Shown: positions 1 through 62,354 of the stretch, in pieces
How the letters are laid out: every line of letters starts with the position of its first letter
Position numbering within the stretch: the first letter of the stretch is position 1
Source of the DNA: a virus
Direction: 5' to 3' (one strand)
DNA: 62,354 bases
Virus record (IMG/VR): IMGVR_UViG_3300042868_011200
Location: 1 to 62,354 of that record
Notes under the pieces: model-generated
The model's database searches: none
Seen by the model: only the letters and a program-made list of their open reading frames with translations
Told to the model about the DNA's origin: nothing
Position numbers and translations under genes: made by a program

Positions 1-704
1 AAAACGGGGATGAGGTCGGCATGTCTACCGAAGATTTTGCTGAACATAGACACCAAATAGGTAAAGAAACTTTTGAGTATAAGGGTAAAATGATTAAAGG
101 ATTTGCACCAGACCCATTTAGGTTCTTTTCAACCAAAGGGGATAAGAGATTTATCATTGATTCAATTTTGGCAAAACCAGGACCCGCATGGGACGATTTT
201 GTAAACGCAATTAATAATGGGTCCATTTTTTCAATAGTGACCGCTAGAGGACATTCTCCATTAGTTATAAGACAAGCAATCGAAAATATGATTGAACTTA
301 ATTTTAAGGGAATTTCTAAAAAAGAACTTGTTAGAAACCTTAGAAAATTTAGGGACATAGCTGGAGAAGAAGATATGTCAGATGAACAACTTATTGAGAC
401 TTATATGGATATGAACAAATATTATCCTGTAACTTTTGGTTCAGGTTCAGCACAAAGCCCCGAAAAAGGAAAATTAGAAGCTTTGAAAGAATTTGAAAGT
501 TATGTAAAATACATTTCAGAATATTTGCATAAACAAGGATTTCTTAAAAACAAAATTTCAAATAGATTTATTCCAAAAATATATTTTTCAGATGATGATA
601 AGAAAAATCTAGAATATACTCATGGAAAACTTGCAAAAAGACCAGAAAATATAATTCAATTTGTATCAACTCATGGAGGAGAAAGAAAAAAGTATGATGG
701 ATAA
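1..704 (+). CDS. HAD-superfamily phosphatase-like protein, 5' partial
   Basis: This reading frame is open to the left edge, so the true start is probably outside the window; the first internal ATG is at 21. The visible part has the second HAD motif (SIFSIVTARG, a beta strand ending in a hydroxyl residue) near residue 70 and an acidic motif IV (IYFSDDDKKN) near residue 190. Spacing and order fit a HAD hydrolase whose nucleophile motif DxDxT lies upstream of the window. The substrate cannot be told; phage members often act on nucleotide or polynucleotide phosphates. It lies upstream of the tail tube gene, separated by 128 bases that hold no further gene. I see the motif spacing; the fold is inferred from family knowledge. 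Confidence 0.6.
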   Translation, partial: NGDEVGMSTEDFAEHRHQIGKETFEYKGKMIKGFAPDPFRFFSTKGDKRFIIDSILAKPGPAWDDFVNAINNGSIFSIVTARGHSPLVIRQAIENMIELNFKGISKKELVRNLRKFRDIAGEEDMSDEQLIETYMDMNKYYPVTFGSGSAQSPEKGKLEALKEFESYVKYISEYLHKQGFLKNKISNRFIPKIYFSDDDKKNLEYTHGKLAKRPENIIQFVSTHGGERKKYDG

Positions 705-777
705 TATTTATTAACTGGATTTAGTTAAGTTTCATAAAAAAAAAATTAAAGTAAATAGAAAAATTTTAAAACAAAAC

Positions 778-785
778 TATTTATA
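778..785 (+). promoter_or_regulatory. TATTTATA element upstream of tail tube gene
   Basis: Exact TATTTATA inside the near-palindrome ACTATTTATAGT, 47 bases before the ATG of the tail tube gene. This is the longest spacing in the window, so this transcript would have a real leader. It is one of ten matching elements and a candidate phage late promoter. Confidence 0.5.
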
Positions 786-832
786 GTATATAAAACAGAA
801 AGAAATAAAAAATTTAAAAAACAAAAAATACT

Positions 833-1321
833 ATGGCTGATTTATTAATGAAAATGCCGATACCTTATGAACCAAAAAGGAAAAACAGGTTCATTTTAAG
901 TTTCCCAAGTGAACTTGGTATCAATGAATGGTACGTTGAGTCTGCATCAAGACCTGCAATTACCATAGGTTCTACCCCAATTCCTTTCTTAAATACAGAA
1001 AGATATGTTGCAGGTAGATACACTTGGGGAGAAATTCAGGTAACTTTCCGTGACCCTATTGGTCCATCGGCCTCTCAGGCACTTATGGAATGGGTTCGTC
1101 TTCATGCTGAATCTGTAACAGGTCGTATGGGTTATGCTGCGGGTTATAAGAAAGACGTTACATTACAGATGTTAGACCCAACAGGTGTTGTTGTTGAAAA
1201 ATGGATTATGGTTGGTTGTTTCTTAACAAAGGCCGACTTCCAATCGTTAGCATACGGAGAAGACGGACTTGTAACAATTCAAGCAACACTTCGCCCTGAT
1301 TACTGTGTACTAGTATATTAA
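833..1321 (+). CDS. 19: Tail tube protein (T4 gp19-like)
   Basis: At 162 residues this matches the usual size of T4 gp19, the subunit that stacks as hexamers to form the inner tail tube through which DNA passes. The N-terminal part (PYEPKRKNRFILSFPSELGI, then a SASRP motif) and the centre (WGEIQVTFRDP followed by an amphipathic helix with MEWVRLHAE) follow the family pattern, as does the beta-rich end. The gene is a one-gene unit: an upstream TATTTATA element and a strong terminator just after the stop, as expected for a protein needed in hundreds of copies. Base use is slightly richer in GC than its neighbours, consistent with high expression. The start has an A-rich leader and no Shine-Dalgarno sequence. 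Confidence 0.88.
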   Translation: MADLLMKMPIPYEPKRKNRFILSFPSELGINEWYVESASRPAITIGSTPIPFLNTERYVAGRYTWGEIQVTFRDPIGPSASQALMEWVRLHAESVTGRMGYAAGYKKDVTLQMLDPTGVVVEKWIMVGCFLTKADFQSLAYGEDGLVTIQATLRPDYCVLVY

Positions 1322-1350
1322 AAAAATATATATTCAAATTACTATTTACA

Positions 1351-1379
1351 AATCCACACTTGTTGTGGATTTTTTTTTA
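1351..1379 (+). terminator. Intrinsic terminator after tail tube gene
   Basis: Eight-base-pair stem (AATCCACA with TGTGGATT), five-base loop, then a run of eight T. It isolates the tail tube transcript from the downstream hub and tape-measure genes. Confidence 0.85.
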
Positions 1380-1394
1380 TAAAAAAAATTTCAA

Positions 1395-2147
1395 ATGAAC
1401 GAACAAATTGCAGGACAAGAAAATTTTAACTTACCACATGATGTTGTAATGTTACCAAGCCAAGGTAGATTTTATAAATCTAAAAAGAAAAGTGTTAAAG
1501 TAGGGTATCTAACAGCCGCTGACGAAAATTTATTATCTAATATTGGAAAATTTTCAGGAGAACAATTGATTACTAGATTGGTAAGAAACAAACTTTATGA
1601 ACCGGATTTAAACCCATTTGAAATGTTAGAGGGTGATGTTGAAGCGGTATTAATTTTTTTAAGAAATACTGCATTTGGAAGTGAATATATTTTTAATCTT
1701 GTTGACCCACAAACTGGAAATAAATTTGAATCAATTATCCCATTGGATGAGTTATCGTTCAATAAACCTGAAACGGAACCTGATGAGAATGGGTATTATA
1801 GAACTAAACTACCTAAATCAGGGGCAGAAGTTAAATTAAAACTTTTATCTTATGGGGAAAATAATGAAATTGAAAAAATGGTGGAAGAATATCCGTCACA
1901 CATGATTGCCCCAAAAGTCACACTAAGACTTAGTAAACAAATAGTGGAATTAAATGGTTCAACAGAAAAAGGAGATATCTTTAAATTTGTTGAACAAATG
2001 CCAATCATGGATTCGAAGTATATTTCAAATTTTATAAGAAAAAATGAACCAAGGATTGATTTAAGTAGAGAAGTAACAGCCCCGTCAGGAAAAAAGGTCA
2101 ACGTAAGAGTTACCTTTGGGGCTGAGTTTTTTCGCCCTTTCTTCTAA
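1395..2147 (+). CDS. Baseplate hub / tail assembly protein, T4 gp26-like
   Basis: A 250-residue protein whose N-terminus (VVMLPSQGRFY, then VKVGYLTAADENLLSN) matches the T4_baseplate family that contains gp26: a lPSxGxFY motif followed by a strand and an acidic DE(N/D)LL turn. A second family hallmark is the acidic central region followed by repeated short strands. In T4 this family acts in assembly of the central baseplate hub. Its place between tail tube and tape measure is where many phages encode their tail-assembly chaperone, and a tiny overlapping-phase ORF follows at once. The C-terminus GAEFFRPFF is encoded over a T6 run that could allow a ribosome shift. Family assignment is fairly sure; chaperone function is inference. 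Confidence 0.72.
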   Translation: MNEQIAGQENFNLPHDVVMLPSQGRFYKSKKKSVKVGYLTAADENLLSNIGKFSGEQLITRLVRNKLYEPDLNPFEMLEGDVEAVLIFLRNTAFGSEYIFNLVDPQTGNKFESIIPLDELSFNKPETEPDENGYYRTKLPKSGAEVKLKLLSYGENNEIEKMVEEYPSHMIAPKVTLRLSKQIVELNGSTEKGDIFKFVEQMPIMDSKYISNFIRKNEPRIDLSREVTAPSGKKVNVRVTFGAEFFRPFF

Positions 2148-2151
2148 TTAT

Positions 2152-2289
2152 ATGATGTCCTTATTGGACCAATACTACCTTTTAGGTAAGTATTTACATA
2201 CTTCATATTCTGATTTTTTACAGATTCCTATTTATCAAAGACGATATCTAGTTGATAAAATTATTGAATTAAATACCCCAAAAAAATAA
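2152..2289 (+). CDS. Tiny ORF before tape measure, possible chaperone extension
   Basis: A 45-residue protein starting MMSLLDQYYLLGKYL and ending IIELNTPKK, with a central SDFLQIPIYQRRYLVDK. It begins four bases after the gp26-like stop, in the +1 phase. The pattern (short helix, a proline-containing turn, an arginine-rich helix) resembles the short T-type domains of tail-assembly chaperones placed immediately before tape-measure genes. Its frame is open back to position 2107, so it could also be made as a C-terminal extension of the gp26-like protein by +1 frameshifting at the T6 run. No specific homologue is recognised. The coding nature is supported by size, position and clean fit between its neighbours. 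Confidence 0.55.
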   Translation: MMSLLDQYYLLGKYLHTSYSDFLQIPIYQRRYLVDKIIELNTPKK

Positions 2290-2298
2290 CTATTTGAT

Positions 2299-2306
2299 TA
2301 TTTATA
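2299..2306 (+). promoter_or_regulatory. TATTTATA element at tape measure start
   Basis: Exact TATTTATA only three bases before the first of five tandem ATG codons. If transcription starts 5-8 bases after the box, the message would begin inside the ATG run. Confidence 0.5.
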
Positions 2307-2309
2307 GTT

Positions 2310-5168
2310 ATGATGATGATGATGGATGAAACAGCACCTTCCGAGGAACAAACCCTTGGAGAAGCGACCAAACAACTAGATGCCCAAATTTTTAATTTAG
2401 GGGTGTCCTACCAGGGAGTTAGTGAAATGTTTAACACCGGAGCAGAAAGTCTATATAACTCAACTGAAAATATGATTGTTAATGTTGATAGGGCAATGCA
2501 AGGTCTTATCAATACAATGGGTCGAGGGGAGACTTTTGCAGATGGAATACGTAAAAATTTAGCAAAAGCAATACCTACTGTTATTGAATTAGGAGGTCAG
2601 GTTACTGATGTTGCAAGAGTTAATAATGAATTCACACAAACTTTAGGAAGAAATATAACTTTAAATGCTGAACAAACAGAACAGTTGTTTGCTGCTGAAA
2701 AAATTTCTGGCGCAAACGCTAAAGAGTTAGTTGGAAGTTTCGCGGATGTAGGATTGTCAATTAAAGACATTTCCGTGAACATGATTAAAGTAAGAGAAGT
2801 TGCAAATAATTTAGGTGCAAACGCAATTGCTGTATCTAAAGAAGTTGTTGGTAATATGGAAAAGTTAAACAGATACAACTTTAGAGATGGAGTTGAAGGT
2901 TTAGCTAGAATGGCCGCACAATCTCAAACTTTGAGAGTTAGTATGGAAAAAGTCTTTGCGTTGGCAGATGATATTATGGACCCTGAAAGGGCGATTGAAT
3001 TAGCAAGTTCATTACAAAGATTAGGAGCATCATCACAAGCTCTCACAGACCCATTAAGGTTAATGGATTTGGCTCAAAACAATGTACCACAATTACAAAT
3101 GGAACTTGGTAAAATGTTTAAACAATATACCAAGTTTAACGAGGAAACCAAATCATTTGAAATTGACAAAGGAGCTAGATTACAAATCAAAGCGATTGCC
3201 GATGAAATGGGTATTGGTCTAGATGAGGCTGAAAGATATGGATTAAGTTTTGCAGATTTAAATAAAAAATTATCAGAAATTTCTTTTGCTGGATTAGATA
3301 TTGACGAAGACACCAAAACACTTGTTGCCAATATGTCAACTATGGGTGAGGGTGGTGAGTATACAATAAAAACAGAATCAGGTGAAGAAGTTGCATTACA
3401 AACTTTCTTAGACCAATATAAAGGTAATGAGGATGAACTCAAAAAGTTTTTACAAGTTAAAGAAAAAGAAGAGGGTAAAACTTATGAGGACAAAATGCTT
3501 GAGGCTCAAGAAGACATTGCTGAATTGGCAAGGAAACAACTTGACGCTTATACAAAGGCTGAAAAATTAGGTCAGGCGGCGAAAGTCGCTCTTCCTGCTT
3601 CTGTTGCAGGTTCAGAACTTGCTCAACAGATGTTAGCGGTTAATACACAATTAGCTGAACAAATTAATAGACCAATCATAGATAATTTAGGTCCAAACAG
3701 TCCGACTATTCAGTCTTTTGATAGGGCTGGACAAGGGTTAGAAGATATAGTTGACGAGATGAAAAAAGAAAATCCTGATTGGGATAAAGTGATGACTGTT
3801 TTTGAAACAACTGCTACAACATTACTCCTTGATATGACTAAATCTGTCGGGGATATTTTCAAAGATATGTCCCAAACTATTGGACCGGCTTTAAAATCAC
3901 TTGGAGTAGATATTGAAGGAATTACTAATGCTATTGAAGATAAATTTACTGATATTATTGGAAGTATTGATGTTGAAAGTTTAAAGGCTAAATACCCTGA
4001 CTTATCTGAATCCATTTTATCAAGTTTTGAAGAAATAAAAAACAAAGCAATGGGAAATGGGGAACAAACCCAAGATTTGAAAGACCAAATAGATGATGCT
4101 TTGCAAGGTATACAATCTAATTTACCAAATAGTCTTGACGATGCTAAAAAAGTGTATAATGAGTTAATTGGTAAAATTCCATCAGAACTAAAACCTGATT
4201 TAGAAAAACTTAAAGAGTCAATTGACAAAATGACCGAAGGTCAAGGAGCTCAAGGAGGGGGAAGTATCCAACCACCACCACCACCACCAACAGCAGATGG
4301 AGTTGAAGGTGTTAATCCACCACCGCCTCCACCACCAATTTCTATACCACAGACAGGTAATGACTCAAATACAGGAATGGTTCCATTATCTCCAAATATT
4401 AATATTCCGACAATAGATACTACAAATATTGATAAATCATATGAAGGTGTAACTACTTTTTTAAATAATCAAATTGAGAGTTTACAAAATTCAATATCAC
4501 AAGGTAGTATTACTACTAATGCGGTTTCCGAATCGGCATCGAATCAAAACTCACCTACCGAAATTAATTTAAATGACAAGACATTTAACTACGACGATAT
4601 TAAAAATCAATTAGAACAACTTAATCAAAATTTAATAAGTTCCCAAAGTCTAACAAATCCACAAAATTTATTAGTACAAGAACCAACCACACCAACTGTG
4701 GTGACACAATTTGAACAACTAATTACTGATATACCAAAATTATCAGAAAATGCTATTGAAAATATAAGAAACCAATTTAGTCAAACTAACACAGAACAAA
4801 ATTTAACTAATATAAATAATAAAATTGGGAATACAATTACTGAAATACCTGCGTTACAGACACCTGAAATGCAAAGTTTAATTTCACCATCACCGGCAGC
4901 CATTAATCCATTAGAAATACCCAAAGTTGAAAACTTAATGACTAATAATAATTTTAACTATGGAGGTGAAGTTAAAATATCACATGAAATGGAAATTAAA
5001 GTATCAAGCACTGACGGAAAATTAAAAGGAGATGAGTTAGGTAAGTTATTAAAAGACGAGATAAAAAGAAATAATCAATTAGCAGGTGAAATAGGTAGGG
5101 CTATAAATGGCGCTGATTTAGGAGCCTTGAAAAAACCTGGAGCAATTTCTGAACCACAATTCACTTAA
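2310..5168 (+). CDS. Tail tape measure-like protein
   Basis: A 952-residue, mostly helical protein with long amphipathic stretches in the first 400 residues, including the tape-measure-like motif SLQRLGASSQALTDPLRLMD. A low-complexity hinge with two polyproline runs (near residues 655 and 675) follows, then an Asn/Gln-rich tail ending in a short beta segment (NYGGEVKISHEMEIKV) and a charged helix. Position after tube and hub-assembly genes fits a tape measure, which spans the tail lumen and sets its length; at the usual 0.15 nm per residue it would give about a 140 nm tail. No convincing membrane segment is seen. The start is five ATG in a row; the first is used here but any may serve. A structural role is likely; the exact T4 counterpart (gp29) is not provable by sequence alone. 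Confidence 0.7.
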   Translation: MMMMMDETAPSEEQTLGEATKQLDAQIFNLGVSYQGVSEMFNTGAESLYNSTENMIVNVDRAMQGLINTMGRGETFADGIRKNLAKAIPTVIELGGQVTDVARVNNEFTQTLGRNITLNAEQTEQLFAAEKISGANAKELVGSFADVGLSIKDISVNMIKVREVANNLGANAIAVSKEVVGNMEKLNRYNFRDGVEGLARMAAQSQTLRVSMEKVFALADDIMDPERAIELASSLQRLGASSQALTDPLRLMDLAQNNVPQLQMELGKMFKQYTKFNEETKSFEIDKGARLQIKAIADEMGIGLDEAERYGLSFADLNKKLSEISFAGLDIDEDTKTLVANMSTMGEGGEYTIKTESGEEVALQTFLDQYKGNEDELKKFLQVKEKEEGKTYEDKMLEAQEDIAELARKQLDAYTKAEKLGQAAKVALPASVAGSELAQQMLAVNTQLAEQINRPIIDNLGPNSPTIQSFDRAGQGLEDIVDEMKKENPDWDKVMTVFETTATTLLLDMTKSVGDIFKDMSQTIGPALKSLGVDIEGITNAIEDKFTDIIGSIDVESLKAKYPDLSESILSSFEEIKNKAMGNGEQTQDLKDQIDDALQGIQSNLPNSLDDAKKVYNELIGKIPSELKPDLEKLKESIDKMTEGQGAQGGGSIQPPPPPPTADGVEGVNPPPPPPPISIPQTGNDSNTGMVPLSPNINIPTIDTTNIDKSYEGVTTFLNNQIESLQNSISQGSITTNAVSESASNQNSPTEINLNDKTFNYDDIKNQLEQLNQNLISSQSLTNPQNLLVQEPTTPTVVTQFEQLITDIPKLSENAIENIRNQFSQTNTEQNLTNINNKIGNTITEIPALQTPEMQSLISPSPAAINPLEIPKVENLMTNNNFNYGGEVKISHEMEIKVSSTDGKLKGDELGKLLKDEIKRNNQLAGEIGRAINGADLGALKKPGAISEPQFT

Positions 5169-5197
5169 TAAGTTTCTTTTAAAAAACCCTATTAATG

Positions 5198-5205
5198 TAT
5201 TTATT
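5198..5205 (+). promoter_or_regulatory. TATTTATT element before 1619-aa gene
   Basis: Exact TATTTATT 15 bases before the ATG, in the 52-base gap after the tape measure gene. Confidence 0.45.
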
Positions 5206-5220
5206 ATTAAACAATCATAA

Positions 5221-8200
5221 ATGGCGGGTAATCTGTTAACTTTTGAGGGGTCTCAGGAATTTAGAAATAAGTTACTTTCTAAAAATTTACCTTCATATAA
5301 AATAGAAGGAGTATATAGCTCGTCAAACGGGGCTAAAGCGTATCCATATTCCCAATCGGATATAGTACCAAATGATACCCCAAATGTATCACAGAGTATT
5401 TTTGATGAGGCAACTGAGGCAATAGTATCTAACAAATACGGACCAAGTGGTAATATCTTGGATTCGGGTGAAATTGTTTCAGCGGGAGGAGGTGGACAGG
5501 TCTCAATGTCACAGGCGGGTACTGGAGATGTTAATGATAAAAATTCTGAAATAACTAGACCATATGACGAAAGTTCCGCTAACTTACAATTATTAAATAA
5601 TTTCTATATAGACGCAGCTGCGGTTGTTAATAGATATTCTCCACCAGGAGGTTATAATGGGACATTTATCTCAACTGAAAATATACAACCAAAAACAACA
5701 ACAAGAAATGGGGAATATCCAAATTTCTTGTTCCCTGATTTTGTTTTTTTAAATCCTTTACTGGGAGGTGCAATTTCATTAAATGGAATAAGCTCAAACG
5801 CATTAAGTAACTTTTCCCAAGATTCTTACCTACAACAACTCTCGACTATTTTTTTAGCGGATGCTTTTAGAGAAAGAGTTAATAGAGAAATAGAGAAGAA
5901 CACAATTGGTAGAGTTAATTTACAGGCATTTAGTGATGTTTTTTCTGCATCATTATTGGCAAGTGGACAACAAGGATTAATTGCAAAAAATTGGACGATT
6001 ACAGTTCCTGATGGAGTATTTGACCAAGCAAAATTTTTACTACAAAGATTTTCTGGAACATATATCCCAACCTCACCAATAGAAGGAGAGTACTTTCAAA
6101 CACCACAAAGACAAAAAACTAAAGCAGGACAATTAGTTCAGAGTGTAATTAATAAATTCACAAAGCCTGCAACACCCCCAACAGGGTCAAAGAAATTTTT
6201 AAATAATACTGGTTCAGGTCAAAAAAGTGTTTTATTTGATAACTTAGGATACAACAGATTTAAACCTGATTATGAACAAAACACAACACAAATTGGAATT
6301 GTTGTTGATAACTTATTTAATCGTGATAATTCGCTTACAAATTTTTATGTTGGAACTGAAACAAATGACCCACTAAGAATTGCTTCTCCTTCAGACCAAG
6401 TCCCATATGATGCTTATGGTAATCAAACAAGTTCTATTGTTTTAGGACCTGACGGGCTTTCAAAAGAATACGAAGGAACAGAACTTGAAAGATATAAATT
6501 TGGACTCGCAAGTGTTGCATATAATGAAGACCAAGACCCATCAGGAGGTTTTTCTTGGGTTGATAGTAGAAACAAATCAGATGCTGGTAAATACGTAGGA
6601 CCTGGAGGTGAAAATTTTGGTATATCACCCGTGTTCCAAGGAAATGTAGGGAACAAGTTTGCATCATCTGAATCTACAAATGTACAATTCAAAAAAGGTT
6701 CAATACTAGATGAAACGCAACGACTCATAGAATCGGCACCTGTATCAGGGGCAAAAAGATTGGTTCACGTTGGTAATGCTATTAATCAAGTTAGTAAAGT
6801 TTTTAATGATGGGTACAAAGAGTTAACTAAAGGTTCAAAAGTTAGAAAGTTTGTAAATAAAAACGGTGTTGAAGTTGGACAAGAATATGGAAGAGTATTT
6901 GCTAAAGATATACCATACCTTACTTATCAAAATCTACAATCAACCATTGCTAATAGTGATGGACTTGAAACTAATGGAAATATTAGAAAATTTACATACT
7001 CTGTTTTAGATTCAACATATAACTTAAATATCGCACCTTTAGGAGGTGACTCATCTACAAATATTAAAGATGGTAGAGTTAAAAAGTATATGTTTTCAAT
7101 TGAAAACTTAGCATGGAGAAACACACCTGAATATGAGGCTTTACCTGAATGTGAGAAAGGACCAAATGGAGGTAGAATTATGTGGTTTCCACCATATGAT
7201 TTAAAATTAGATAATGAGAGCTCATCACCAAAATTTAATCAAACTAATTTTTTAGGAAGACCTGAACCTGTATATACATATGAAAACACAACAAGAAGTG
7301 GTGGAATTTCTTGGAGTATAATTGTTGACCATCCTTCAGTTAGTAATTTAATTGTAAAAAAAGAACTTGAAAGAGCTGATGGTAATTTGGCAACACAAGT
7401 ATTAGCTTCATTTTTTGCAGGATGTAAAAAATATGACATATATGAATTAGCCAGAAAATATTCAACACTTGGAAGAGATACAATAGAACAAGTTTATCAA
7501 AAAGTATTGGAGAGTAATCAAACTTCAGATGAACAAAAAAAGGCCGCGATGAACGGGATGCCAAGTTCAAACATACCTGAAAGTAATGAAGATACAGGAG
7601 GTTTAACTGATTATATAAATTTTGGTTTTTATTTTGAAGACTATAATGGAACTGAATCTTTAACTAATTATCAAACGTTATACGATACATATCAAAATAA
7701 TAAGGCTCTATATCAACAACAAAATCCTCAAGGAACCGAACAAATAAATAATTTTTTTGACGTTGTTTTAGTACAAAATATAGAAAGTATGAAAGACCTT
7801 AGAAGTCTAATTGCAGAGACTCTTGAGAACGATAAAGGTGTTGTTGAAATAACTATGAACGGAACTAATTTAGTTGGAGGAGGAACAAATATTGGTATAT
7901 CACAAGATTGGTTCGAATCTGCAAAATTATTTTTTACCCAACAACAATTAGGTAATAATAAAACCGTAAAGGATTATGAGAATAGTGGTAAAATAGTATT
8001 CAAATCAAAAAATTTAGGAACATTAACTACTTCCCAAATTCAAATTAACGGACCATCACCATCGGCAATACAATGTGACCAATCACAAGGTGGAATTTAT
8101 TCTTTTGATGCATGTGCTTGTAGAGCAATAAAAATTGAGAATATTATAATAACACCTCCAGCAGTTACTGAAGCTTCAGGAGGAGGACCCGTAAGTAATT

Positions 8201-10080
8201 CAGAAGTACCTAATCAAGATACATTAAACGGACAAAAACCAAAACAGGCAATTAATTTAGATGTACAATTTAAAGGATTAAGTAAGAGAGTTTTAAGGGA
8301 ACTTTTAACTGAATGTAATTATTTTGAGACGATAAAAAGTACCGATAGTTTTATATATGAAAGTATAAAAAATAAATTTAAATTTTTTAATCCATTATTT
8401 CACTCAATTACTCCTGAAGGATTAAATGCTCGATTGGTGTTTTTAAATCAATGTGTAAGGCCTGGTAGAACAATACCTACAAAACAAGAAAATGGGGAAA
8501 GCGTTGTAAAAGATTCATTTAACACAAATTTTGGTACCCCTCCAGTTTTAATTTTAAGATTTGGAGATTTTTACAATACTAAAATAATTCCTACAAACCT
8601 TTCAATTTCATATGAACCACTTTTAGATTTAAATCCTGAAGGTATTGGAGTTCAACCTATGATTGCTAAAATTACTTTAGGTTTTGATATGATTGGTGGA
8701 CATGGGTTAAAAGGTCCTGTTGAGAAATTACAAAACGCATTATCATTTAACTATTATGCTAATACCGAGATGTATGATGAGAGAGCTGATGCGACCGAAG
8801 ATACTACAGCAGTTGATAAAGCATTATTAGAAGCGATTTACAATGAAGAACCTATTATAACAGTCAATGATGTTAATAATACTACAATGAACGAAGGAGG
8901 AACTACTTTTGGTTTGATAACTCAAGCTTCAGAAACTAACAATGGAGTTCAGTCTGGTTCTACTCAGTATAAAGATTTCTTTGATGGGTTTGTTGATACT
9001 ACTAAAGATTATTTTACAAATTTATTCACAAATTATGAAAATTTAGTAAACGAATATGGTTTAGGAATTTGGGCACAAGTTAATATTACAAAGGACTATT
9101 ATGACGGATATATTGATAATCTAAAGACCCCAAATAGTAGGTTATTACAGATATATGGTAAACCTAAAGATTGGCAAGCAAGTATACAAGAATTGGGTGA
9201 AACTCTTAAAGAGTCAATTAACGATGAAGATGATGATTTAGCAAGTAGTATTAATATCTCAAATCAAATTACTAATAATACAAAAAAAATAATGATAGAT
9301 AATTATTTGGCATTAGTTGACCAACAAGTTAATTCTGCATTTATATCTATCGCAACATATGTACAAAATATGTCAGATTTACAATTAAAAATGACAAAGT
9401 ATATGTCAAAAATGGATTGTGTATCTTTTAGTGGAGATGGTAAAATATTAAGTGACGGAAATACTAAGATATATAATTTATCAGGAAATACCTTAAATGG
9501 TAACGACACTCTTGTTGAATTCTTTAATGATTATTTGGAAGTCTGTTCAGGTGCAAGTACTTGTATTGGGTCATTTGAAACTGAGTTCAGAAACATAATA
9601 TTTTATCAGCCAAACTACTTAATTGATACTCCTGAGTTATCAAAACCATTTTATAAAGCGTATTTTGTTATAGGATATGATTATGATAATTTAAATTATA
9701 TGATGTTCCAAAAAATTCTATTGGATAATACTAAGAAAGAAAAATTCATTTCAGACATAACCAAAAATATTACCAAGGAAGCAGATAAACCATTTGCGAC
9801 CGCAATTGTGACCGCAAAAGTTAATGGATGGATTGAAGCATTTAATAAACAAAAAGATTTTGAAAAACAATTTTTAAATACCCAAAGAGAAGATTTTGAG
9901 TTTGGTGGATATCCTAACTTTAATCCTCAAATAAATGGAATTTCTTTAAAAGGTAAAGATAGACCTATGTCATTTGTTACAGGACCAAATGGGACTTTGG
10001 ATACTGCAATTAAAGATATTTATTCATCAGTTAATTCAGGACCTGCAGACAAATTTAACGGTAAAAAACAATTTAACTAA
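5221..10080 (+). CDS. Giant tail/baseplate structural protein (1619 aa)
   Basis: A giant protein without a recognised T4 counterpart. The N-terminal 150 residues are Gly/Ser/Asn-rich and look disordered. The middle (residues about 620-720) contains a well-ordered block with FSIENLAW, GGRIMWFPPYDL and a DHPS motif. A second block near residues 1060-1200 has FHSITPEGLNARLVFLNQC, LRFGDFYNTKI and DLNPEGIGVQPM, patterns I associate with tail-tube-initiator or baseplate proteins of large phages. It sits between the tape measure and a LysM/gp53-like protein, so a role in joining tube to baseplate is plausible. The stop is two bases before the next ATG, indicating co-transcription. Function is inferred from position; the blocks are what I can see. 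Confidence 0.6.
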   Translation: MAGNLLTFEGSQEFRNKLLSKNLPSYKIEGVYSSSNGAKAYPYSQSDIVPNDTPNVSQSIFDEATEAIVSNKYGPSGNILDSGEIVSAGGGGQVSMSQAGTGDVNDKNSEITRPYDESSANLQLLNNFYIDAAAVVNRYSPPGGYNGTFISTENIQPKTTTRNGEYPNFLFPDFVFLNPLLGGAISLNGISSNALSNFSQDSYLQQLSTIFLADAFRERVNREIEKNTIGRVNLQAFSDVFSASLLASGQQGLIAKNWTITVPDGVFDQAKFLLQRFSGTYIPTSPIEGEYFQTPQRQKTKAGQLVQSVINKFTKPATPPTGSKKFLNNTGSGQKSVLFDNLGYNRFKPDYEQNTTQIGIVVDNLFNRDNSLTNFYVGTETNDPLRIASPSDQVPYDAYGNQTSSIVLGPDGLSKEYEGTELERYKFGLASVAYNEDQDPSGGFSWVDSRNKSDAGKYVGPGGENFGISPVFQGNVGNKFASSESTNVQFKKGSILDETQRLIESAPVSGAKRLVHVGNAINQVSKVFNDGYKELTKGSKVRKFVNKNGVEVGQEYGRVFAKDIPYLTYQNLQSTIANSDGLETNGNIRKFTYSVLDSTYNLNIAPLGGDSSTNIKDGRVKKYMFSIENLAWRNTPEYEALPECEKGPNGGRIMWFPPYDLKLDNESSSPKFNQTNFLGRPEPVYTYENTTRSGGISWSIIVDHPSVSNLIVKKELERADGNLATQVLASFFAGCKKYDIYELARKYSTLGRDTIEQVYQKVLESNQTSDEQKKAAMNGMPSSNIPESNEDTGGLTDYINFGFYFEDYNGTESLTNYQTLYDTYQNNKALYQQQNPQGTEQINNFFDVVLVQNIESMKDLRSLIAETLENDKGVVEITMNGTNLVGGGTNIGISQDWFESAKLFFTQQQLGNNKTVKDYENSGKIVFKSKNLGTLTTSQIQINGPSPSAIQCDQSQGGIYSFDACACRAIKIENIIITPPAVTEASGGGPVSNSEVPNQDTLNGQKPKQAINLDVQFKGLSKRVLRELLTECNYFETIKSTDSFIYESIKNKFKFFNPLFHSITPEGLNARLVFLNQCVRPGRTIPTKQENGESVVKDSFNTNFGTPPVLILRFGDFYNTKIIPTNLSISYEPLLDLNPEGIGVQPMIAKITLGFDMIGGHGLKGPVEKLQNALSFNYYANTEMYDERADATEDTTAVDKALLEAIYNEEPIITVNDVNNTTMNEGGTTFGLITQASETNNGVQSGSTQYKDFFDGFVDTTKDYFTNLFTNYENLVNEYGLGIWAQVNITKDYYDGYIDNLKTPNSRLLQIYGKPKDWQASIQELGETLKESINDEDDDLASSINISNQITNNTKKIMIDNYLALVDQQVNSAFISIATYVQNMSDLQLKMTKYMSKMDCVSFSGDGKILSDGNTKIYNLSGNTLNGNDTLVEFFNDYLEVCSGASTCIGSFETEFRNIIFYQPNYLIDTPELSKPFYKAYFVIGYDYDNLNYMMFQKILLDNTKKEKFISDITKNITKEADKPFATAIVTAKVNGWIEAFNKQKDFEKQFLNTQREDFEFGGYPNFNPQINGISLKGKDRPMSFVTGPNGTLDTAIKDIYSSVNSGPADKFNGKKQFN

Positions 10081-10082
10081 AA

Positions 10083-10406
10083 ATGGCTAGTCAATATTAT
10101 AACAGATATCAGGATTTGATAGTAAATGGACAACAAACTATTGTACCATTTGTTAAATTAATTCCAAAAAGTACAGATAAAATTTACATATACAGGACTA
10201 GTATATCAAGATTAGATAAAGTATCCCAAACATATTATGGTTCTCCATATTTTGGGTGGTTAATATTACAGGCAAATCCTGAGTACGGTAGTTCTGAAAT
10301 AAACATACCTGACAATGCCAGTTTAAAAATTCCATTTCCTTTATTGGCAACTCTGTTAGATTATAAGACAGCACTACAAACGCATTTTTATTATTATGGG
10401 AAATGA
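10083..10406 (+). CDS. Small baseplate protein, gp53/LysM-like
   Basis: A 107-residue protein with the pattern YYGSPYFGWLILQANPEYG near residues 53-71, followed by NIPDNASLKIPFPL. This is the compact alpha-beta LysM-like arrangement found in T4 gp53 and in P2 gpX-type tail proteins: a tyrosine-rich turn, a helix ending in N-P, then an I-P strand. In T4, gp53 is a baseplate wedge component that completes the inner baseplate; LysM-like domains here bind protein partners rather than peptidoglycan. It is coupled to its neighbours (two-base gap upstream, 11-base overlap downstream). The assignment rests on motif and context; it could equally be the gpX-type form. Confidence 0.6.
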   Translation: MASQYYNRYQDLIVNGQQTIVPFVKLIPKSTDKIYIYRTSISRLDKVSQTYYGSPYFGWLILQANPEYGSSEINIPDNASLKIPFPLLATLLDYKTALQTHFYYYGK

Positions 10407-13400
10407 ACAAATATATTTAGAAAATGAATTTGATAATATTGCACTTATAAATCCTAATAAGATTATCAATTCTGAAGGATTTCCCGAGGACAGAAATATC
10501 AAACAAGAAGATTTAGTTATCTATGCGAATTTGGAGTGTAACTTACAACCAAGAAGTAGACTATTGGCGGGTAGTGATGCGCAAAGACTGGAAACTGTTG
10601 CAATTGCAACTGTAAATTTTTTAAAACCAAACGGACAAGATTACCTATCAACTAGATGGACAGAACTACAAAGTAATTACCAAGACCCAAATTATGTAAA
10701 CGCTGAATTACTTGGAATCACCAATATTAGATATAGAGTTAGTTCTTCACAATCGGCGACCGTAGATATTCAGTTAGAAGATGTGAGAGGAAGAGCATTA
10801 TTTGAGTCAAACAATAATTCAATATACTCTGTATTTTTTAATTTACCATATCCTACGTTTTATTTAACTATGAAAGGATATATGGGTAAGGCGATTCAAT
10901 ATCAACTAATGTTGATGAAATTTCAAGCGTCACTTGACCCAAGTTCAGGAAATTTTTTAATAACATTAAATTTTCAATCATACAAATTTAATGTGTTAGT
11001 CGATATTGCATGGGGATATTTGTTGGCAACACCAAATATGTATGTTTCACAAACTAAACAAAATTTACAAATTGAATCAACTAGTCCTACTAATTCTTCA
11101 GTTTCCCAAATAAATGGAGGTGCGACACCTGTAGTAACTTTAGACAGCCCACAAGGGTACAAAAAAATAATACAAATCTACGATGAGTATAAATTAAAAA
11201 AATTAATACCTCAGGATTTTCCATACCTTACTATACAACAATTAATAATTAGACTAGAAAATTTCCAAAAAAATCTTTTATCTTCTTTTGGTAAATTATC
11301 AGTTGACCAACTTACTGATTCTCAAACTTTTGAACAAATACTAAAAGAATTTTTACAAATAGTTAAAACTGCGAGTGGTACTACATCATGGAAAGGGGAA
11401 TTTTTAGATGATAAAAAGTTCTATATAATTAAAGACAATAATAATAGTTATTATAAACTATTTCCATATAAAGATGAGATTACAAATTACCAAACGGCCG
11501 AATCAAAAATAGCTCAGATAATCCAAGAGTACAACACAAAATTATCAGAAGTTAATACTTTTGGAGAAAAAAAAGGTAAAGGAAATTATGTGATTCCATC
11601 ACCAATTTCAATTAAATCAGTAACTGGGTCCAAACCTTATGTCCCGTCAATATCAATTATTGATGTTAAACAGACTGCAATTCAAAGAACAGGTTCATCA
11701 AATCAAACTGAATTACAAAAAGAAGAGGCAAACATTAAAAAAGAACTTGAGTTATTAGAAAAGAAACAAGTTGCGGAACTTTTGGCAAGATTTAAACCTG
11801 GTCAACCAGTGCAGGATATACCTGTCTTATTTAGGTTTGATGGAGAAGGATTTTTTGATGGTCAAATAAACTACATGAAAACAGTCTTAAATAACAAATC
11901 AAAAGTTATTAGAGAAAATTTAACAAATGATATTAATAAAATCATTAAATCTGACAAAGGAATTGGGTTTGAGCCGACTTTAAGAAACGTTATTGCGGTT
12001 ATTACAGCATCCTGTGATGCGTTTTTACGATTAATGGATGAGGTACACATAAAAGCATTTGATAATAGAAATAATTTAAAGAAAAAAAATTCAGTTAGAA
12101 ATGATGTTAAAAATGACCCCGACTCACCAGTTTATCCTTGGCCACAATATTCTAAAGAAATAAACGTAGATGGTCTTACAAAATTTGATTTAAAATATCC
12201 GGGGGACCCTGAGTATATTGATGATAGTGGGGCTAACGATGTCAATGCTTGGCCTGAAGTTGAGTTTGTTGAAGAATTTATAAAAGGATATATCAAAAGA
12301 CAGCAATTACCAATTTCACCTACACCCCAATCTAATGAAGATACGACAATAAAAAGATTATGTTTGGCGGGATTTGATACCCCATCCAACGTTGTTTTTA
12401 GTAACTACCAAGAAATTTATTTCCTATATGAAATAATAGAAAGAATTGAAACTATAATCCAATACCAAGGATTTTTAAGAGATGATAATTCTTTTGGAAA
12501 TATTTTAAATTTTTTACAAGCATTAGAAGCGTCAAACGTAATTATATCTTTAGGTTCGGACAACGTTAGTTTAACATATTTTATAAAAAATTTAGAGGTA
12601 ACAAATTATATTGATTACTTATCATTTTTAAAGTCAATCTCAAATCAGGGAAATGGTACGTTATGGCAAAAATATTCAAGAGGAATACCGACTTCAGAAT
12701 ATCTAAAAAACGAAATAAACAATCCTTCTAAAATTTTATCTAAACCACTACCAAATATTTTTGATTCATTAGTAACCGAAGAAAACGCCAATGAAGTTGA
12801 AAATTCATTGGTTAAGTACTTGGAAAGTACTAAGAATTCGGAAATTATATTCACAGATAGATATCCTTTTATTTCTGAAAGTTGGAATAAGTTAAATTTA
12901 AAAAATGGGTTACAAAATTTTTCAACAAGAACAGTATTAAACACAAATAAAACCCTTTTTTATAATTCTAAAGTTAAAAAGATTGTTAATTATTTAGATG
13001 ATTTTACAGATAGTAATCCTGGTGATAATACTAAAATTAAACCTTTTAATTTTTTTGTCAGTTTAAATCAAGAAATAAATTTAGTTGATGCTAATAATAA
13101 TTTTTTAAGTTTTTACTTACAAAGGACTGAGTCACCTAAAAAATCTTTTTACACAGAAGGTTCAATAATTAATACACCATTTAATGTAAACATTGCATTA
13201 ACAACAAGCTCAATCTTGAATACTCCATTTTTTATTAAATCAATTCAGAATGGGGTTGAAAACCTAAAAGGTGGTTCGGAGTATCCTTTTTTACAATCAT
13301 CTTATTTTTTCTTAAACAGTTTACCTCTTTCTAATTTTAAATCAAAATATATTGACATTGATGGAAATGAAAGAGATTACATCGGACCTACTTTTACCAA

Positions 13401-16400
13401 GTTTGGAGCAATACATAGAATGCCAAAACTTTTAATATGTAAGATTGGTTCTGTTTGGCATAGATATAAAACTTGGATTGATACTGGAAATGATATATTA
13501 TCAAGTGCTATGGGCTCATTTAATTTCGATAATAGTTTTGACCCAGTAAATAATAACCCATCTTCAAACTACAATATTGTAGTAGATGGTGAAGAAAATT
13601 TTATTCAATTTAAAAATTCAGTAACGTCAGATGACGGTACTATGGAAAACATAAATGTTGGTTTCTATCCGAAAGTTTTAAATGATTTTCAGTATTTTTT
13701 AAATGATGAGAATCTGTATAGTAGTGAGTCGTTAATTAATCAAGAATTACAAACTATGGTTGATAACAGGGATGTGTTATTAGTATCAAATTCACAATCT
13801 CAAATAAATAAAAGTTATGGTTATAATTTGTCAAACCCAAGTCTGGCATTAAGTTACAAAACAACAAGTGTATTACTTAAAAGTTTTGAAACTAATGAAA
13901 CACCCGTTGATGGTAATTTTTATTTTTCAGCACCTTCTTTTGGTTCAAGATATACTCAAGTGCAATATGAATGTTTTACAGGAGCAAATGCTGTACCTGA
14001 TGTCTATAATAATGAATTTGTATATAATGGTTCTTTAAGATTTTTTTGGGGAGGAACCCACTTTGGGTATTTCCCAACAGTAAATCAACTTTGTAAGCCT
14101 GACCAATATGTTTCACGAACCGCAACCTCATTATGGCCATGGGTTTTGTTATTAGATGATAATGGCGAAAACTCATCCGTTGATTCAATCGAAGATTTAT
14201 TTTCGGTGTTTACCAAAGAAGAACTTGATTTATTTGAAGAGGAATATAAAAAATTTAGTAGGTCAAAATTCCAAAGCGAAAACGACTTTAATATTCAAAG
14301 TTTATTAAGGAAAGCATTATTAGTTAATGAGAATGATTTTTTTAACGACAACTCAAATTTATTAATTGAAGATTTCCAAAGGGCTCAACTTAAAAATTTT
14401 AATATAGTAATTGATGATTATATTAATAGGAATTCTCTTTTCCAAAAAGGAAATCCAACAAACTTTAATTTAATAAATTTAAGAACTTTTTCTGAAAAGA
14501 ATTTTACAGGTAAAACTTCATATACATATTATAAAGAAACTACACCAACTGCAATACCAACCAGTTCTAATACCCAAACTTGGGCAAATTCAGAATTAGA
14601 ATATGCTGAGGCTTGGAAAAATTTAAAAACTTATGTTGGATTCTCTGAAGTTAATGGATTAAAATACCAAGGGGTAAACTCATATATTACTGACTTTTTT
14701 ATTGATTTAAATGTTGCATTCACTAGTGAGAATATTATAAAATTTGCCGACGAAATTAAAATTTATGCATCTAGAAAATTAGTTAATAGTGGGGAAACAT
14801 TTAATTTTAAACAAGAAGTAGATAACTTCTTAGGGCAGATAACTCTAAAGACAAATAACTTTTTCAATGGCGCTCTATTAAAAATGAAAAAAGGTCTCCC
14901 AACGGTTGAGAAAAAAGGAAAAGTTGAGGATAGTTCACCAATTGAAGGAGAATTATCAAAATTGCAATATTATAATAATTTTAAAGCAATTAATGATAAG
15001 TGGGTTGCGGGTAACAATTATAATAGTGAAACATTATTAGAAGATATACTTTTCTTAGATAGAGCTGGAAGAGACATTGGTGATAAAATATATATTAATG
15101 TTTTAGATTTAGTAAGTGGAAATGCCGCCTTTTTAAAAGGTAGAGATGTTGCATCAAATGCTTATACTGCGATTGGAGGGATTATTGAATATAATCACTT
15201 TAAAATATTTAACATGCCATCATATATTAATTTCTATGGTGTACAAAATGTGGGAGATACTCAAAATAGTGGAGATACTACTTCTCATCCATTTGCTACA
15301 AATTTATTTGGAACGTTTACTGATGTTGACTACCAAAACTCAAAAAGTAAAATGGTATGTGTTTACACTGAAACGGGTTCAGAACATACGGACAATCAAT
15401 CACCGACAAATGGGTTTTTAGATGATAGTTTTAATTTGGGAGTTGCCACTAACAATCCAAATTTGGATAATATGAGTAATAAAGACGACTACGCCATTTC
15501 AAATAAATGTGTTGGTTTTGCTGTTGATTTTGGATTACAAAATCAAGGGGTCTTTAAAGAAATAAATGTTTCTCAAGAAAGTGGACAGGCAACCGCTGAA
15601 AGTTTGAAACAGATTTATGACATGGCAAATCTGTATAGTGGTACTAAAAGTAGTAGTCAAAGCGTTAGTTTATATAACATTTATACTACAAGAAGTTATA
15701 AGGCTACGGTAACTGCTATGGGAAATGCGATGATTCAACCAACAATGTATTTTGTTTTAAGAAATGTACCATTATTTGCAGGACCTTATTACATTGATAG
15801 TGTTGAACATACAATATCTAATAATAATTTTACAACACAATTCACTGGAACCAGACAAAAATTATTCACCCCTCCATTAGAGAATAAATTATTGGAGACT
15901 ATAAAGACAACGTTTTTAAATGAGTTGATAAATAATCAAGTTCAACAAAGACAGGGGGAAGTAAGAATTGAACAAACTACAATACAAGTGAAAAATAAAC
16001 TATCAAATAGTGTAACATCTCAGTTTAAACCTAGTACTGTACCTATTTGTCAGACACAACCTGAATACCAAGACTATTCGGTTGCAAAACCAACTGAATT
16101 AACCGAGACGATTGACTCAATGTGGAAAAAAGTTAGAGAAAGGATACTTCAAACACCATTAAGTGGTTCTAACTTAGATTACGTTGTTTACACTATTTTC
16201 TATGTAAATTCATTTGATGGAGATAAGTTTTCGTTCTATAATAACAACGTATCATTAACTCCAATTGGAACAGGTGTACCAACTTGGGGAGGAGGAACAA
16301 GTGGAAGTTTTAATAAAGAGTATATTTGTTTAGAAGGTAATAATAGTCAGAGTCAGGCATTCGTTACGTTTTCAGGTATTACAAATTGTGTTGACTTTAA

Positions 16401-16632
16401 TATTTTGAGATATGAAGAAACATTTAAAACAGCATTAGATAATATAGGAAATGAGGATATCTTTGTTTCAGGGTTTACAAAAAGTTGGATTGAAAGATAT
16501 CCATATGATAATACAAGGGGTACTACAAATTTATATGACCAATTTGTTGCAACAAATCAAAATGAATTTGATTTATTAAACGGAAAAGTCAGAAAGGCGT
16601 ATAAAATAGTGAAAGGATACTTATCTCAATAA
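10396..16632 (+). CDS. Giant baseplate hub-like protein (2078 aa)
   Basis: Residues about 155-210 contain YLTMKGYMGKAIQYQLMLMK followed by FQASLDPSSGNF and a strand pair, as in hub proteins of contractile tails. Near residues 1785-1815 it has FVLRNVPLFAGPYYIDSVEH followed by an F-T-T-x-F-T-G-T-R strand. This G-x-Y-x-I-x-x-V-x-H signature is typical of the C-terminal hub domain of gpD / late-control and gp27-type proteins. Between them lie over 1500 residues of beta-rich, Asn-rich sequence, so the hub fold may carry a giant insertion. About 250 residues of unknown type follow the signature, with several tryptophans and cysteines. The ATG lies within the previous gene's end. Hub role: motif plus context; no lysozyme catalytic triad was recognised. 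Confidence 0.6.
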   Translation: MGNEQIYLENEFDNIALINPNKIINSEGFPEDRNIKQEDLVIYANLECNLQPRSRLLAGSDAQRLETVAIATVNFLKPNGQDYLSTRWTELQSNYQDPNYVNAELLGITNIRYRVSSSQSATVDIQLEDVRGRALFESNNNSIYSVFFNLPYPTFYLTMKGYMGKAIQYQLMLMKFQASLDPSSGNFLITLNFQSYKFNVLVDIAWGYLLATPNMYVSQTKQNLQIESTSPTNSSVSQINGGATPVVTLDSPQGYKKIIQIYDEYKLKKLIPQDFPYLTIQQLIIRLENFQKNLLSSFGKLSVDQLTDSQTFEQILKEFLQIVKTASGTTSWKGEFLDDKKFYIIKDNNNSYYKLFPYKDEITNYQTAESKIAQIIQEYNTKLSEVNTFGEKKGKGNYVIPSPISIKSVTGSKPYVPSISIIDVKQTAIQRTGSSNQTELQKEEANIKKELELLEKKQVAELLARFKPGQPVQDIPVLFRFDGEGFFDGQINYMKTVLNNKSKVIRENLTNDINKIIKSDKGIGFEPTLRNVIAVITASCDAFLRLMDEVHIKAFDNRNNLKKKNSVRNDVKNDPDSPVYPWPQYSKEINVDGLTKFDLKYPGDPEYIDDSGANDVNAWPEVEFVEEFIKGYIKRQQLPISPTPQSNEDTTIKRLCLAGFDTPSNVVFSNYQEIYFLYEIIERIETIIQYQGFLRDDNSFGNILNFLQALEASNVIISLGSDNVSLTYFIKNLEVTNYIDYLSFLKSISNQGNGTLWQKYSRGIPTSEYLKNEINNPSKILSKPLPNIFDSLVTEENANEVENSLVKYLESTKNSEIIFTDRYPFISESWNKLNLKNGLQNFSTRTVLNTNKTLFYNSKVKKIVNYLDDFTDSNPGDNTKIKPFNFFVSLNQEINLVDANNNFLSFYLQRTESPKKSFYTEGSIINTPFNVNIALTTSSILNTPFFIKSIQNGVENLKGGSEYPFLQSSYFFLNSLPLSNFKSKYIDIDGNERDYIGPTFTKFGAIHRMPKLLICKIGSVWHRYKTWIDTGNDILSSAMGSFNFDNSFDPVNNNPSSNYNIVVDGEENFIQFKNSVTSDDGTMENINVGFYPKVLNDFQYFLNDENLYSSESLINQELQTMVDNRDVLLVSNSQSQINKSYGYNLSNPSLALSYKTTSVLLKSFETNETPVDGNFYFSAPSFGSRYTQVQYECFTGANAVPDVYNNEFVYNGSLRFFWGGTHFGYFPTVNQLCKPDQYVSRTATSLWPWVLLLDDNGENSSVDSIEDLFSVFTKEELDLFEEEYKKFSRSKFQSENDFNIQSLLRKALLVNENDFFNDNSNLLIEDFQRAQLKNFNIVIDDYINRNSLFQKGNPTNFNLINLRTFSEKNFTGKTSYTYYKETTPTAIPTSSNTQTWANSELEYAEAWKNLKTYVGFSEVNGLKYQGVNSYITDFFIDLNVAFTSENIIKFADEIKIYASRKLVNSGETFNFKQEVDNFLGQITLKTNNFFNGALLKMKKGLPTVEKKGKVEDSSPIEGELSKLQYYNNFKAINDKWVAGNNYNSETLLEDILFLDRAGRDIGDKIYINVLDLVSGNAAFLKGRDVASNAYTAIGGIIEYNHFKIFNMPSYINFYGVQNVGDTQNSGDTTSHPFATNLFGTFTDVDYQNSKSKMVCVYTETGSEHTDNQSPTNGFLDDSFNLGVATNNPNLDNMSNKDDYAISNKCVGFAVDFGLQNQGVFKEINVSQESGQATAESLKQIYDMANLYSGTKSSSQSVSLYNIYTTRSYKATVTAMGNAMIQPTMYFVLRNVPLFAGPYYIDSVEHTISNNNFTTQFTGTRQKLFTPPLENKLLETIKTTFLNELINNQVQQRQGEVRIEQTTIQVKNKLSNSVTSQFKPSTVPICQTQPEYQDYSVAKPTELTETIDSMWKKVRERILQTPLSGSNLDYVVYTIFYVNSFDGDKFSFYNNNVSLTPIGTGVPTWGGGTSGSFNKEYICLEGNNSQSQAFVTFSGITNCVDFNILRYEETFKTALDNIGNEDIFVSGFTKSWIERYPYDNTRGTTNLYDQFVATNQNEFDLLNGKVRKAYKIVKGYLSQ

Positions 16633-16649
16633 TTTTATAAAAACTTAGA

Positions 16650-16657
16650 TATTTATA
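16650..16657 (+). promoter_or_regulatory. TATTTATA element before small 74-aa gene
   Basis: Exact TATTTATA 15 bases before the ATG, in a 40-base gap after the 2078-aa gene. It probably drives the two small genes that follow. Confidence 0.45.
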
Positions 16658-16672
16658 ATAAAACTTAAAGTT

Positions 16673-16897
16673 ATGGACGTAAAACAATTATTAGACAATT
16701 ACTTGGGAAGAAAAACAAGAATAACTGAAAAGGATGCCGGTAACGGATTTAAAGAAGTTTGTGATTTGGATACAGGTGATTGCTACACAATTAGAATGAA
16801 AGACGGTCTAATTGAAAGAGTTGACAATACATATATGTCAAACAAAAAAATTAATGTTGAAACTAAAACAGGAATTAAACAACTTTTAAACGGTTAA
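16673..16897 (+). CDS. Hypothetical 74-aa protein
   Basis: Not recognised. A small, charged protein starting MDVKQLLDNYLGRKTRI with a helix, then two or three short strands (GDCYTIRMKDGLIERVDN) and a basic C-terminal helix. There are two cysteines six residues apart but no further metal ligands, so a zinc site is unlikely. It ends three bases before the Pro-rich gene and shares its upstream element, so the two are probably made together late in infection. A structural or assembly-accessory role is only suggested by the neighbours. Confidence 0.6.
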   Translation: MDVKQLLDNYLGRKTRITEKDAGNGFKEVCDLDTGDCYTIRMKDGLIERVDNTYMSNKKINVETKTGIKQLLNG

Positions 16898-16900
16898 AAA

Positions 16901-17557
16901 ATGGAAATATCGAAAGCAATCTTAGAAGAACTTAAAAAATATAATCAAATAAATAGATATATAGTTGAGCAAGACGCTCCTGAAGTTGGTGACGTTCCAC
17001 CACCACCCCCACCTCCCGCAGGAGGTGCTCCTGAAGCAGCTGCGGGTGAGGTTGAAACAGCAACCCCACCAGCGGGTGAGACTGAACCACAACCAATTGA
17101 TGTGGCTTCTGACCCTGATGTTGAAAAAGTTGGTGAGGAAGAAGAGGAAAGTGGTTCTGAAGAGCTTGAGATAACTGACCTTGTTAAATCACAAAAAAAC
17201 ATTGAAACAAAACAGGAAGACTATTTTAATAATTTGTTTTCACAACTTTCTAATTTAGAGAAAAAATTATCTGATATGGATAATGTAATGACTAAATTAA
17301 ATGACCTTGAGGCTAAAATTGATAAATATAGACCAAAAACACCTGAAGAAAAACTTGAACTTAGAAGTTTGGATTCAGGACCATATAACCAAAAACTTAC
17401 AGATTTTTTCATGGACAAACAACCAGAAATGCAAAAAACAGGTAAGAACGAATATGTTCTAACAACTGATGATGTTGAAGATTATTCTGTTGATGAAATC
17501 AAAAGAACCTTTAATAATTATGGCGACGAAGAAGAGTTTAAACCAATTAGATACTAA
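16901..17557 (+). CDS. Pro-rich acidic coiled-coil protein, possible inner/packaged protein
   Basis: A 218-residue protein in four parts: an N-terminal amphipathic peptide (MEISKAILEELKKYNQINRY, then IVEQD); a Pro/Ala/Glu linker with seven consecutive prolines; a very acidic stretch (EEEEES); and a coiled coil (residues about 110-145, with LSNLEKKLSDMDNVMTKL). A mixed C-terminal domain ends EEFKPIRY. The N-terminal peptide shares its pattern with the flavoprotein encoded at 26944 and contains I-V-E, the type of site cut by T4-like prohead proteases. This suggests, without proving it, an internal or scaffold-associated virion protein. No homologue is named. The next gene has its own promoter, so this unit ends here. 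Confidence 0.6.
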   Translation: MEISKAILEELKKYNQINRYIVEQDAPEVGDVPPPPPPPAGGAPEAAAGEVETATPPAGETEPQPIDVASDPDVEKVGEEEEESGSEELEITDLVKSQKNIETKQEDYFNNLFSQLSNLEKKLSDMDNVMTKLNDLEAKIDKYRPKTPEEKLELRSLDSGPYNQKLTDFFMDKQPEMQKTGKNEYVLTTDDVEDYSVDEIKRTFNNYGDEEEFKPIRY

Positions 17558-17570
17558 TTGAAAAACTCTA

Positions 17571-17602
17571 TTTGACTTTTACGGCTGACACACTTACTTT
17601 TG
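17571..17602 (+). promoter_or_regulatory. Bacteroidetes-type promoter for the SSB gene
   Basis: TTTG at 17571-17574, a 20-base spacer, then TACTTTTG at 17595-17602. This fits the known Bacteroidetes primary-sigma consensus TTTG (about -33), 17-23 bases, TAnnTTTG (about -7) with no mismatch. Transcription would begin about 20 bases before the ATG of the gp32-like gene. It differs completely from the TATTTATW elements of the late genes, so the SSB gene is probably expressed early by unmodified host polymerase. Confidence 0.75.
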
Positions 17603-17629
17603 TTTATTAACTTTTAAATTTTATATATA

Positions 17630-18463
17630 ATGGCGACAAATTCTTTAGACGCTGTTCTCGCTCAGTATGAAAAAGCGAAATCAAACACAGGTGGTAGTAA
17701 AATTTCACAAGAAGACCGAATGAAGAAGTACTTCGCGGCAATTCTACCACAAGGAAAATCAACAGGACAAAAGCGACTTCGAGTCCTACCAACCTCTGAC
17801 GGTTCATCTCCGTTTAAAGAAGTATGGTTTCACGAAGTACAAGTGTCTGGAAAATGGAATAAAATCTATGACCCAGGTAAAAACGACAATGAGCGTTCAC
17901 CACTTAATGAGATTCACGATGAACTTATGATGACAGGTAAGGCTTCCGATAAGGAACTTGCAAAACAATATAAGGCACGTAAATTCTACATTGTTAAAGT
18001 GATTGACAAAGACGCACCTGAGGACGGAGTTAAGTTCTGGCGTTTCAAACACAACTACAAGAATGAAGGAATTCTTGACAAAATTATCCCAATTTGGAGA
18101 GCTAAAGGTGATATCACTGACCCTGAAAAAGGACGTGATTTGATTTTGGAACTTACCAAAGCAAAAACTCCAAAGGGAATTGAGTATACAGTTATCCAAA
18201 CTGTAATGTATGATGACCCTGCGCCACTTCATGAAGATAAAGAGACTATGGACTCTTGGGTGAAGGATGAACTTACTTGGAAAGATGTTTATTCTAAGAA
18301 GCCTGTAGAATACTTGGAGGCGATTGCTCGTGGTGAAACTCCACGTTGGTCTTCAGACCTTGGAAAATATGTTTATGGAGACGAGTCGGCAGAAATGACT
18401 ATGGGTGGAACAATCTCTGACCCACAATCTGAAGACGAACCAGATGGTGACTTACCTTTCTAA
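17630..18463 (+). CDS. 32: Single-stranded DNA-binding protein, T4 gp32-like
   Basis: A 277-residue protein that coats single-stranded DNA during replication and recombination. The N-terminal basic helix region (DAVLAQYEKAKSN), the aromatic/basic core (RLRVLPTSDG, KEVWFHEVQVSGKWNK, FWRFKHNYKNEG) and the acidic C-terminus give the layout of gp32. I do not see the full cysteine/histidine zinc set of T4 gp32. Unlike T4 gp32 it ends EDEPDGDLPF, matching the C-terminal tip of bacterial SSB proteins (acidic residues then L-P-F). The gene has a host-type promoter, its own terminator, and a higher GC and codon bias than its neighbours, all consistent with abundant early synthesis. It lies next to UvsX, its expected partner. 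Assignment is strong from context and architecture. Confidence 0.82.
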   Translation: MATNSLDAVLAQYEKAKSNTGGSKISQEDRMKKYFAAILPQGKSTGQKRLRVLPTSDGSSPFKEVWFHEVQVSGKWNKIYDPGKNDNERSPLNEIHDELMMTGKASDKELAKQYKARKFYIVKVIDKDAPEDGVKFWRFKHNYKNEGILDKIIPIWRAKGDITDPEKGRDLILELTKAKTPKGIEYTVIQTVMYDDPAPLHEDKETMDSWVKDELTWKDVYSKKPVEYLEAIARGETPRWSSDLGKYVYGDESAEMTMGGTISDPQSEDEPDGDLPF

Positions 18464-18483
18464 CTAAAAACTAATATTAATTT

Positions 18484-18512
18484 AACTACCCCTGAAATAT
18501 GGGGTAGTTTTT
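18484..18512 (+). terminator. Intrinsic terminator after SSB gene
   Basis: Nine-base-pair stem (AACTACCCC with GGGGTAGTT), eight-base loop, T-rich tail. It makes the SSB gene monocistronic. Confidence 0.9.
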
Positions 18513-18525
18513 AATCATTTCAAAA

Positions 18526-18750
18526 ATGACGAATCAAGAAAAAATTTCAAAAAAAATGTTTGACGCATTAATTGCAAAATATGCGGCAGAACAAGCAGAA
18601 GCTGAAGCAACTCTTTTGGTTTATTTTAATAATCCTGTTGGTATTGGGGAACACCCACAATTGGTTGAAGAAATGGACAAACAAGTTGAAAAACTTGCAA
18701 ATGCAAAAGATAAAAGTGATGCACTACAACAATTTCAAAAATATAACTAA
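18526..18750 (+). CDS. Small helical protein upstream of uvsX
   Basis: A 74-residue, almost entirely helical protein (KKMFDALIAKYAAEQAEAEA, then EEMDKQVEKLANAKDKSDAL) with coiled-coil character. No homologue is recognised. It ends two bases before uvsX and is probably translationally coupled to it; the position between SSB and recombinase suggests a replication/recombination accessory, but nothing in the sequence shows a specific activity. The reading phase chosen has the more balanced composition; another phase of similar length is open here but gives a Trp/Lys/Met-rich product with no sensible character. Confidence 0.65.
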   Translation: MTNQEKISKKMFDALIAKYAAEQAEAEATLLVYFNNPVGIGEHPQLVEEMDKQVEKLANAKDKSDALQQFQKYN

Positions 18751-18752
18751 TT

Positions 18753-19736
18753 ATGGCATTAAAGAAAAAAGAATTTTCGTTAGATGCAATCAAGGATAAA
18801 TACTCCACAAAGACCAAATATAAGGATGAATCATTCTACAATTGTGGTGAAGCGTTTATGGATGCTTGTGGATTACCTGGACCAATTTTAGGTGGTATTA
18901 ATATGTTTTTGGGTCACTCAAATACGTCAAAAACAACTGCAATGATTTTAGCCGCGGTTGATGCTCAAAAAAAAGGTCACCTTCCTGTTTTTATTATAAC
19001 TGAAAAGAAATGGTCGTGGGAACATGCTATTGAATTAGGATTACAAGCGGAAAAAAATGAATTCGGAGAGTATGATGGAATGTTTATTTTTAATGACTCT
19101 TTTGATGTTATTGAACAGGCAACTGATTTCATAAATCAAATTCTGGACGCTCAAGAAAAGGGTGATATTCCTTATAATATTTTATTTTTGTGGGACAGTA
19201 TTGGAAGTATTCCATGTCAAATGACATTTGACGGCAAGGGTGGCGGTATGCATTCGGCTAAAGTATTAGCGGATAAGATAGGTATGGGTATCCACTCAAG
19301 AATATCAAAATCAAAAAAAGAAGATTATCCATACTATAATACTTTAGTAATTTTAAACCAACCTTGGGTAGAATTACCTGATAACCCATTTGGACAACCT
19401 GAAATACGTGCAAAAGGAGGGACAGCAGTTTGGTTAGCAAGTAGTTTAGTTTTTTTATTTGGTAATCAAAAAAAGGCTGGTATAAGCCACATTGACGCCA
19501 CCAAAAACGGACGTAAAGTTTCTTTTGCAATTAGAACTAAAGTTTCAATTTTAAAAAACCATGTAAATGGTCTTGGGTACAAGGATGGTAAAATAATTGC
19601 CGTACCACATGGATATATTGCGGACACAAAAGAAGCTTTGGAAAAATATAAAAAAGATTACTCAAATTATTGGGGTCAAAAGCTTGGAGATTCGTATAAT
19701 TTGGAAGAAAGTCAAGAACCTGATTTTGAAGAATAA
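18753..19736 (+). CDS. uvsX: UvsX-type recombinase (RecA family)
   Basis: A 327-residue strand-exchange ATPase that forms filaments on single-stranded DNA and drives recombination-dependent replication. The P-loop is GHSNTSKTT (residues 54-62); it lacks the glycine before the lysine, as T4 UvsX does (RecA has GxxxxGKT). Walker B is NILFLWDSIG with D148. The L2-like region around KGGTAVWLASSLVFLFG and an acidic tail (EESQEPDFEE) follow. UvsX loads with UvsY on gp32-coated DNA; no UvsY gene is visible nearby unless it is the small upstream protein, for which there is no sequence support. A perfect palindromic terminator begins in the stop codon. Identification is secure. Confidence 0.9.
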   Translation: MALKKKEFSLDAIKDKYSTKTKYKDESFYNCGEAFMDACGLPGPILGGINMFLGHSNTSKTTAMILAAVDAQKKGHLPVFIITEKKWSWEHAIELGLQAEKNEFGEYDGMFIFNDSFDVIEQATDFINQILDAQEKGDIPYNILFLWDSIGSIPCQMTFDGKGGGMHSAKVLADKIGMGIHSRISKSKKEDYPYYNTLVILNQPWVELPDNPFGQPEIRAKGGTAVWLASSLVFLFGNQKKAGISHIDATKNGRKVSFAIRTKVSILKNHVNGLGYKDGKIIAVPHGYIADTKEALEKYKKDYSNYWGQKLGDSYNLEESQEPDFEE

Positions 19737-19761
19737 AAATTGTTATTAATAACAATTTTTT
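19735..19761 (+). terminator. Palindromic terminator after uvsX
   Basis: A perfect 26-base inverted repeat (left half AAAAATTGTTATT, with right half AATAACAATTTTT) that starts within the uvsX stop codon and ends in a T run. It folds as a hairpin with a tight loop. It separates uvsX from the inserted ribbon-helix-helix/HNH pair. Confidence 0.75.
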
Positions 19762-19773
19762 AATAAATCTTTA

Positions 19774-19781
19774 TATTTATT
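19774..19781 (+). promoter_or_regulatory. TATTTATT element before RHH gene
   Basis: Exact TATTTATT five bases before the ATG of the ribbon-helix-helix gene. This gives the mobile pair its own initiation signal downstream of the uvsX terminator. Confidence 0.45.
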
Positions 19782-19786
19782 ATTAA

Positions 19787-19948
19787 ATGGGAAGAACTAA
19801 AGTTGATATTAATAAGAAAAAAATGAGTATTTCTGTGGCAGTTGAACCCGAAATACTTGAATATATTAAATCAAGACATATAAACTTTTCTTCATTGATT
19901 AATAAATTGATTAAAGATTATATTAAAAATGGAAACCAAAGTTTGTAG
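19787..19948 (+). CDS. Ribbon-helix-helix DNA-binding protein (53 aa)
   Basis: A short gene encoding MGRTKVDINKKKMSISVAVE, then PEILEYIKSRHINFSSLINK and a final helix. The strand KKMSISVAVEPEI, the helix EYIKSRH, the turn N-F-S and the second helix SLINKLIKDYIKN match the ribbon-helix-helix fold of CopG/Arc-type regulators, which dimerise and insert the paired strand into the major groove. It stops with TAG and overlaps the HNH endonuclease gene by 20 bases, so the two are translated together. A likely job is to repress or target its partner; this is inferred. It is flanked by a terminator and its own TATTTATT element, as expected for an autonomous cassette. Confidence 0.72.
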   Translation: MGRTKVDINKKKMSISVAVEPEILEYIKSRHINFSSLINKLIKDYIKNGNQSL

Positions 19949-20603
19949 TAAGTGTAAGGAAGAAAAAAATGTTTGTGAGTTTGGTAAATTAAAAACTTCT
20001 AAAGATGGGTTTTTATATTCTTGTAAAAAATGTAATAATAAAAGAAGCGTTGATTATCGTAAAAATAATCCTGAAAAGGTATTGGAATTAACGAGGAATT
20101 GGACCAAAAAAAATCCTGAGTGGGTTTATAATCGTCACAAAAAATGGAGAGAAGAAAACCCAGAAAAAAATAAAGAATTAAAAAAAAATTGGTATAAAAA
20201 TAACCCTTACAAACGGAAAGAATACCGAGAAAATTACAAACCAAGGAAACACGAACAAAGAAAAGAAAGACGAGAATCCGACCCTATTTTTGCATTAATT
20301 AATAATGTTAGAAGTCGTCTTTACAAATACCTAACCAAGTTGGATATCACTAAAAAAAACAAAACATTTGACATTGTGGGGTGTAATCCCTTACAATTAA
20401 AAGAACATTTAGAAAAACAATTTGTTGATGGTATGACATGGAAAAATAAAGGGGATTGGCATATTGACCACATCATTCCTTTATCTTCCGCAAAAACAGA
20501 AGATGAATTATATAAACTATGTCATTATACTAATCTACAACCACTTTGGGCTATTGAAAATATTAAAAAAAGTAACAAAATTTTGTCAAAAGATTTAATT
20601 TAA
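19929..20603 (+). CDS. HNH homing endonuclease
   Basis: A 224-residue protein with three parts. The N-terminal zinc ribbon has CSKCKEEK and CKKCNNK pairs with the DGF turn between them. The middle is a highly basic repeat region with N-P-E steps (NNPEKV, KNPEW, ENPEKN). The C-terminal HNH nuclease motif has H178, D180 and H181 in WHIDHIIPLSS, followed by HYTNLQPLWAIENIKKSNK. Such free-standing nucleases cut alleles that lack them and spread by repair. Its position between uvsX and the 5' nuclease gene, both replication genes that would otherwise be adjacent, is typical of homing insertion. The ATG lies within the RHH gene. The family call is firm; its target site is unknown. Confidence 0.85.
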   Translation: METKVCSKCKEEKNVCEFGKLKTSKDGFLYSCKKCNNKRSVDYRKNNPEKVLELTRNWTKKNPEWVYNRHKKWREENPEKNKELKKNWYKNNPYKRKEYRENYKPRKHEQRKERRESDPIFALINNVRSRLYKYLTKLDITKKNKTFDIVGCNPLQLKEHLEKQFVDGMTWKNKGDWHIDHIIPLSSAKTEDELYKLCHYTNLQPLWAIENIKKSNKILSKDLI

Positions 20604-20608
20604 AATCT

Positions 20609-21607
20609 GTGAAAAAGACTCTCCTTATTGACGGTAATAACCTCTTTAAAATTGGTTTCCATGGCGTGAAAGATTATTTCCACAATGGAAACCATATTGG
20701 AGGTCTTTTCCATTTTATTAATACTTTAAGAAAGTTTATCGACGAACACAATTTTGATAAAGTTATTGTGTTTTGGGACGGTGAGGAATCTCGCTCACAA
20801 AGAGAAGTACTTTATCCAAAATATAAAATGAACCGCAGACTTACGTTTGAGGACCCCATCTATATGTCATATTTGTACCAAAAAAACAGAGTTAAACAAT
20901 ACTTGGAGGAAATGTACGTCAGACAACTTGAAGTTCAAGGAATCGAAGCTGACGACTTAATGGCTGAGTATTGTCATATATCTGAAAATGAAGAAAAATT
21001 AATCTTCTCAGGCGACCGAGATTTAACCCAACTCATTTCTGATAAAGTATCCGTATATTCACCAAATTTACGAGCAATATTTAAAAACGGAGATAAAATT
21101 AAATTAAATGATTTTGAATTTCCCCACTATAATATTTTAACTCTAAAAATTATGATGGGAGATAAATCCGATAACATTGAAGGTATCCAATCTTTAGGAG
21201 AAAAGACCCTTGTAAAATTATTTCCTGAAGTACTTGAAAGAAAAGTGACTTACCAAGAATTATTGGGAAAGGCGGAAATATTATTAAAAGAACAAAAAGA
21301 TAATACAATTTTAAAAAATATTTTGACTGGTAAGACAAAGTCAGGTATATTTGAACAAGAGTACTATCAAGTGAATGAAAAAATTGTTGATTTGTCTAAT
21401 CCATTATTAAATGATGAGGCAAAAAAACAAGTAGGATTAATTCATACTGAAAAATTGGACACAGAAGGTAGAAGTTATAAGAATCTTATCAAATTTATGG
21501 TGAATGATGGAATTTTTAAATTTTTACCTAAAACAGACGACGCATGGACATATTTTATAACACCATTTTTAAAGTTAACAAGAAAAGAAAAAAGTAAAAC
21601 AAAGTAA
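20609..21607 (+). CDS. rnh: 5'-3' nuclease / RNase H (T4 Rnh, FEN type)
   Basis: A 332-residue flap/5' nuclease that would remove RNA primers from Okazaki fragments. The metal-binding acids follow the family order: D8 (LLIDGNNL), E113-D115-D116 (EADDL), D136 and D138 (FSGDRDL), and D185 with D188 (MMGDKSDNI), followed by the helix-hairpin-helix GIQSLGEKT. The length is close to T4 RNase H (305). The start is GTG, five bases after the HNH stop; before the HNH insertion the gene would have followed uvsX directly. It belongs to the replication operon with the helicase and reductase genes. Identification is secure. Confidence 0.88.
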   Translation: MKKTLLIDGNNLFKIGFHGVKDYFHNGNHIGGLFHFINTLRKFIDEHNFDKVIVFWDGEESRSQREVLYPKYKMNRRLTFEDPIYMSYLYQKNRVKQYLEEMYVRQLEVQGIEADDLMAEYCHISENEEKLIFSGDRDLTQLISDKVSVYSPNLRAIFKNGDKIKLNDFEFPHYNILTLKIMMGDKSDNIEGIQSLGEKTLVKLFPEVLERKVTYQELLGKAEILLKEQKDNTILKNILTGKTKSGIFEQEYYQVNEKIVDLSNPLLNDEAKKQVGLIHTEKLDTEGRSYKNLIKFMVNDGIFKFLPKTDDAWTYFITPFLKLTRKEKSKTK

Positions 21608-21614
21608 AATTTTT

Positions 21615-22070
21615 ATGAAAGAGCAGCAAAATGACATTACAAAGTTGGAGTTCCTAATGACGGTAAACGACAACTTTATTGTCCAACGATTCTTCAATGT
21701 GAAGGATTACAATCCAAAGGCAAAAAACTCAGTAGAACTTTTGGGACTATTGGAGTACTTTGTTGAAGACATGAAACAACGACTAAAGATGAAAAGTGTT
21801 TCCTATATGTCTGACAATCAGTATGAAATTATTGAAAATCCTGAAGTACTTGAAACTTCATTTACCGATGGACCTGAGGTGTTTAATTTGTATTTGAAAT
21901 ACAATGGTGTTGTAATGTATCACTATACATTTGACGCTAAACCATATCCACCTAAAATTAGATATACTGTAGATATTCGACCGTATTTGAAGGAAATTCT
22001 ATCGAATCTTACTGAGGTTTTCTCATCGAAAAATTTAACTTACGAATTCATGGGTTACTCACTAGTCTAA
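21615..22070 (+). CDS. Conserved-looking hypothetical protein in replication operon
   Basis: A 151-residue protein not assigned to a family. It begins MKEQQNDITKLEFLMTVNDN, has a helical N-half (VELLGLLEYFVEDMKQRLKM) and a beta-rich C-half (FNLYLKYNGVVMYHYTFDAK, then KIRYTVDIRPYLKEIL). There are no cysteines or obvious catalytic motifs. It lies seven bases after the 5' nuclease and 24 bases before the helicase gene, so a replication accessory role (loader, primase-associated or clamp-associated) is possible but not shown. It is not long enough to be a primase and has no P-loop. Confidence 0.6.
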   Translation: MKEQQNDITKLEFLMTVNDNFIVQRFFNVKDYNPKAKNSVELLGLLEYFVEDMKQRLKMKSVSYMSDNQYEIIENPEVLETSFTDGPEVFNLYLKYNGVVMYHYTFDAKPYPPKIRYTVDIRPYLKEILSNLTEVFSSKNLTYEFMGYSLV

Positions 22071-22094
22071 CAATATTTAATAAAAAAGACTAGC

Positions 22095-23465
22095 ATGGCT
22101 GACAAGAATTTTGATTATTTAGGGAATACATTCCAACAACAACTTATCAATCAAATAATAGTTGATAAGAATTTTGCACACTCTATTTTGGATGTTTTAG
22201 AGTCAAATTATTTTGAAAACAAGTATTATAAAATCATCATACAGATGATTAAAGAATACTACAAAAAGTTTGATTGCCAACCTACCTATGACACATTATA
22301 TCAAATTATCAAGTCGGAGATTACCCAAGAGTTGATGTTAAAAATCACTTTGGATACAATTAATGAAATAAAAAATGTATCTGAAGAAGGCTCACTTTTT
22401 GTTCAAGAAAAGGCACTCAAATTTTGCAAGCAACAAGAGCTTCAGAAGGTAATGGGAAAAGCTCAAAAGATTATTGATGGAGGTGAGTTTGAAAACTATG
22501 ACACCCTTGAAGAGATGGTTAGAGAAGCTCTTCAAGTGGGTGTGATAGAAAAGGATACAGGGGATGTATTTGAAAACTTGGACCAAGTTCTTGAGGAGGA
22601 TTATCGTCACCCAATTCCAATGGGAATTCCAGGTATTGACAATCTATTGAAAGGTGGTCTGGCAAAAGGGGAAATCGGTGTAATACTTGCACCAACAGGT
22701 GTTGGTAAAACTAGTTTAACCACAAAAATTGCCAACCACGCATTTAATATGGGATTCAATGTGTTACAAATATTCTTTGAAGACAATCCAAAGATTATTC
22801 AAAGAAAACACTTTACCCTTTGGACTGGAATTGCACCTGACCTTCTTGGTGACCACAAAGAAGAGGTTATGAAGAAAGTAACCGAAGTTCAAGATAAGAT
22901 GAAAAACAGACTTATTCTTAAAAAACTTCCATCAGATACTTTGACTATGGGTCAAATTAAGAATCAACTCAGAAAGATGATTGCCGATGGAATTAAACTT
23001 GATGTTATTATCTTGGACTACATTGATTGTGTAACACCTGAGAAGATGATGGATGATGAATGGAAAAGTGAGGGTTCAGTAATGAGAGCATTTGAAGCAA
23101 TGTGTCACGAATTAAACATTGCTGGTTGGACAGCAACACAAGGAAACAGAAGTTCAATTTCATCTGAAGTTGTAACAACTGACCAAATGGGAGGTTCAAT
23201 TAAGAAAGCTCAAGTAGGTCACGTAATTATATCAGTAGCCAAAACATTACAACAAAAGGAACTCAAACTTGCGACTATTGCTATCACAAAATCACGTATT
23301 GGTAAAGATGGTGTAATCTTTGAAAACTGTAAATTTGATAATGAACTACTTGTAATTGATACAGAAAGTTCAATGACAATGTTAGGATTTGAAGAAAACA
23401 AAGAACAAAAAAATAGAGATAGAATTCGTGAAATTTTAGATAGAAAGAAACAACAAACAGTATAA
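22095..23465 (+). CDS. 41: Replicative DNA helicase, DnaB/gp41-like
   Basis: A 456-residue RecA-fold hexameric helicase that would unwind the fork ahead of the leading-strand polymerase. The N-terminal helical domain (residues 1-150) is followed by the linker [20 protein letters not shown] and the helicase core. Walker A is APTGVGKTS (K205), Walker B is [11 protein letters not shown], and a conserved Gln/Asn-rich sensor is seen in [10 protein letters not shown] late basic motif (TKSRIGKDG) provides the arginine finger region. It matches T4 gp41 in size (475) and position between replication genes and nucleotide-reductase genes. Identification is secure; no dedicated primase gene is seen in this window. 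Confidence 0.88.
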
Positions 23466-23490
23466 TTATTATAAAACAATAGCATTTATT

Positions 23491-24438
23491 ATGGAAAAAA
23501 TATTGGTAGAAAATCCAAATCGTTTCGTTATATTTCCAATTGAACACAACGACATATGGGAATATTATAAAATGCACCAAGCAGCGTTTTGGACAGCTGA
23601 AGAGGTGGATTTGTCGGGTGACATTCGTGATTGGGAAAACCTTTCAGAGAATGAACAATACTTTGTTAAAAATGTATTGTCGTTTTTTGCGGCATCAGAT
23701 GGAATTGTTAACGAAAACTTGGCTGAAAATTTCTACCGAGAAGTACAATACCCTGAAGCAAAATTCTTTTACGGGATGCAATTGGCAATGGAGAATATCC
23801 ATAGTCTAATGTATTCACTTTTGATTGATACGTATGTGTCAAATCCAAACGAGAAAGATGAATGTTTCCATGCAATTGATAGACTTCCCGCTGTTCAAAA
23901 GAAGGCAAAGTGGGCTCTTGATTGGATTACAAATGCATCATTCCAAGAAAGACTTGTGGCATTTGCTGCAGTTGAAGGAATCTTCTTTTCAGGTTCATTC
24001 TGTTCAATCTTTTGGTTGAAATCAAGAGGAATCATGCAAGGTTTATGTAACGCAAATTCACTTATTTTTAAAGATGAAAATCTTCACTGTGACTTTGCAA
24101 TTCACCTTGTGAACAATCACTGTGAAAACAAACCAAGTGAAAAGAGAATCAAAGAGATTTTGTTGTCGGCCCTTGAGATTGAGAAAGAATTCATTACAGA
24201 ATCACTTCCAGTTTCACTTATTGGTATGAACTCAAATCTTATGAAACAATATCTTGAGTTTGTTGTTGATGGTTTACTTGTTAAATTTGGATGTAAAAAA
24301 CATTTTAATGTTGAACAACCATTTAAATTTATGGAACAAATTGCGGTTGAAACAAAAGGTAATTTCTTTGAATCAAGAACTGTCGAATATCAAAAGGCGA
24401 AGTTGAACGAAACATTGTCCTTTACGGATGACTTTTAA
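23491..24438 (+). CDS. nrdB: Ribonucleotide reductase small subunit (class I beta)
   Basis: A 315-residue subunit that houses the di-iron/tyrosyl radical used to start ribonucleotide reduction. Metal and radical residues are in place: D40 in [11 protein letters not shown]101, H104 and Y108 in MENIHSLMY, a further Glu in [11 protein letters not shown], and E/H in DENLHCDF. The [10 protein letters not shown] form is the one found in eukaryotic-type and Bacteroidetes enzymes rather than in T4 or E. coli. The gene precedes nrdA by 19 bases, the reverse of the usual nrdA-nrdB order. The product supplies deoxynucleotides for the AT-rich phage genome. Identification is secure. Confidence 0.93.
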
Positions 24439-24457
24439 TTGATTATTTTATAAAACT

Positions 24458-26890
24458 ATGATGTCACTAAAAATTAAAAAACGTAGTGGGGATGATGCGT
24501 CATTTAACCCACAGAAAATATATAACCGAATTAAAAGAGCGGCTAAAGGATTAAATATTAATTCTGATGAAATTTTCATTAAAGTAATCACATCAGTACC
24601 AACTGAAGGTGAAATTACCACAAAGGAACTTGATAAGTTAATTTATGAGATTGCAGCCGCATTTACTGGAAGTCACCACGACTATTCAAGACTTGCATCA
24701 TCAGTTGCAATTTCTGCTTATCACAAAGAGACCGACCCAAGTTTCTCAAACACAATGCATACGTTACATATGGATGGTATTGTGAATGATAAATTTATGG
24801 AAATGATTGAGAGTTACGGACCATCAAATATTGATGAGGTTATTAATCACGACAATGATTATAATTTTGATTACTTCGCATGGAGGTCTCTACAAGAGAT
24901 GTATCTTTTGAAACTTCCAAGTGGTAAGACAATTGAAAGACCTCAACACATGTATATGCGTGTGGCGATTTGGGTTACTAATTCATTTGAACAAGCGGTT
25001 GAATATTATAAGTCACTTTCAAGTCAACTTATTTCACCGGCAACACCAATTATGATTAATGCTGGTACAAAAGTTCCACAACTTGCTTCTTGTGTTCTTC
25101 ATTTTAATGACGCAGATTCAAGAGAAGGGCTTTTGAATACTATGAGAGATATATCAACATATTCATCAGACGCTGCAGGTATTGGTCTTTCTATGTCAAA
25201 CATCAGAAGTAAAGAAAGCCGTATTACATCCTCAGGTGGATTTGCTGGTGGACTTTTGAAGTATTTGAAAATTGTTAATGAATCACTTCGTTTCTTTAAT
25301 CAACAAGGACGCAGACCAGGTTCAGCAGCAATTTACTTGGAACCTTGGCACAAAGATATTTTTGACCTTTTGGATATTAAAAAGAATACAGGAGCTGAAG
25401 AATTAAGAGCAAGAGATTTGTTTACCGCTCTTTGGATTCCTGATAACTTTATGAATGCTGTTAAGAACAATGGTGATTGGTATTTGTTCTGTCCAAATGA
25501 TATTAAGAAAGCTGGTATTAAAGCCCTCCAAGAATGTTATGGTGAAGAATACGAAGAAAACTATAACAAAGCAGTTGCTCTTGGAATTGGTAAAAAGACC
25601 AAGGCTCAAGAAATTTGGTCAAAGATAATTGAGTCACAAATTGAGACTGGTGTCCCATACCTTTGTTCAAAGGATAACGCAAACAAAAAGACAAATCATC
25701 AAAATATCGGTGTAATCAAACAATCAAATCTTTGTAATGAGATTTACCAATACACTGACGAGAAAACAACTGCAATCTGTACCCTATCGTCTATGGTTTT
25801 GAAAAACTATGTAAAGGATGGTGAGTTCGATTTTAAATCTTTATATGATGAAACTCGTAAAGTTGTAAGAGCATTGAACAAAGTTGTTAACATCAACAAT
25901 TACTCAACTGAAAAAGGACGTAAGGGTGGATTAGAACAAAGAGCAATTGCAATTGGAACACAAGGACTTGCTGACGTATTCTATTTGATGGATTACATTT
26001 TCACATCCGAAGAGGCTCGTAAATTGAACAAAGAGATTTTTGAGACAATCTATTTTGCGGCAATTACAGAAAGCAACAGATTGTGTATAGATGGTGAGTA
26101 TGAACCATATACTCACTTTAATGGGTCTCCTATGTCACAAGGAATATTCCAATTTGATATGTGGGGATTGAAAGAAGAAGAGTTATCAGGAAGATGGCCT
26201 TGGGGTATACTAAAACAAAATGTTATGAAATATGGTGTTTGTAACTCTTTATTCACCGCTCAAATGCCTGTGGCGTCTTCTGCTAAAATTACAGGTTCTT
26301 ATGAGATGACAGAACCAGCTCACTCAGCAATCTTTAACAGACGTGTCGTGGGTGGTGAGATTATGATTGTTAACAAGTATTTGATTAATGACTTTGAGAA
26401 GTTGGGTATTTGGGGGGAAGACCTAAAGAATGAAATCATTCTTAATGAAGGTTCAGTTCAGGGAATTAATTTTAATAATTACCTTGACCCTGAAGACAGA
26501 CAATACAATAAGAAAGTTAAAAGAATTGAGCACCTAATTCCAAAATACAAAACAATTTGGGAAATCTCGCAGAAGGAATTGATTGAAATGTCCGCAGACA
26601 GAGCTCCTTTTATTGACCAATCACAGTCAATGAATATCTATATGGGTAATCCAACTCTTTCAAAGATTTCATCATCTCACTTCTATGGATGGGAAAAGGG
26701 ATTGAAAACACTTTGTTATTATGTTAGAACAAAAGCAATTTCAACAGGAGCAAAACACTTGGCGGTTGATATCTCAAAAGTATCAAAACCAAGACCAACT
26801 CCTGAACCACCTAAAGTAGATTATTCATATATGAATTTACCACCAAAACCTGAGAATAGTGAGTTTGATTGTTTTGGATGTTCATCATAA
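24458..26890 (+). CDS. nrdA: Ribonucleotide reductase large subunit (class I alpha)
   Basis: An 810-residue catalytic subunit. An N-terminal ATP-cone (KIKKRSGDDASFNPQKIYNR) gives allosteric control. Active-site residues are C212 (ASCVLHFND), the N424/C426/E428 triad (NLCNEI), C441 (ICTLSS) and the C-terminal redox pair C805/C808 (FDCFGCSS) that is re-reduced by thioredoxin or glutaredoxin. No such reductant gene is visible next to it, so a host one is probably used. The ATG is preceded by a TATTTTATA-like sequence but the gene is likely co-transcribed with nrdB. A strong terminator follows at once. Identification is secure. Confidence 0.95.
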   Translation: MMSLKIKKRSGDDASFNPQKIYNRIKRAAKGLNINSDEIFIKVITSVPTEGEITTKELDKLIYEIAAAFTGSHHDYSRLASSVAISAYHKETDPSFSNTMHTLHMDGIVNDKFMEMIESYGPSNIDEVINHDNDYNFDYFAWRSLQEMYLLKLPSGKTIERPQHMYMRVAIWVTNSFEQAVEYYKSLSSQLISPATPIMINAGTKVPQLASCVLHFNDADSREGLLNTMRDISTYSSDAAGIGLSMSNIRSKESRITSSGGFAGGLLKYLKIVNESLRFFNQQGRRPGSAAIYLEPWHKDIFDLLDIKKNTGAEELRARDLFTALWIPDNFMNAVKNNGDWYLFCPNDIKKAGIKALQECYGEEYEENYNKAVALGIGKKTKAQEIWSKIIESQIETGVPYLCSKDNANKKTNHQNIGVIKQSNLCNEIYQYTDEKTTAICTLSSMVLKNYVKDGEFDFKSLYDETRKVVRALNKVVNINNYSTEKGRKGGLEQRAIAIGTQGLADVFYLMDYIFTSEEARKLNKEIFETIYFAAITESNRLCIDGEYEPYTHFNGSPMSQGIFQFDMWGLKEEELSGRWPWGILKQNVMKYGVCNSLFTAQMPVASSAKITGSYEMTEPAHSAIFNRRVVGGEIMIVNKYLINDFEKLGIWGEDLKNEIILNEGSVQGINFNNYLDPEDRQYNKKVKRIEHLIPKYKTIWEISQKELIEMSADRAPFIDQSQSMNIYMGNPTLSKISSSHFYGWEKGLKTLCYYVRTKAISTGAKHLAVDISKVSKPRPTPEPPKVDYSYMNLPPKPENSEFDCFGCSS

Positions 26891-26894
26891 TAAT

Positions 26895-26921
26895 AATCCC
26901 GATACTATATCGGGATTTTTT
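26895..26921 (+). terminator. Intrinsic terminator after nrdA
   Basis: Ten-base-pair stem (AATCCCGATA with TATCGGGATT), three-base loop and T run. It closes the replication/nucleotide operon. Confidence 0.92.
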
Positions 26922-26932
26922 ATTTCAAATAC

Positions 26933-26940
26933 TATTTATT
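26933..26940 (+). promoter_or_regulatory. TATTTATT element before flavoprotein gene
   Basis: Exact TATTTATT three bases before the chosen ATG, directly after the nrdA terminator. It would give a leaderless message or one starting at an internal codon. Confidence 0.5.
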
Positions 26941-26943
26941 AAT

Positions 26944-27711
26944 ATGTCTAATATTATACAAGAAGAAATTCAGAAAATAAAAAAAATGATGCTTTTGGAA
27001 GATTTAGTCCAAGAGGATGGTGTAAAAAAGTTAAAACAAACTTTAGACATTTTAAAAAAGAAAAAAAAAGTATTACTCCTAAGTTGCTCAAATAGATATA
27101 ATTGGGATGAAAATAACATTGATATTCCTAAGTCAAAAATAATAGCAATGTATTTGAATGAAGAACTTGGGGATAACTCGGTCTTTATTGACGTTCCTGA
27201 ACTTAAAATATTTCCTTGTGAAGGAAATGTCTCAAGAAAAGAAGGAAATAGTTGTGGTATTATGAAGTCATTATTAAAAGATGATAAAAAAAATCCTTCA
27301 GGATATCACAGATGTTGGGCTAGTTTAAATAATAAATCAGATGAACTTTGGAAAATATCTAAAGAACTATTTGAGTCAGATGCTGTCATATTTTTTAGTT
27401 CAGTAAGATGGGGACAGGCAAATATGTATTATCAAAATCTAATTGAAAGATTAACTTGGATTGAAAATAGATATAATACCTTAGGTGAAAAAAATATAGT
27501 TAAGGACATTGAAACGGGATTTATTTGTGTTGGACAAAATTGGAATGGTGAAAATGTAACCGAAACTCAAATGGATGTTCACAAATTTTATGGATTTGAA
27601 CCTAATAAAAAATTATATTGGAATTGGCAATACACAACAGATGTTTATGACGAAAGTAAATCTTCTTATAAAAAATCCCACAAAAAATTCATTGACGATA
27701 TGGGATTATGA
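26944..27711 (+). CDS. Flavodoxin-fold NAD(P)H:FMN oxidoreductase-like protein
   Basis: A 255-residue protein. The start is set at the ATG after the terminator; an upstream in-frame extension would run back through the nrdA end and is rejected. Residues 1-25 form an amphipathic peptide (MSNIIQEEIQKIKKMMLLED) like that of the Pro-rich protein at 16901. The body starts with KVLLLSCSNR, a first-strand-plus-phosphate-loop pattern of flavodoxin-like FMN reductases. It continues with the helix SCGIMKSLLKD and the region DAVIFFSSVRWGQANMYYQN, which fits the flavin-contact loop and dimer helix. It probably carries FMN and moves electrons; partner and purpose are unknown. It is the first gene of the baseplate region, which is odd for an enzyme. 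The family call is moderate. Confidence 0.62.
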   Translation: MSNIIQEEIQKIKKMMLLEDLVQEDGVKKLKQTLDILKKKKKVLLLSCSNRYNWDENNIDIPKSKIIAMYLNEELGDNSVFIDVPELKIFPCEGNVSRKEGNSCGIMKSLLKDDKKNPSGYHRCWASLNNKSDELWKISKELFESDAVIFFSSVRWGQANMYYQNLIERLTWIENRYNTLGEKNIVKDIETGFICVGQNWNGENVTETQMDVHKFYGFEPNKKLYWNWQYTTDVYDESKSSYKKSHKKFIDDMGL

Positions 27712-27883
27712 GGTTGGGTACTATAAGTACGTCTCAAACCAAAAACCAATAGTTGACTGTTTAAATTACTATCCGATAAATGATTTTATAACTGAGTATT
27801 TACTAAGACAAGAATTTGTCGAATTTGAATATGATAATGATACCCCAAAAACTATTGACGGTAAAATTATTGTTTTGATATAA
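27692..27883 (+). CDS. Small ORF overlapping the flavoprotein end
   Basis: About 63 residues if started at TTG (27692): M-T-I-W-D-Y-E-V-G-Y-Y-K-Y-V, then a helix and a final strand TIDGKIIVLI. There is no ATG close to the flavoprotein stop in this phase; other in-frame ATG codons lie deep inside the flavoprotein gene and give an implausible N-terminus. The coding case is that it fills the only gap before gp25 and has a balanced, aromatic-rich composition after 27700. No homologue is recognised. The start is uncertain; coupling to the flavoprotein stop is likely. Confidence 0.45.
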   Translation: MTIWDYEVGYYKYVSNQKPIVDCLNYYPINDFITEYLLRQEFVEFEYDNDTPKTIDGKIIVLI

Positions 27884-27898
27884 ATTTAATATTTTCAG

Positions 27899-27906
27899 TA
27901 TTTATT
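27899..27906 (+). promoter_or_regulatory. TATTTATT element before gp25 gene
   Basis: Exact TATTTATT four bases before the ATG of the gp25-like gene. It would head the main baseplate operon. Confidence 0.5.
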
Positions 27907-27910
27907 TGAT

Positions 27911-28360
27911 ATGGCAAACGGTAAATCATACGGTGTTACATTTCCATTTAGGGATTCATTTGATGGGAAATATTTAGACACTACTGACTTTGAGGACGAT
28001 GAAATTAGAAGTAGTTTAATTCATTTACTTCTCACAAGAAAGGGTTCTAGGTATTTTTTACCTGATTTTGGGACACGTTTATATGAATATATATTTGAAC
28101 CTCTTGATGGACCAACCTTTAATCAAATCGAGGCTGAAATCAGGGATTCTGTTGAAAAATATATTCCAAATTTACTTATTAATAAAGTTTCAGTTTATGC
28201 GGCAACTGATGATTTAGTTGAATCAGTTGTTCAAGATGGAGTTAATACATTTAATTTACCGGGTAGGAATAGTGTTGAATACACTGCAAAAGTAAAAATT
28301 GATTATACAATTACAAGTAATGTATTTAATCCGAGTGATTTTATAATTATTAATATATAA
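27911..28360 (+). CDS. 25: Baseplate wedge protein, gp25-like
   Basis: A 149-residue protein of the GPW/gp25 family, a core wedge subunit that contacts the sheath start ring and is universal in contractile tails. The typical order is seen: an N-terminal strand with FPFRDSFDGKYL, the helix DDEIRSSLIHLLLTRKGSR, the signature YFLPDFGTRLYEYIFEPLD, then the helix QIEAEIRDSVEKYIPNL and closing strands. Length fits T4 gp25 (132). It is followed after three bases by gp6, the same order as in T4-type and R-type pyocin clusters. Assignment is secure. Confidence 0.9.
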   Translation: MANGKSYGVTFPFRDSFDGKYLDTTDFEDDEIRSSLIHLLLTRKGSRYFLPDFGTRLYEYIFEPLDGPTFNQIEAEIRDSVEKYIPNLLINKVSVYAATDDLVESVVQDGVNTFNLPGRNSVEYTAKVKIDYTITSNVFNPSDFIIINI

Positions 28361-28363
28361 AAT

Positions 28364-30202
28364 ATGGCAAACAAACAAATTTCATACACAACTAGAGACT
28401 TCCAGAACATTAGACAGGAGTTGATAAATTTTACAAAAACTTATTATCCTGATTTAGTTGCTAACTTTAATGATGCGGCAATCTTTAGTGTTTTTATGGA
28501 TTTGAATGCTGCCGTAACAGATAACTTACACTATCACATTGATAGAAGTATCCAAGAAACAGTATTACAATTTGCACAACAGAGGTCATCAATCTACAAT
28601 ATTGCTAGAACTTATGGATTAAAAATACCAGGACAAAGACCATCGGTTGCGTTATGTGAGTTTTCAATAACGGTACCGGCTTTTGGAGATGCTGAAGATT
28701 TGAGATATTGTGGTATTTTAAGAAGAGGAAGTCAAGTTCAGGGAGCGGGACAAATATTTGAAACAATATATGATATTGATTTTGCATCTGATTTTGGTAG
28801 TGATGGAACCGTTAATCGATTGGTAATTCCAAATTTTGACCAAAACAATATTTTAATTAATTATACAATTGTTAAAAAAGAACCAGTTGTTAATGGAGTT
28901 ACAAAAGTATTCCGTAAAACAATTTCAAATGCAGAATCAAGACCTTTCTATGAATTGTTCTTACCTGAAAGAAATGTACTAGGTGTTACAGGTGTTCTAT
29001 TAAAAGATGGTACAAACTACACTAATGTTCCTTCAGCTCAAGAATTTTTGGCACTTCCAAATAGATGGTATGAAGTTCAAGCATTAGCTGAAGATAGAAT
29101 TTTTATTGAAGACCCAACTAAAACTTCAGACACACCTGGAGTTAAAGTAGGAAAATATTTGCAAACAAATACAAGATTTATAACAGAATACACTCCTGAA
29201 GGATTTATGAAAATGACTTTTGGAGGAGGTAATACTTCTACTGACGAATTACTTAGAGAATTTGCAAGAAACGGAAACCCTCTTAACTTAGCAAAATATC
29301 AAAATAATTTTTCACTCGGCTCAACACTGAAATCAAACTCAACGTTGTTTGTTCAATATAGAATTGGAGGAGGAATTGGGTCAAATCTTGGAGTAGGTAT
29401 TCTCACTAACATAGGTACAATAACTTTTGTTGTAAATGGACCGTCACAAACCACTAATAATAGTGTGATTAGTTCTTTATCTTGTAATAATACAACCGCA
29501 GCAATTGGTGGTGCGAATATACCTACAACTGAAGAGGTTAGAAATTATGTAACATTTAATTTCTCCGCTCAGAATAGAGCGGTTACTGTCAATGACTATG
29601 AGGCAATTATAAGAAAAATGCCGTCACAATTTGGAGCGCCAGCAAAGGTCACAATTACTGAAGAAGACAACAAAATTTTAATAAATGTTTTATCGTATGA
29701 TTCTGACGGTAAACTAACCGCACAAATTTCTAACACATTAAAAACAAATATTGCAAATTATCTTTCAAATTATAGAATGATAAATGATTATGTTGTTGTA
29801 ACAACTGCTGAAGTAATTGATTTAATGTTTGACATTTCTTTGGTCTTAGATGCAACTCAAAATCAGGGAGTTGTAATATCAAATGCTATTACAAAAATTT
29901 CTGAATACATGAGTCCTGAAAATAGAAACTTAGGGGAAAATGTTAACATATCTGAAATTAGAAGAATCCTACAATCTGAAGATGGAGTAATATCGGTGGC
30001 CGATATTAGTGTATTTAATAAAGTAGGAGGTAAGTATTCATCCTCTGAAACATCACAAAGGTACTCAGACCCCGTGACCAAAAAAATTGAATTAATTGAT
30101 GAGACAATTTTTGCTCAACCAAATCAAGTATATCAAGTAAGGTTCAATAATGATGACATTAAAATAAGAGTCAAAAATCTATCGACTGTTAATTTCTCGT
30201 AA
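28364..30202 (+). CDS. 6: Baseplate wedge protein, gp6/gpJ-like
   Basis: A 612-residue protein of the baseplate J/gp6 family that forms the inner iris ring of the baseplate. The N-terminus has the family pattern ISYTTRDFQNIRQELINF, an aspartate-rich DLNAAVTDNLHYHIDRSIQE helix, and an S-S-I-Y-N-I-A-R-T-Y-G-L stretch. The C-terminal half carries the EVRNYVTFNFSAQNRAVTVN / DYEAIIRKMPSQFGAPAKV block typical of gp6, followed by an alpha-beta domain. Gene order gp25-gp6 and coupling support the call. The usual length of gp6 is about 660 residues, so it is complete. Confidence 0.85.
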   Translation: MANKQISYTTRDFQNIRQELINFTKTYYPDLVANFNDAAIFSVFMDLNAAVTDNLHYHIDRSIQETVLQFAQQRSSIYNIARTYGLKIPGQRPSVALCEFSITVPAFGDAEDLRYCGILRRGSQVQGAGQIFETIYDIDFASDFGSDGTVNRLVIPNFDQNNILINYTIVKKEPVVNGVTKVFRKTISNAESRPFYELFLPERNVLGVTGVLLKDGTNYTNVPSAQEFLALPNRWYEVQALAEDRIFIEDPTKTSDTPGVKVGKYLQTNTRFITEYTPEGFMKMTFGGGNTSTDELLREFARNGNPLNLAKYQNNFSLGSTLKSNSTLFVQYRIGGGIGSNLGVGILTNIGTITFVVNGPSQTTNNSVISSLSCNNTTAAIGGANIPTTEEVRNYVTFNFSAQNRAVTVNDYEAIIRKMPSQFGAPAKVTITEEDNKILINVLSYDSDGKLTAQISNTLKTNIANYLSNYRMINDYVVVTTAEVIDLMFDISLVLDATQNQGVVISNAITKISEYMSPENRNLGENVNISEIRRILQSEDGVISVADISVFNKVGGKYSSSETSQRYSDPVTKKIELIDETIFAQPNQVYQVRFNNDDIKIRVKNLSTVNFS

Positions 30203-30232
30203 TCATTTATTTTTTCAAAATTATGAGTAAAC

Positions 30233-30240
30233 TATTTATT
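30233..30240 (+). promoter_or_regulatory. TATTTATT element before 2070-aa gene
   Basis: Exact TATTTATT 13 bases before the ATG. It also lies in a weak hairpin (AACTATTT with AAATAGTT) that ends next to the start codon, so it might affect translation as well as transcription. Confidence 0.45.
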
Positions 30241-30253
30241 AAAAAAAATAGTT

Positions 30254-33200
30254 ATGCCCAAGTCTTTTAGGATTAAAACGGATATAGGAGTTAATAAAAC
30301 TATACCTGTAAACCTTGAACAACAATTCGACACCCTTGAAATATTATCTTTGGCTATTTTTCCAAATGACGTTTATCCAAGAAGATGTGCTAATTTTGGA
30401 GTTTTATGCGGTAGAGTTTTTGCAAATAGAGGATTTGGTATCCCAAATGCAAGAATTTCTGTTTTTATACCATTAGATAGTGTTGATGAGGAAGACCCTA
30501 TAATTTCAGTTTTATATCCCTATAAAAGAATTGAGGATTTTAATGAGGATGGTTATAAGTATAATTTATTACCATATACACAATCTCACTCAGGTCACGT
30601 TCCTGTAGGTACTTTTCCCGATAGAAACGATGCTCTAACCAATAAATCAGTTATCGAAGTTTACGACAAGTATTATAAATACACCACAAAAACTAACGAA
30701 TCAGGTGACTATATGATTTTTGGTCTACCTGTTGGTCAACATAGTATTTTTATGCAAGTTGACCTTTCAGATATTGGTGAGTTTTCTTTAACACCACAGG
30801 ATTTAATCCGAATGGGACTTGCTACGGAAACACAAATAGACGGGGTTAAGTTTAAATTCTCAGAAAACTATAGTGAATTACCTCAAATTATAACTATACA
30901 GAAAAACATTCAAGTTGCTCCTTTTTATGGGGAGAAAGATGTTTGTGACCATTACATTGTAAGAACTGACTTTGACCTAACATCAGAAAGTGGGGTAGAA
31001 TTTAAACCAACTGCGGTTTTTATGGGGTCTATTATTTCTCATAGTAATAGAAAAAAAATTAAGAGAAAATGTAAAGTACCCGCTAAAGCTGGTTGGTTAT
31101 GTGATTTAATTACAGGGCCTGGTCAAATTGAATCAATTAGACAGACTATTTTTAATGATGAATTTGGAAGACCAATACTTGAAGAGTTTATTTTAGAAAA
31201 TAGTGGTAAAGTAATCGATGAGAATGGTGCGTGGGTTTTAGAGGTACCAATGAATTTGGATTATGTTTATACCGATGAAGATGGGAAAAAAGTTTTATCA
31301 AATGACCCAAGTTTAGGAGTCCCAACAAGGGGAAAATATAGATTTAAAGTAAAATGGTCTCAATCACCAAGAGTCGGGGAAGAAAATAAAAGAGGATATT
31401 TCTTAGTGCCAAACGTAAAAGAATGGGGATGGGAAGACTCAGGTAGTGAAAATCGTTTTTTATCATCACCATCCTCAAGTAACTGGATAAACACTAGTCC
31501 AACTAAGGCAATTTCTGACACATCTGTTATTTATCCTCCGACAAATGTTGATACTCCTGTTATAGAAACTTTACCATTTGGACTTAGCTCTTACTTTGCA
31601 GTAGGATTTATTTCCGCTCAGAACGTTAGTTTTTTTAGGGTTTTAGTAAATGATGGGACGGATAATTACGTCGAAATACCTGATTATATGACTAATATAC
31701 CAATAGGTATAGTAGGGTTTAGTAATATCAGAATAGAATACTTACCTGAAGACAATGAGGTTGAAAGTATTTTCAATTATAGATTATACGATGAGGGACA
31801 ATTTAAACAAGAATGTTCCTATTCATTTAGTTTAAATTGGAGTGACTATGGTGATGACATTATGATACAGGAAGCAATTGATTGCGAAGATAGATTTTAT
31901 CAAATGACATATAATAAAGTCTATACTGTATCCCAACTAATGGATAGATTTTCATGGCAAACATTCCCCCAAAAAGCGATAGAAATTAAACACGTAACTG
32001 AAAATAGATGTGAGGGAAATTATAACCCATTTCCGGCTAACGATGTTTATTATAGATATGATATACTTTTTATATTATTTAGTTTTGTCCTCAATGTCAT
32101 TATTTTACCTATTGGTATAGTTGTAATAATCGTATTACACGTTCTTGCTTGGTTGTATGGTATTTTCGAAGACTTATACCCTGCTTTTTGTAAATTAAGA
32201 AATGTTGTTAACAGAATAAAATGTAAAATTAATGACTTAATACCTGGTTCTGGGCCATTTGCATGTGAAGCATCTATTAATTGTGATAATGTTCCTCCAA
32301 ATCCATTTAAAAACTTAAAACTTGGTGTTTTTTTATATACTGATGATGGATGTGAAAGATGTAAGTGTAATGTTGAAGGTGTACCAAATTTAAATAGTGA
32401 TATTCAAACTGAGTTACAGAATTATAATCAACAATTTGATAACACTTCTTTATTACCTGACTTCACAACAACTAGTACTTATAATAATCCTGATATTAAT
32501 TTAACAACCCAAGACGGTTATTTGGGATTTTTACAACAAGTTGCTGCCGGAGCGGCAAATGAATATTTTGGTCAAGGGGTATCCGACTGTTATTATCTCC
32601 TACCTTTAGTAAGTGACAGAGCTGACCAAAAAAGAATTCAATTTTCAACTAGTTTAACTTTGGGAGAAAGAATTAATCTATTTAACACCAAAGCAAAATA
32701 TTTTGATAACCCTGGTTCATTAAGTCCTGGTTCAGTAGGTTGGAACCAAATTAAAGTTTCTTGGTGGCCATCAATTAATACAACAGAAGAAGTTGTTGGA
32801 GGTGGGGAAATTATAAGTACAATTAAGAGTCATTATGATAACGTGATGATATTACTTATGGAAAAAGATAGATTAAATGTTGGGGAAATGATTACGTTTC
32901 AAGACCCATCTTTATCTAATGACCCAAACGTTGGGTTTGCTAAAGGGGAATTAAGACAAACGGCAGATATAATCGTTAGATATGCATGTAGAAATTTTGG
33001 AGAAGGAGAATGTCACACTGTTTATACCACACGAAATAATGAGGCGACTATAGCCGATTATTCATTTCCTGGAGACATTGAATATTTACAAGTTATACAT
33101 GAAATACCACTTAGTGCTTTTACTCTCAGTAACTATCAATCAAACGGAATTGCGTCACCTGGATTTGATTTCGACTCCCAAAATAATCAAATTATAAATA

Positions 33201-36200
33201 CTTTCGGTACTTTATCAGATAATATGTTTTCATTACCTTGGAGATTTTTAAATAGTGAATTTAATTCTACTTCAGATATATCTAGAGAAGGTTCATTAAC
33301 TCTTTGTGACCCATCTCAGTTAGGATACAATAGATTTTATACCCAAGAATCTTCCCAAAGCGCCAATACATTTAATCCAGTACAGACACCTTATTATCTT
33401 AATTTAGGAAGAGAATTGTTCACCAACGACTTTCCTATTTTTAATTTAAATAATGAACCATCTTATCAAGGTGTCTCCTATGGCGCTGAGGCAAATGCAT
33501 TTTTACGAAATACTGTTGTTGAATATGGTTATTTTACGCCCGCAACAATGCTTGGACAACCACCATTTCAAGTGGTGGGAGATGACAACGATTTTTATGG
33601 ACAACCACCTGTGGCGTGGAAATATAATACTGGTAAATATGGAGGAATAGTAGGGTATAGTAGTGACATAATTAAAAGCATTAGTGATAGTAATGAATAT
33701 GTTGTATATATCTTACAAAGAGGCGTTGACCCGCACTCACCTAAAATCCCTATGAAAATAGATTTATCTAGATTATTCGGACATCAGGAATATAATGCAA
33801 ACAACGGACGATTGGTCATTGAAGGGGAATTTAGAATGAACATCCCAATTCAGGCTGGAGAATCTGATTCTGACCCTTCAGGTGTTTTATTACCAAGACA
33901 TGGGTTTTTTACTAATAATAGTTCACAAACCTTTGAAGGTAGAATATACTACCGAAGTTATTTCTTTAGACCAGACTCAACAGGAATTAATGCTTATTCT
34001 GCATATACAACTAATATGCCTTTATATTACTCGGCATTAGACATTAACTCTATATGGAATTCAGGGTTGTGGGGAAATTGTACAGGTCCAGGACCCTTTT
34101 ATAAAATAAATACAGAAACTTTTGATGGACAAACCCCTGAATTTGTTAGAATTACGCCTACAAATGCAATGACGGGAAGATTTGTTCCAAATACCGTTTT
34201 AAATCCGTATACAGATAATGATACCGATACAGTTGAATGTATACCTGATTATGTATCAAACAGTAATGCGACTTACGGCGAATTTGGTAAAAGAGTACAA
34301 AATGTATATATACCACCAAATAAATGGGAGGCAGCATCTCTAACTAGAAGGTATTTGGGAGGGTATTTTGAATCTGAATATATTGAAGGGGCTTCAGTTA
34401 TGGGGATGACATTTCAAACAATCTCACCACAAGGGACTGGTAAATTTTTAGGATTTAGAGCTCAAGTAAGCTCAACATCCATTATCGACCCTCCAAACCC
34501 AACTACTTTTTTAATTAGCGACTGTGGAGATTGTAGTTACCCAAAATATAAGTTTGATACCAACCCTTACGCAGATAACTATGGATATTTTTCTCCAACT
34601 TATATAACATCACATCCAATTAATGATACTGATAATCCTGATGCACTTGCTTGGGTTAATACTGCTCATACCATAAACATGAGTAATGAAGATTTTATTG
34701 TTTTTAGAACAGATAGATTACCTACCTCGACAACAGTTACCAAAAATAGTAGAGGAAATGGTTATTTATTGCATCAAAATAACAGTTTTGCAATATTTTC
34801 TTTTGGTACTGGAACAACTGAAAACACTGCAACTCAAATAGGTGGATATCCTATTCCTGAACAGGCAAATATAAGTGAAATAGATACTAATGAAATTCCT
34901 GTAGATGATGAGAATGTTACAAATAGTTTAATTGAGTGTACCTCAGCAGTAAACTTAAATAGTTACGGAGTTGACGCCGATGGAAATCCCCTTATACGAC
35001 CTAATGACCCATATTCAGCTCAAGGAGATAAAGTTTATTTTAGACGTGATATGGGATGTTATAATTTTGTATCAGTACCATTTAAGACAATTAAAGGGAC
35101 GCCCACCGAATCAGGGGGAGGAGGTGATATTGCTTCTTTAGTTGAGTGGGTTAGAAGAACTACTTTAAATTTCTCTTTATGTTTTGAAGTTTGGTCACAC
35201 ACGTTTTCAAACAACTGGATTAATGGAACTTTATATGCATACCCATTCCAACTTGCAACATTTTTTGATGCGAATAACGAACCGACTAGAGATTATTGCA
35301 GACACGTAGTTTATTTTCATCAACCAAATAACACTTTTTATTATAGAAGTAGCCCTTGGGATGGAAATGATTTTATTGGTAAAGATAATCCTAATTTGAT
35401 ACCAGGGTTCTCCAATAAAAAATACGGAAATAGAAAAAATCTTTTATACCCAACCACATTATTAGACTTAGGACCTAAAACAAATTACCTTCAGGAATTA
35501 GTATATTCAGATGAATATGATGGATATATTGTATCTAAAATACCTACAACTAGTTTCCAAAATATAACAGATTTACTTAATATGTTTGTATTAAGTCGAT
35601 TGGTAAATACCAGCTTTTTACAACAATTATTACCACTTAATGATAGTGGTAATTCTGAAGGAGCAGATGACCCATCAGTTAAAGGATTTTTTGCTAATAC
35701 TCGTTGGGGAAATGGTCAAACATTTTTCAATAACCTATTACCATCAGTTGTTGATGCAGATTATGCTCAAATGCTTTCTATTAATTCTGAATTTGGTATA
35801 ACAGAATACGGACCTGAATTATATACTAATAATGATGTATTCTTTGTTAATGATAACAATTCAAATTCAGTATTTGGAATCTTGTTTCAGTCAAATAACC
35901 AAGATAGGGACTATGTTTCACCAAGAAGAACTATATGGAACGATAACTCTCCATTCCCACCAATACCTGGAGACTTTACTAATATTTCAGTAAATTCACA
36001 AGAAGTTCCACTATATCAATGGAGAATACAATATCAAAATAATAATACAAATTTTGACCCATTGCAATACCCTACAATATTTGGATGGCAATCAAATGAT
36101 TTTTGGACAAGCTCACCTGATTCAGCACCAGATACTTTAGGTGGAGGAACTATTTTTACTTCAGGATTTTTCTATAGCAAATATCAAAAATTAGATAGAT

Positions 36201-36466
36201 TTGATAATATATCTGAGTATTTTAAAACTGATATCACAAATATTACTAAGTATTATAGAGGACATATAATTAATTTTATGTCAGTAACGGCCGAAGATGG
36301 GACAATAACTTATGAGAAAACTGCTAAGGCTCCGTTGTTGGAAAATAGAAGGTACGCAAATACTTTTGGAGGTCCATTCCACTTTTATTTTGGTCTAATA
36401 CAAGGGGCTAGTGCGATGGATATATTTAGAACTAAATACGTAGACACCAATATAATATATGAATGA
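30254..36466 (+). CDS. Giant baseplate protein with membrane-like hairpin (2070 aa)
   Basis: Placed after gp6, where T4 has gp7, but twice as long. The N-terminus contains a carboxypeptidase-regulatory/CnaB-like beta sandwich: LCGRVFANRGFGIPNARISV near residue 50 and TNESGDYMIFGLPVGQHSIF near residue 150. Residues 604-638 are an almost uninterrupted hydrophobic stretch (ILFILFSFVLNVIILPIGIV and on) with a central L-P-I-G break, which reads as a membrane hairpin. It is followed by a basic Cys-containing region and a C-x-x-C-x-C cluster at 700-705. The remainder is beta-rich and Asn/Tyr-rich, like adhesin or wedge proteins. It overlaps the next gene by eight bases. The role is likely a wedge or peripheral baseplate; a membrane-contact role is inference. 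Confidence 0.62.
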   Translation: MPKSFRIKTDIGVNKTIPVNLEQQFDTLEILSLAIFPNDVYPRRCANFGVLCGRVFANRGFGIPNARISVFIPLDSVDEEDPIISVLYPYKRIEDFNEDGYKYNLLPYTQSHSGHVPVGTFPDRNDALTNKSVIEVYDKYYKYTTKTNESGDYMIFGLPVGQHSIFMQVDLSDIGEFSLTPQDLIRMGLATETQIDGVKFKFSENYSELPQIITIQKNIQVAPFYGEKDVCDHYIVRTDFDLTSESGVEFKPTAVFMGSIISHSNRKKIKRKCKVPAKAGWLCDLITGPGQIESIRQTIFNDEFGRPILEEFILENSGKVIDENGAWVLEVPMNLDYVYTDEDGKKVLSNDPSLGVPTRGKYRFKVKWSQSPRVGEENKRGYFLVPNVKEWGWEDSGSENRFLSSPSSSNWINTSPTKAISDTSVIYPPTNVDTPVIETLPFGLSSYFAVGFISAQNVSFFRVLVNDGTDNYVEIPDYMTNIPIGIVGFSNIRIEYLPEDNEVESIFNYRLYDEGQFKQECSYSFSLNWSDYGDDIMIQEAIDCEDRFYQMTYNKVYTVSQLMDRFSWQTFPQKAIEIKHVTENRCEGNYNPFPANDVYYRYDILFILFSFVLNVIILPIGIVVIIVLHVLAWLYGIFEDLYPAFCKLRNVVNRIKCKINDLIPGSGPFACEASINCDNVPPNPFKNLKLGVFLYTDDGCERCKCNVEGVPNLNSDIQTELQNYNQQFDNTSLLPDFTTTSTYNNPDINLTTQDGYLGFLQQVAAGAANEYFGQGVSDCYYLLPLVSDRADQKRIQFSTSLTLGERINLFNTKAKYFDNPGSLSPGSVGWNQIKVSWWPSINTTEEVVGGGEIISTIKSHYDNVMILLMEKDRLNVGEMITFQDPSLSNDPNVGFAKGELRQTADIIVRYACRNFGEGECHTVYTTRNNEATIADYSFPGDIEYLQVIHEIPLSAFTLSNYQSNGIASPGFDFDSQNNQIINTFGTLSDNMFSLPWRFLNSEFNSTSDISREGSLTLCDPSQLGYNRFYTQESSQSANTFNPVQTPYYLNLGRELFTNDFPIFNLNNEPSYQGVSYGAEANAFLRNTVVEYGYFTPATMLGQPPFQVVGDDNDFYGQPPVAWKYNTGKYGGIVGYSSDIIKSISDSNEYVVYILQRGVDPHSPKIPMKIDLSRLFGHQEYNANNGRLVIEGEFRMNIPIQAGESDSDPSGVLLPRHGFFTNNSSQTFEGRIYYRSYFFRPDSTGINAYSAYTTNMPLYYSALDINSIWNSGLWGNCTGPGPFYKINTETFDGQTPEFVRITPTNAMTGRFVPNTVLNPYTDNDTDTVECIPDYVSNSNATYGEFGKRVQNVYIPPNKWEAASLTRRYLGGYFESEYIEGASVMGMTFQTISPQGTGKFLGFRAQVSSTSIIDPPNPTTFLISDCGDCSYPKYKFDTNPYADNYGYFSPTYITSHPINDTDNPDALAWVNTAHTINMSNEDFIVFRTDRLPTSTTVTKNSRGNGYLLHQNNSFAIFSFGTGTTENTATQIGGYPIPEQANISEIDTNEIPVDDENVTNSLIECTSAVNLNSYGVDADGNPLIRPNDPYSAQGDKVYFRRDMGCYNFVSVPFKTIKGTPTESGGGGDIASLVEWVRRTTLNFSLCFEVWSHTFSNNWINGTLYAYPFQLATFFDANNEPTRDYCRHVVYFHQPNNTFYYRSSPWDGNDFIGKDNPNLIPGFSNKKYGNRKNLLYPTTLLDLGPKTNYLQELVYSDEYDGYIVSKIPTTSFQNITDLLNMFVLSRLVNTSFLQQLLPLNDSGNSEGADDPSVKGFFANTRWGNGQTFFNNLLPSVVDADYAQMLSINSEFGITEYGPELYTNNDVFFVNDNNSNSVFGILFQSNNQDRDYVSPRRTIWNDNSPFPPIPGDFTNISVNSQEVPLYQWRIQYQNNNTNFDPLQYPTIFGWQSNDFWTSSPDSAPDTLGGGTIFTSGFFYSKYQKLDRFDNISEYFKTDITNITKYYRGHIINFMSVTAEDGTITYEKTAKAPLLENRRYANTFGGPFHFYFGLIQGASAMDIFRTKYVDTNIIYE

Positions 36467-38246
36467 TTTAGGTAAAATAGAGTTTTTAAGAGGTAGTGCT
36501 AGGTATCAGAGAGCCCCTGAAAAGGGTATATCTGTACAAATACCAATTAGTGGTAAACAAAAAGAGATAGACGAATTTCAAAGAACTCTTAGTGTTAATT
36601 TGGCGGAAGTCTATAATATGGAAAGAGCTAAATCTCAAATTTTTGAACCTACATGTAAGATACAATTGTTTTTTTCTAATTCATATAGTGGAGCGGCAAT
36701 CAATGCTGGAAACATTTATCAACCATTTAATAATTTTTTATATTATATCACTCCTGAATTAACAAAACAAAATCAGATAAATTCAGTTAACCCTATTCCA
36801 TGGCCAGGATTTCCACAATATAACGAGTTTAATTTTATAAGAACAGATTTAAACACTTTAGGTTATACCTTAGGACCAGGGGCTCATAAAGTTTTAGAAG
36901 CAAGATTTGCTAACAAATATAATTGGAATTATTATCTCAGTTATGCATATGAGAACGATACCCAAAGAAGTTTGTCATATGATTTTAAAAATGGGCTTGG
37001 CCCTATAAGTTGGAAACCTGAAGATGGATTACCATATATTATGGAACAAGTTGAGTTTGAAGGGAAAACTCTATGGCAATTTACCTGTCCAATGAACCAT
37101 AATATGCAAAATAGTGACTACGTCCAATTTTCAAACGTTTCAATTGTTAATTCTATAGGGACTATCACAAATGCAAATTATATATTTAAAATATATAGTT
37201 TTGGAAACGGTAAATATAATTCAGAAAAAAGAATTTTTAATATATTAGATATAGGATATTATCAAAATGTTGCAAATTCATTTTCTCCTGGTAAAACAGG
37301 ATTTTTCCATAGAATTTTAGATGTTAAAAATCCAGTGGAATCTAAATCTTCCTATTATATTAGAAAACACAAAATAATTACTAATTCTGAAAATTCAATT
37401 TTAACCTTCACAGCATTTGAACAAAACGCATTTAGAACCGTTAAAAGATATGAGTCAAAGGAGTTAACCCCAAATTTGCAAGCAAGGATTTCAGTTAAAG
37501 AAGATTCACAAACTTATAACTTATCATTTGATAACCCGTTTAATATTAACGGATTACTTGATAATCAAAAAAGACCATTATCTGATTTATATTTCACAAT
37601 TGTAAACCGAGGATATTTTGGATACTTTAACCCTCCAAATATTTTCAATAAAGCTTTAAAAGTTGGATGGGAGTTTAATATTGATACTACACCTACGACA
37701 TGGTGGGAAAGGAACAACCCAAATTCGGACGTTGATTTACTAACAGAACGTTATTTTAATCGAGGAATTTCTTTTAGATATAATAAGAATTTTGTTTCAG
37801 GAGATACTATAGATGGGCCTTTTTGCGAGTGGAATAACCTAACACAAACTGAAACAGTATTATCTGAAACTTTTCACAAGTTTGTTTTTAACCAACAGGT
37901 TTTTAATATTAATTCAAATGTCAACAATCCTTTCGGATACTATTATAATCCTTTTTTAAAACTGGGTATAAAATATTTTTCGGACTACATAGAGGAGGGT
38001 GATTTTTATTCAACAGAGTTCGCACCTAACTATGCATACTTTTCAAGATTTAGAAATAAATTGATATGGAGAGATTTATACGACTATGGATATGTGGATG
38101 AGAATGGAGGTGGTATAGATTTTCCTTTTTTAAATGGAAAACATTACCCATTTGATAATTTTATATTTAGGGTAATACCTGAAGGTTCAAACATATCGGC
38201 AATAATAACAGAAGTAAAAGACCCAATTATAGATGAATGTGAATAA
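36459..38246 (+). CDS. Baseplate-region structural protein (595 aa)
   Basis: Not recognised by family. It starts MNDLGKIEFLRGSARYQRAP and continues with a charged segment (SGKQKEIDEFQRTLSVNLAE). The rest is beta-rich and aromatic, with many Tyr/Phe/Asn residues (e.g. FNNFLYYITPELTK, NKYNWNYYLSYAYENDTQRS). No signal peptide or membrane segment is seen. It overlaps both neighbours (eight and 14 bases), so it belongs to the same translationally coupled set as the 2070-aa protein. By position it could be the functional counterpart of T4 gp8 or gp9/gp10 wedge components, but there is no sequence support for one over another. Confidence 0.6.
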   Translation: MNDLGKIEFLRGSARYQRAPEKGISVQIPISGKQKEIDEFQRTLSVNLAEVYNMERAKSQIFEPTCKIQLFFSNSYSGAAINAGNIYQPFNNFLYYITPELTKQNQINSVNPIPWPGFPQYNEFNFIRTDLNTLGYTLGPGAHKVLEARFANKYNWNYYLSYAYENDTQRSLSYDFKNGLGPISWKPEDGLPYIMEQVEFEGKTLWQFTCPMNHNMQNSDYVQFSNVSIVNSIGTITNANYIFKIYSFGNGKYNSEKRIFNILDIGYYQNVANSFSPGKTGFFHRILDVKNPVESKSSYYIRKHKIITNSENSILTFTAFEQNAFRTVKRYESKELTPNLQARISVKEDSQTYNLSFDNPFNINGLLDNQKRPLSDLYFTIVNRGYFGYFNPPNIFNKALKVGWEFNIDTTPTTWWERNNPNSDVDLLTERYFNRGISFRYNKNFVSGDTIDGPFCEWNNLTQTETVLSETFHKFVFNQQVFNINSNVNNPFGYYYNPFLKLGIKYFSDYIEEGDFYSTEFAPNYAYFSRFRNKLIWRDLYDYGYVDENGGGIDFPFLNGKHYPFDNFIFRVIPEGSNISAIITEVKDPIIDECE

Positions 38247-39303
38247 AATTAAAATATTAAATACCCCTGGTGATAAGACTATAGTTGTTCCATTATCAAT
38301 GAATTGGGATTTAGAAAATAGGGAGGATGCTATTGTATTAGAACAGGATAAAATTATAGAAAAAATAGTTGGAACCCCCACAAACTACGAACTACAAAGA
38401 TTCTCAAAAGTACCAACTGATGATGGGACTTCCCAAGGATATACTTTTAACTTTATTAATCCTTCTACAAACGCATGGGAACCAACTTATTTAGTTAGAT
38501 TTAGTGAATCTGAAGTTAGATATTTTTCAAACCAATTTAAGAAATCATTTTTTAAATTGGATTTGTTTGATACTATGGACCCCAAAAAACAAAAAAATTA
38601 TTTATCAATAATATTACCAACATCAATAAGTACCGAATTATTATCTGATGGTACCATAAATTGTGAATCTGTTTTATTTAATAATATTTCAGAAAATAGA
38701 TTTGACATAAACAGAAGAATTCCAGTAATTTTTATTAATTATACAGATTGTTGTGGAGTTGTTCAGTCACAAAATATTACAAATGTTTTATATACATGTG
38801 TAAAACCTGACCAACCAATAACTTATTCAGGGTATGTTTTAAATTTAAATAATAATACTACTGTTGATTTTACGGGACCAATTGATTTAACTGGTGCTAT
38901 AACTAATTTTTATGTCACAAATGGAAATTTAGGAACTTGTGAATGTAATCCTGAATCAGTTCCTGTTGCAAAACCACCAAATTTAACTTATCCTAATTTT
39001 AATTTAGACCACATAGGGAATCGAGAATCATATTATATCTATTGGTATCAAAATGAATCTTTAATTGGGTTAAATACTTTTTATATGACGGCTAAGTTTT
39101 TTGATGGGACTAATGGAGCGTTTACAAGATTTACAACAGTTGAACAACCAGCAAGTTCACCTTTTACAATACCAAATGAAAACTTATATTATAAAGTAAT
39201 TTTAGATTACACTAATAATTATTACAGAATATGTAATGTTAATTTTACCACCCCATTATCAGATGTGGTTTGGTATGAATATAAAAATCCGCCAAAACCA
39301 TAA
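38233..39303 (+). CDS. Baseplate-region structural protein (356 aa)
   Basis: Not recognised. It starts MNVNKIKILNTPGDKTIVVP; a GTG six bases further in is an alternative start. The N-terminal 130 residues are mixed alpha-beta with a Lys-rich helix (RYFSNQFKKSFFKLDLFDTM). A middle strand-rich domain contains paired cysteines (TDCCGVVQSQ) and LGTCECNPESVP. The C-terminal 110 residues look like a beta sandwich (YYIYWYQNESLIGLNTFYMT). The opening V-x-K-I-K-I is shared with the next gene's product (MDITKIKISPEV), so the two may have related N-terminal docking strands. Coupling to its neighbours suggests a wedge or fibre-attachment role. Confidence 0.6.
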   Translation: MNVNKIKILNTPGDKTIVVPLSMNWDLENREDAIVLEQDKIIEKIVGTPTNYELQRFSKVPTDDGTSQGYTFNFINPSTNAWEPTYLVRFSESEVRYFSNQFKKSFFKLDLFDTMDPKKQKNYLSIILPTSISTELLSDGTINCESVLFNNISENRFDINRRIPVIFINYTDCCGVVQSQNITNVLYTCVKPDQPITYSGYVLNLNNNTTVDFTGPIDLTGAITNFYVTNGNLGTCECNPESVPVAKPPNLTYPNFNLDHIGNRESYYIYWYQNESLIGLNTFYMTAKFFDGTNGAFTRFTTVEQPASSPFTIPNENLYYKVILDYTNNYYRICNVNFTTPLSDVVWYEYKNPPKP

Positions 39304-40391
39304 TGGACATAACTAAAATTAAAATATCGCCAGAAGTTCTAAGAAAAGATATAAGTAATGAAACTTATGATGGGTTTTCTTTTGGAGTATATTCAGGGTT
39401 AACAAAAATACTATCAGGAGGAATTAATGGACAATCTCTACTTGATTTAACTATACCTATATTACTTAAACAAACACATGAGGACATAGGATACTACTCA
39501 CCATTTGATGGTAACATTCTACAATTGGACTCAAGAGTGAATTTTATTTTTACAGCTGATACCTTATCACCACAAGTGATATGTATTTCAAATACTTCTG
39601 ACACATCTTTAACTTATTTAGATGAAACAAATTATCAGGTTAATTGGGGAGATGGAAATGCAATAGAAAGCGTAACTACTTTTTTTCCCGAATCAGTTTG
39701 TCATTTTTATAATTATGATGGTGATTCGCAATCATTTACAATATCTTTCACAGGTTCAAATAATATAGGTTTATTTATTGTTGAGAAAAAAATAACTATA
39801 CCATATATAATGGATTCATATGATAATCCATATGGTAAAGTAAATTTCGTTTCAAATAACGGGTCGTGGGCCGAAAGTCCTACTTACCAAGATTATATCT
39901 ACCCATTTGATGCTGATAATACTATTTCAGGACAAGTCAGTTCTAATTTTGTTTCAGTACCTTTTATTATCACAGGATATAGTGAGTCTAAATTAAATGA
40001 TTTAAAAGGATTTGGTATAAATCCGTTTATTGTTGGTAGAAAAATTACATTAGATGATGGTACTATTGGTGAAGTAACATTCATTGACCCATCATATACG
40101 GCATATACTATTAATGACCTTAGTTATTTAGATTTTACAGGTAATACTACAATTTTTGTGGCAAGTTCATCTGGTTTGACATCAGAAATGTTAACACAAT
40201 CGGCTATTACAAAATTTGAGTATTTAATGAACATTATTGAGGAGCCAGAAATACAAACAAATGTATTTATTGAAAGAGGAAAAAATTCAGGACTAGAATC
40301 ATTTAGAAGAATTGGTGAAGTTTCTAATATCATCAGTTTGGAAAATTATGGTTACGGGTTTTTTGGATTAAGAAATTATAATGATATATAA
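39303..40391 (+). CDS. Structural protein with PKD-like domain (362 aa)
   Basis: The ATG overlaps the previous stop by one base. After an N-terminal segment (MDITKIKISPEVLRKDI), residues about 110-150 read YQVNWGDGNAIESV, then CHFYNYDGDSQSFTISFTGS. This is the PKD-domain pattern: W-G-D-G turn, then H-x-Y-x-x-x-G followed by a strand. PKD domains are beta sandwiches common in secreted Bacteroidetes proteins and used as spacers or carbohydrate-binding modules. The C-terminal third is mixed, ending in an aromatic tail (YGYGFFGLRNYNDI). It likely forms part of the baseplate periphery. The domain call is moderate; the overall function is unknown. Confidence 0.6.
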   Translation: MDITKIKISPEVLRKDISNETYDGFSFGVYSGLTKILSGGINGQSLLDLTIPILLKQTHEDIGYYSPFDGNILQLDSRVNFIFTADTLSPQVICISNTSDTSLTYLDETNYQVNWGDGNAIESVTTFFPESVCHFYNYDGDSQSFTISFTGSNNIGLFIVEKKITIPYIMDSYDNPYGKVNFVSNNGSWAESPTYQDYIYPFDADNTISGQVSSNFVSVPFIITGYSESKLNDLKGFGINPFIVGRKITLDDGTIGEVTFIDPSYTAYTINDLSYLDFTGNTTIFVASSSGLTSEMLTQSAITKFEYLMNIIEEPEIQTNVFIERGKNSGLESFRRIGEVSNIISLENYGYGFFGLRNYNDI

Positions 40392-40411
40392 ATTAACAAA
40401 ATAACTAAAAA

Positions 40412-41320
40412 GTGGCAACTGGAAATTATGGCGTAGTAAGACCTTCAGACGTAAGTCCTGAAGACGTTGAAATTATCTTACATTATGTTCCATCTAGAGA
40501 TGAGACTACTAATTTTACACTTACAAAATTAGATTCACTACAATACCTAAGGCCTTACTTTAACAATGATGCTATTGGTGGTACCACGTCAGAACTTTTG
40601 GGTGGTCTATATAATCTAACATTACCCGCAGATGAATTTAATGCGTTGGGGATTTATACATTGTATTTTAGACCCGCTCAAATTAGAACAAAAATAAATG
40701 ATTGTGGAGTACTATCATCATCTCCAAACGTAAAAGGAATTATAATAAACATACAAGATGTTCCATCAGAATATCGAAATAAATTTATTAATCAGGGATT
40801 AGTTGGATTTAGGGTTGAATACTTAAATTCTGACGGAACTAAAGTTCCCAACTTTTATAGAGTAATAACTTCTTCATTTTATTGTGAACCTGTTACTATA
40901 AATTTGACTAATACCTTACAAAATTCAATTAGATACAGGTATTCGGAAGGCTCATCCAATTTAATTTTTTGCACATTAACACCTTCATCATCACCATCTA
41001 CAAAACCTAATGCAACTCCATTTATTGGTAACCCAAATCAAAGTATTATAATTACAAATACATTTTTTGACCCATCAGTAGTTGAGGTAGAAATTGTTGA
41101 ACATGATGCGTCAACATTGGCAATTGCTCTTTATGGTAACCAAACTAAATCAATTGAGGATGGTATCTACACTATTTACGATAACAGTAATAATATATAC
41201 AGACAATATAACTTATACGAAATCAGAGACCAATATAATGAATTGTTGTATGAAGTACGCCAAGATAGAGGCACTAACATAGATTTTAGTAAAAACTTCC
41301 AAAATATAATTTCAACATGA
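40412..41320 (+). CDS. Structural protein with GTG start (302 aa)
   Basis: Not recognised. The start is GTG (MATGNYGVVRPSDVSPEDVE); no ATG fits upstream because the gap to the previous gene is only 20 bases. The protein is beta-rich with a sandwich-like first half (TLYFRPAQIRTKINDCGVLS) and a short Ser/Pro/Thr linker (TPSSSPSTKPNATPF, near residue 195), the same linker style as in the adhesin genes downstream. A C-terminal strand-helix part follows (YNLYEIRDQYNELLYEVRQD). The stop overlaps the next ATG in ATGA. It is probably a component that links baseplate to fibres; evidence is positional. Confidence 0.6.
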   Translation: MATGNYGVVRPSDVSPEDVEIILHYVPSRDETTNFTLTKLDSLQYLRPYFNNDAIGGTTSELLGGLYNLTLPADEFNALGIYTLYFRPAQIRTKINDCGVLSSSPNVKGIIINIQDVPSEYRNKFINQGLVGFRVEYLNSDGTKVPNFYRVITSSFYCEPVTINLTNTLQNSIRYRYSEGSSNLIFCTLTPSSSPSTKPNATPFIGNPNQSIIITNTFFDPSVVEVEIVEHDASTLAIALYGNQTKSIEDGIYTIYDNSNNIYRQYNLYEIRDQYNELLYEVRQDRGTNIDFSKNFQNIIST

Positions 41321-44300
41321 GCAAGTATATATGTCCTCCACAAAGTCCTAGCGGAGCTGGAACATTTTCAGACGCTTTGGTCGGCCTTCAGACAACTCAA
41401 GGAGGAGGACTCACCCTTGCTAATTTTGCATTTACAAATAAGATAACAGAAAAAGTTAATAGAAATTTTGATACTGGTGTTTTTTCAGACCCAATAACTT
41501 TATCTGATTTAAATATTACGTCAACGGCTCAGGCTCAAAAAATATATGACGTTAATTTTAAAGTTTATCCTAATTTTGATGAAACTAATATTTTAAATTT
41601 TGTTGCATACGGTCCATTAAATAAAAGATTTTCATCTGCGGTTATTAATATTATAAATTATTTCCCAGCAGCATTAGAAGTATCATCAATAAGAAATGAC
41701 TTTACCAACGGGACAACCGCAACAAATATTTCATATAATGAGGAAGAAGATATTACAAATTTCTCAGTAGACGCATCAGTCCTAAGAAATCCATTTTCTA
41801 TCAATTTTACAAAAAACTCAACCCAAATTTTAAAATCTTTAGAATTTGAGGTTTCAAAATATAGAAATCTAACTGTTTATTTTACTGATTATATTTTAAA
41901 AACAACAGGAGGTACGTTTGGTGTTGTAAATTTAACTGCAACTACATCAACATCGGCAGGAACCCTATCATTCTCAGTACTTGGAAATCCATTTGGAACA
42001 GGTGTGACAGAAACATATGAAGATATAGTAATAAGACCTAATGATTATGTGGTTAATGAAGTTTTTAATTTAGAACTTGATGAAGTTGAAGAGTTATTAT
42101 TAAACAGATATAGTTATCCAATTTATACTTCTAAATTTAAAATTCTGAAAGAATCGGATGACGGTAGTCAATTTATACAACCACAAAGTATAACATGGCC
42201 TTTAAATGGTTCATGGAACATTGATATACAAACACCGGCTTTTACATACTACTTAAAACAATTAGATACTATTGGACAAAGTTTAGACGAGTACCAAACA
42301 GATATCCTCAATAGATTCTATACGACCGATTCACTCAAAGAGTTTGATACCCCCGACCAAAAAGTACAAAAAACATTAAAATTATACGGAAGGAGTTTTG
42401 ATGAAACAAAAAAATATATTGACTCAATATCACATATGGTTTCAGTCAATTATATTGTTGGAGACGACATTCCCGATAAATTACTACCTAATTTAGCTCA
42501 AACATTAGGATGGTCAACTAATATCTCACCGATACAAAACAATAGTTTTTTTAGTACAATATATGAAACTATTGATAGTGAATTTCCTGGACAAGCAACT
42601 TCGCCAACTTTAGACGAACTCCAAAATCAATATTATAGAAGTTTGATTTTAAATTCAGGTTATTTGTTTAGGTCTAAAGGTACTAGAAAGGCAATAGAGT
42701 TTTTATTAAATTTTATTGGAGCTCCCGAAGCTTTAATTGATTTCAATGAATATATTTATTTGGCAGATGATAAGATACCACTAACAAGATTTAATGAATT
42801 TTATAGTACAATTTTAGGGGGAACCTATAGACCACAAGTAGTTGTTTATGACCCTTTAAACATTTATAAATTTAACGGAGTTCAATATACTGCTTTTACA
42901 ACATCAACATCAATTCAAGATGTGACATTAACAATAAATGATTTTCCAATTGATTCTGATGGGTATCCAAAAATGATAACTGAATCCGATAGTTTCTTTT
43001 TCCAAAAAGGAGCCGGTTGGTTTGAATCTACCCCACAACATAGAAGTCCTGAAATAATTGACACCAATTTAAGTACATTTACTGGACAAAATATAGATGT
43101 ACAGACCGCTTTAGAACCATTCACTTATGGTGAAAAATATCTTGATAGATATAGAAATTTCCCATATTTGGGAATTGGTTTTGAATTATTAAAAACAATT
43201 GATAACAAAAAATCTTGGTCAGATGAACAATTAGGACTTAGAAAAAATGCCGATGGTAATTTTGATGCCTATTATGAAGTTAGCAATGACAAATTAGTTT
43301 TAAATGTTAAAAATGTTGATTTATTTTTAAATCCAGGACAAGCTTTAGTATACGATGTTTGGTATTTGTCTAACACTAAAAGTTATCCAATTCCAATTAC
43401 AGGACTTTCTTCACCTTACCCTCAAACTGGAGGAACAGACTGGACAGTTATTAGTCCAAAACCACAACAAAAAGATTTCTTTGAATTTAAAGAAACTTTT
43501 TGGAAAAACATGATTAATGTAAGAAATAGACAACAATCATCCGATGGTAAAACTAGCGGATACCCAACACTACAATCTATATTTTGGAAGTACTTAACCA
43601 TGTACCAAGATACTGGAATTCAAAATGATGGATTTACTTATGGTAAAATGATTGAATATATTAATGGTATTGGTGATTATTGGATTCGTTTAGTGGAACA
43701 ATTTGTACCCGCGACCACAATATGGAATACGGGAACAAGAATTGAGAATTCAATTTTCCACAGACAAAAATTTGTATATAGACCCCAAAGAGGATGTTTG
43801 ACAGTACAAATACCTATAGAAGGACCTTCAGGTGGGGGTAGTGTTGATAGTAGTGATTGTAATGGAAGTAAAGTTTCAATCTTAGTACCATTAAGAGGAA
43901 CTGATTTATTAGCTGAAATACAAAGAATTGAACGTGAATTTGATTGTACACAACCTGGTGATTTATTACCTGTCTTTGGGGGAACAGTTAAAGAGATTAG
44001 TTATTGTTTTGATTTAACTATAACAAGAAATAACCCTCCAATAGGACTTACATCAGTATATACAACTCAAATTTTTTGTACACCTACTTCTTTTACTCTA
44101 CCTAATATAATACCAACAACTGATAGATGGCAAGATTTTATTACACAAGGAGTTAATTACCTGTCAGTTGATTTAGCCCAACAAGGATTATCAATTTTAT
44201 ATGACCCTGAAAATGATATTATCTTTATAACTAGTGAAGTTTGTGATGATTTAACAAGAATTGATTTTAATTTAACGATAAAAGTTATAAAAATTGATTG

Positions 44301-44346
44301 TTCTGGACGCTCAAAAGGCGGAGGAACAAAAGGAGGAGGTAAATAA
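41317..44346 (+). CDS. P2 gpI-like tail/baseplate protein (1009 aa)
   Basis: The centre of this protein matches the layout of phage tail protein I. A helix ends in QTDILNRFYTTDSLKEFDTP (near residue 330) and a segment L-P-N-L-A-Q-T-L-G-W follows. The strongest match is YRSLILNSGYLFRSKGTRKA followed by IEFLLNFIGAPEA (residues about 440-470), the helix-K-G-T-helix hallmark of gpI and gp7-type wedge proteins. It is flanked by beta-rich N- and C-terminal parts. A Gly-rich tail (RSKGGGTKGGGK) closes it. In P2-type phages gpI joins the wedge to the fibres, which fits the switch here from baseplate to adhesin genes. The stop overlaps the next ATG by one base. Confidence 0.68.
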   Translation: MSKYICPPQSPSGAGTFSDALVGLQTTQGGGLTLANFAFTNKITEKVNRNFDTGVFSDPITLSDLNITSTAQAQKIYDVNFKVYPNFDETNILNFVAYGPLNKRFSSAVINIINYFPAALEVSSIRNDFTNGTTATNISYNEEEDITNFSVDASVLRNPFSINFTKNSTQILKSLEFEVSKYRNLTVYFTDYILKTTGGTFGVVNLTATTSTSAGTLSFSVLGNPFGTGVTETYEDIVIRPNDYVVNEVFNLELDEVEELLLNRYSYPIYTSKFKILKESDDGSQFIQPQSITWPLNGSWNIDIQTPAFTYYLKQLDTIGQSLDEYQTDILNRFYTTDSLKEFDTPDQKVQKTLKLYGRSFDETKKYIDSISHMVSVNYIVGDDIPDKLLPNLAQTLGWSTNISPIQNNSFFSTIYETIDSEFPGQATSPTLDELQNQYYRSLILNSGYLFRSKGTRKAIEFLLNFIGAPEALIDFNEYIYLADDKIPLTRFNEFYSTILGGTYRPQVVVYDPLNIYKFNGVQYTAFTTSTSIQDVTLTINDFPIDSDGYPKMITESDSFFFQKGAGWFESTPQHRSPEIIDTNLSTFTGQNIDVQTALEPFTYGEKYLDRYRNFPYLGIGFELLKTIDNKKSWSDEQLGLRKNADGNFDAYYEVSNDKLVLNVKNVDLFLNPGQALVYDVWYLSNTKSYPIPITGLSSPYPQTGGTDWTVISPKPQQKDFFEFKETFWKNMINVRNRQQSSDGKTSGYPTLQSIFWKYLTMYQDTGIQNDGFTYGKMIEYINGIGDYWIRLVEQFVPATTIWNTGTRIENSIFHRQKFVYRPQRGCLTVQIPIEGPSGGGSVDSSDCNGSKVSILVPLRGTDLLAEIQRIEREFDCTQPGDLLPVFGGTVKEISYCFDLTITRNNPPIGLTSVYTTQIFCTPTSFTLPNIIPTTDRWQDFITQGVNYLSVDLAQQGLSILYDPENDIIFITSEVCDDLTRIDFNLTIKVIKIDCSGRSKGGGTKGGGK

Positions 44347-46511
44347 TGGCATTAATAAATTATAATATTTTTTTAACAGGGGATTGCCAAAACAACGGTA
44401 ATGGTACTTTTTTATTATCGACTAACGGAGTTTCACCACCGATAAGTATAAATTGGTTAAACCCTATTTCAGGTAATTCATTTAGTTCTCAAACAATAGT
44501 AAATGGAATATATTATGTAACAGGATTAAGTGCTAGTAGTTATAGTTTTTATTTGAGTGACGCCCTTAATAACTCTACAAATGAAATTCCTTTTGTAATT
44601 ACTTCTTCTTGTACTATTAATATTGGACTAATACAGAATACAACTTGTGGAGGAAATAACGGAGCAATTTCTGCGACTACAGATACTAATTATGGATTGA
44701 ATACAATACAACTATTTAAAGATTCTGTATTGTATAGGACAACTACAACAACTACAAATGGCGCCAATTTCTTTAATTTACCACCAGGAGTTTATAGTGC
44801 TAAAGTTACTGACGTTGGTGGGTGTATTGGGTTTAGTAATAATGTAATTATAAATAATTCAACTAATTTAGATTTTGGATATTATGTTGTTGATAGCCCA
44901 CAATGTTATGCAAACTCAGGTAGAATAATTATAACAGGAGTAACTGGTACACCTCCATATACTTACCAATGGTCAAATTTACCTTATTTAAATTTTACAG
45001 ATAGTGCAACTGGACTTACTTCAGGTGGTTATGGTATTACAATAACTGATTTTTATGGATGTTCTACTACAAAAGCCGCTGCGGTTAATGTTGGTAAGCA
45101 ATTATCTTTAGTTAATTTTACTCAAAATACCCCAACTTGTTTTAATGCTGACGGCTCGGTAACATTTATAATAAGCGGAGGAACTCCACCATACTCATAT
45201 AATCTTAATACTGGAGACCAACAAATATTATTATCTAATACTGTAACATTTAGTGAACTTACGTCAGGTAATTATACGTTAAGTGTTACTGATTTAGGTC
45301 TTTGTAGATTTAATCAAGATTTTACTTTGACGGCTAATAGAAGTTTCACCGTATTACAGACACAAATAGTTAATGCTTCTTGTCAAGAATTGGGTAAAAT
45401 TTTTATCTCAGTCCAAGGGGGATTCCCACCTTATTATTATAAATTAGTTTCTTCAGGAAGTCCTGAAATTAGACAGACATCTATTTTGAATAGTACTTCA
45501 TATTCAAATTTAGAGGCTGGACTTTATACGTTAATGATTGAAGATTCTATAGGTTCATGTGTTTATGAAGAACAGATTACTATCTTAACAACATCTAACT
45601 TTACTTTATCCTTAACACCACAGGATACCACTTGTGGGAATCCAAACGGTTCAATTACTGCTAATGTTATAACTGATAGTACAGGTCTTACATTTACATA
45701 TCAATTATCTAATGGGGACCAATCCGCACCTACTACGGCAACAACTTATACTTTTTCAAATCTACCATCAGGTCCGTATAGTTTATCTGTGACAGATAGT
45801 GATTCGTGTAATGCGTCTGAATATGCATTTATTAATACGTCTACACCGTACTCTGTGATTTTAACCCCAACATCCGCATTTAACGGGAGTGGAGGTACAA
45901 TTTCGGCAATGATAAAAGAAACTTCAGGACCTTTTAATTTGACATGGAGTAATAATGTAAATGGGCAAACAGGGTATTATTTGACAGGATTAACCGCTGG
46001 TACATATAGTTTAACAGTTAGTGGAACTAATGGATGTCAACAGTTTGTTACCGCAAATGTTGGTAATATAATTAGTAGTTCGACAACAGTGACTTATATT
46101 TACTCAAGTGGGTCTTCAGTTCGTACTGATAGTACAAGTTTTTCATTACAAAGTATGATGTATTCGGGGTACACTAATTTAACTCAAAATGCCCAAAATT
46201 GTGTTTTAAGTTCTGCAACATTTAGCTTAAGGGTTACAATAGATACTGACGAATATGTATTTCCATTTTATAGTACTAAATCTTTTAGTCGAATACCGAC
46301 TTTAGATTATTTCGCACCAATACTTGAAAATGCGGTACTATCTATTCCATATATTGAGACTTGTACAGTAAATGCGACAAATAACACCATTTCAGTAACT
46401 TCACAAGTCATTAATGGTGTGCAATATTATAAAGATGATACAATTACGTTTGATATTTTAATATATTATAATGTGAAATGTCTCTCAATAAACGATATTA
46501 CATGTCCTTAA
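44346..46511 (+). CDS. SprB-repeat adhesin-like phage protein (721 aa)
   Basis: About seven tandem modules of 75-90 residues follow the SprB-repeat pattern: C-x-x-x-x-G-x-I near the start, a G-G-x-P-P-Y-x-Y turn, then L-x-x-G-x-Y-x-x-x-V-x-D-x-x-x-C. Clear copies include FIISGGTPPYSYNLNTGDQQ with SGNYTLSVTDLGLC, and ITGVTGTPPYTYQW with GYGITITDFYGC. A distinct 150-residue end domain (SFSRIPTLDYFAPIL) follows. SprB is the mobile cell-surface adhesin of gliding flavobacteria, so these domains tie the phage to that host group. There is no signal peptide and it lies in the tail operon, so it is most likely a virion fibre rather than a secreted protein. The repeat call is firm; receptor function is inferred. 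Confidence 0.78.
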   Translation: MALINYNIFLTGDCQNNGNGTFLLSTNGVSPPISINWLNPISGNSFSSQTIVNGIYYVTGLSASSYSFYLSDALNNSTNEIPFVITSSCTINIGLIQNTTCGGNNGAISATTDTNYGLNTIQLFKDSVLYRTTTTTTNGANFFNLPPGVYSAKVTDVGGCIGFSNNVIINNSTNLDFGYYVVDSPQCYANSGRIIITGVTGTPPYTYQWSNLPYLNFTDSATGLTSGGYGITITDFYGCSTTKAAAVNVGKQLSLVNFTQNTPTCFNADGSVTFIISGGTPPYSYNLNTGDQQILLSNTVTFSELTSGNYTLSVTDLGLCRFNQDFTLTANRSFTVLQTQIVNASCQELGKIFISVQGGFPPYYYKLVSSGSPEIRQTSILNSTSYSNLEAGLYTLMIEDSIGSCVYEEQITILTTSNFTLSLTPQDTTCGNPNGSITANVITDSTGLTFTYQLSNGDQSAPTTATTYTFSNLPSGPYSLSVTDSDSCNASEYAFINTSTPYSVILTPTSAFNGSGGTISAMIKETSGPFNLTWSNNVNGQTGYYLTGLTAGTYSLTVSGTNGCQQFVTANVGNIISSSTTVTYIYSSGSSVRTDSTSFSLQSMMYSGYTNLTQNAQNCVLSSATFSLRVTIDTDEYVFPFYSTKSFSRIPTLDYFAPILENAVLSIPYIETCTVNATNNTISVTSQVINGVQYYKDDTITFDILIYYNVKCLSINDITCP

Positions 46512-46517
46512 TATTAG

Positions 46518-47495
46518 ATGCCGTCAATATCAATAAATTCAATAAATGGAGTACCACCTTATCAGGTATATTTTTGTGATATTAATCAAATAACATGTGT
46601 TACGGCAACAACTATTAATACGACCGTACCACCTAATGTAGTTTTAACTATACCACCACCATATGATATTTTACCCGAAGTCTTAATAAAGATTATAGAT
46701 GTTACAGGATGTCAATTTACCCAAGTCTATACTTGTGTTACACCAACCCCAACACCATCAATTACACCAACTAATACGCCAACACCATCTATAACTCCAA
46801 CTAATACGCCAACACCATCTATAACACCATCAATTACACCAACTCCAGGCACACCAACCCCAACACCTACGGTTACTCCAACAACCACTGTAACACCAAC
46901 TGTTACAAGAACTCCAAACCCAACACCACCTCCAAGACCACTTAAAGCTCTTTTATTTATAGAACCGTATTCAGGTTCTAATGATATTGGTGAATACATG
47001 TTTAATCTTGGACACACATTTTATGGGTTTAGTAATGGAACACAACCAAGTCCTACTTTAACTGCATTTACTGGCGAAATGAGAAGCTATGTTGAATTTA
47101 GTGGATGGACAACTGGAAATTTCCCAAGAATTATTGAAGTTGATGTACCACAAGTTGATGGTGGAGTTGATAGTTTTGGTAATCCCGTTTACAAATATAA
47201 TTTTATTACAAATGTAATATCTGCAAATACTATCGGAGGACAGGCTTGGTATACGTGGTTAATTCCAACAGGATTAACAAATAACTTAATCCAAACAGAA
47301 ATCGAATTAAGTTTAGATAATCCTAATTTATTTGTAACCAATAAAACAGAACCTACTATCTATCAAAATGTGTTTCCGTATTTTGGTGGATATATTTCTC
47401 CAGGATATTATAGAGTTTATACAACATTTCCGTCACTTAATTTTCAATTATTTGATAATCAAAATATATACTTTAAAGGGGGAACAGTAGAGTAA
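46518..47495 (+). CDS. Adhesin with SprB-like start and Thr/Pro stalk (325 aa)
   Basis: The first 75 residues (ISINSINGVPPYQVYFCDIN, ending VTGCQFTQVYTCV) are a half-length relative of the SprB module and a paralogue of the 82-aa protein at 54090. Residues 76-135 are a Thr/Pro/Ser stalk made of TPTPSITPTN-type units. The C-terminal 190 residues are a beta-rich domain (LKALLFIEPYSGSNDIGEYM, later YFGGYISPGYYRVYTT) not recognised. Stalks of this kind are O-glycosylated in some Bacteroidetes proteins; that would be inference here. Start six bases after the previous stop; coupled downstream with a one-base gap. Confidence 0.65.
   Translation: MPSISINSINGVPPYQVYFCDINQITCVTATTINTTVPPNVVLTIPPPYDILPEVLIKIIDVTGCQFTQVYTCVTPTPTPSITPTNTPTPSITPTNTPTPSITPSITPTPGTPTPTPTVTPTTTVTPTVTRTPNPTPPPRPLKALLFIEPYSGSNDIGEYMFNLGHTFYGFSNGTQPSPTLTAFTGEMRSYVEFSGWTTGNFPRIIEVDVPQVDGGVDSFGNPVYKYNFITNVISANTIGGQAWYTWLIPTGLTNNLIQTEIELSLDNPNLFVTNKTEPTIYQNVFPYFGGYISPGYYRVYTTFPSLNFQLFDNQNIYFKGGTVE
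46739..46935 (+). repeat. In-frame Thr/Pro repeat array
   Basis: Degenerate direct repeats of ACNCCNACN-type triplets coding for T-P-T-P-S-I-T-P-T-N units. It shares a 17-base exact match (46791-46807) with the minus-strand adhesin gene, present there in inverted orientation at 62173-62189 and 62203-62219. Confidence 0.8.
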
Positions 47496-47496
47496 A

Positions 47497-50400
47497 ATGG
47501 CATTTCCGTATAAAAATCCAATATCACCAATACAAGTTTTAGGACCACAGTCCGTTAACCGAGATGTGGTGTTTGGTACTCATTTTAGTACAAATGGGAC
47601 CGGTGGTTATATGGAGGTTTTCTCAATTAGCGGATTAACATATGAAATTCCTTCAGGTCAAACAGGTTCAATAGAATATTCAGGTAATACAATTCCAATT
47701 AATTTTATAAAAGGAAATGGAGCAGCATATTCTCCTAATGTATTAATTTTAAATTCTGACAACATTTCTTCAGGTAGAAGAAAACTTGGAATGCTTGTAT
47801 ATGTTTATGAGTTTGACCAAGTATACCAATATGATATACCAAATTACGAACAATTATGGACGGCAGCAACTGCATCAACAAATTGTGTGGTTATAAATGA
47901 ATTTGGAACAACTGTAAGAAATAACACTATACAAGGTCAAGATTTTATTAATGCTTGGACCGCATCAACAATTGAAGGTATTAATGGTGTTGTTAGAGCA
48001 AATGCAAGATGGAAAAAATATTGGGGTAATAATTTATCACTAACTGGAGGTTCATATAATGGTATTACTAATACTTTAACTCTTGTTAATATAACAGGAG
48101 GAACAGTTAATATTACAGGTTTTAGTGGAGGTGGTGGAGGAGGAGGAGATGGTATCACAGGAGGTACATTTAACTTATCTAATGGTGATTTAACTTTATC
48201 ATCGTCCGCTGGCACTATAACTGTATCCGGATTTTTGTATGGTTCAGGTACTACTAACACACTTCCAAAATATGTTACATCTTCAGGTTTTACCAATAGT
48301 CAAATAACCGACGATGGGTCTAATGTGACGATAGGTGGTAATTTAACAACGATAAGTGCGGATTTATTAGTTAATCAGGGTGTTACTGCAACAACAATAT
48401 CCGCAACAACATATTTTAATCTACCTATAAGTACGGTTACTGGTAGTACAGGAATATCCGCAACAACAAGTAATGGTACGGTAACAATAACAAATACCGC
48501 TCCTGACCAAACCGTAACTATAACCGGAGGTACCAATATACAAATTGTTGGTGCTTATCCAAATTTTGGAGTTAACTTTACAGGTTCTACAACAGGTGGT
48601 TCGGTATCAGGAGCGTACCTACCGTTAAGTGGGGGAACCGTTACGGGTAATACAATATTTACAAGTGGATTAACCGTTAGTTATATTGATTTTGACACAA
48701 CTCCAAATGTACCATCACCAACAGGAGGAACCTTATATTTTGACTCGACTGAAAACGCTTTATCTTATAAACCAATTACACCAAGTAATGATGTCACGGT
48801 AAATTTAGGACAAGAAACTTTAGTTAGAATTTATAATGATTTAGGTTTTCAAATTAATAACGGACAAGCTCTTCACATTACAGGGGCAACATCAGGTTCA
48901 CCAACAGTTTCTTTGGCGATTGGTACAGGAGGTGATTCAGTGCAATTTCAAATATCAGGTATCGCAACTCACGATATTCCAGATTCTTCGTTTGGATTTA
49001 TGACGGATTTTGGTGTTGTTAGAGATTTAAATTTAACAGGGTTTACGGTTGGGGAGCAAATTTATTTATCTCAGACAGTTCCGGGTGGTTTTTCATCTTA
49101 TTCGGGTCTTTCTTTTACAGGTAGAACATGCGAAGTTGGACACATTTTAGATAATTCGGCTTCAGGAAAAATACAAGTAGCAATATTAAATGAGATTGAA
49201 GGTACTATTATTACAACTCAAGAAAACAATATACTTGCTGCAAACAACAGCTCAACAGGTCTTTTCGAATTTAGTGGATTATCAATTAGCACCCCATCTG
49301 GAACAACATTTAATGTAGCACCTGTACAGGGTTGGATTATTGATAATGTAACCGAACCTGCGAATCCAACAATCCAACTTATTATATATCCTGGTTCAAC
49401 AGGAAATACCGCTTTATATGTTTCATCGGCAACAGAAACATACATTTTACTTACAAGTGGGTTAACAATTACCCAACAAACAACATTCCCAACACCACAA
49501 CAAAGAAGACAAAATTTATATCTTGGAAAATTCGGTCATGCAAACAGACAATATTTGATAAATGCATTTAATGAACCTGACTCGTCTTTATCTCCAGTTT
49601 CTCAATTAAGAGATATGTTTACCCCAATTAAATTAATTAATGAAGGAGTAATTGTATCGGCAAATGGAGTAAACTTAAATTTTAATACATCAGCTGGTGT
49701 TCTATACGGACTTGGACTTGGATATATTACAAATAAATTAAACCCAAATAGTTTATCAATATCAGGAACTAGCCCTTGTACATTCCAATACAGGACACAA
49801 ACAGGTGGAACCGCATCAAATACAACTTTAATTGACCCTACAGTCTATGATAACAATGGTGTAGTAACGGCTGTCGGGGGTGGTTCAAATACATCCACCA
49901 ATCAAAGAATATATTTAGTTCAGAATGGTCAATTTAGAATACAATATGGACAGCAAGAATATGGTAATTTAGCAGCGGCAATTGAAGCATCTCAAAATGA
50001 GGCATTCACAACATTTAGTAATTTTAGAGATAATGCAATATTAATTGGTATTTTATCTGTCAATAAAAATGCAACCAATTTATCTGATACAACACAAGCA
50101 AGATTCTTACTTACATCAAAGTTTGGAGAGACGGTAGGTGCTGCTGGAGGTATATCAACAACAAATCTCCAACAGGCTTATAATAATTCATCAACACCTG
50201 AAATAGTAACTAATTCGGCAGAAGGAGCATTATCTATTCAAAATGGGACGGGTGCCGCTGATAATGTAACAAATTTATTTGAGGGTAGAAATACCGCAGC
50301 ATCACTCACATCATTTATAAGGGCTGACGGAGCATTCTCGGGAACATCAATATTTGGAACGGGTTTAACTGCAACAACGGTATCCGCAACTACTTACCTT

Positions 50401-51096
50401 AATTTACCGTCAGCGACATTTACAGGAGGAACTGTTACTGGACCAACTAATTTTACAAACGGATTAACCGCCAATACAATATCCGCAACAACATATGAAA
50501 ATTTACCTTCGTTTAATTATGTTCAAATAACAGGAACAACACAGTTTTCTGCGGGGACAAATAATAATTTAAATTTTAGTGGTATTAATATGACCATTAC
50601 AAGTGGTTCTAATAATACATTAATATTCTCAGCCGGAACTGGAGGAGGTGGTGGTGGAGGAGTAACAAGTATAACAACAGGAGCTGGGTTATCTGCAAAT
50701 TCAACAACAGGAGCAATAACAATACAAGCAACCGCAACAACTACATTTGGAGTATCTGTGGATGGTTCAGGAGGTGTTATCACAACAGGTCAAAAAGGTT
50801 ATGTTAGAATACCATATAATTTTACAATAACTTCTTGGACCTTAATAGGGTTTCCTTCAGGGTCAATAACTTTTGATATTTGGAGAGTAAATAACGCCAT
50901 ACCGACTGTTGCCAATACAATAATTGGTGTAGGAGGAATAAAACCGAGTTTAACATCATCAACTTATGCAACAAGTTCTACACTTACAAACTGGACAGCA
51001 ACTGGTTTAACAGGAGATGTTATTGGATGGAATGTTGACTCCGCAACAACTACAACAACTGCAACTTTACAATTATTTGTAACTAAAACTTCATAA
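47497..51096 (+). CDS. Long tail fibre, probable receptor-binding protein (1199 aa)
   Basis: The protein is a Gly/Thr/Ser/Asn-rich beta fibre. Repeated cassettes I-S-A-T-T-Y-x-N-L-P occur at least four times, with gT(V/I)TG turns and a fibre-type block YLPLSGGTVTGNTIFTSGL. Two Gly-rich hinges occur (near residues 210 and 1050). The last 110 residues (TSWTLIGFPSGSITFDIWRV ... WNVDSATTTTTATLQLFVTK in pieces) look like a compact jelly-roll tip, the usual site of receptor contact. It begins one base after the previous stop. It is by far the best candidate for the main receptor-binding fibre. No peptidase or chaperone domain is seen at its end. Fibre nature is clear; receptor unknown. Confidence 0.75.
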   Translation: MAFPYKNPISPIQVLGPQSVNRDVVFGTHFSTNGTGGYMEVFSISGLTYEIPSGQTGSIEYSGNTIPINFIKGNGAAYSPNVLILNSDNISSGRRKLGMLVYVYEFDQVYQYDIPNYEQLWTAATASTNCVVINEFGTTVRNNTIQGQDFINAWTASTIEGINGVVRANARWKKYWGNNLSLTGGSYNGITNTLTLVNITGGTVNITGFSGGGGGGGDGITGGTFNLSNGDLTLSSSAGTITVSGFLYGSGTTNTLPKYVTSSGFTNSQITDDGSNVTIGGNLTTISADLLVNQGVTATTISATTYFNLPISTVTGSTGISATTSNGTVTITNTAPDQTVTITGGTNIQIVGAYPNFGVNFTGSTTGGSVSGAYLPLSGGTVTGNTIFTSGLTVSYIDFDTTPNVPSPTGGTLYFDSTENALSYKPITPSNDVTVNLGQETLVRIYNDLGFQINNGQALHITGATSGSPTVSLAIGTGGDSVQFQISGIATHDIPDSSFGFMTDFGVVRDLNLTGFTVGEQIYLSQTVPGGFSSYSGLSFTGRTCEVGHILDNSASGKIQVAILNEIEGTIITTQENNILAANNSSTGLFEFSGLSISTPSGTTFNVAPVQGWIIDNVTEPANPTIQLIIYPGSTGNTALYVSSATETYILLTSGLTITQQTTFPTPQQRRQNLYLGKFGHANRQYLINAFNEPDSSLSPVSQLRDMFTPIKLINEGVIVSANGVNLNFNTSAGVLYGLGLGYITNKLNPNSLSISGTSPCTFQYRTQTGGTASNTTLIDPTVYDNNGVVTAVGGGSNTSTNQRIYLVQNGQFRIQYGQQEYGNLAAAIEASQNEAFTTFSNFRDNAILIGILSVNKNATNLSDTTQARFLLTSKFGETVGAAGGISTTNLQQAYNNSSTPEIVTNSAEGALSIQNGTGAADNVTNLFEGRNTAASLTSFIRADGAFSGTSIFGTGLTATTVSATTYLNLPSATFTGGTVTGPTNFTNGLTANTISATTYENLPSFNYVQITGTTQFSAGTNNNLNFSGINMTITSGSNNTLIFSAGTGGGGGGGVTSITTGAGLSANSTTGAITIQATATTTFGVSVDGSGGVITTGQKGYVRIPYNFTITSWTLIGFPSGSITFDIWRVNNAIPTVANTIIGVGGIKPSLTSSTYATSSTLTNWTATGLTGDVIGWNVDSATTTTTATLQLFVTKTS

Positions 51097-51116
51097 AATT
51101 TAAATAATTTAATAAA

Positions 51117-51353
51117 ATGGCATTTACTACAACACTATTAGAAAAATATAGAGATGACGATACATTAGTCACAAAAATTCAGTACGATTTTTATGATAGC
51201 GTTACAGGAACTACAATAGTTAATGTACGTCACTTTAGACCTTCGGGAGAACAACACGTTTTGGATAATATCAACGATAGAGGTTTATCCGAAGAATTAA
51301 AATTAATTGCTCAAAAATCTATTGACGATTTATTACCAAACATTAATGTTTAA
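51117..51353 (+). CDS. Small protein between fibre and spike genes (78 aa)
   Basis: Not recognised. A compact 78-residue protein: MAFTTTLLEKYRDDDTLVTK, two or three strands (IQYDFYDSVTGTTIVNVRHF), then a helix (LSEELKLIAQKSIDDLLPNI). It is preceded by a 20-base AT-rich gap and ends two bases before the spike gene. Its place after a fibre gene could mean a fibre-assembly factor or a small fibre-tip component; nothing in the sequence decides this. Confidence 0.6.
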   Translation: MAFTTTLLEKYRDDDTLVTKIQYDFYDSVTGTTIVNVRHFRPSGEQHVLDNINDRGLSEELKLIAQKSIDDLLPNINV

Positions 51354-51355
51354 TT

Positions 51356-53434
51356 ATGGCAATTTATTATTGGAGAGGACTTACCGGTTCAACATGGGGT
51401 ACTGCGGGTAATTGGAGTACAGGTAGTACTTCTACTCTTGGGGGTGCAGTTCCAACTAATGCGGATGATGTAATATTTGACGCTAATTCTTCTGCTTGTA
51501 CTGTGAACACCACCACAAGGGTATGTAAATCAATTAATTTTTCCGCATATACAAATACCATCACAATGACTTTTGGAATAAGTGTCGGTGCGACAGGTGC
51601 GGCAGGAGTTCAAGTTATATTAGGTAGTGGAATGACAATTAATGGTACTGGTCCATTAAATATTGCATCAGTAAACACAATATTAAGAAGTAATGGTAAA
51701 TTTTGGCCTAATAGTTTAGTTCTTGCACCATCCATCGTGTCTGGTCAAATTTATACATTACAAGATAATTGGTCAATTGGGGGTGATTATACAATGGGAA
51801 TCGGGTTTGGTTTTACTCTTTTCTTGTCGGGAGGTAATTTAAATATTGGGGGTTCATTTTTTATGAATGCACAACAAACTGGAAATAATCTAAGTAATAT
51901 AACATTAACTGGCTCGGGAATTATAAGTGGTTCAAGTTCTATGAGTTCATACTCAAATTTTATAATTAATACTAGTGGAACTTATAGTTTGGGTAATTTT
52001 AGTATTAGAAATACTAATTTAATTTATTCTTCAGGAACTATTAACACAATTTCTGGGACAACTGTAACTCATGGCACTGGCACTCGTGCAATTAATGTAA
52101 ACGGGTCAACATCACTATCCCCCCCACTATCAAGCTCAACAGGAATTAACTTTTTTAATTTCTCAACTAGTGATGCTACGACAACAACCTTAACAACTCC
52201 AATTTGTGTTATTGGTACTTTTGGTAATGTGGGTTCACTTATAGCTGGAAATGATGTCATATTAAATGGAAGTAATATTTACTTAAACGGAAATTTTTCA
52301 ACTAGCGCCAAAACTATGTCGGGTACCTCCCAATTTATTTTTCAAGGGACTGGAACTTATTTTCATGATTCTTTTACTCCCGTCAGCACATTTGCACCCG
52401 GTGTTGGAAGTAATTTTATAGTTAATACTCCAGGTACAATGACAGTAACATCACAATATCTTGTTAGAAGAGGAGGATTGTTTAATGTTATATCAGGTAC
52501 AGTTATAACAAATGGGGCCATTGTAACAATAACTGATGCGTTTACAAGTTCTTTTAGTAGTCCAGGTGTTGTATGGGGAGGGTTGTATTTAGATAACCCC
52601 AACCCAACAAATAGAAATTCAATATTTAGTGCGGTCACCGATTTCCAAACTTCAGGTGAGGTTAGAACATTCCAAACAACCAACACTCCTTTTATATTTG
52701 GTAATGTATTATTAACTGGTTCTTGTAGATTCAATAGTATAACAACAGGTTCGATTCAAGGAACAGGAACCATAAGAATGAGGAGTGCTGGATTTTTAAG
52801 TATGAGTGGCTCTTCTGGTTCGGCAGCTCAAGGTTATTTAGGGTGTAATGTGTCATTTGAATCAGGTTCTAATCAAATAGATATTATTGGTACATTAAGA
52901 TATAGAGATGGAACTATAACATACACTAGTGGTGTTATTAATGCAACAAATAATACCTTAAATTTATTAGCGGCAAGTACTTTAAATACTGAAGGTATGA
53001 CTTGGGGTACTATTACCAATTCAGCGTCATTAACTGTAACATTAAATTCTACATTATCCGCCAACACAATTACTGGAGGTAATAGTATATCATTTGGAGG
53101 TTCATTTGGTTTTTATACTAATAATTTAAACTATACAATAGCTGGAGGTACCCTAACATTAGGAGCTAACAATTTTTATTACGTTAGGGAGTCTTTATTT
53201 ACAAGAGGAACCTTAGCATCAAGAGCGTTATTCACATCCTCAAGTGCATCGTTAATATCTTACTTTACATTATCCAATTCCGCAACACAGGATGTTGGTT
53301 TTACAAGTGCGACAAGAATAAATAGTTCTTTAGGTCAAACTATTTATACTAGAAAAGGAGTGCTAACTACTACAACTAATTGGAATTTATTAACTAATCC
53401 TGTAACTGTTTACAGGCCATTTATATTACAATAA
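51356..53434 (+). CDS. Beta-helix-like spike/adhesin (692 aa)
   Basis: The N-terminal domain reads MAIYYWRGLTGSTWGTAGNW, then GGAVPTNADDVIFDANSSAC, a W-x-x-x-x-x-W-N opening followed by P-x-x-x-D-D-V-x-F-D. This is the cap of secreted beta-helix proteins. The remaining 600 residues are short strands alternating with Gly/Ser/Thr/Asn turns (e.g. GNVLLTGSCRFNSITTGSIQ), as in parallel beta-helix spikes. There is no signal peptide. It is a paralogue of the next gene, sharing the N-terminal cap. A structural spike or decorating adhesin is likely; depolymerase activity cannot be inferred because no acid pair stands out. Confidence 0.68.
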   Translation: MAIYYWRGLTGSTWGTAGNWSTGSTSTLGGAVPTNADDVIFDANSSACTVNTTTRVCKSINFSAYTNTITMTFGISVGATGAAGVQVILGSGMTINGTGPLNIASVNTILRSNGKFWPNSLVLAPSIVSGQIYTLQDNWSIGGDYTMGIGFGFTLFLSGGNLNIGGSFFMNAQQTGNNLSNITLTGSGIISGSSSMSSYSNFIINTSGTYSLGNFSIRNTNLIYSSGTINTISGTTVTHGTGTRAINVNGSTSLSPPLSSSTGINFFNFSTSDATTTTLTTPICVIGTFGNVGSLIAGNDVILNGSNIYLNGNFSTSAKTMSGTSQFIFQGTGTYFHDSFTPVSTFAPGVGSNFIVNTPGTMTVTSQYLVRRGGLFNVISGTVITNGAIVTITDAFTSSFSSPGVVWGGLYLDNPNPTNRNSIFSAVTDFQTSGEVRTFQTTNTPFIFGNVLLTGSCRFNSITTGSIQGTGTIRMRSAGFLSMSGSSGSAAQGYLGCNVSFESGSNQIDIIGTLRYRDGTITYTSGVINATNNTLNLLAASTLNTEGMTWGTITNSASLTVTLNSTLSANTITGGNSISFGGSFGFYTNNLNYTIAGGTLTLGANNFYYVRESLFTRGTLASRALFTSSSASLISYFTLSNSATQDVGFTSATRINSSLGQTIYTRKGVLTTTTNWNLLTNPVTVYRPFILQ

Positions 53435-54078
53435 TGCCACCAAGATACTTTAGGTCAGGAGCAACTTTAAATTGGAACACAGCGGGAAATTGGAGTGCAA
53501 CTCCATTTCCATCATATAGTGCCGGAGCAATACCAACCGCCTCCGACGATGTTTTTTTTGAGTTACAAAGTGCCAACTGTACTTTTAATGTTGCGGGTGT
53601 TACGTTATCAATTAACTTTAGTTCCTATACAAACACATTTGCTTTTGGTAATTTTAATTTAAGCGTTGCTGGTAATATTATTTTAGGTTCAGGAACCACA
53701 TTTACAAGAGGTACTGGAACAATTATTGCCACAGGTAATCCTAGTTTAACATCTAACGGTAAAATACTCAACATCCCATTAGTTTTCCAAACCGCTGGTA
53801 GGACATTAACTTTTGTTGATAATTGGATTTTAACCTCAGGAATTACCATAACAGGGACCTTAGCTTCCCCTATTACCGCAAGAACCCAAACTTTAGGCGT
53901 TCAGAGAAAATTAACACTACCACAAAACACAGGTTCTGTAGATATTGACTATTGTGTTGCTAGAGATTTAGACAGTGGTGACGGAACCACTATTTGGAAT
54001 TATAAAGGAACTCAAACTAATTGTGTGAATTGGTTGAATTTACCAACACAACCTCCTACTATATTTGAAATTATTTAA
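53434..54078 (+). CDS. Short paralogue of the beta-helix spike (214 aa)
   Basis: Starts in the previous stop (TAATG). It repeats the spike's cap: GATLNWNTAGNWSATPFPSY, then AGAIPTASDDVFFELQSANC, followed by INFSSYTNTFAFGNFNL versus INFSAYTNTITMTFGIS in the longer copy. It then shortens to about four helix turns and ends with a different module (GSVDIDYCVARDLDSGDGTT, then WNYKGTQTNCVNWLNL). Tandem duplication followed by deletion and tip exchange would explain it. The short form could decorate the same site with another binding tip. Confidence 0.68.
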   Translation: MPPRYFRSGATLNWNTAGNWSATPFPSYSAGAIPTASDDVFFELQSANCTFNVAGVTLSINFSSYTNTFAFGNFNLSVAGNIILGSGTTFTRGTGTIIATGNPSLTSNGKILNIPLVFQTAGRTLTFVDNWILTSGITITGTLASPITARTQTLGVQRKLTLPQNTGSVDIDYCVARDLDSGDGTTIWNYKGTQTNCVNWLNLPTQPPTIFEII

Positions 54079-54089
54079 TATTTAATAAT

Positions 54090-54338
54090 ATGTCATGTAC
54101 ATTACAAATAGAAAGTATTTCAGGTAATTCTCCATATACAATTTATGTATGTGATTATACTTTATATAAGTGTGAACTAATTGGTATATATACTGAACCA
54201 TTAACATATCCATTTTATATTGATGTTCCTGAGAATATGGAAGGTTCGTCTAAAATTATTGTAAGAATTGTTGATAATAGTGGATGTACAAAATTTAATT
54301 TATACGAGTCAGTTACCCAACCAACACCAATAACTTAA
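54090..54338 (+). CDS. Small SprB-like module protein (82 aa)
   Basis: An 82-residue single module: MSCTLQIESISGNSPYTIYV, C-D-Y-T-L-Y-K-C, and IIVRIVDNSGCTKFNLYESV, ending in T-Q-P-T-P-I-T. It parallels the first 75 residues of the protein at 46518 (I-x-S-I-x-G-x-x-P-Y-x-x-Y-x-C-D, then V-x-I-x-D-x-x-G-C). It ends exactly where that protein begins its Thr/Pro stalk, so it looks like a free-standing or truncated copy of the adhesin head. Base composition is similar to its neighbours. Confidence 0.6.
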   Translation: MSCTLQIESISGNSPYTIYVCDYTLYKCELIGIYTEPLTYPFYIDVPENMEGSSKIIVRIVDNSGCTKFNLYESVTQPTPIT

Positions 54339-54368
54339 AAAAACTATACACAAAAATATAAAAGTTGT

Positions 54369-54376
54369 TATTTATA
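54369..54376 (+). promoter_or_regulatory. TATTTATA element before second SprB-type gene
   Basis: Exact TATTTATA four bases before the ATG, in the 42-base gap after the 82-aa gene. Confidence 0.5.
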
Positions 54377-54380
54377 TGTA

Positions 54381-56552
54381 ATGGCATTAGGATTTCAGGA
54401 TTGTTGTAATTCAGCAAGTTATTTTTATTTAAATGGCATTCCTGCCACAGTTTCTCAATTTGAAACTTATTATATTACTACATCACAGGGTGAAAATTTT
54501 TGTGCGACTTATGTGGATGTTCCCGCATTGAATTATCAACCACCAACGTATAATTTATTGGAAATGATACAATCGGTGGATTGTGATGACTGTAAAACAT
54601 CTAATAATTATAGTTGCCCAACATCCGAGTTGATTTTAATAAGTCAGGTAAATGCTGGGTCTATTGCAGGGTCTGATTGTCAAGTTAAGACAATAATGCC
54701 AATGTATGTAGAATGTGTGAGTGTTAATCCTGTATTAGATACTGGACTTGACGGCTCCGTTAGTTTATTTGTAACAGGAGGAACACCCCCTTATTTTTTC
54801 TATAGTGCCGGTACAACTACAGCATTAGGTAACAATACATCAAACGGTAATGTATATCCAATTTTCCAAAATTTAGGAGAAGGAACTTATAACATAACCA
54901 CCGTTGATTCTAATGGTGATTTTTCTATTACGGTTAGTTGTACACTAAACGCATTACCACCTCAACTATCAGTAACTTGCGCTCCAACAAATATATCAGT
55001 ATATGGTGCTGATAATGGAAGTATTAATCTATTAGTATCTGGTGGAATACCACCATACTCATATTCTTATTTAGGGAATAATATTACACTTCCGATTAGT
55101 AATTTATTTGCGGGAACTTATGAAATAACTGTTACTGATAATGGAGGAGAATACCAACAAGTTGAAGTTGTTAACTGCACAGTTAACCAAGCTTCACCAG
55201 TTAATTATCCTGAAAACATATGTATGAATTTTACATTATGTAGCACACAGTTCTTCCTACAATTTGAAAGAGATTCTACGGATATAAATTATAGAGCAAG
55301 TTATATATGTACAAATCCATCTGTGATGGGTTTACCTAGCTTATCTATATTTTATGGAAGTAATGGTTGGACAACTTCTTCACAATCAACAACTCAGAAT
55401 CCTGAATTCTCAGTAAATTGTGGTGTAAACTATGTTGGTCTTTTATTCTTTGCTGTATCATATACCCCTACCTCTACAATACCAATTGGTTCGTGGTATA
55501 CAAATCAAGGAGGAGTTTTAACGGGAGTTTCTCCTATTATTGTATCACCTGGATTATGTCCAGTTATTGTAACCCTACAATCAATCGGGGAATTTTGTAC
55601 ACAAACGCCAACACTATTACCTACAGTAGTAGTTGAAGGTGTTGGTGGAATAGGACCATATACATTTAATATAACGGCCTCTAATGGACAGGTCACTTCA
55701 AACACATCACCATCATTCCAACTGTCTAATGGAACATATTCTATTGTGGCCGTTGATAGTACAGGGATACAAAGCCAACCTGTTTCATTTACAGTACCAA
55801 CAAATAATGGAGTAGATGTTTTATTTGGAATTGATTCTTGTGTTACTTCAAATTTAACAACAAATTGGTTAAATCAAATATCAGGACCAAGTGCTAATCC
55901 TGTGATTCAAGATGGTGAGGCTTTAGAGTTAAATGCGTCTATGTCAAATTACATTGATTTTTCATTTTTACCTGACGGAGCGTCATTCACTGGAAAAATA
56001 AAGATTTCATTTACAAGTAATTTTACGGGAGGTGATGAGTCACACTCACTTCCAACGGACTCTAATATTATAGTTAGTCCAATATTAACATTAAACAACA
56101 TTACGACTAATAATGTTAGTACTAACTACATGAATGGAGTTATTCCAACCAATTTCGCAACCCCAAGTACTTCCCAAGATGGAACATATGGAACATGGTA
56201 CTCAAATGGGCAAGGTAATTCTTGTTGTAAAGATATAGAAAATGAAGGATTACAATGGTTCCAAGGACTACAGTGGGTTAGCCCGACATTAACGTTTAAT
56301 AATACGACAGTATTAAGTACAATATTCTCGATATATACCAAAAACATGGTACCTTTTTATAACTACAAATGTAGAAATGGAGCTTTCTGTGGTGCAAAAC
56401 TATCGAATAGTGTGACAATTCAGTTACAAAATTTAACAAAAGTTTCAGGATGTATAAATGTCTCGGGTATAAAAAAATTAATAGAAGGAACAGTTAAAAA
56501 TGATAGTAATGGAGACGCTGGATGGGTTACACAACCATCACCATCTTGTTAA
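54381..56552 (+). CDS. Second SprB-repeat-containing fibre protein (723 aa)
   Basis: The N-terminal 90 residues are Cys-rich (MALGFQDCCNSASYFYLNGI, CATYVDVPALNYQPPTY, VDCDDCK) and form a distinct attachment-like domain. Residues about 110-275 contain two SprB-type modules (VSLFVTGGTPPYFFYSAGTT; INLLVSGGIPPYSYSYLGNN with GTYEITVTDNGGEY). A third, weaker one lies near residue 420 (VVVEGVGGIGPYTFNITASN). The C-terminal 250 residues (VDVLFGIDSCVTSNLTTNWL onward) form an unrecognised globular domain with paired cysteines. The architecture is head-attachment, repeats, tip, as expected for a side fibre. Confidence 0.68.
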   Translation: MALGFQDCCNSASYFYLNGIPATVSQFETYYITTSQGENFCATYVDVPALNYQPPTYNLLEMIQSVDCDDCKTSNNYSCPTSELILISQVNAGSIAGSDCQVKTIMPMYVECVSVNPVLDTGLDGSVSLFVTGGTPPYFFYSAGTTTALGNNTSNGNVYPIFQNLGEGTYNITTVDSNGDFSITVSCTLNALPPQLSVTCAPTNISVYGADNGSINLLVSGGIPPYSYSYLGNNITLPISNLFAGTYEITVTDNGGEYQQVEVVNCTVNQASPVNYPENICMNFTLCSTQFFLQFERDSTDINYRASYICTNPSVMGLPSLSIFYGSNGWTTSSQSTTQNPEFSVNCGVNYVGLLFFAVSYTPTSTIPIGSWYTNQGGVLTGVSPIIVSPGLCPVIVTLQSIGEFCTQTPTLLPTVVVEGVGGIGPYTFNITASNGQVTSNTSPSFQLSNGTYSIVAVDSTGIQSQPVSFTVPTNNGVDVLFGIDSCVTSNLTTNWLNQISGPSANPVIQDGEALELNASMSNYIDFSFLPDGASFTGKIKISFTSNFTGGDESHSLPTDSNIIVSPILTLNNITTNNVSTNYMNGVIPTNFATPSTSQDGTYGTWYSNGQGNSCCKDIENEGLQWFQGLQWVSPTLTFNNTTVLSTIFSIYTKNMVPFYNYKCRNGAFCGAKLSNSVTIQLQNLTKVSGCINVSGIKKLIEGTVKNDSNGDAGWVTQPSPSC

Positions 56553-56567
56553 AATTACATAACTTAA

Positions 56568-56575
56568 TATTTATA
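56568..56575 (+). promoter_or_regulatory. TATTTATA element before 726-aa fibre gene
   Basis: Exact TATTTATA six bases before the chosen ATG. It supports choosing the ATG at 56582 over an in-frame ATG at 56522 that lies within the previous gene. Confidence 0.5.
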
Positions 56576-56581
56576 CTAATA

Positions 56582-58762
56582 ATGGGATACATACTTAAAG
56601 ATACTGAAGGACTAGTAATAACAAGATTAACTGACGTTGGGAGAAGAAAAATTTCCCAAGGTAGTTTTAATATAAGCTATTTCCAAGTTGGAGACAGCGA
56701 AGTTAATTACACATCAATACCTAATTACAATCAAGCGGATTCTATGGTACTTGAACCACCGTATAACGCTCAAAATAATTCAGGTGTACCAAACTCAACA
56801 AAAAATAATGTTAAATACCCGTATTATTTACAAGGTTCTTCAGGTATAACATATGGTATACCATACCAAGCATCTAATATTGATGAAGTATATAACACCG
56901 CATCACCAAGTGGGCAATTTTCTGCAACAACTTCGTGTTATCCCCCACAAAAAGGAACAGGATATACATATAACTCAGAATATCAGGCTGACTTAGGTTT
57001 AGGTGAATTTGATGGGGTGACTACCACTTGTCAACTTTTTTATAACCCTTGTACTAATTCGGCTACAGGAACAATATCTGCAAATACATTTGTATCTATG
57101 TATATGACTGGAGATAATGATGACCAGTGTGGATGTTTACAATCATGTTACCCTATATTAACATACAGGGTTATTGGTTTTGATGGGACAAATTTAACAG
57201 TCGATAGACCATTTCCAGACTTAAATACTTTGGGATATACTGGATTTGTTAAACTCTTCTTCTATCCTTCAGGTATGACAGGTTATGATTTGGCAACACC
57301 ATCTAACTATTGGAGTACAAGTGTTATTAATTATGAATCTATTTGTACACCTGAAGATGGATTTGTTAAAATTTGGAATATGAATATTCCTTGGAGCGAA
57401 AGTCCTGCAGGTACTACAGTTGCTCTTGAGACATACGATTTATTTGCATCCAAAGATTATATTGGAACTAAAGAATATTATGGATATATGTCTTCATCAG
57501 GACAAACAGATACCTCATCAACTTTTTATTATGATTCATATGGTAATAAAGTTAATGTTGCACCTGAGGACCAAAAAACAATTGCGATTGTTCACTATAC
57601 AAATAATACAATTATTAATTTCTTTGGTGAAAAATTTGCAACAGAAGCATATGATGCAACCAATCCTGGAGATACAGGACAAGCAAGAAATTTTAAAATT
57701 ACAATGCCTTGGTTAACTTGGCATAAAAATAAAGCATGTTGTTCAGGAACAACTTTTTACATTGACCCACCAGGATTTGATGGATATGATTTACTAACTC
57801 CTTATTATATTCAGTCTAACAAAAATTTAGATATGAATAACCCTGGAATTAGATATTTTCATTTATATGATACTAATGCAACCCCAAATGGATTACCTAA
57901 CAGGGTTGGTAAAGTATTTCCTGATGATAAAATCATCATATTTGATGATGAGGAAATTGTTGCGGCAATGAGTTATGCTTCTAACAGAAATTATACATTA
58001 CCTGCACCAAGGCTTGGACTTGTTCCAATAGGTGTTTGTGGTAGCGATACTGATGGGTTATTAGATAACGACTCAATGTGTGTTTGGGTAACATACGGGT
58101 TTGAAGGAGATTGGCAAGGAATGCATTGTAACTATTATCAAAAGATATGTGGACCGTCAACAGCTACAACTACTAGCGAACAAAACGTAACTGTAAATTT
58201 TGGAGGAGATTTCCAATGTTTTACCGCAGGTGCTACAAGTGGGTTCGGAGGTACTAATTTCTTTGTATTAGCTCAAACAGGTTCGACTTCACAATCAAGA
58301 CCTTCACCTACAGGATGGAAAAAAATTGATTTTACTGCGGACATACCCGTAACATATATTGCACCTAATAATTATATTAAACCCGAAGGATTAACTGCGA
58401 CAACATTTACAATTGGCTCAACTAATTACGCAGCTGGTATATCCTACGATTTAAGTACTCAGATTTATTTACCTGTTGTTAACTCGGCAAGTCCTGGAGT
58501 TAATTTTGGAGACGAATATTATTTCTATGGTACAATACAAACGGATATTGAGGCGACAATATATGAAATGAGATATTTAATTAATCTACCAAATAATCAA
58601 TTTAATAAATCTACTAATCCGACATGGAATCAATCATATACTCCATATATGACTGAAATTGGTTTATATGATACTGATAAAAATCTTTTAGTATTATCGA
58701 AATTCCAATCCCCACAGGTAAGACAAGGATTACAACAAGTTGTAGTCAAGTTAGATTTTTAA
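56582..58762 (+). CDS. Fibre/baseplate-attachment protein (726 aa)
   Basis: Start chosen at the ATG after the TATTTATA element. The longer in-frame alternative would add MGYTTITILLKLHNLIFILI, encoded inside the preceding gene's end, and would separate the promoter from the start. The protein opens with MGYILKDTEGLVITRLTDVG, then RRKISQGSFNISYFQVGDSE, a compact start I would expect to dock onto the virion. The rest is beta-rich, Tyr/Asn/Gly-rich with scattered cysteine pairs (DDQCGCLQSC, NKACCSGTTF). It ends with QVRQGLQQVVVKLDF. It is the last + strand adhesin; a fibre or fibre-base role is likely. Confidence 0.65.
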   Translation: MGYILKDTEGLVITRLTDVGRRKISQGSFNISYFQVGDSEVNYTSIPNYNQADSMVLEPPYNAQNNSGVPNSTKNNVKYPYYLQGSSGITYGIPYQASNIDEVYNTASPSGQFSATTSCYPPQKGTGYTYNSEYQADLGLGEFDGVTTTCQLFYNPCTNSATGTISANTFVSMYMTGDNDDQCGCLQSCYPILTYRVIGFDGTNLTVDRPFPDLNTLGYTGFVKLFFYPSGMTGYDLATPSNYWSTSVINYESICTPEDGFVKIWNMNIPWSESPAGTTVALETYDLFASKDYIGTKEYYGYMSSSGQTDTSSTFYYDSYGNKVNVAPEDQKTIAIVHYTNNTIINFFGEKFATEAYDATNPGDTGQARNFKITMPWLTWHKNKACCSGTTFYIDPPGFDGYDLLTPYYIQSNKNLDMNNPGIRYFHLYDTNATPNGLPNRVGKVFPDDKIIIFDDEEIVAAMSYASNRNYTLPAPRLGLVPIGVCGSDTDGLLDNDSMCVWVTYGFEGDWQGMHCNYYQKICGPSTATTTSEQNVTVNFGGDFQCFTAGATSGFGGTNFFVLAQTGSTSQSRPSPTGWKKIDFTADIPVTYIAPNNYIKPEGLTATTFTIGSTNYAAGISYDLSTQIYLPVVNSASPGVNFGDEYYFYGTIQTDIEATIYEMRYLINLPNNQFNKSTNPTWNQSYTPYMTEIGLYDTDKNLLVLSKFQSPQVRQGLQQVVVKLDF

Positions 58763-58767
58763 TTTAC

Positions 58768-58794
58768 AAAGTAAAATATTTTATTAACTTTTTT
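58768..58794 (+). terminator. Weak hairpin plus T run after fibre gene
   Basis: AAAGT pairs with ACTTT around an AT-only inner palindrome (AAAATATTTT), followed by six T. It is AT-only and weak; it may simply be part of the resolvase leader. Confidence 0.3.
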
Positions 58795-58801
58795 CTAACG
58801 T

Positions 58802-59392
58802 ATGGCAAAAAGTATAAAAAACTCACCCAAAATTTTGGGATTAGATGTGTCCACCAAAACTATTGGTTGGGCGCTTTTCGATTTATCATCAAGAGATTTA
58901 TTAGAGTTAACTCATATTTCTCCAAGACCTAAACCCACTTCTGATAATAAGATGGAAGAACTTTTTACAAAGTCAGGTCTTTTTAGAAAAAAATTAGAAG
59001 AATATAAGGGACTAGGAATAATAAAATGTATTATTGAGGAACCACTTCTAAATTCAAATAACGCTTATACTATTGGGACGTTATTAAGATATAATACTTT
59101 AATTAGTAAAGAAGTTTATGATGTATTGGGAATTGTGCCCGAGTATGTATCAACATATGAGTCAAGAAAAAGAGCTTTCCCTGAACTTGTACAAAAGAAT
59201 GAAAAGGGTAAATATGTTTTGTTTGGAGGATATCCAAAAGACTGTGACAAGAAACAAATTATATGGGAACTTGTTGCAAAAAGAGAACCACAAATTCAGT
59301 GGATGTATACTAGAAATAATACTTTAAAGAAAGAAAATTTTGATATGACAGATTCTTATACTGTTGTATTAAGTTATTTAAATAATAAATAA
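58802..59392 (+). CDS. RuvC-like Holliday junction resolvase
   Basis: A 196-residue RNase H-fold nuclease that would resolve branched DNA before packaging. Catalytic acids sit where expected: D15 in KILGLDVSTKTIGWALFD, E79/E80 in CIIEEPLLNSNNAYT, and D181/D184 in NFDMTDSY. T4 itself uses a different enzyme (endonuclease VII, gp49), so this phage has the RuvC-type replacement. It stands alone after the tail adhesins, with a shared terminator to the convergent gene. The call is firm on motif order and length. Confidence 0.82.
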   Translation: MAKSIKNSPKILGLDVSTKTIGWALFDLSSRDLLELTHISPRPKPTSDNKMEELFTKSGLFRKKLEEYKGLGIIKCIIEEPLLNSNNAYTIGTLLRYNTLISKEVYDVLGIVPEYVSTYESRKRAFPELVQKNEKGKYVLFGGYPKDCDKKQIIWELVAKREPQIQWMYTRNNTLKKENFDMTDSYTVVLSYLNNK

Positions 59393-59412
59393 ATTTAACT
59401 AAATAAAATTTT

Positions 59413-59440
59413 AAAGGGAGTCGTTTGACTCCCTTTTTTT
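59413..59440. terminator. Bidirectional terminator between convergent genes
   Basis: Ten-base-pair stem (AAAGGGAGTC with GACTCCCTTT), four-base loop GTTT, with A-run on the left and T-run on the right. It can stop transcription from both sides. The stop codon of the minus-strand gene lies in its right edge. Confidence 0.88.
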
Positions 59441-62354
59441 ATGTCTGACAAGGATATAATCTAATGAGTCCTCCATAGTTAGAACCATTATAATTTGTAA
59501 AACGACCTCCTATAATATACCTGTTTATTTCATCAATATAAATAGCCGAAGCCCTATCATTAAATCCAGACCCCACATCAAATGACGTATCTATAGTTCC
59601 ATTACTATTCATTCTGAAGATACCTTTATAAAGTTCACCATTAAAGCTAGCTGGTAAATTTACTGTAACAATAAGTATCTTGCCATCCTTAGTTTCGTTT
59701 ATTTCGTCGGGGAGATTAGAAACCCCAAAGCCGGTTCCACAATTACTCACAAAAGTTAAATCTAAATTACCATTTGCGTCCAATTTAGATATATTTCTTG
59801 GAGTAGTAACTCCATTATAACTTGTAAAGGTACCAGAAACAAATATTTCATCTTGTGTAGATATTAGTATTCTATTTACATTTGTACCAACACCACCTGC
59901 AAATCCTGACCCAACATTGAATGAAGAATCAAATGTTCCATCAGATAATATTTTTACTATTTTTTCAGAAGAATTACCATCGTAACTACTAAATGCCCCG
60001 ACTATTATTAAACTACCATCTGATAACATACTCATTTTTTGAGGAACTGCACCAGTGAAACCAGTACCAGAGTTAAAGGTCGAGTCAAAAGTTCCATCTT
60101 CGTTTAATCTAACTATTGAACCGCAACTATTTCCATCATATAAGTTGAATGCTCCAACCAAAATAATTTTCCCATCTGATTGTTGCATAAAATCACTAAT
60201 TAGACCATTAGCACCTGTACCTGAATTAAAATTAGTATTTATAGAACCATCTAAATTTAAATTAACAATTCTATTAACTGTTTGACCACTATAGTATTCA
60301 AAAGTTCCAACACACAATAAAGTACCATTCTTTAACTGAGAAATTTTAAGAGGTCTCATATTAACAAAAGTACTTCCACTGAATCCGGCACCTGACACAA
60401 ATGTTTTGTCAATTACACCATTAGAACTTGTTCTAAATATTCCTGAAACAAAGTTTTCATTATATCCTGAGAAGTACCCCCCAAAGACATATTTACCGTC
60501 ATTTTGTTCCGTAATGGTTATAATTGAGTTAGTTGAAACTGGTTGTAATCCTTTACCGACGACAAATGTATAATCAATACCATCTAAAGTACAAGGAGTT
60601 GTTGATGGTGTCGGGGTAAATGTTGGAGTTACAGTAGGGGTTACTGTCATACTTGGAGTCATTGATGGAGAAACACCTGGAGTACAGAATCTACATTGGA
60701 AAAGGTTTCCACTTTCAATAGAGTTTAAAACATTAAGAGCCGTGTTAACAATCTCAGTTGTATACGTGACACAAACCGATTTACCATCAATTGTTGCTTG
60801 GAAAGTTGAACCAGTATTAAATGGTAATGGTTGAGAAATTATATACGTTGAACCATTAGAACAATCTGTTAAAAGTTTGTTATAGTTATTTGAAAATACC
60901 GATTCAAAAGTTCTAAATTCTGTAGTTCCTGTTACTACACAATTTTTAGATATATTTGATGGTGTTGGGGTTACACCAGGTGTGGCCGCAGGATAATTAA
61001 ATGTAAATCCTGTTACGTCAACTGCCTTACCAAAACATATTTGAGTTTGAGTTGGTGTAGGTGTAGGGGTTGGGGAAGGAGGAACACCAAATGAAAATCC
61101 TAATGAAGCTCCTGATAAATAACCAGTTTCACCCGAACCAAAATCTTGTATATATAATGACCAATCTCCATTTAAGTCGTATGGATTTATATCTCTAAAT
61201 GTTAAAATACTATTTGTTTTATCACCATAATTAAAAGTGTATGGAGATGTCGGGTTAAATGGTAAATCTTGGTATGATTCTGGGTTGTTAATATAACTAC
61301 CACTCTGTATGCCATCCCAAACGGTACTAGATGATGTTGTAATAATTACATTTAAATTACCACCAGTAGATGCTGAAATTGGATTTCCGCCAAGTATTAA
61401 AGAGTAAGTTGATTCGTTTGGTGCGGTTAAAAGTATACCTAAATATTGTATATTATTGTGACCAAAACCACTTAAAGATAATGATATTTGAGATATAGGT
61501 TGACCTATTCCTTTAACATTTATTCTAACAGGGTATACTGATGCGACATCGTTATCAGGTATAATAATATTATTTGAACTACCTGTAAAATTAACTGCAA
61601 ATGGAACGGGTGTTGGAGTTGGAGTTGGAGTTACAAATGGTAAATTTGCACAATCAAATACGGCATTAAAATCAAAAGTTTCACAAACATTATTTGGCGA
61701 AGGCGCCGGAGTAGGACATAATAATCCAAACATAGATGGACTAAAGTCAGGGCATAAACTATAACTTGGGGTTTTGCCAAATAATATACAACTACCTCCC
61801 GCACAAGATGATAAACACCATCTTGTTTCACCTGTATTATAGTAAATGTATGAAGGAGTTTGAATCTCAGGTGCGTAAAATAAACTATAACCATTATAAG
61901 AACCATAGTTATAATATGTTCCATCATATTGTATATAGTTACCATAATTGGTAAATAAACAATAACTGTTTATAGTACATCCAGTTCCTGGTGATGGACT
62001 AGGGGTTAGTGTTGGTGTTGGGGCAGGGGTTGCTGTTGGTGAAGGACTACAAGCTGGACTAGGTAATGGTGTTTTCGTTGCGGTTGGAGTCTGTGTAACA
62101 GTTGGGGTGACAGTTCTCGTCGGAGTTATTGTTGGAGTTACAGTGTTAGTTGGGGTAACAGTTGGGGTTGCGGTATTAGTTGGAGTTATTGTTGGAGTTA
62201 CAGTATTAGTTGGAGTTATCGTTGGAGTAACGGTATTGGTTGGAGTTATCGTTGGAGTAACGGTTGGAGTTGAAGTTTTAGTCGGAGTAACTGTTTGAGT
62301 CACTGTTGGTGTTACCGTTGGCGTGACAGTATTGGTTGGAGTATTTGTAGGGGT
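59439..62354 (-). CDS. Modular adhesin with Thr/Pro stalks, P-domain-like and Delta-60 repeats, 5' partial
   Basis: The only minus-strand gene. The frame is open to the right edge, so the N-terminus is missing; a GTG at 62303 lies inside the repeat and is not a credible start. In order: a Thr/Pro repeat stalk ([10 protein letters not shown] units); a Tyr/Cys-rich module ([17 protein letters not shown]); a P-domain-like beta sandwich ([32 protein letters not shown]); a Cys-bearing module between two further stalks; and a C-terminal run of about seven Delta-60-type repeats (e.g. [14 protein letters not shown] with [15 protein letters not shown]), expected to fold as a beta propeller. All are typical of secreted Bacteroidetes proteins. 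It is probably a side fibre or decoration. The modules are visible; function is inferred. Confidence 0.72.
62050..62354 (-). repeat. Thr/Pro stalk repeat array at window edge
   Basis: Tandem, slightly diverged 30-base units coding (on the minus strand) for [10 protein letters not shown] and running to the end of the window. Units differ mainly at third positions, which argues for selection on the protein. Confidence 0.85.

Follow-up and report, generated by a model that had tools for sequence, protein, structure and literature searches.

A conserved chain of seven SprB-type Ig-like modules in the baseplate operon of large uncultured phages, probably a side-fibre stalk

We describe a 721-aa tail-operon protein in which seven SprB-type Ig-like modules are followed by a C-terminal alpha/beta domain (Table 1). 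It is encoded in a 62,354-nt stretch of viral DNA, the window of this study (IMG/VR virus record IMGVR_UViG_3300042868_011200). We think that this protein is probably attached to the baseplate and serves there as the stalk of a side fibre, or as an adhesin, holding recognition tips out towards the surface of the host; its location in the virion, its docking, its binding and its host are what we infer. If this is right, a widespread group of large uncultured phages encodes, in its baseplate operon, an Ig-like stalk that always has seven modules and whose tips can be exchanged, and stalk and tips together offer a concrete candidate mechanism by which these phages would recognize Bacteroidota hosts. 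The core running from TGDC to WSNNVNG may then be used as a marker to locate the host-recognition region in these phage genomes.

The protein matched PF13573 (SprB) in four stretches with an E-value of 7.5e-16 and 57.9 bits, well above the curated cut-off of 28, and it shares membership in this family with all 23 distinct aligned homologues (best E 4.7e-27). With a detection profile made from bacterial modules only, leaving out those of phages, we found seven tandem modules with a total of 212 bits, at aa 13-59, 97-168, 183-248, 259-329, 340-413, 426-497 and 507-573. As a control we scored 919 shuffles of the protein, and the highest reached 10.9 bits. Six of the seven modules are clear and the first is weak. 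An earlier sequence-only reading had proposed a protein built of about seven such repeats, and this stands for the count and for the chain through approximately aa 575; the C-terminal fifth (the last ~145 aa, 576-721) is another domain. The VxDxxxC end that it described can be discerned in most of the modules. Its GGxPPY turn is present in strict form in two modules (GGTPPY and GGFPPY), and a third has TGTPPY. Modules 2 to 6 each have one conserved pair of cysteines, found in 22-23 of the 23 sequences, which suggests disulphides.

Table 1. Positions in the window of the SprB-module protein, its parts and the genes around it.
Feature	Position	Strand	Remarks
gp25-like baseplate wedge protein	27911..28360	+	PF04965, E 2.2e-12
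gp6/Baseplate_J-like wedge protein	28364..30202	+	PF04865, E 1e-6; phrog_6, E 1.5e-20
Baseplate-operon protein, 2070 aa	30254..36466		no confident family match
Upstream tail-operon protein, 1009 aa	41317..44346	+	weak sub-threshold Tail_P2_I match
C-terminal domain of the upstream protein (~120 aa)	43942..44304	+	related to the SprB protein's C-terminal domain
SprB protein, 721 aa: seven SprB-type Ig-like modules and C-terminal alpha/beta domain	44346..46511	+	ORF, Pfam, model
Module 1	44364..44609	+	aa 7-88; most diverged; family signature TGDC
Module 2	44619..44864	+	aa 92-173
Module 3	44877..45101	+	aa 178-252; highest conservation between phages
Module 4	45111..45347	+	aa 256-334; top SprB match, 38.6 bits
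Module 5	45354..45593	+	aa 337-416
Module 6	45606..45842	+	aa 421-499
Module 7	45858..46070	+	aa 505-575; signature WSNNVNGQTG
Predicted flexible linker	46071..46139	+	pLDDT below 50
C-terminal alpha/beta domain of the SprB protein	46143..46493	+	aa 600-716; homologous to the upstream protein's C-terminal domain
Next gene	46518..47495	+	short beta-type module, Thr/Pro-rich linker (TPTPTPS...), head of ~180 aa
Tail-fibre-like protein	47497..51096	+	phrog_16641, E 4.8e-23
First of two similar proteins	51356..53434		no confident family
Second of two similar proteins	53434..54078		no confident family
Small stand-alone protein	54090..54338		
Second SprB-containing protein	54381..56552	+	two Pfam-level modules, third by local model; Hoc-like PHROG
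DUF5122/delta-60 protein, 954 aa	59439..62303	-	beta-propeller repeats

The tail operon in which the earlier reading had placed the gene is borne out by its neighbours. Both wedge proteins are encoded upstream on the same strand, and the match to a tail-fibre family lies just downstream. Also upstream are replication genes such as large T4-type phages typically have (UvsX, DnaB and ribonucleotide reductase). The stop codon of the preceding gene overlaps the start codon of the SprB gene (TAATG), and this overlap is nearly universal among the relatives.

The region that follows the SprB gene holds several other proteins of note. Sequence related to the head encoded by the next gene lies, in one relative (L007), downstream of the SprB gene. 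The small stand-alone protein is similar to the N-terminal module encoded by the next gene; common to both are PYxxYxCD and an end like VDxxGC/VTGC, perhaps marking an adaptor module. The two proteins between the tail-fibre-like protein and this small one have similar N-termini (YWRG/YFRS ... WNTAGNWS) and are apparently paralogous. In the second SprB-containing protein the modules are preceded by a separate N-terminal domain, and its PHROG match is to Hoc-like head decoration. The DUF5122/delta-60 protein adjoins the fibre region on the opposite strand, and phrog_15511 matches both this protein and that of the next gene.

The C-terminal domain is common to two adjacent genes. Aligned with hhalign, the domain profiles of the SprB protein and the upstream protein gave a probability of 97% and an E-value of 6.7e-11, and reciprocal hmmsearch among the relatives gave 1.5e-7 and 9e-7. 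No further protein in the window significantly matched the profile of the SprB protein's domain. There was no confident match in Pfam, PHROGs or PDB, where the hits were at chance level, and the significant match from Foldseek was a member of the domain's own family only (A0A6J5LD72). Foldseek also gave a likeness to tail sheath, at an E-value of 0.016, which is too weak for us to believe. The role common to the two domains may be docking or oligomerization at the baseplate, with docking a guess on our part. The N-terminus of the SprB protein could equally be the anchor.

In an AlphaFold2 model built with 23 natural homologues (mean pLDDT 79, pTM 0.36), seven beta-sandwiches follow one another and an alpha/beta domain comes after them; a pTM this low does not define how the modules are arranged relative to one another. 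With Foldseek, the solved structures that matched best were portions of the Aureispira grappling-hook protein GhpA (E 5.1e-20), and the next were generic immunoglobulin chains. GhpA was also best in a profile search of PDB (E 4e-4), with phage decoration and neck-whisker proteins close behind, while a single-sequence search of PDB with the 721-aa protein gave no match. The comparison of structures therefore turned up Ig-like chains and GhpA and no unrelated fold. Because their best relatives are of these kinds, SprB modules are a Bacteroidota flavour of the Ig-like beta-sandwich domain, and the protein is a tandem Ig-like chain whose gene lies among phage structural genes.

A single scan of viral contigs yielded 40 phage loci with full-length homologues of the SprB protein, at 32-48% identity and on contigs as long as 318 kb; the full-length relatives come from about 20 different contigs of uncultured phages. 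Across all 20 distinct relatives that we compared, the five upstream genes agree in order and strand, conservation of the genes ends with the SprB gene, and the fibre region after it varies. The number of modules is constant in all relatives and the whole core is conserved. Mean identity to the window over these 20 is 72% and 53% for the two preceding genes and 35% for the SprB protein, a pattern that would be as expected for a surface-exposed part.

The history of the modules bears on another proposal of the sequence-only reading, that host adhesin DNA had been captured. Bacterial proteins do align over most of the modules at 25-32% identity, as they might if a piece of a host adhesin gene had been taken up recently. 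However, modules at the same position in different phages are 36-53% identical, compared with 18-32% for modules at different positions. In a tree of the phage modules with 316 bacterial modules, positions 1-4 each formed a single clade (support 0.96-0.99), position 7 formed one clade but for one bacterial tip, and positions 5 and 6 were less clean. The GC, GC3 and codon use of the gene are typical of the phage, and the gene order around it is fixed. Since the modules are position-specific across phages, we give next to no credence to a recent capture, and as a recent event that proposal falls. Because of this likeness by position, the constant number of modules and the clades in the tree, the common ancestor of these phages already had the protein with its seven modules. 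An old acquisition that predates this ancestor is possible. At the deep nodes phage and bacterial modules are mixed with modest support, and a single origin of all phage modules is not decided by the tree.

We also came across SprB modules in other settings. A 642-kb uncultured phage (L137, LR756502.1 510250-523350) has a frame at 4114 that encodes 1675 aa with approximately 13 strong SprB modules. This frame is without the C-terminal domain of the window protein's family, so more than one phage architecture holds SprB modules. Its modules outscore those of the window against bacterial modules and are possibly a younger acquisition. In L047-L049, which are IMG/VR contigs called viral, a protein with a secretion-type N-terminus lies near SprB-like modules, and these contigs may come from bacteria or from another virus.

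What follows the core differs between phages. In many relatives the core of ~715 aa is followed, often after a Thr/Pro-rich tether, by one of several mutually unrelated heads. Some relatives, and the window phage, have no fused head after the core; in the window phage, the next gene carries the layout of linker and head that many relatives have fused to the SprB core. A search of PDB with a head profile returned nothing. NCBIfam gave no more than weak beta-propeller matches, in one head (L033, E 0.007), so that propeller heads stay an impression of ours. Comparing the heads with the window's DUF5122 protein also gave a negative result. In tail fibres, a stalk that is conserved while its tips are exchanged is a usual signature of host recognition. 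Many relatives have both parts of it, and the window protein has the stalk with no fused head.

The reading that we prefer puts these parts together. The protein would be a conserved tail component of a large contractile-tailed phage family that probably infects Bacteroidota. Its seven modules, most of them with the conserved cysteine pair, would make a semi-rigid rod, and the C-terminal alpha/beta domain would dock or oligomerize at the baseplate. The Thr/Pro-rich tether and variable head beyond this domain would be the recognition tips in relatives, and in the window phage the protein of the next gene would supply linker and head. There is a precedent in phage tentaclins, where an Ig chain bears a binding tip (PMC10743442). 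When we searched 395 Bacteroidota genomes with the phage's most conserved tail-operon protein to look for a host, we found no match.

The chain could instead serve as a whisker or spacer of the baseplate or tail, stabilizing the particle or holding the fibres and itself binding nothing. The fixed module count and the conservation of the whole core fit such a part, as do the profile matches in PDB, which include a neck-whiskers protein as well as decoration proteins of phages, and several relatives besides the window phage lack a fused head. However, in most relatives the head behind the core has been exchanged, and the adjacent baseplate-operon proteins diverge more slowly than the core; we consider a purely structural part unlikely. 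It could also be that the modules bind glycans weakly, in the manner of Hoc, and keep the phage near its hosts in mucus, algal polysaccharide or biofilm matrix. In other systems, structural Ig-like domains of phages have been connected with attachment to mucin or epithelium (PMC6867891, PMC13370021), and the Hoc-like match of the second SprB protein is in keeping with this. We looked for a glycan-binding signature in the 721-aa protein and did not find one, and, being encoded in the baseplate operon, it is more likely a part of the tail than of the capsid, so adhesion of this type seems to us quite improbable.

The name of the repeat raises the question of gliding. A chain of SprB type might mimic the gliding adhesin and bind the gliding motors, SprB itself or the polysaccharide tracks. 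The modules do belong to a family named after SprB, and phage resistance is linked with loss of gliding in F. columnare (PMC6867891). SprB repeats were present in 36 of the 148 genomes of our Bacteroidota sample, and a GldJ match with E below 1e-90 was found in 26 of these 36; only five of the 112 others had one below 1e-85. From this co-occurrence the hosts of the phage may well be gliders. However, GldJ was over the cut-off in 16 of the 36, a long weaker match was found in ten, and because the remaining ten had neither, SprB repeats accompany gliding lineages without being confined to gliding. The repeats are enriched near polymorphic toxin genes as well (PMC7073777). The modules are generic Ig-like domains: many other surface proteins of Bacteroidota have them, and so, judged by fold, do grappling hooks. 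In SprB itself, the motor may be bound by a part other than the repeats. The 721-aa protein has no T9SS sorting domain: TIGR04183 gave an E-value of 0.68 and 10 bits (cut-off 23), at a position in the middle of the protein. By eye, N-termini such as MALINYNIFLTGDCQNN are short and have no basic and hydrophobic stretch. A gliding adhesin would be found in a bacterial genome with gld/spr genes, and this gene lies in a phage baseplate operon. We find no specific support for mimicry of the gliding machinery or for binding to it, and we hold such mimicry to be very improbable. It is similarly improbable that the phage contacts host SprB-like adhesins, motors or tracks and is carried by the gliding machinery to the site of entry. 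Gliding should not be read into the label "SprB repeat" when it is given in a phage.

Phages are well known to carry chains of Ig-like domains, and a phage entry named "SprB repeat" already exists in UniProt. In a literature search we did not find SprB repeats in phages described, and the operon anatomy of the phage SprB-repeat protein appears undescribed. The UniProt/BFVD entry (A0A6J5LD72, uncultured Caudovirales phage) is of the same family, with 714 aa and 41% identity over the whole length (E 8.1e-69), and its C-terminal domain also matches; it is a database entry only, with neither operon anatomy nor function given as far as we could see.

Among characterized proteins, SprB, the gliding adhesin of Flavobacterium johnsoniae, has the same repeat family (PF13573). 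SprB is a giant protein, in contrast to the 721 aa of the phage protein, which is encoded in a baseplate operon and has neither the T9SS sorting domain nor, by eye, a secretion-type N-terminus. GhpA (9flp and related entries) is alike in its tandem Ig-like modules and is the best solved relative by both profile and fold, but it is a bacterial surface protein of 5898 aa, and TM-scores over the full chain are low because the orientations of the domains differ. Hoc, tentaclins and the BACON/PKD adhesins are likewise Ig-like chains, sometimes with a binding tip (PMC10743442, PMC13370021). Tentaclins have a C-type lectin at their N-terminus and between one and four Ig domains. The window protein is not one of them, as its first module starts at aa 7, no lectin matched in Pfam, and it has seven SprB-type modules with a C-terminal alpha/beta domain. 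Compared with all of these phage chains, the family described here has its heads at the C-terminus, in relatives, and its gene is in the baseplate operon rather than with the capsid.
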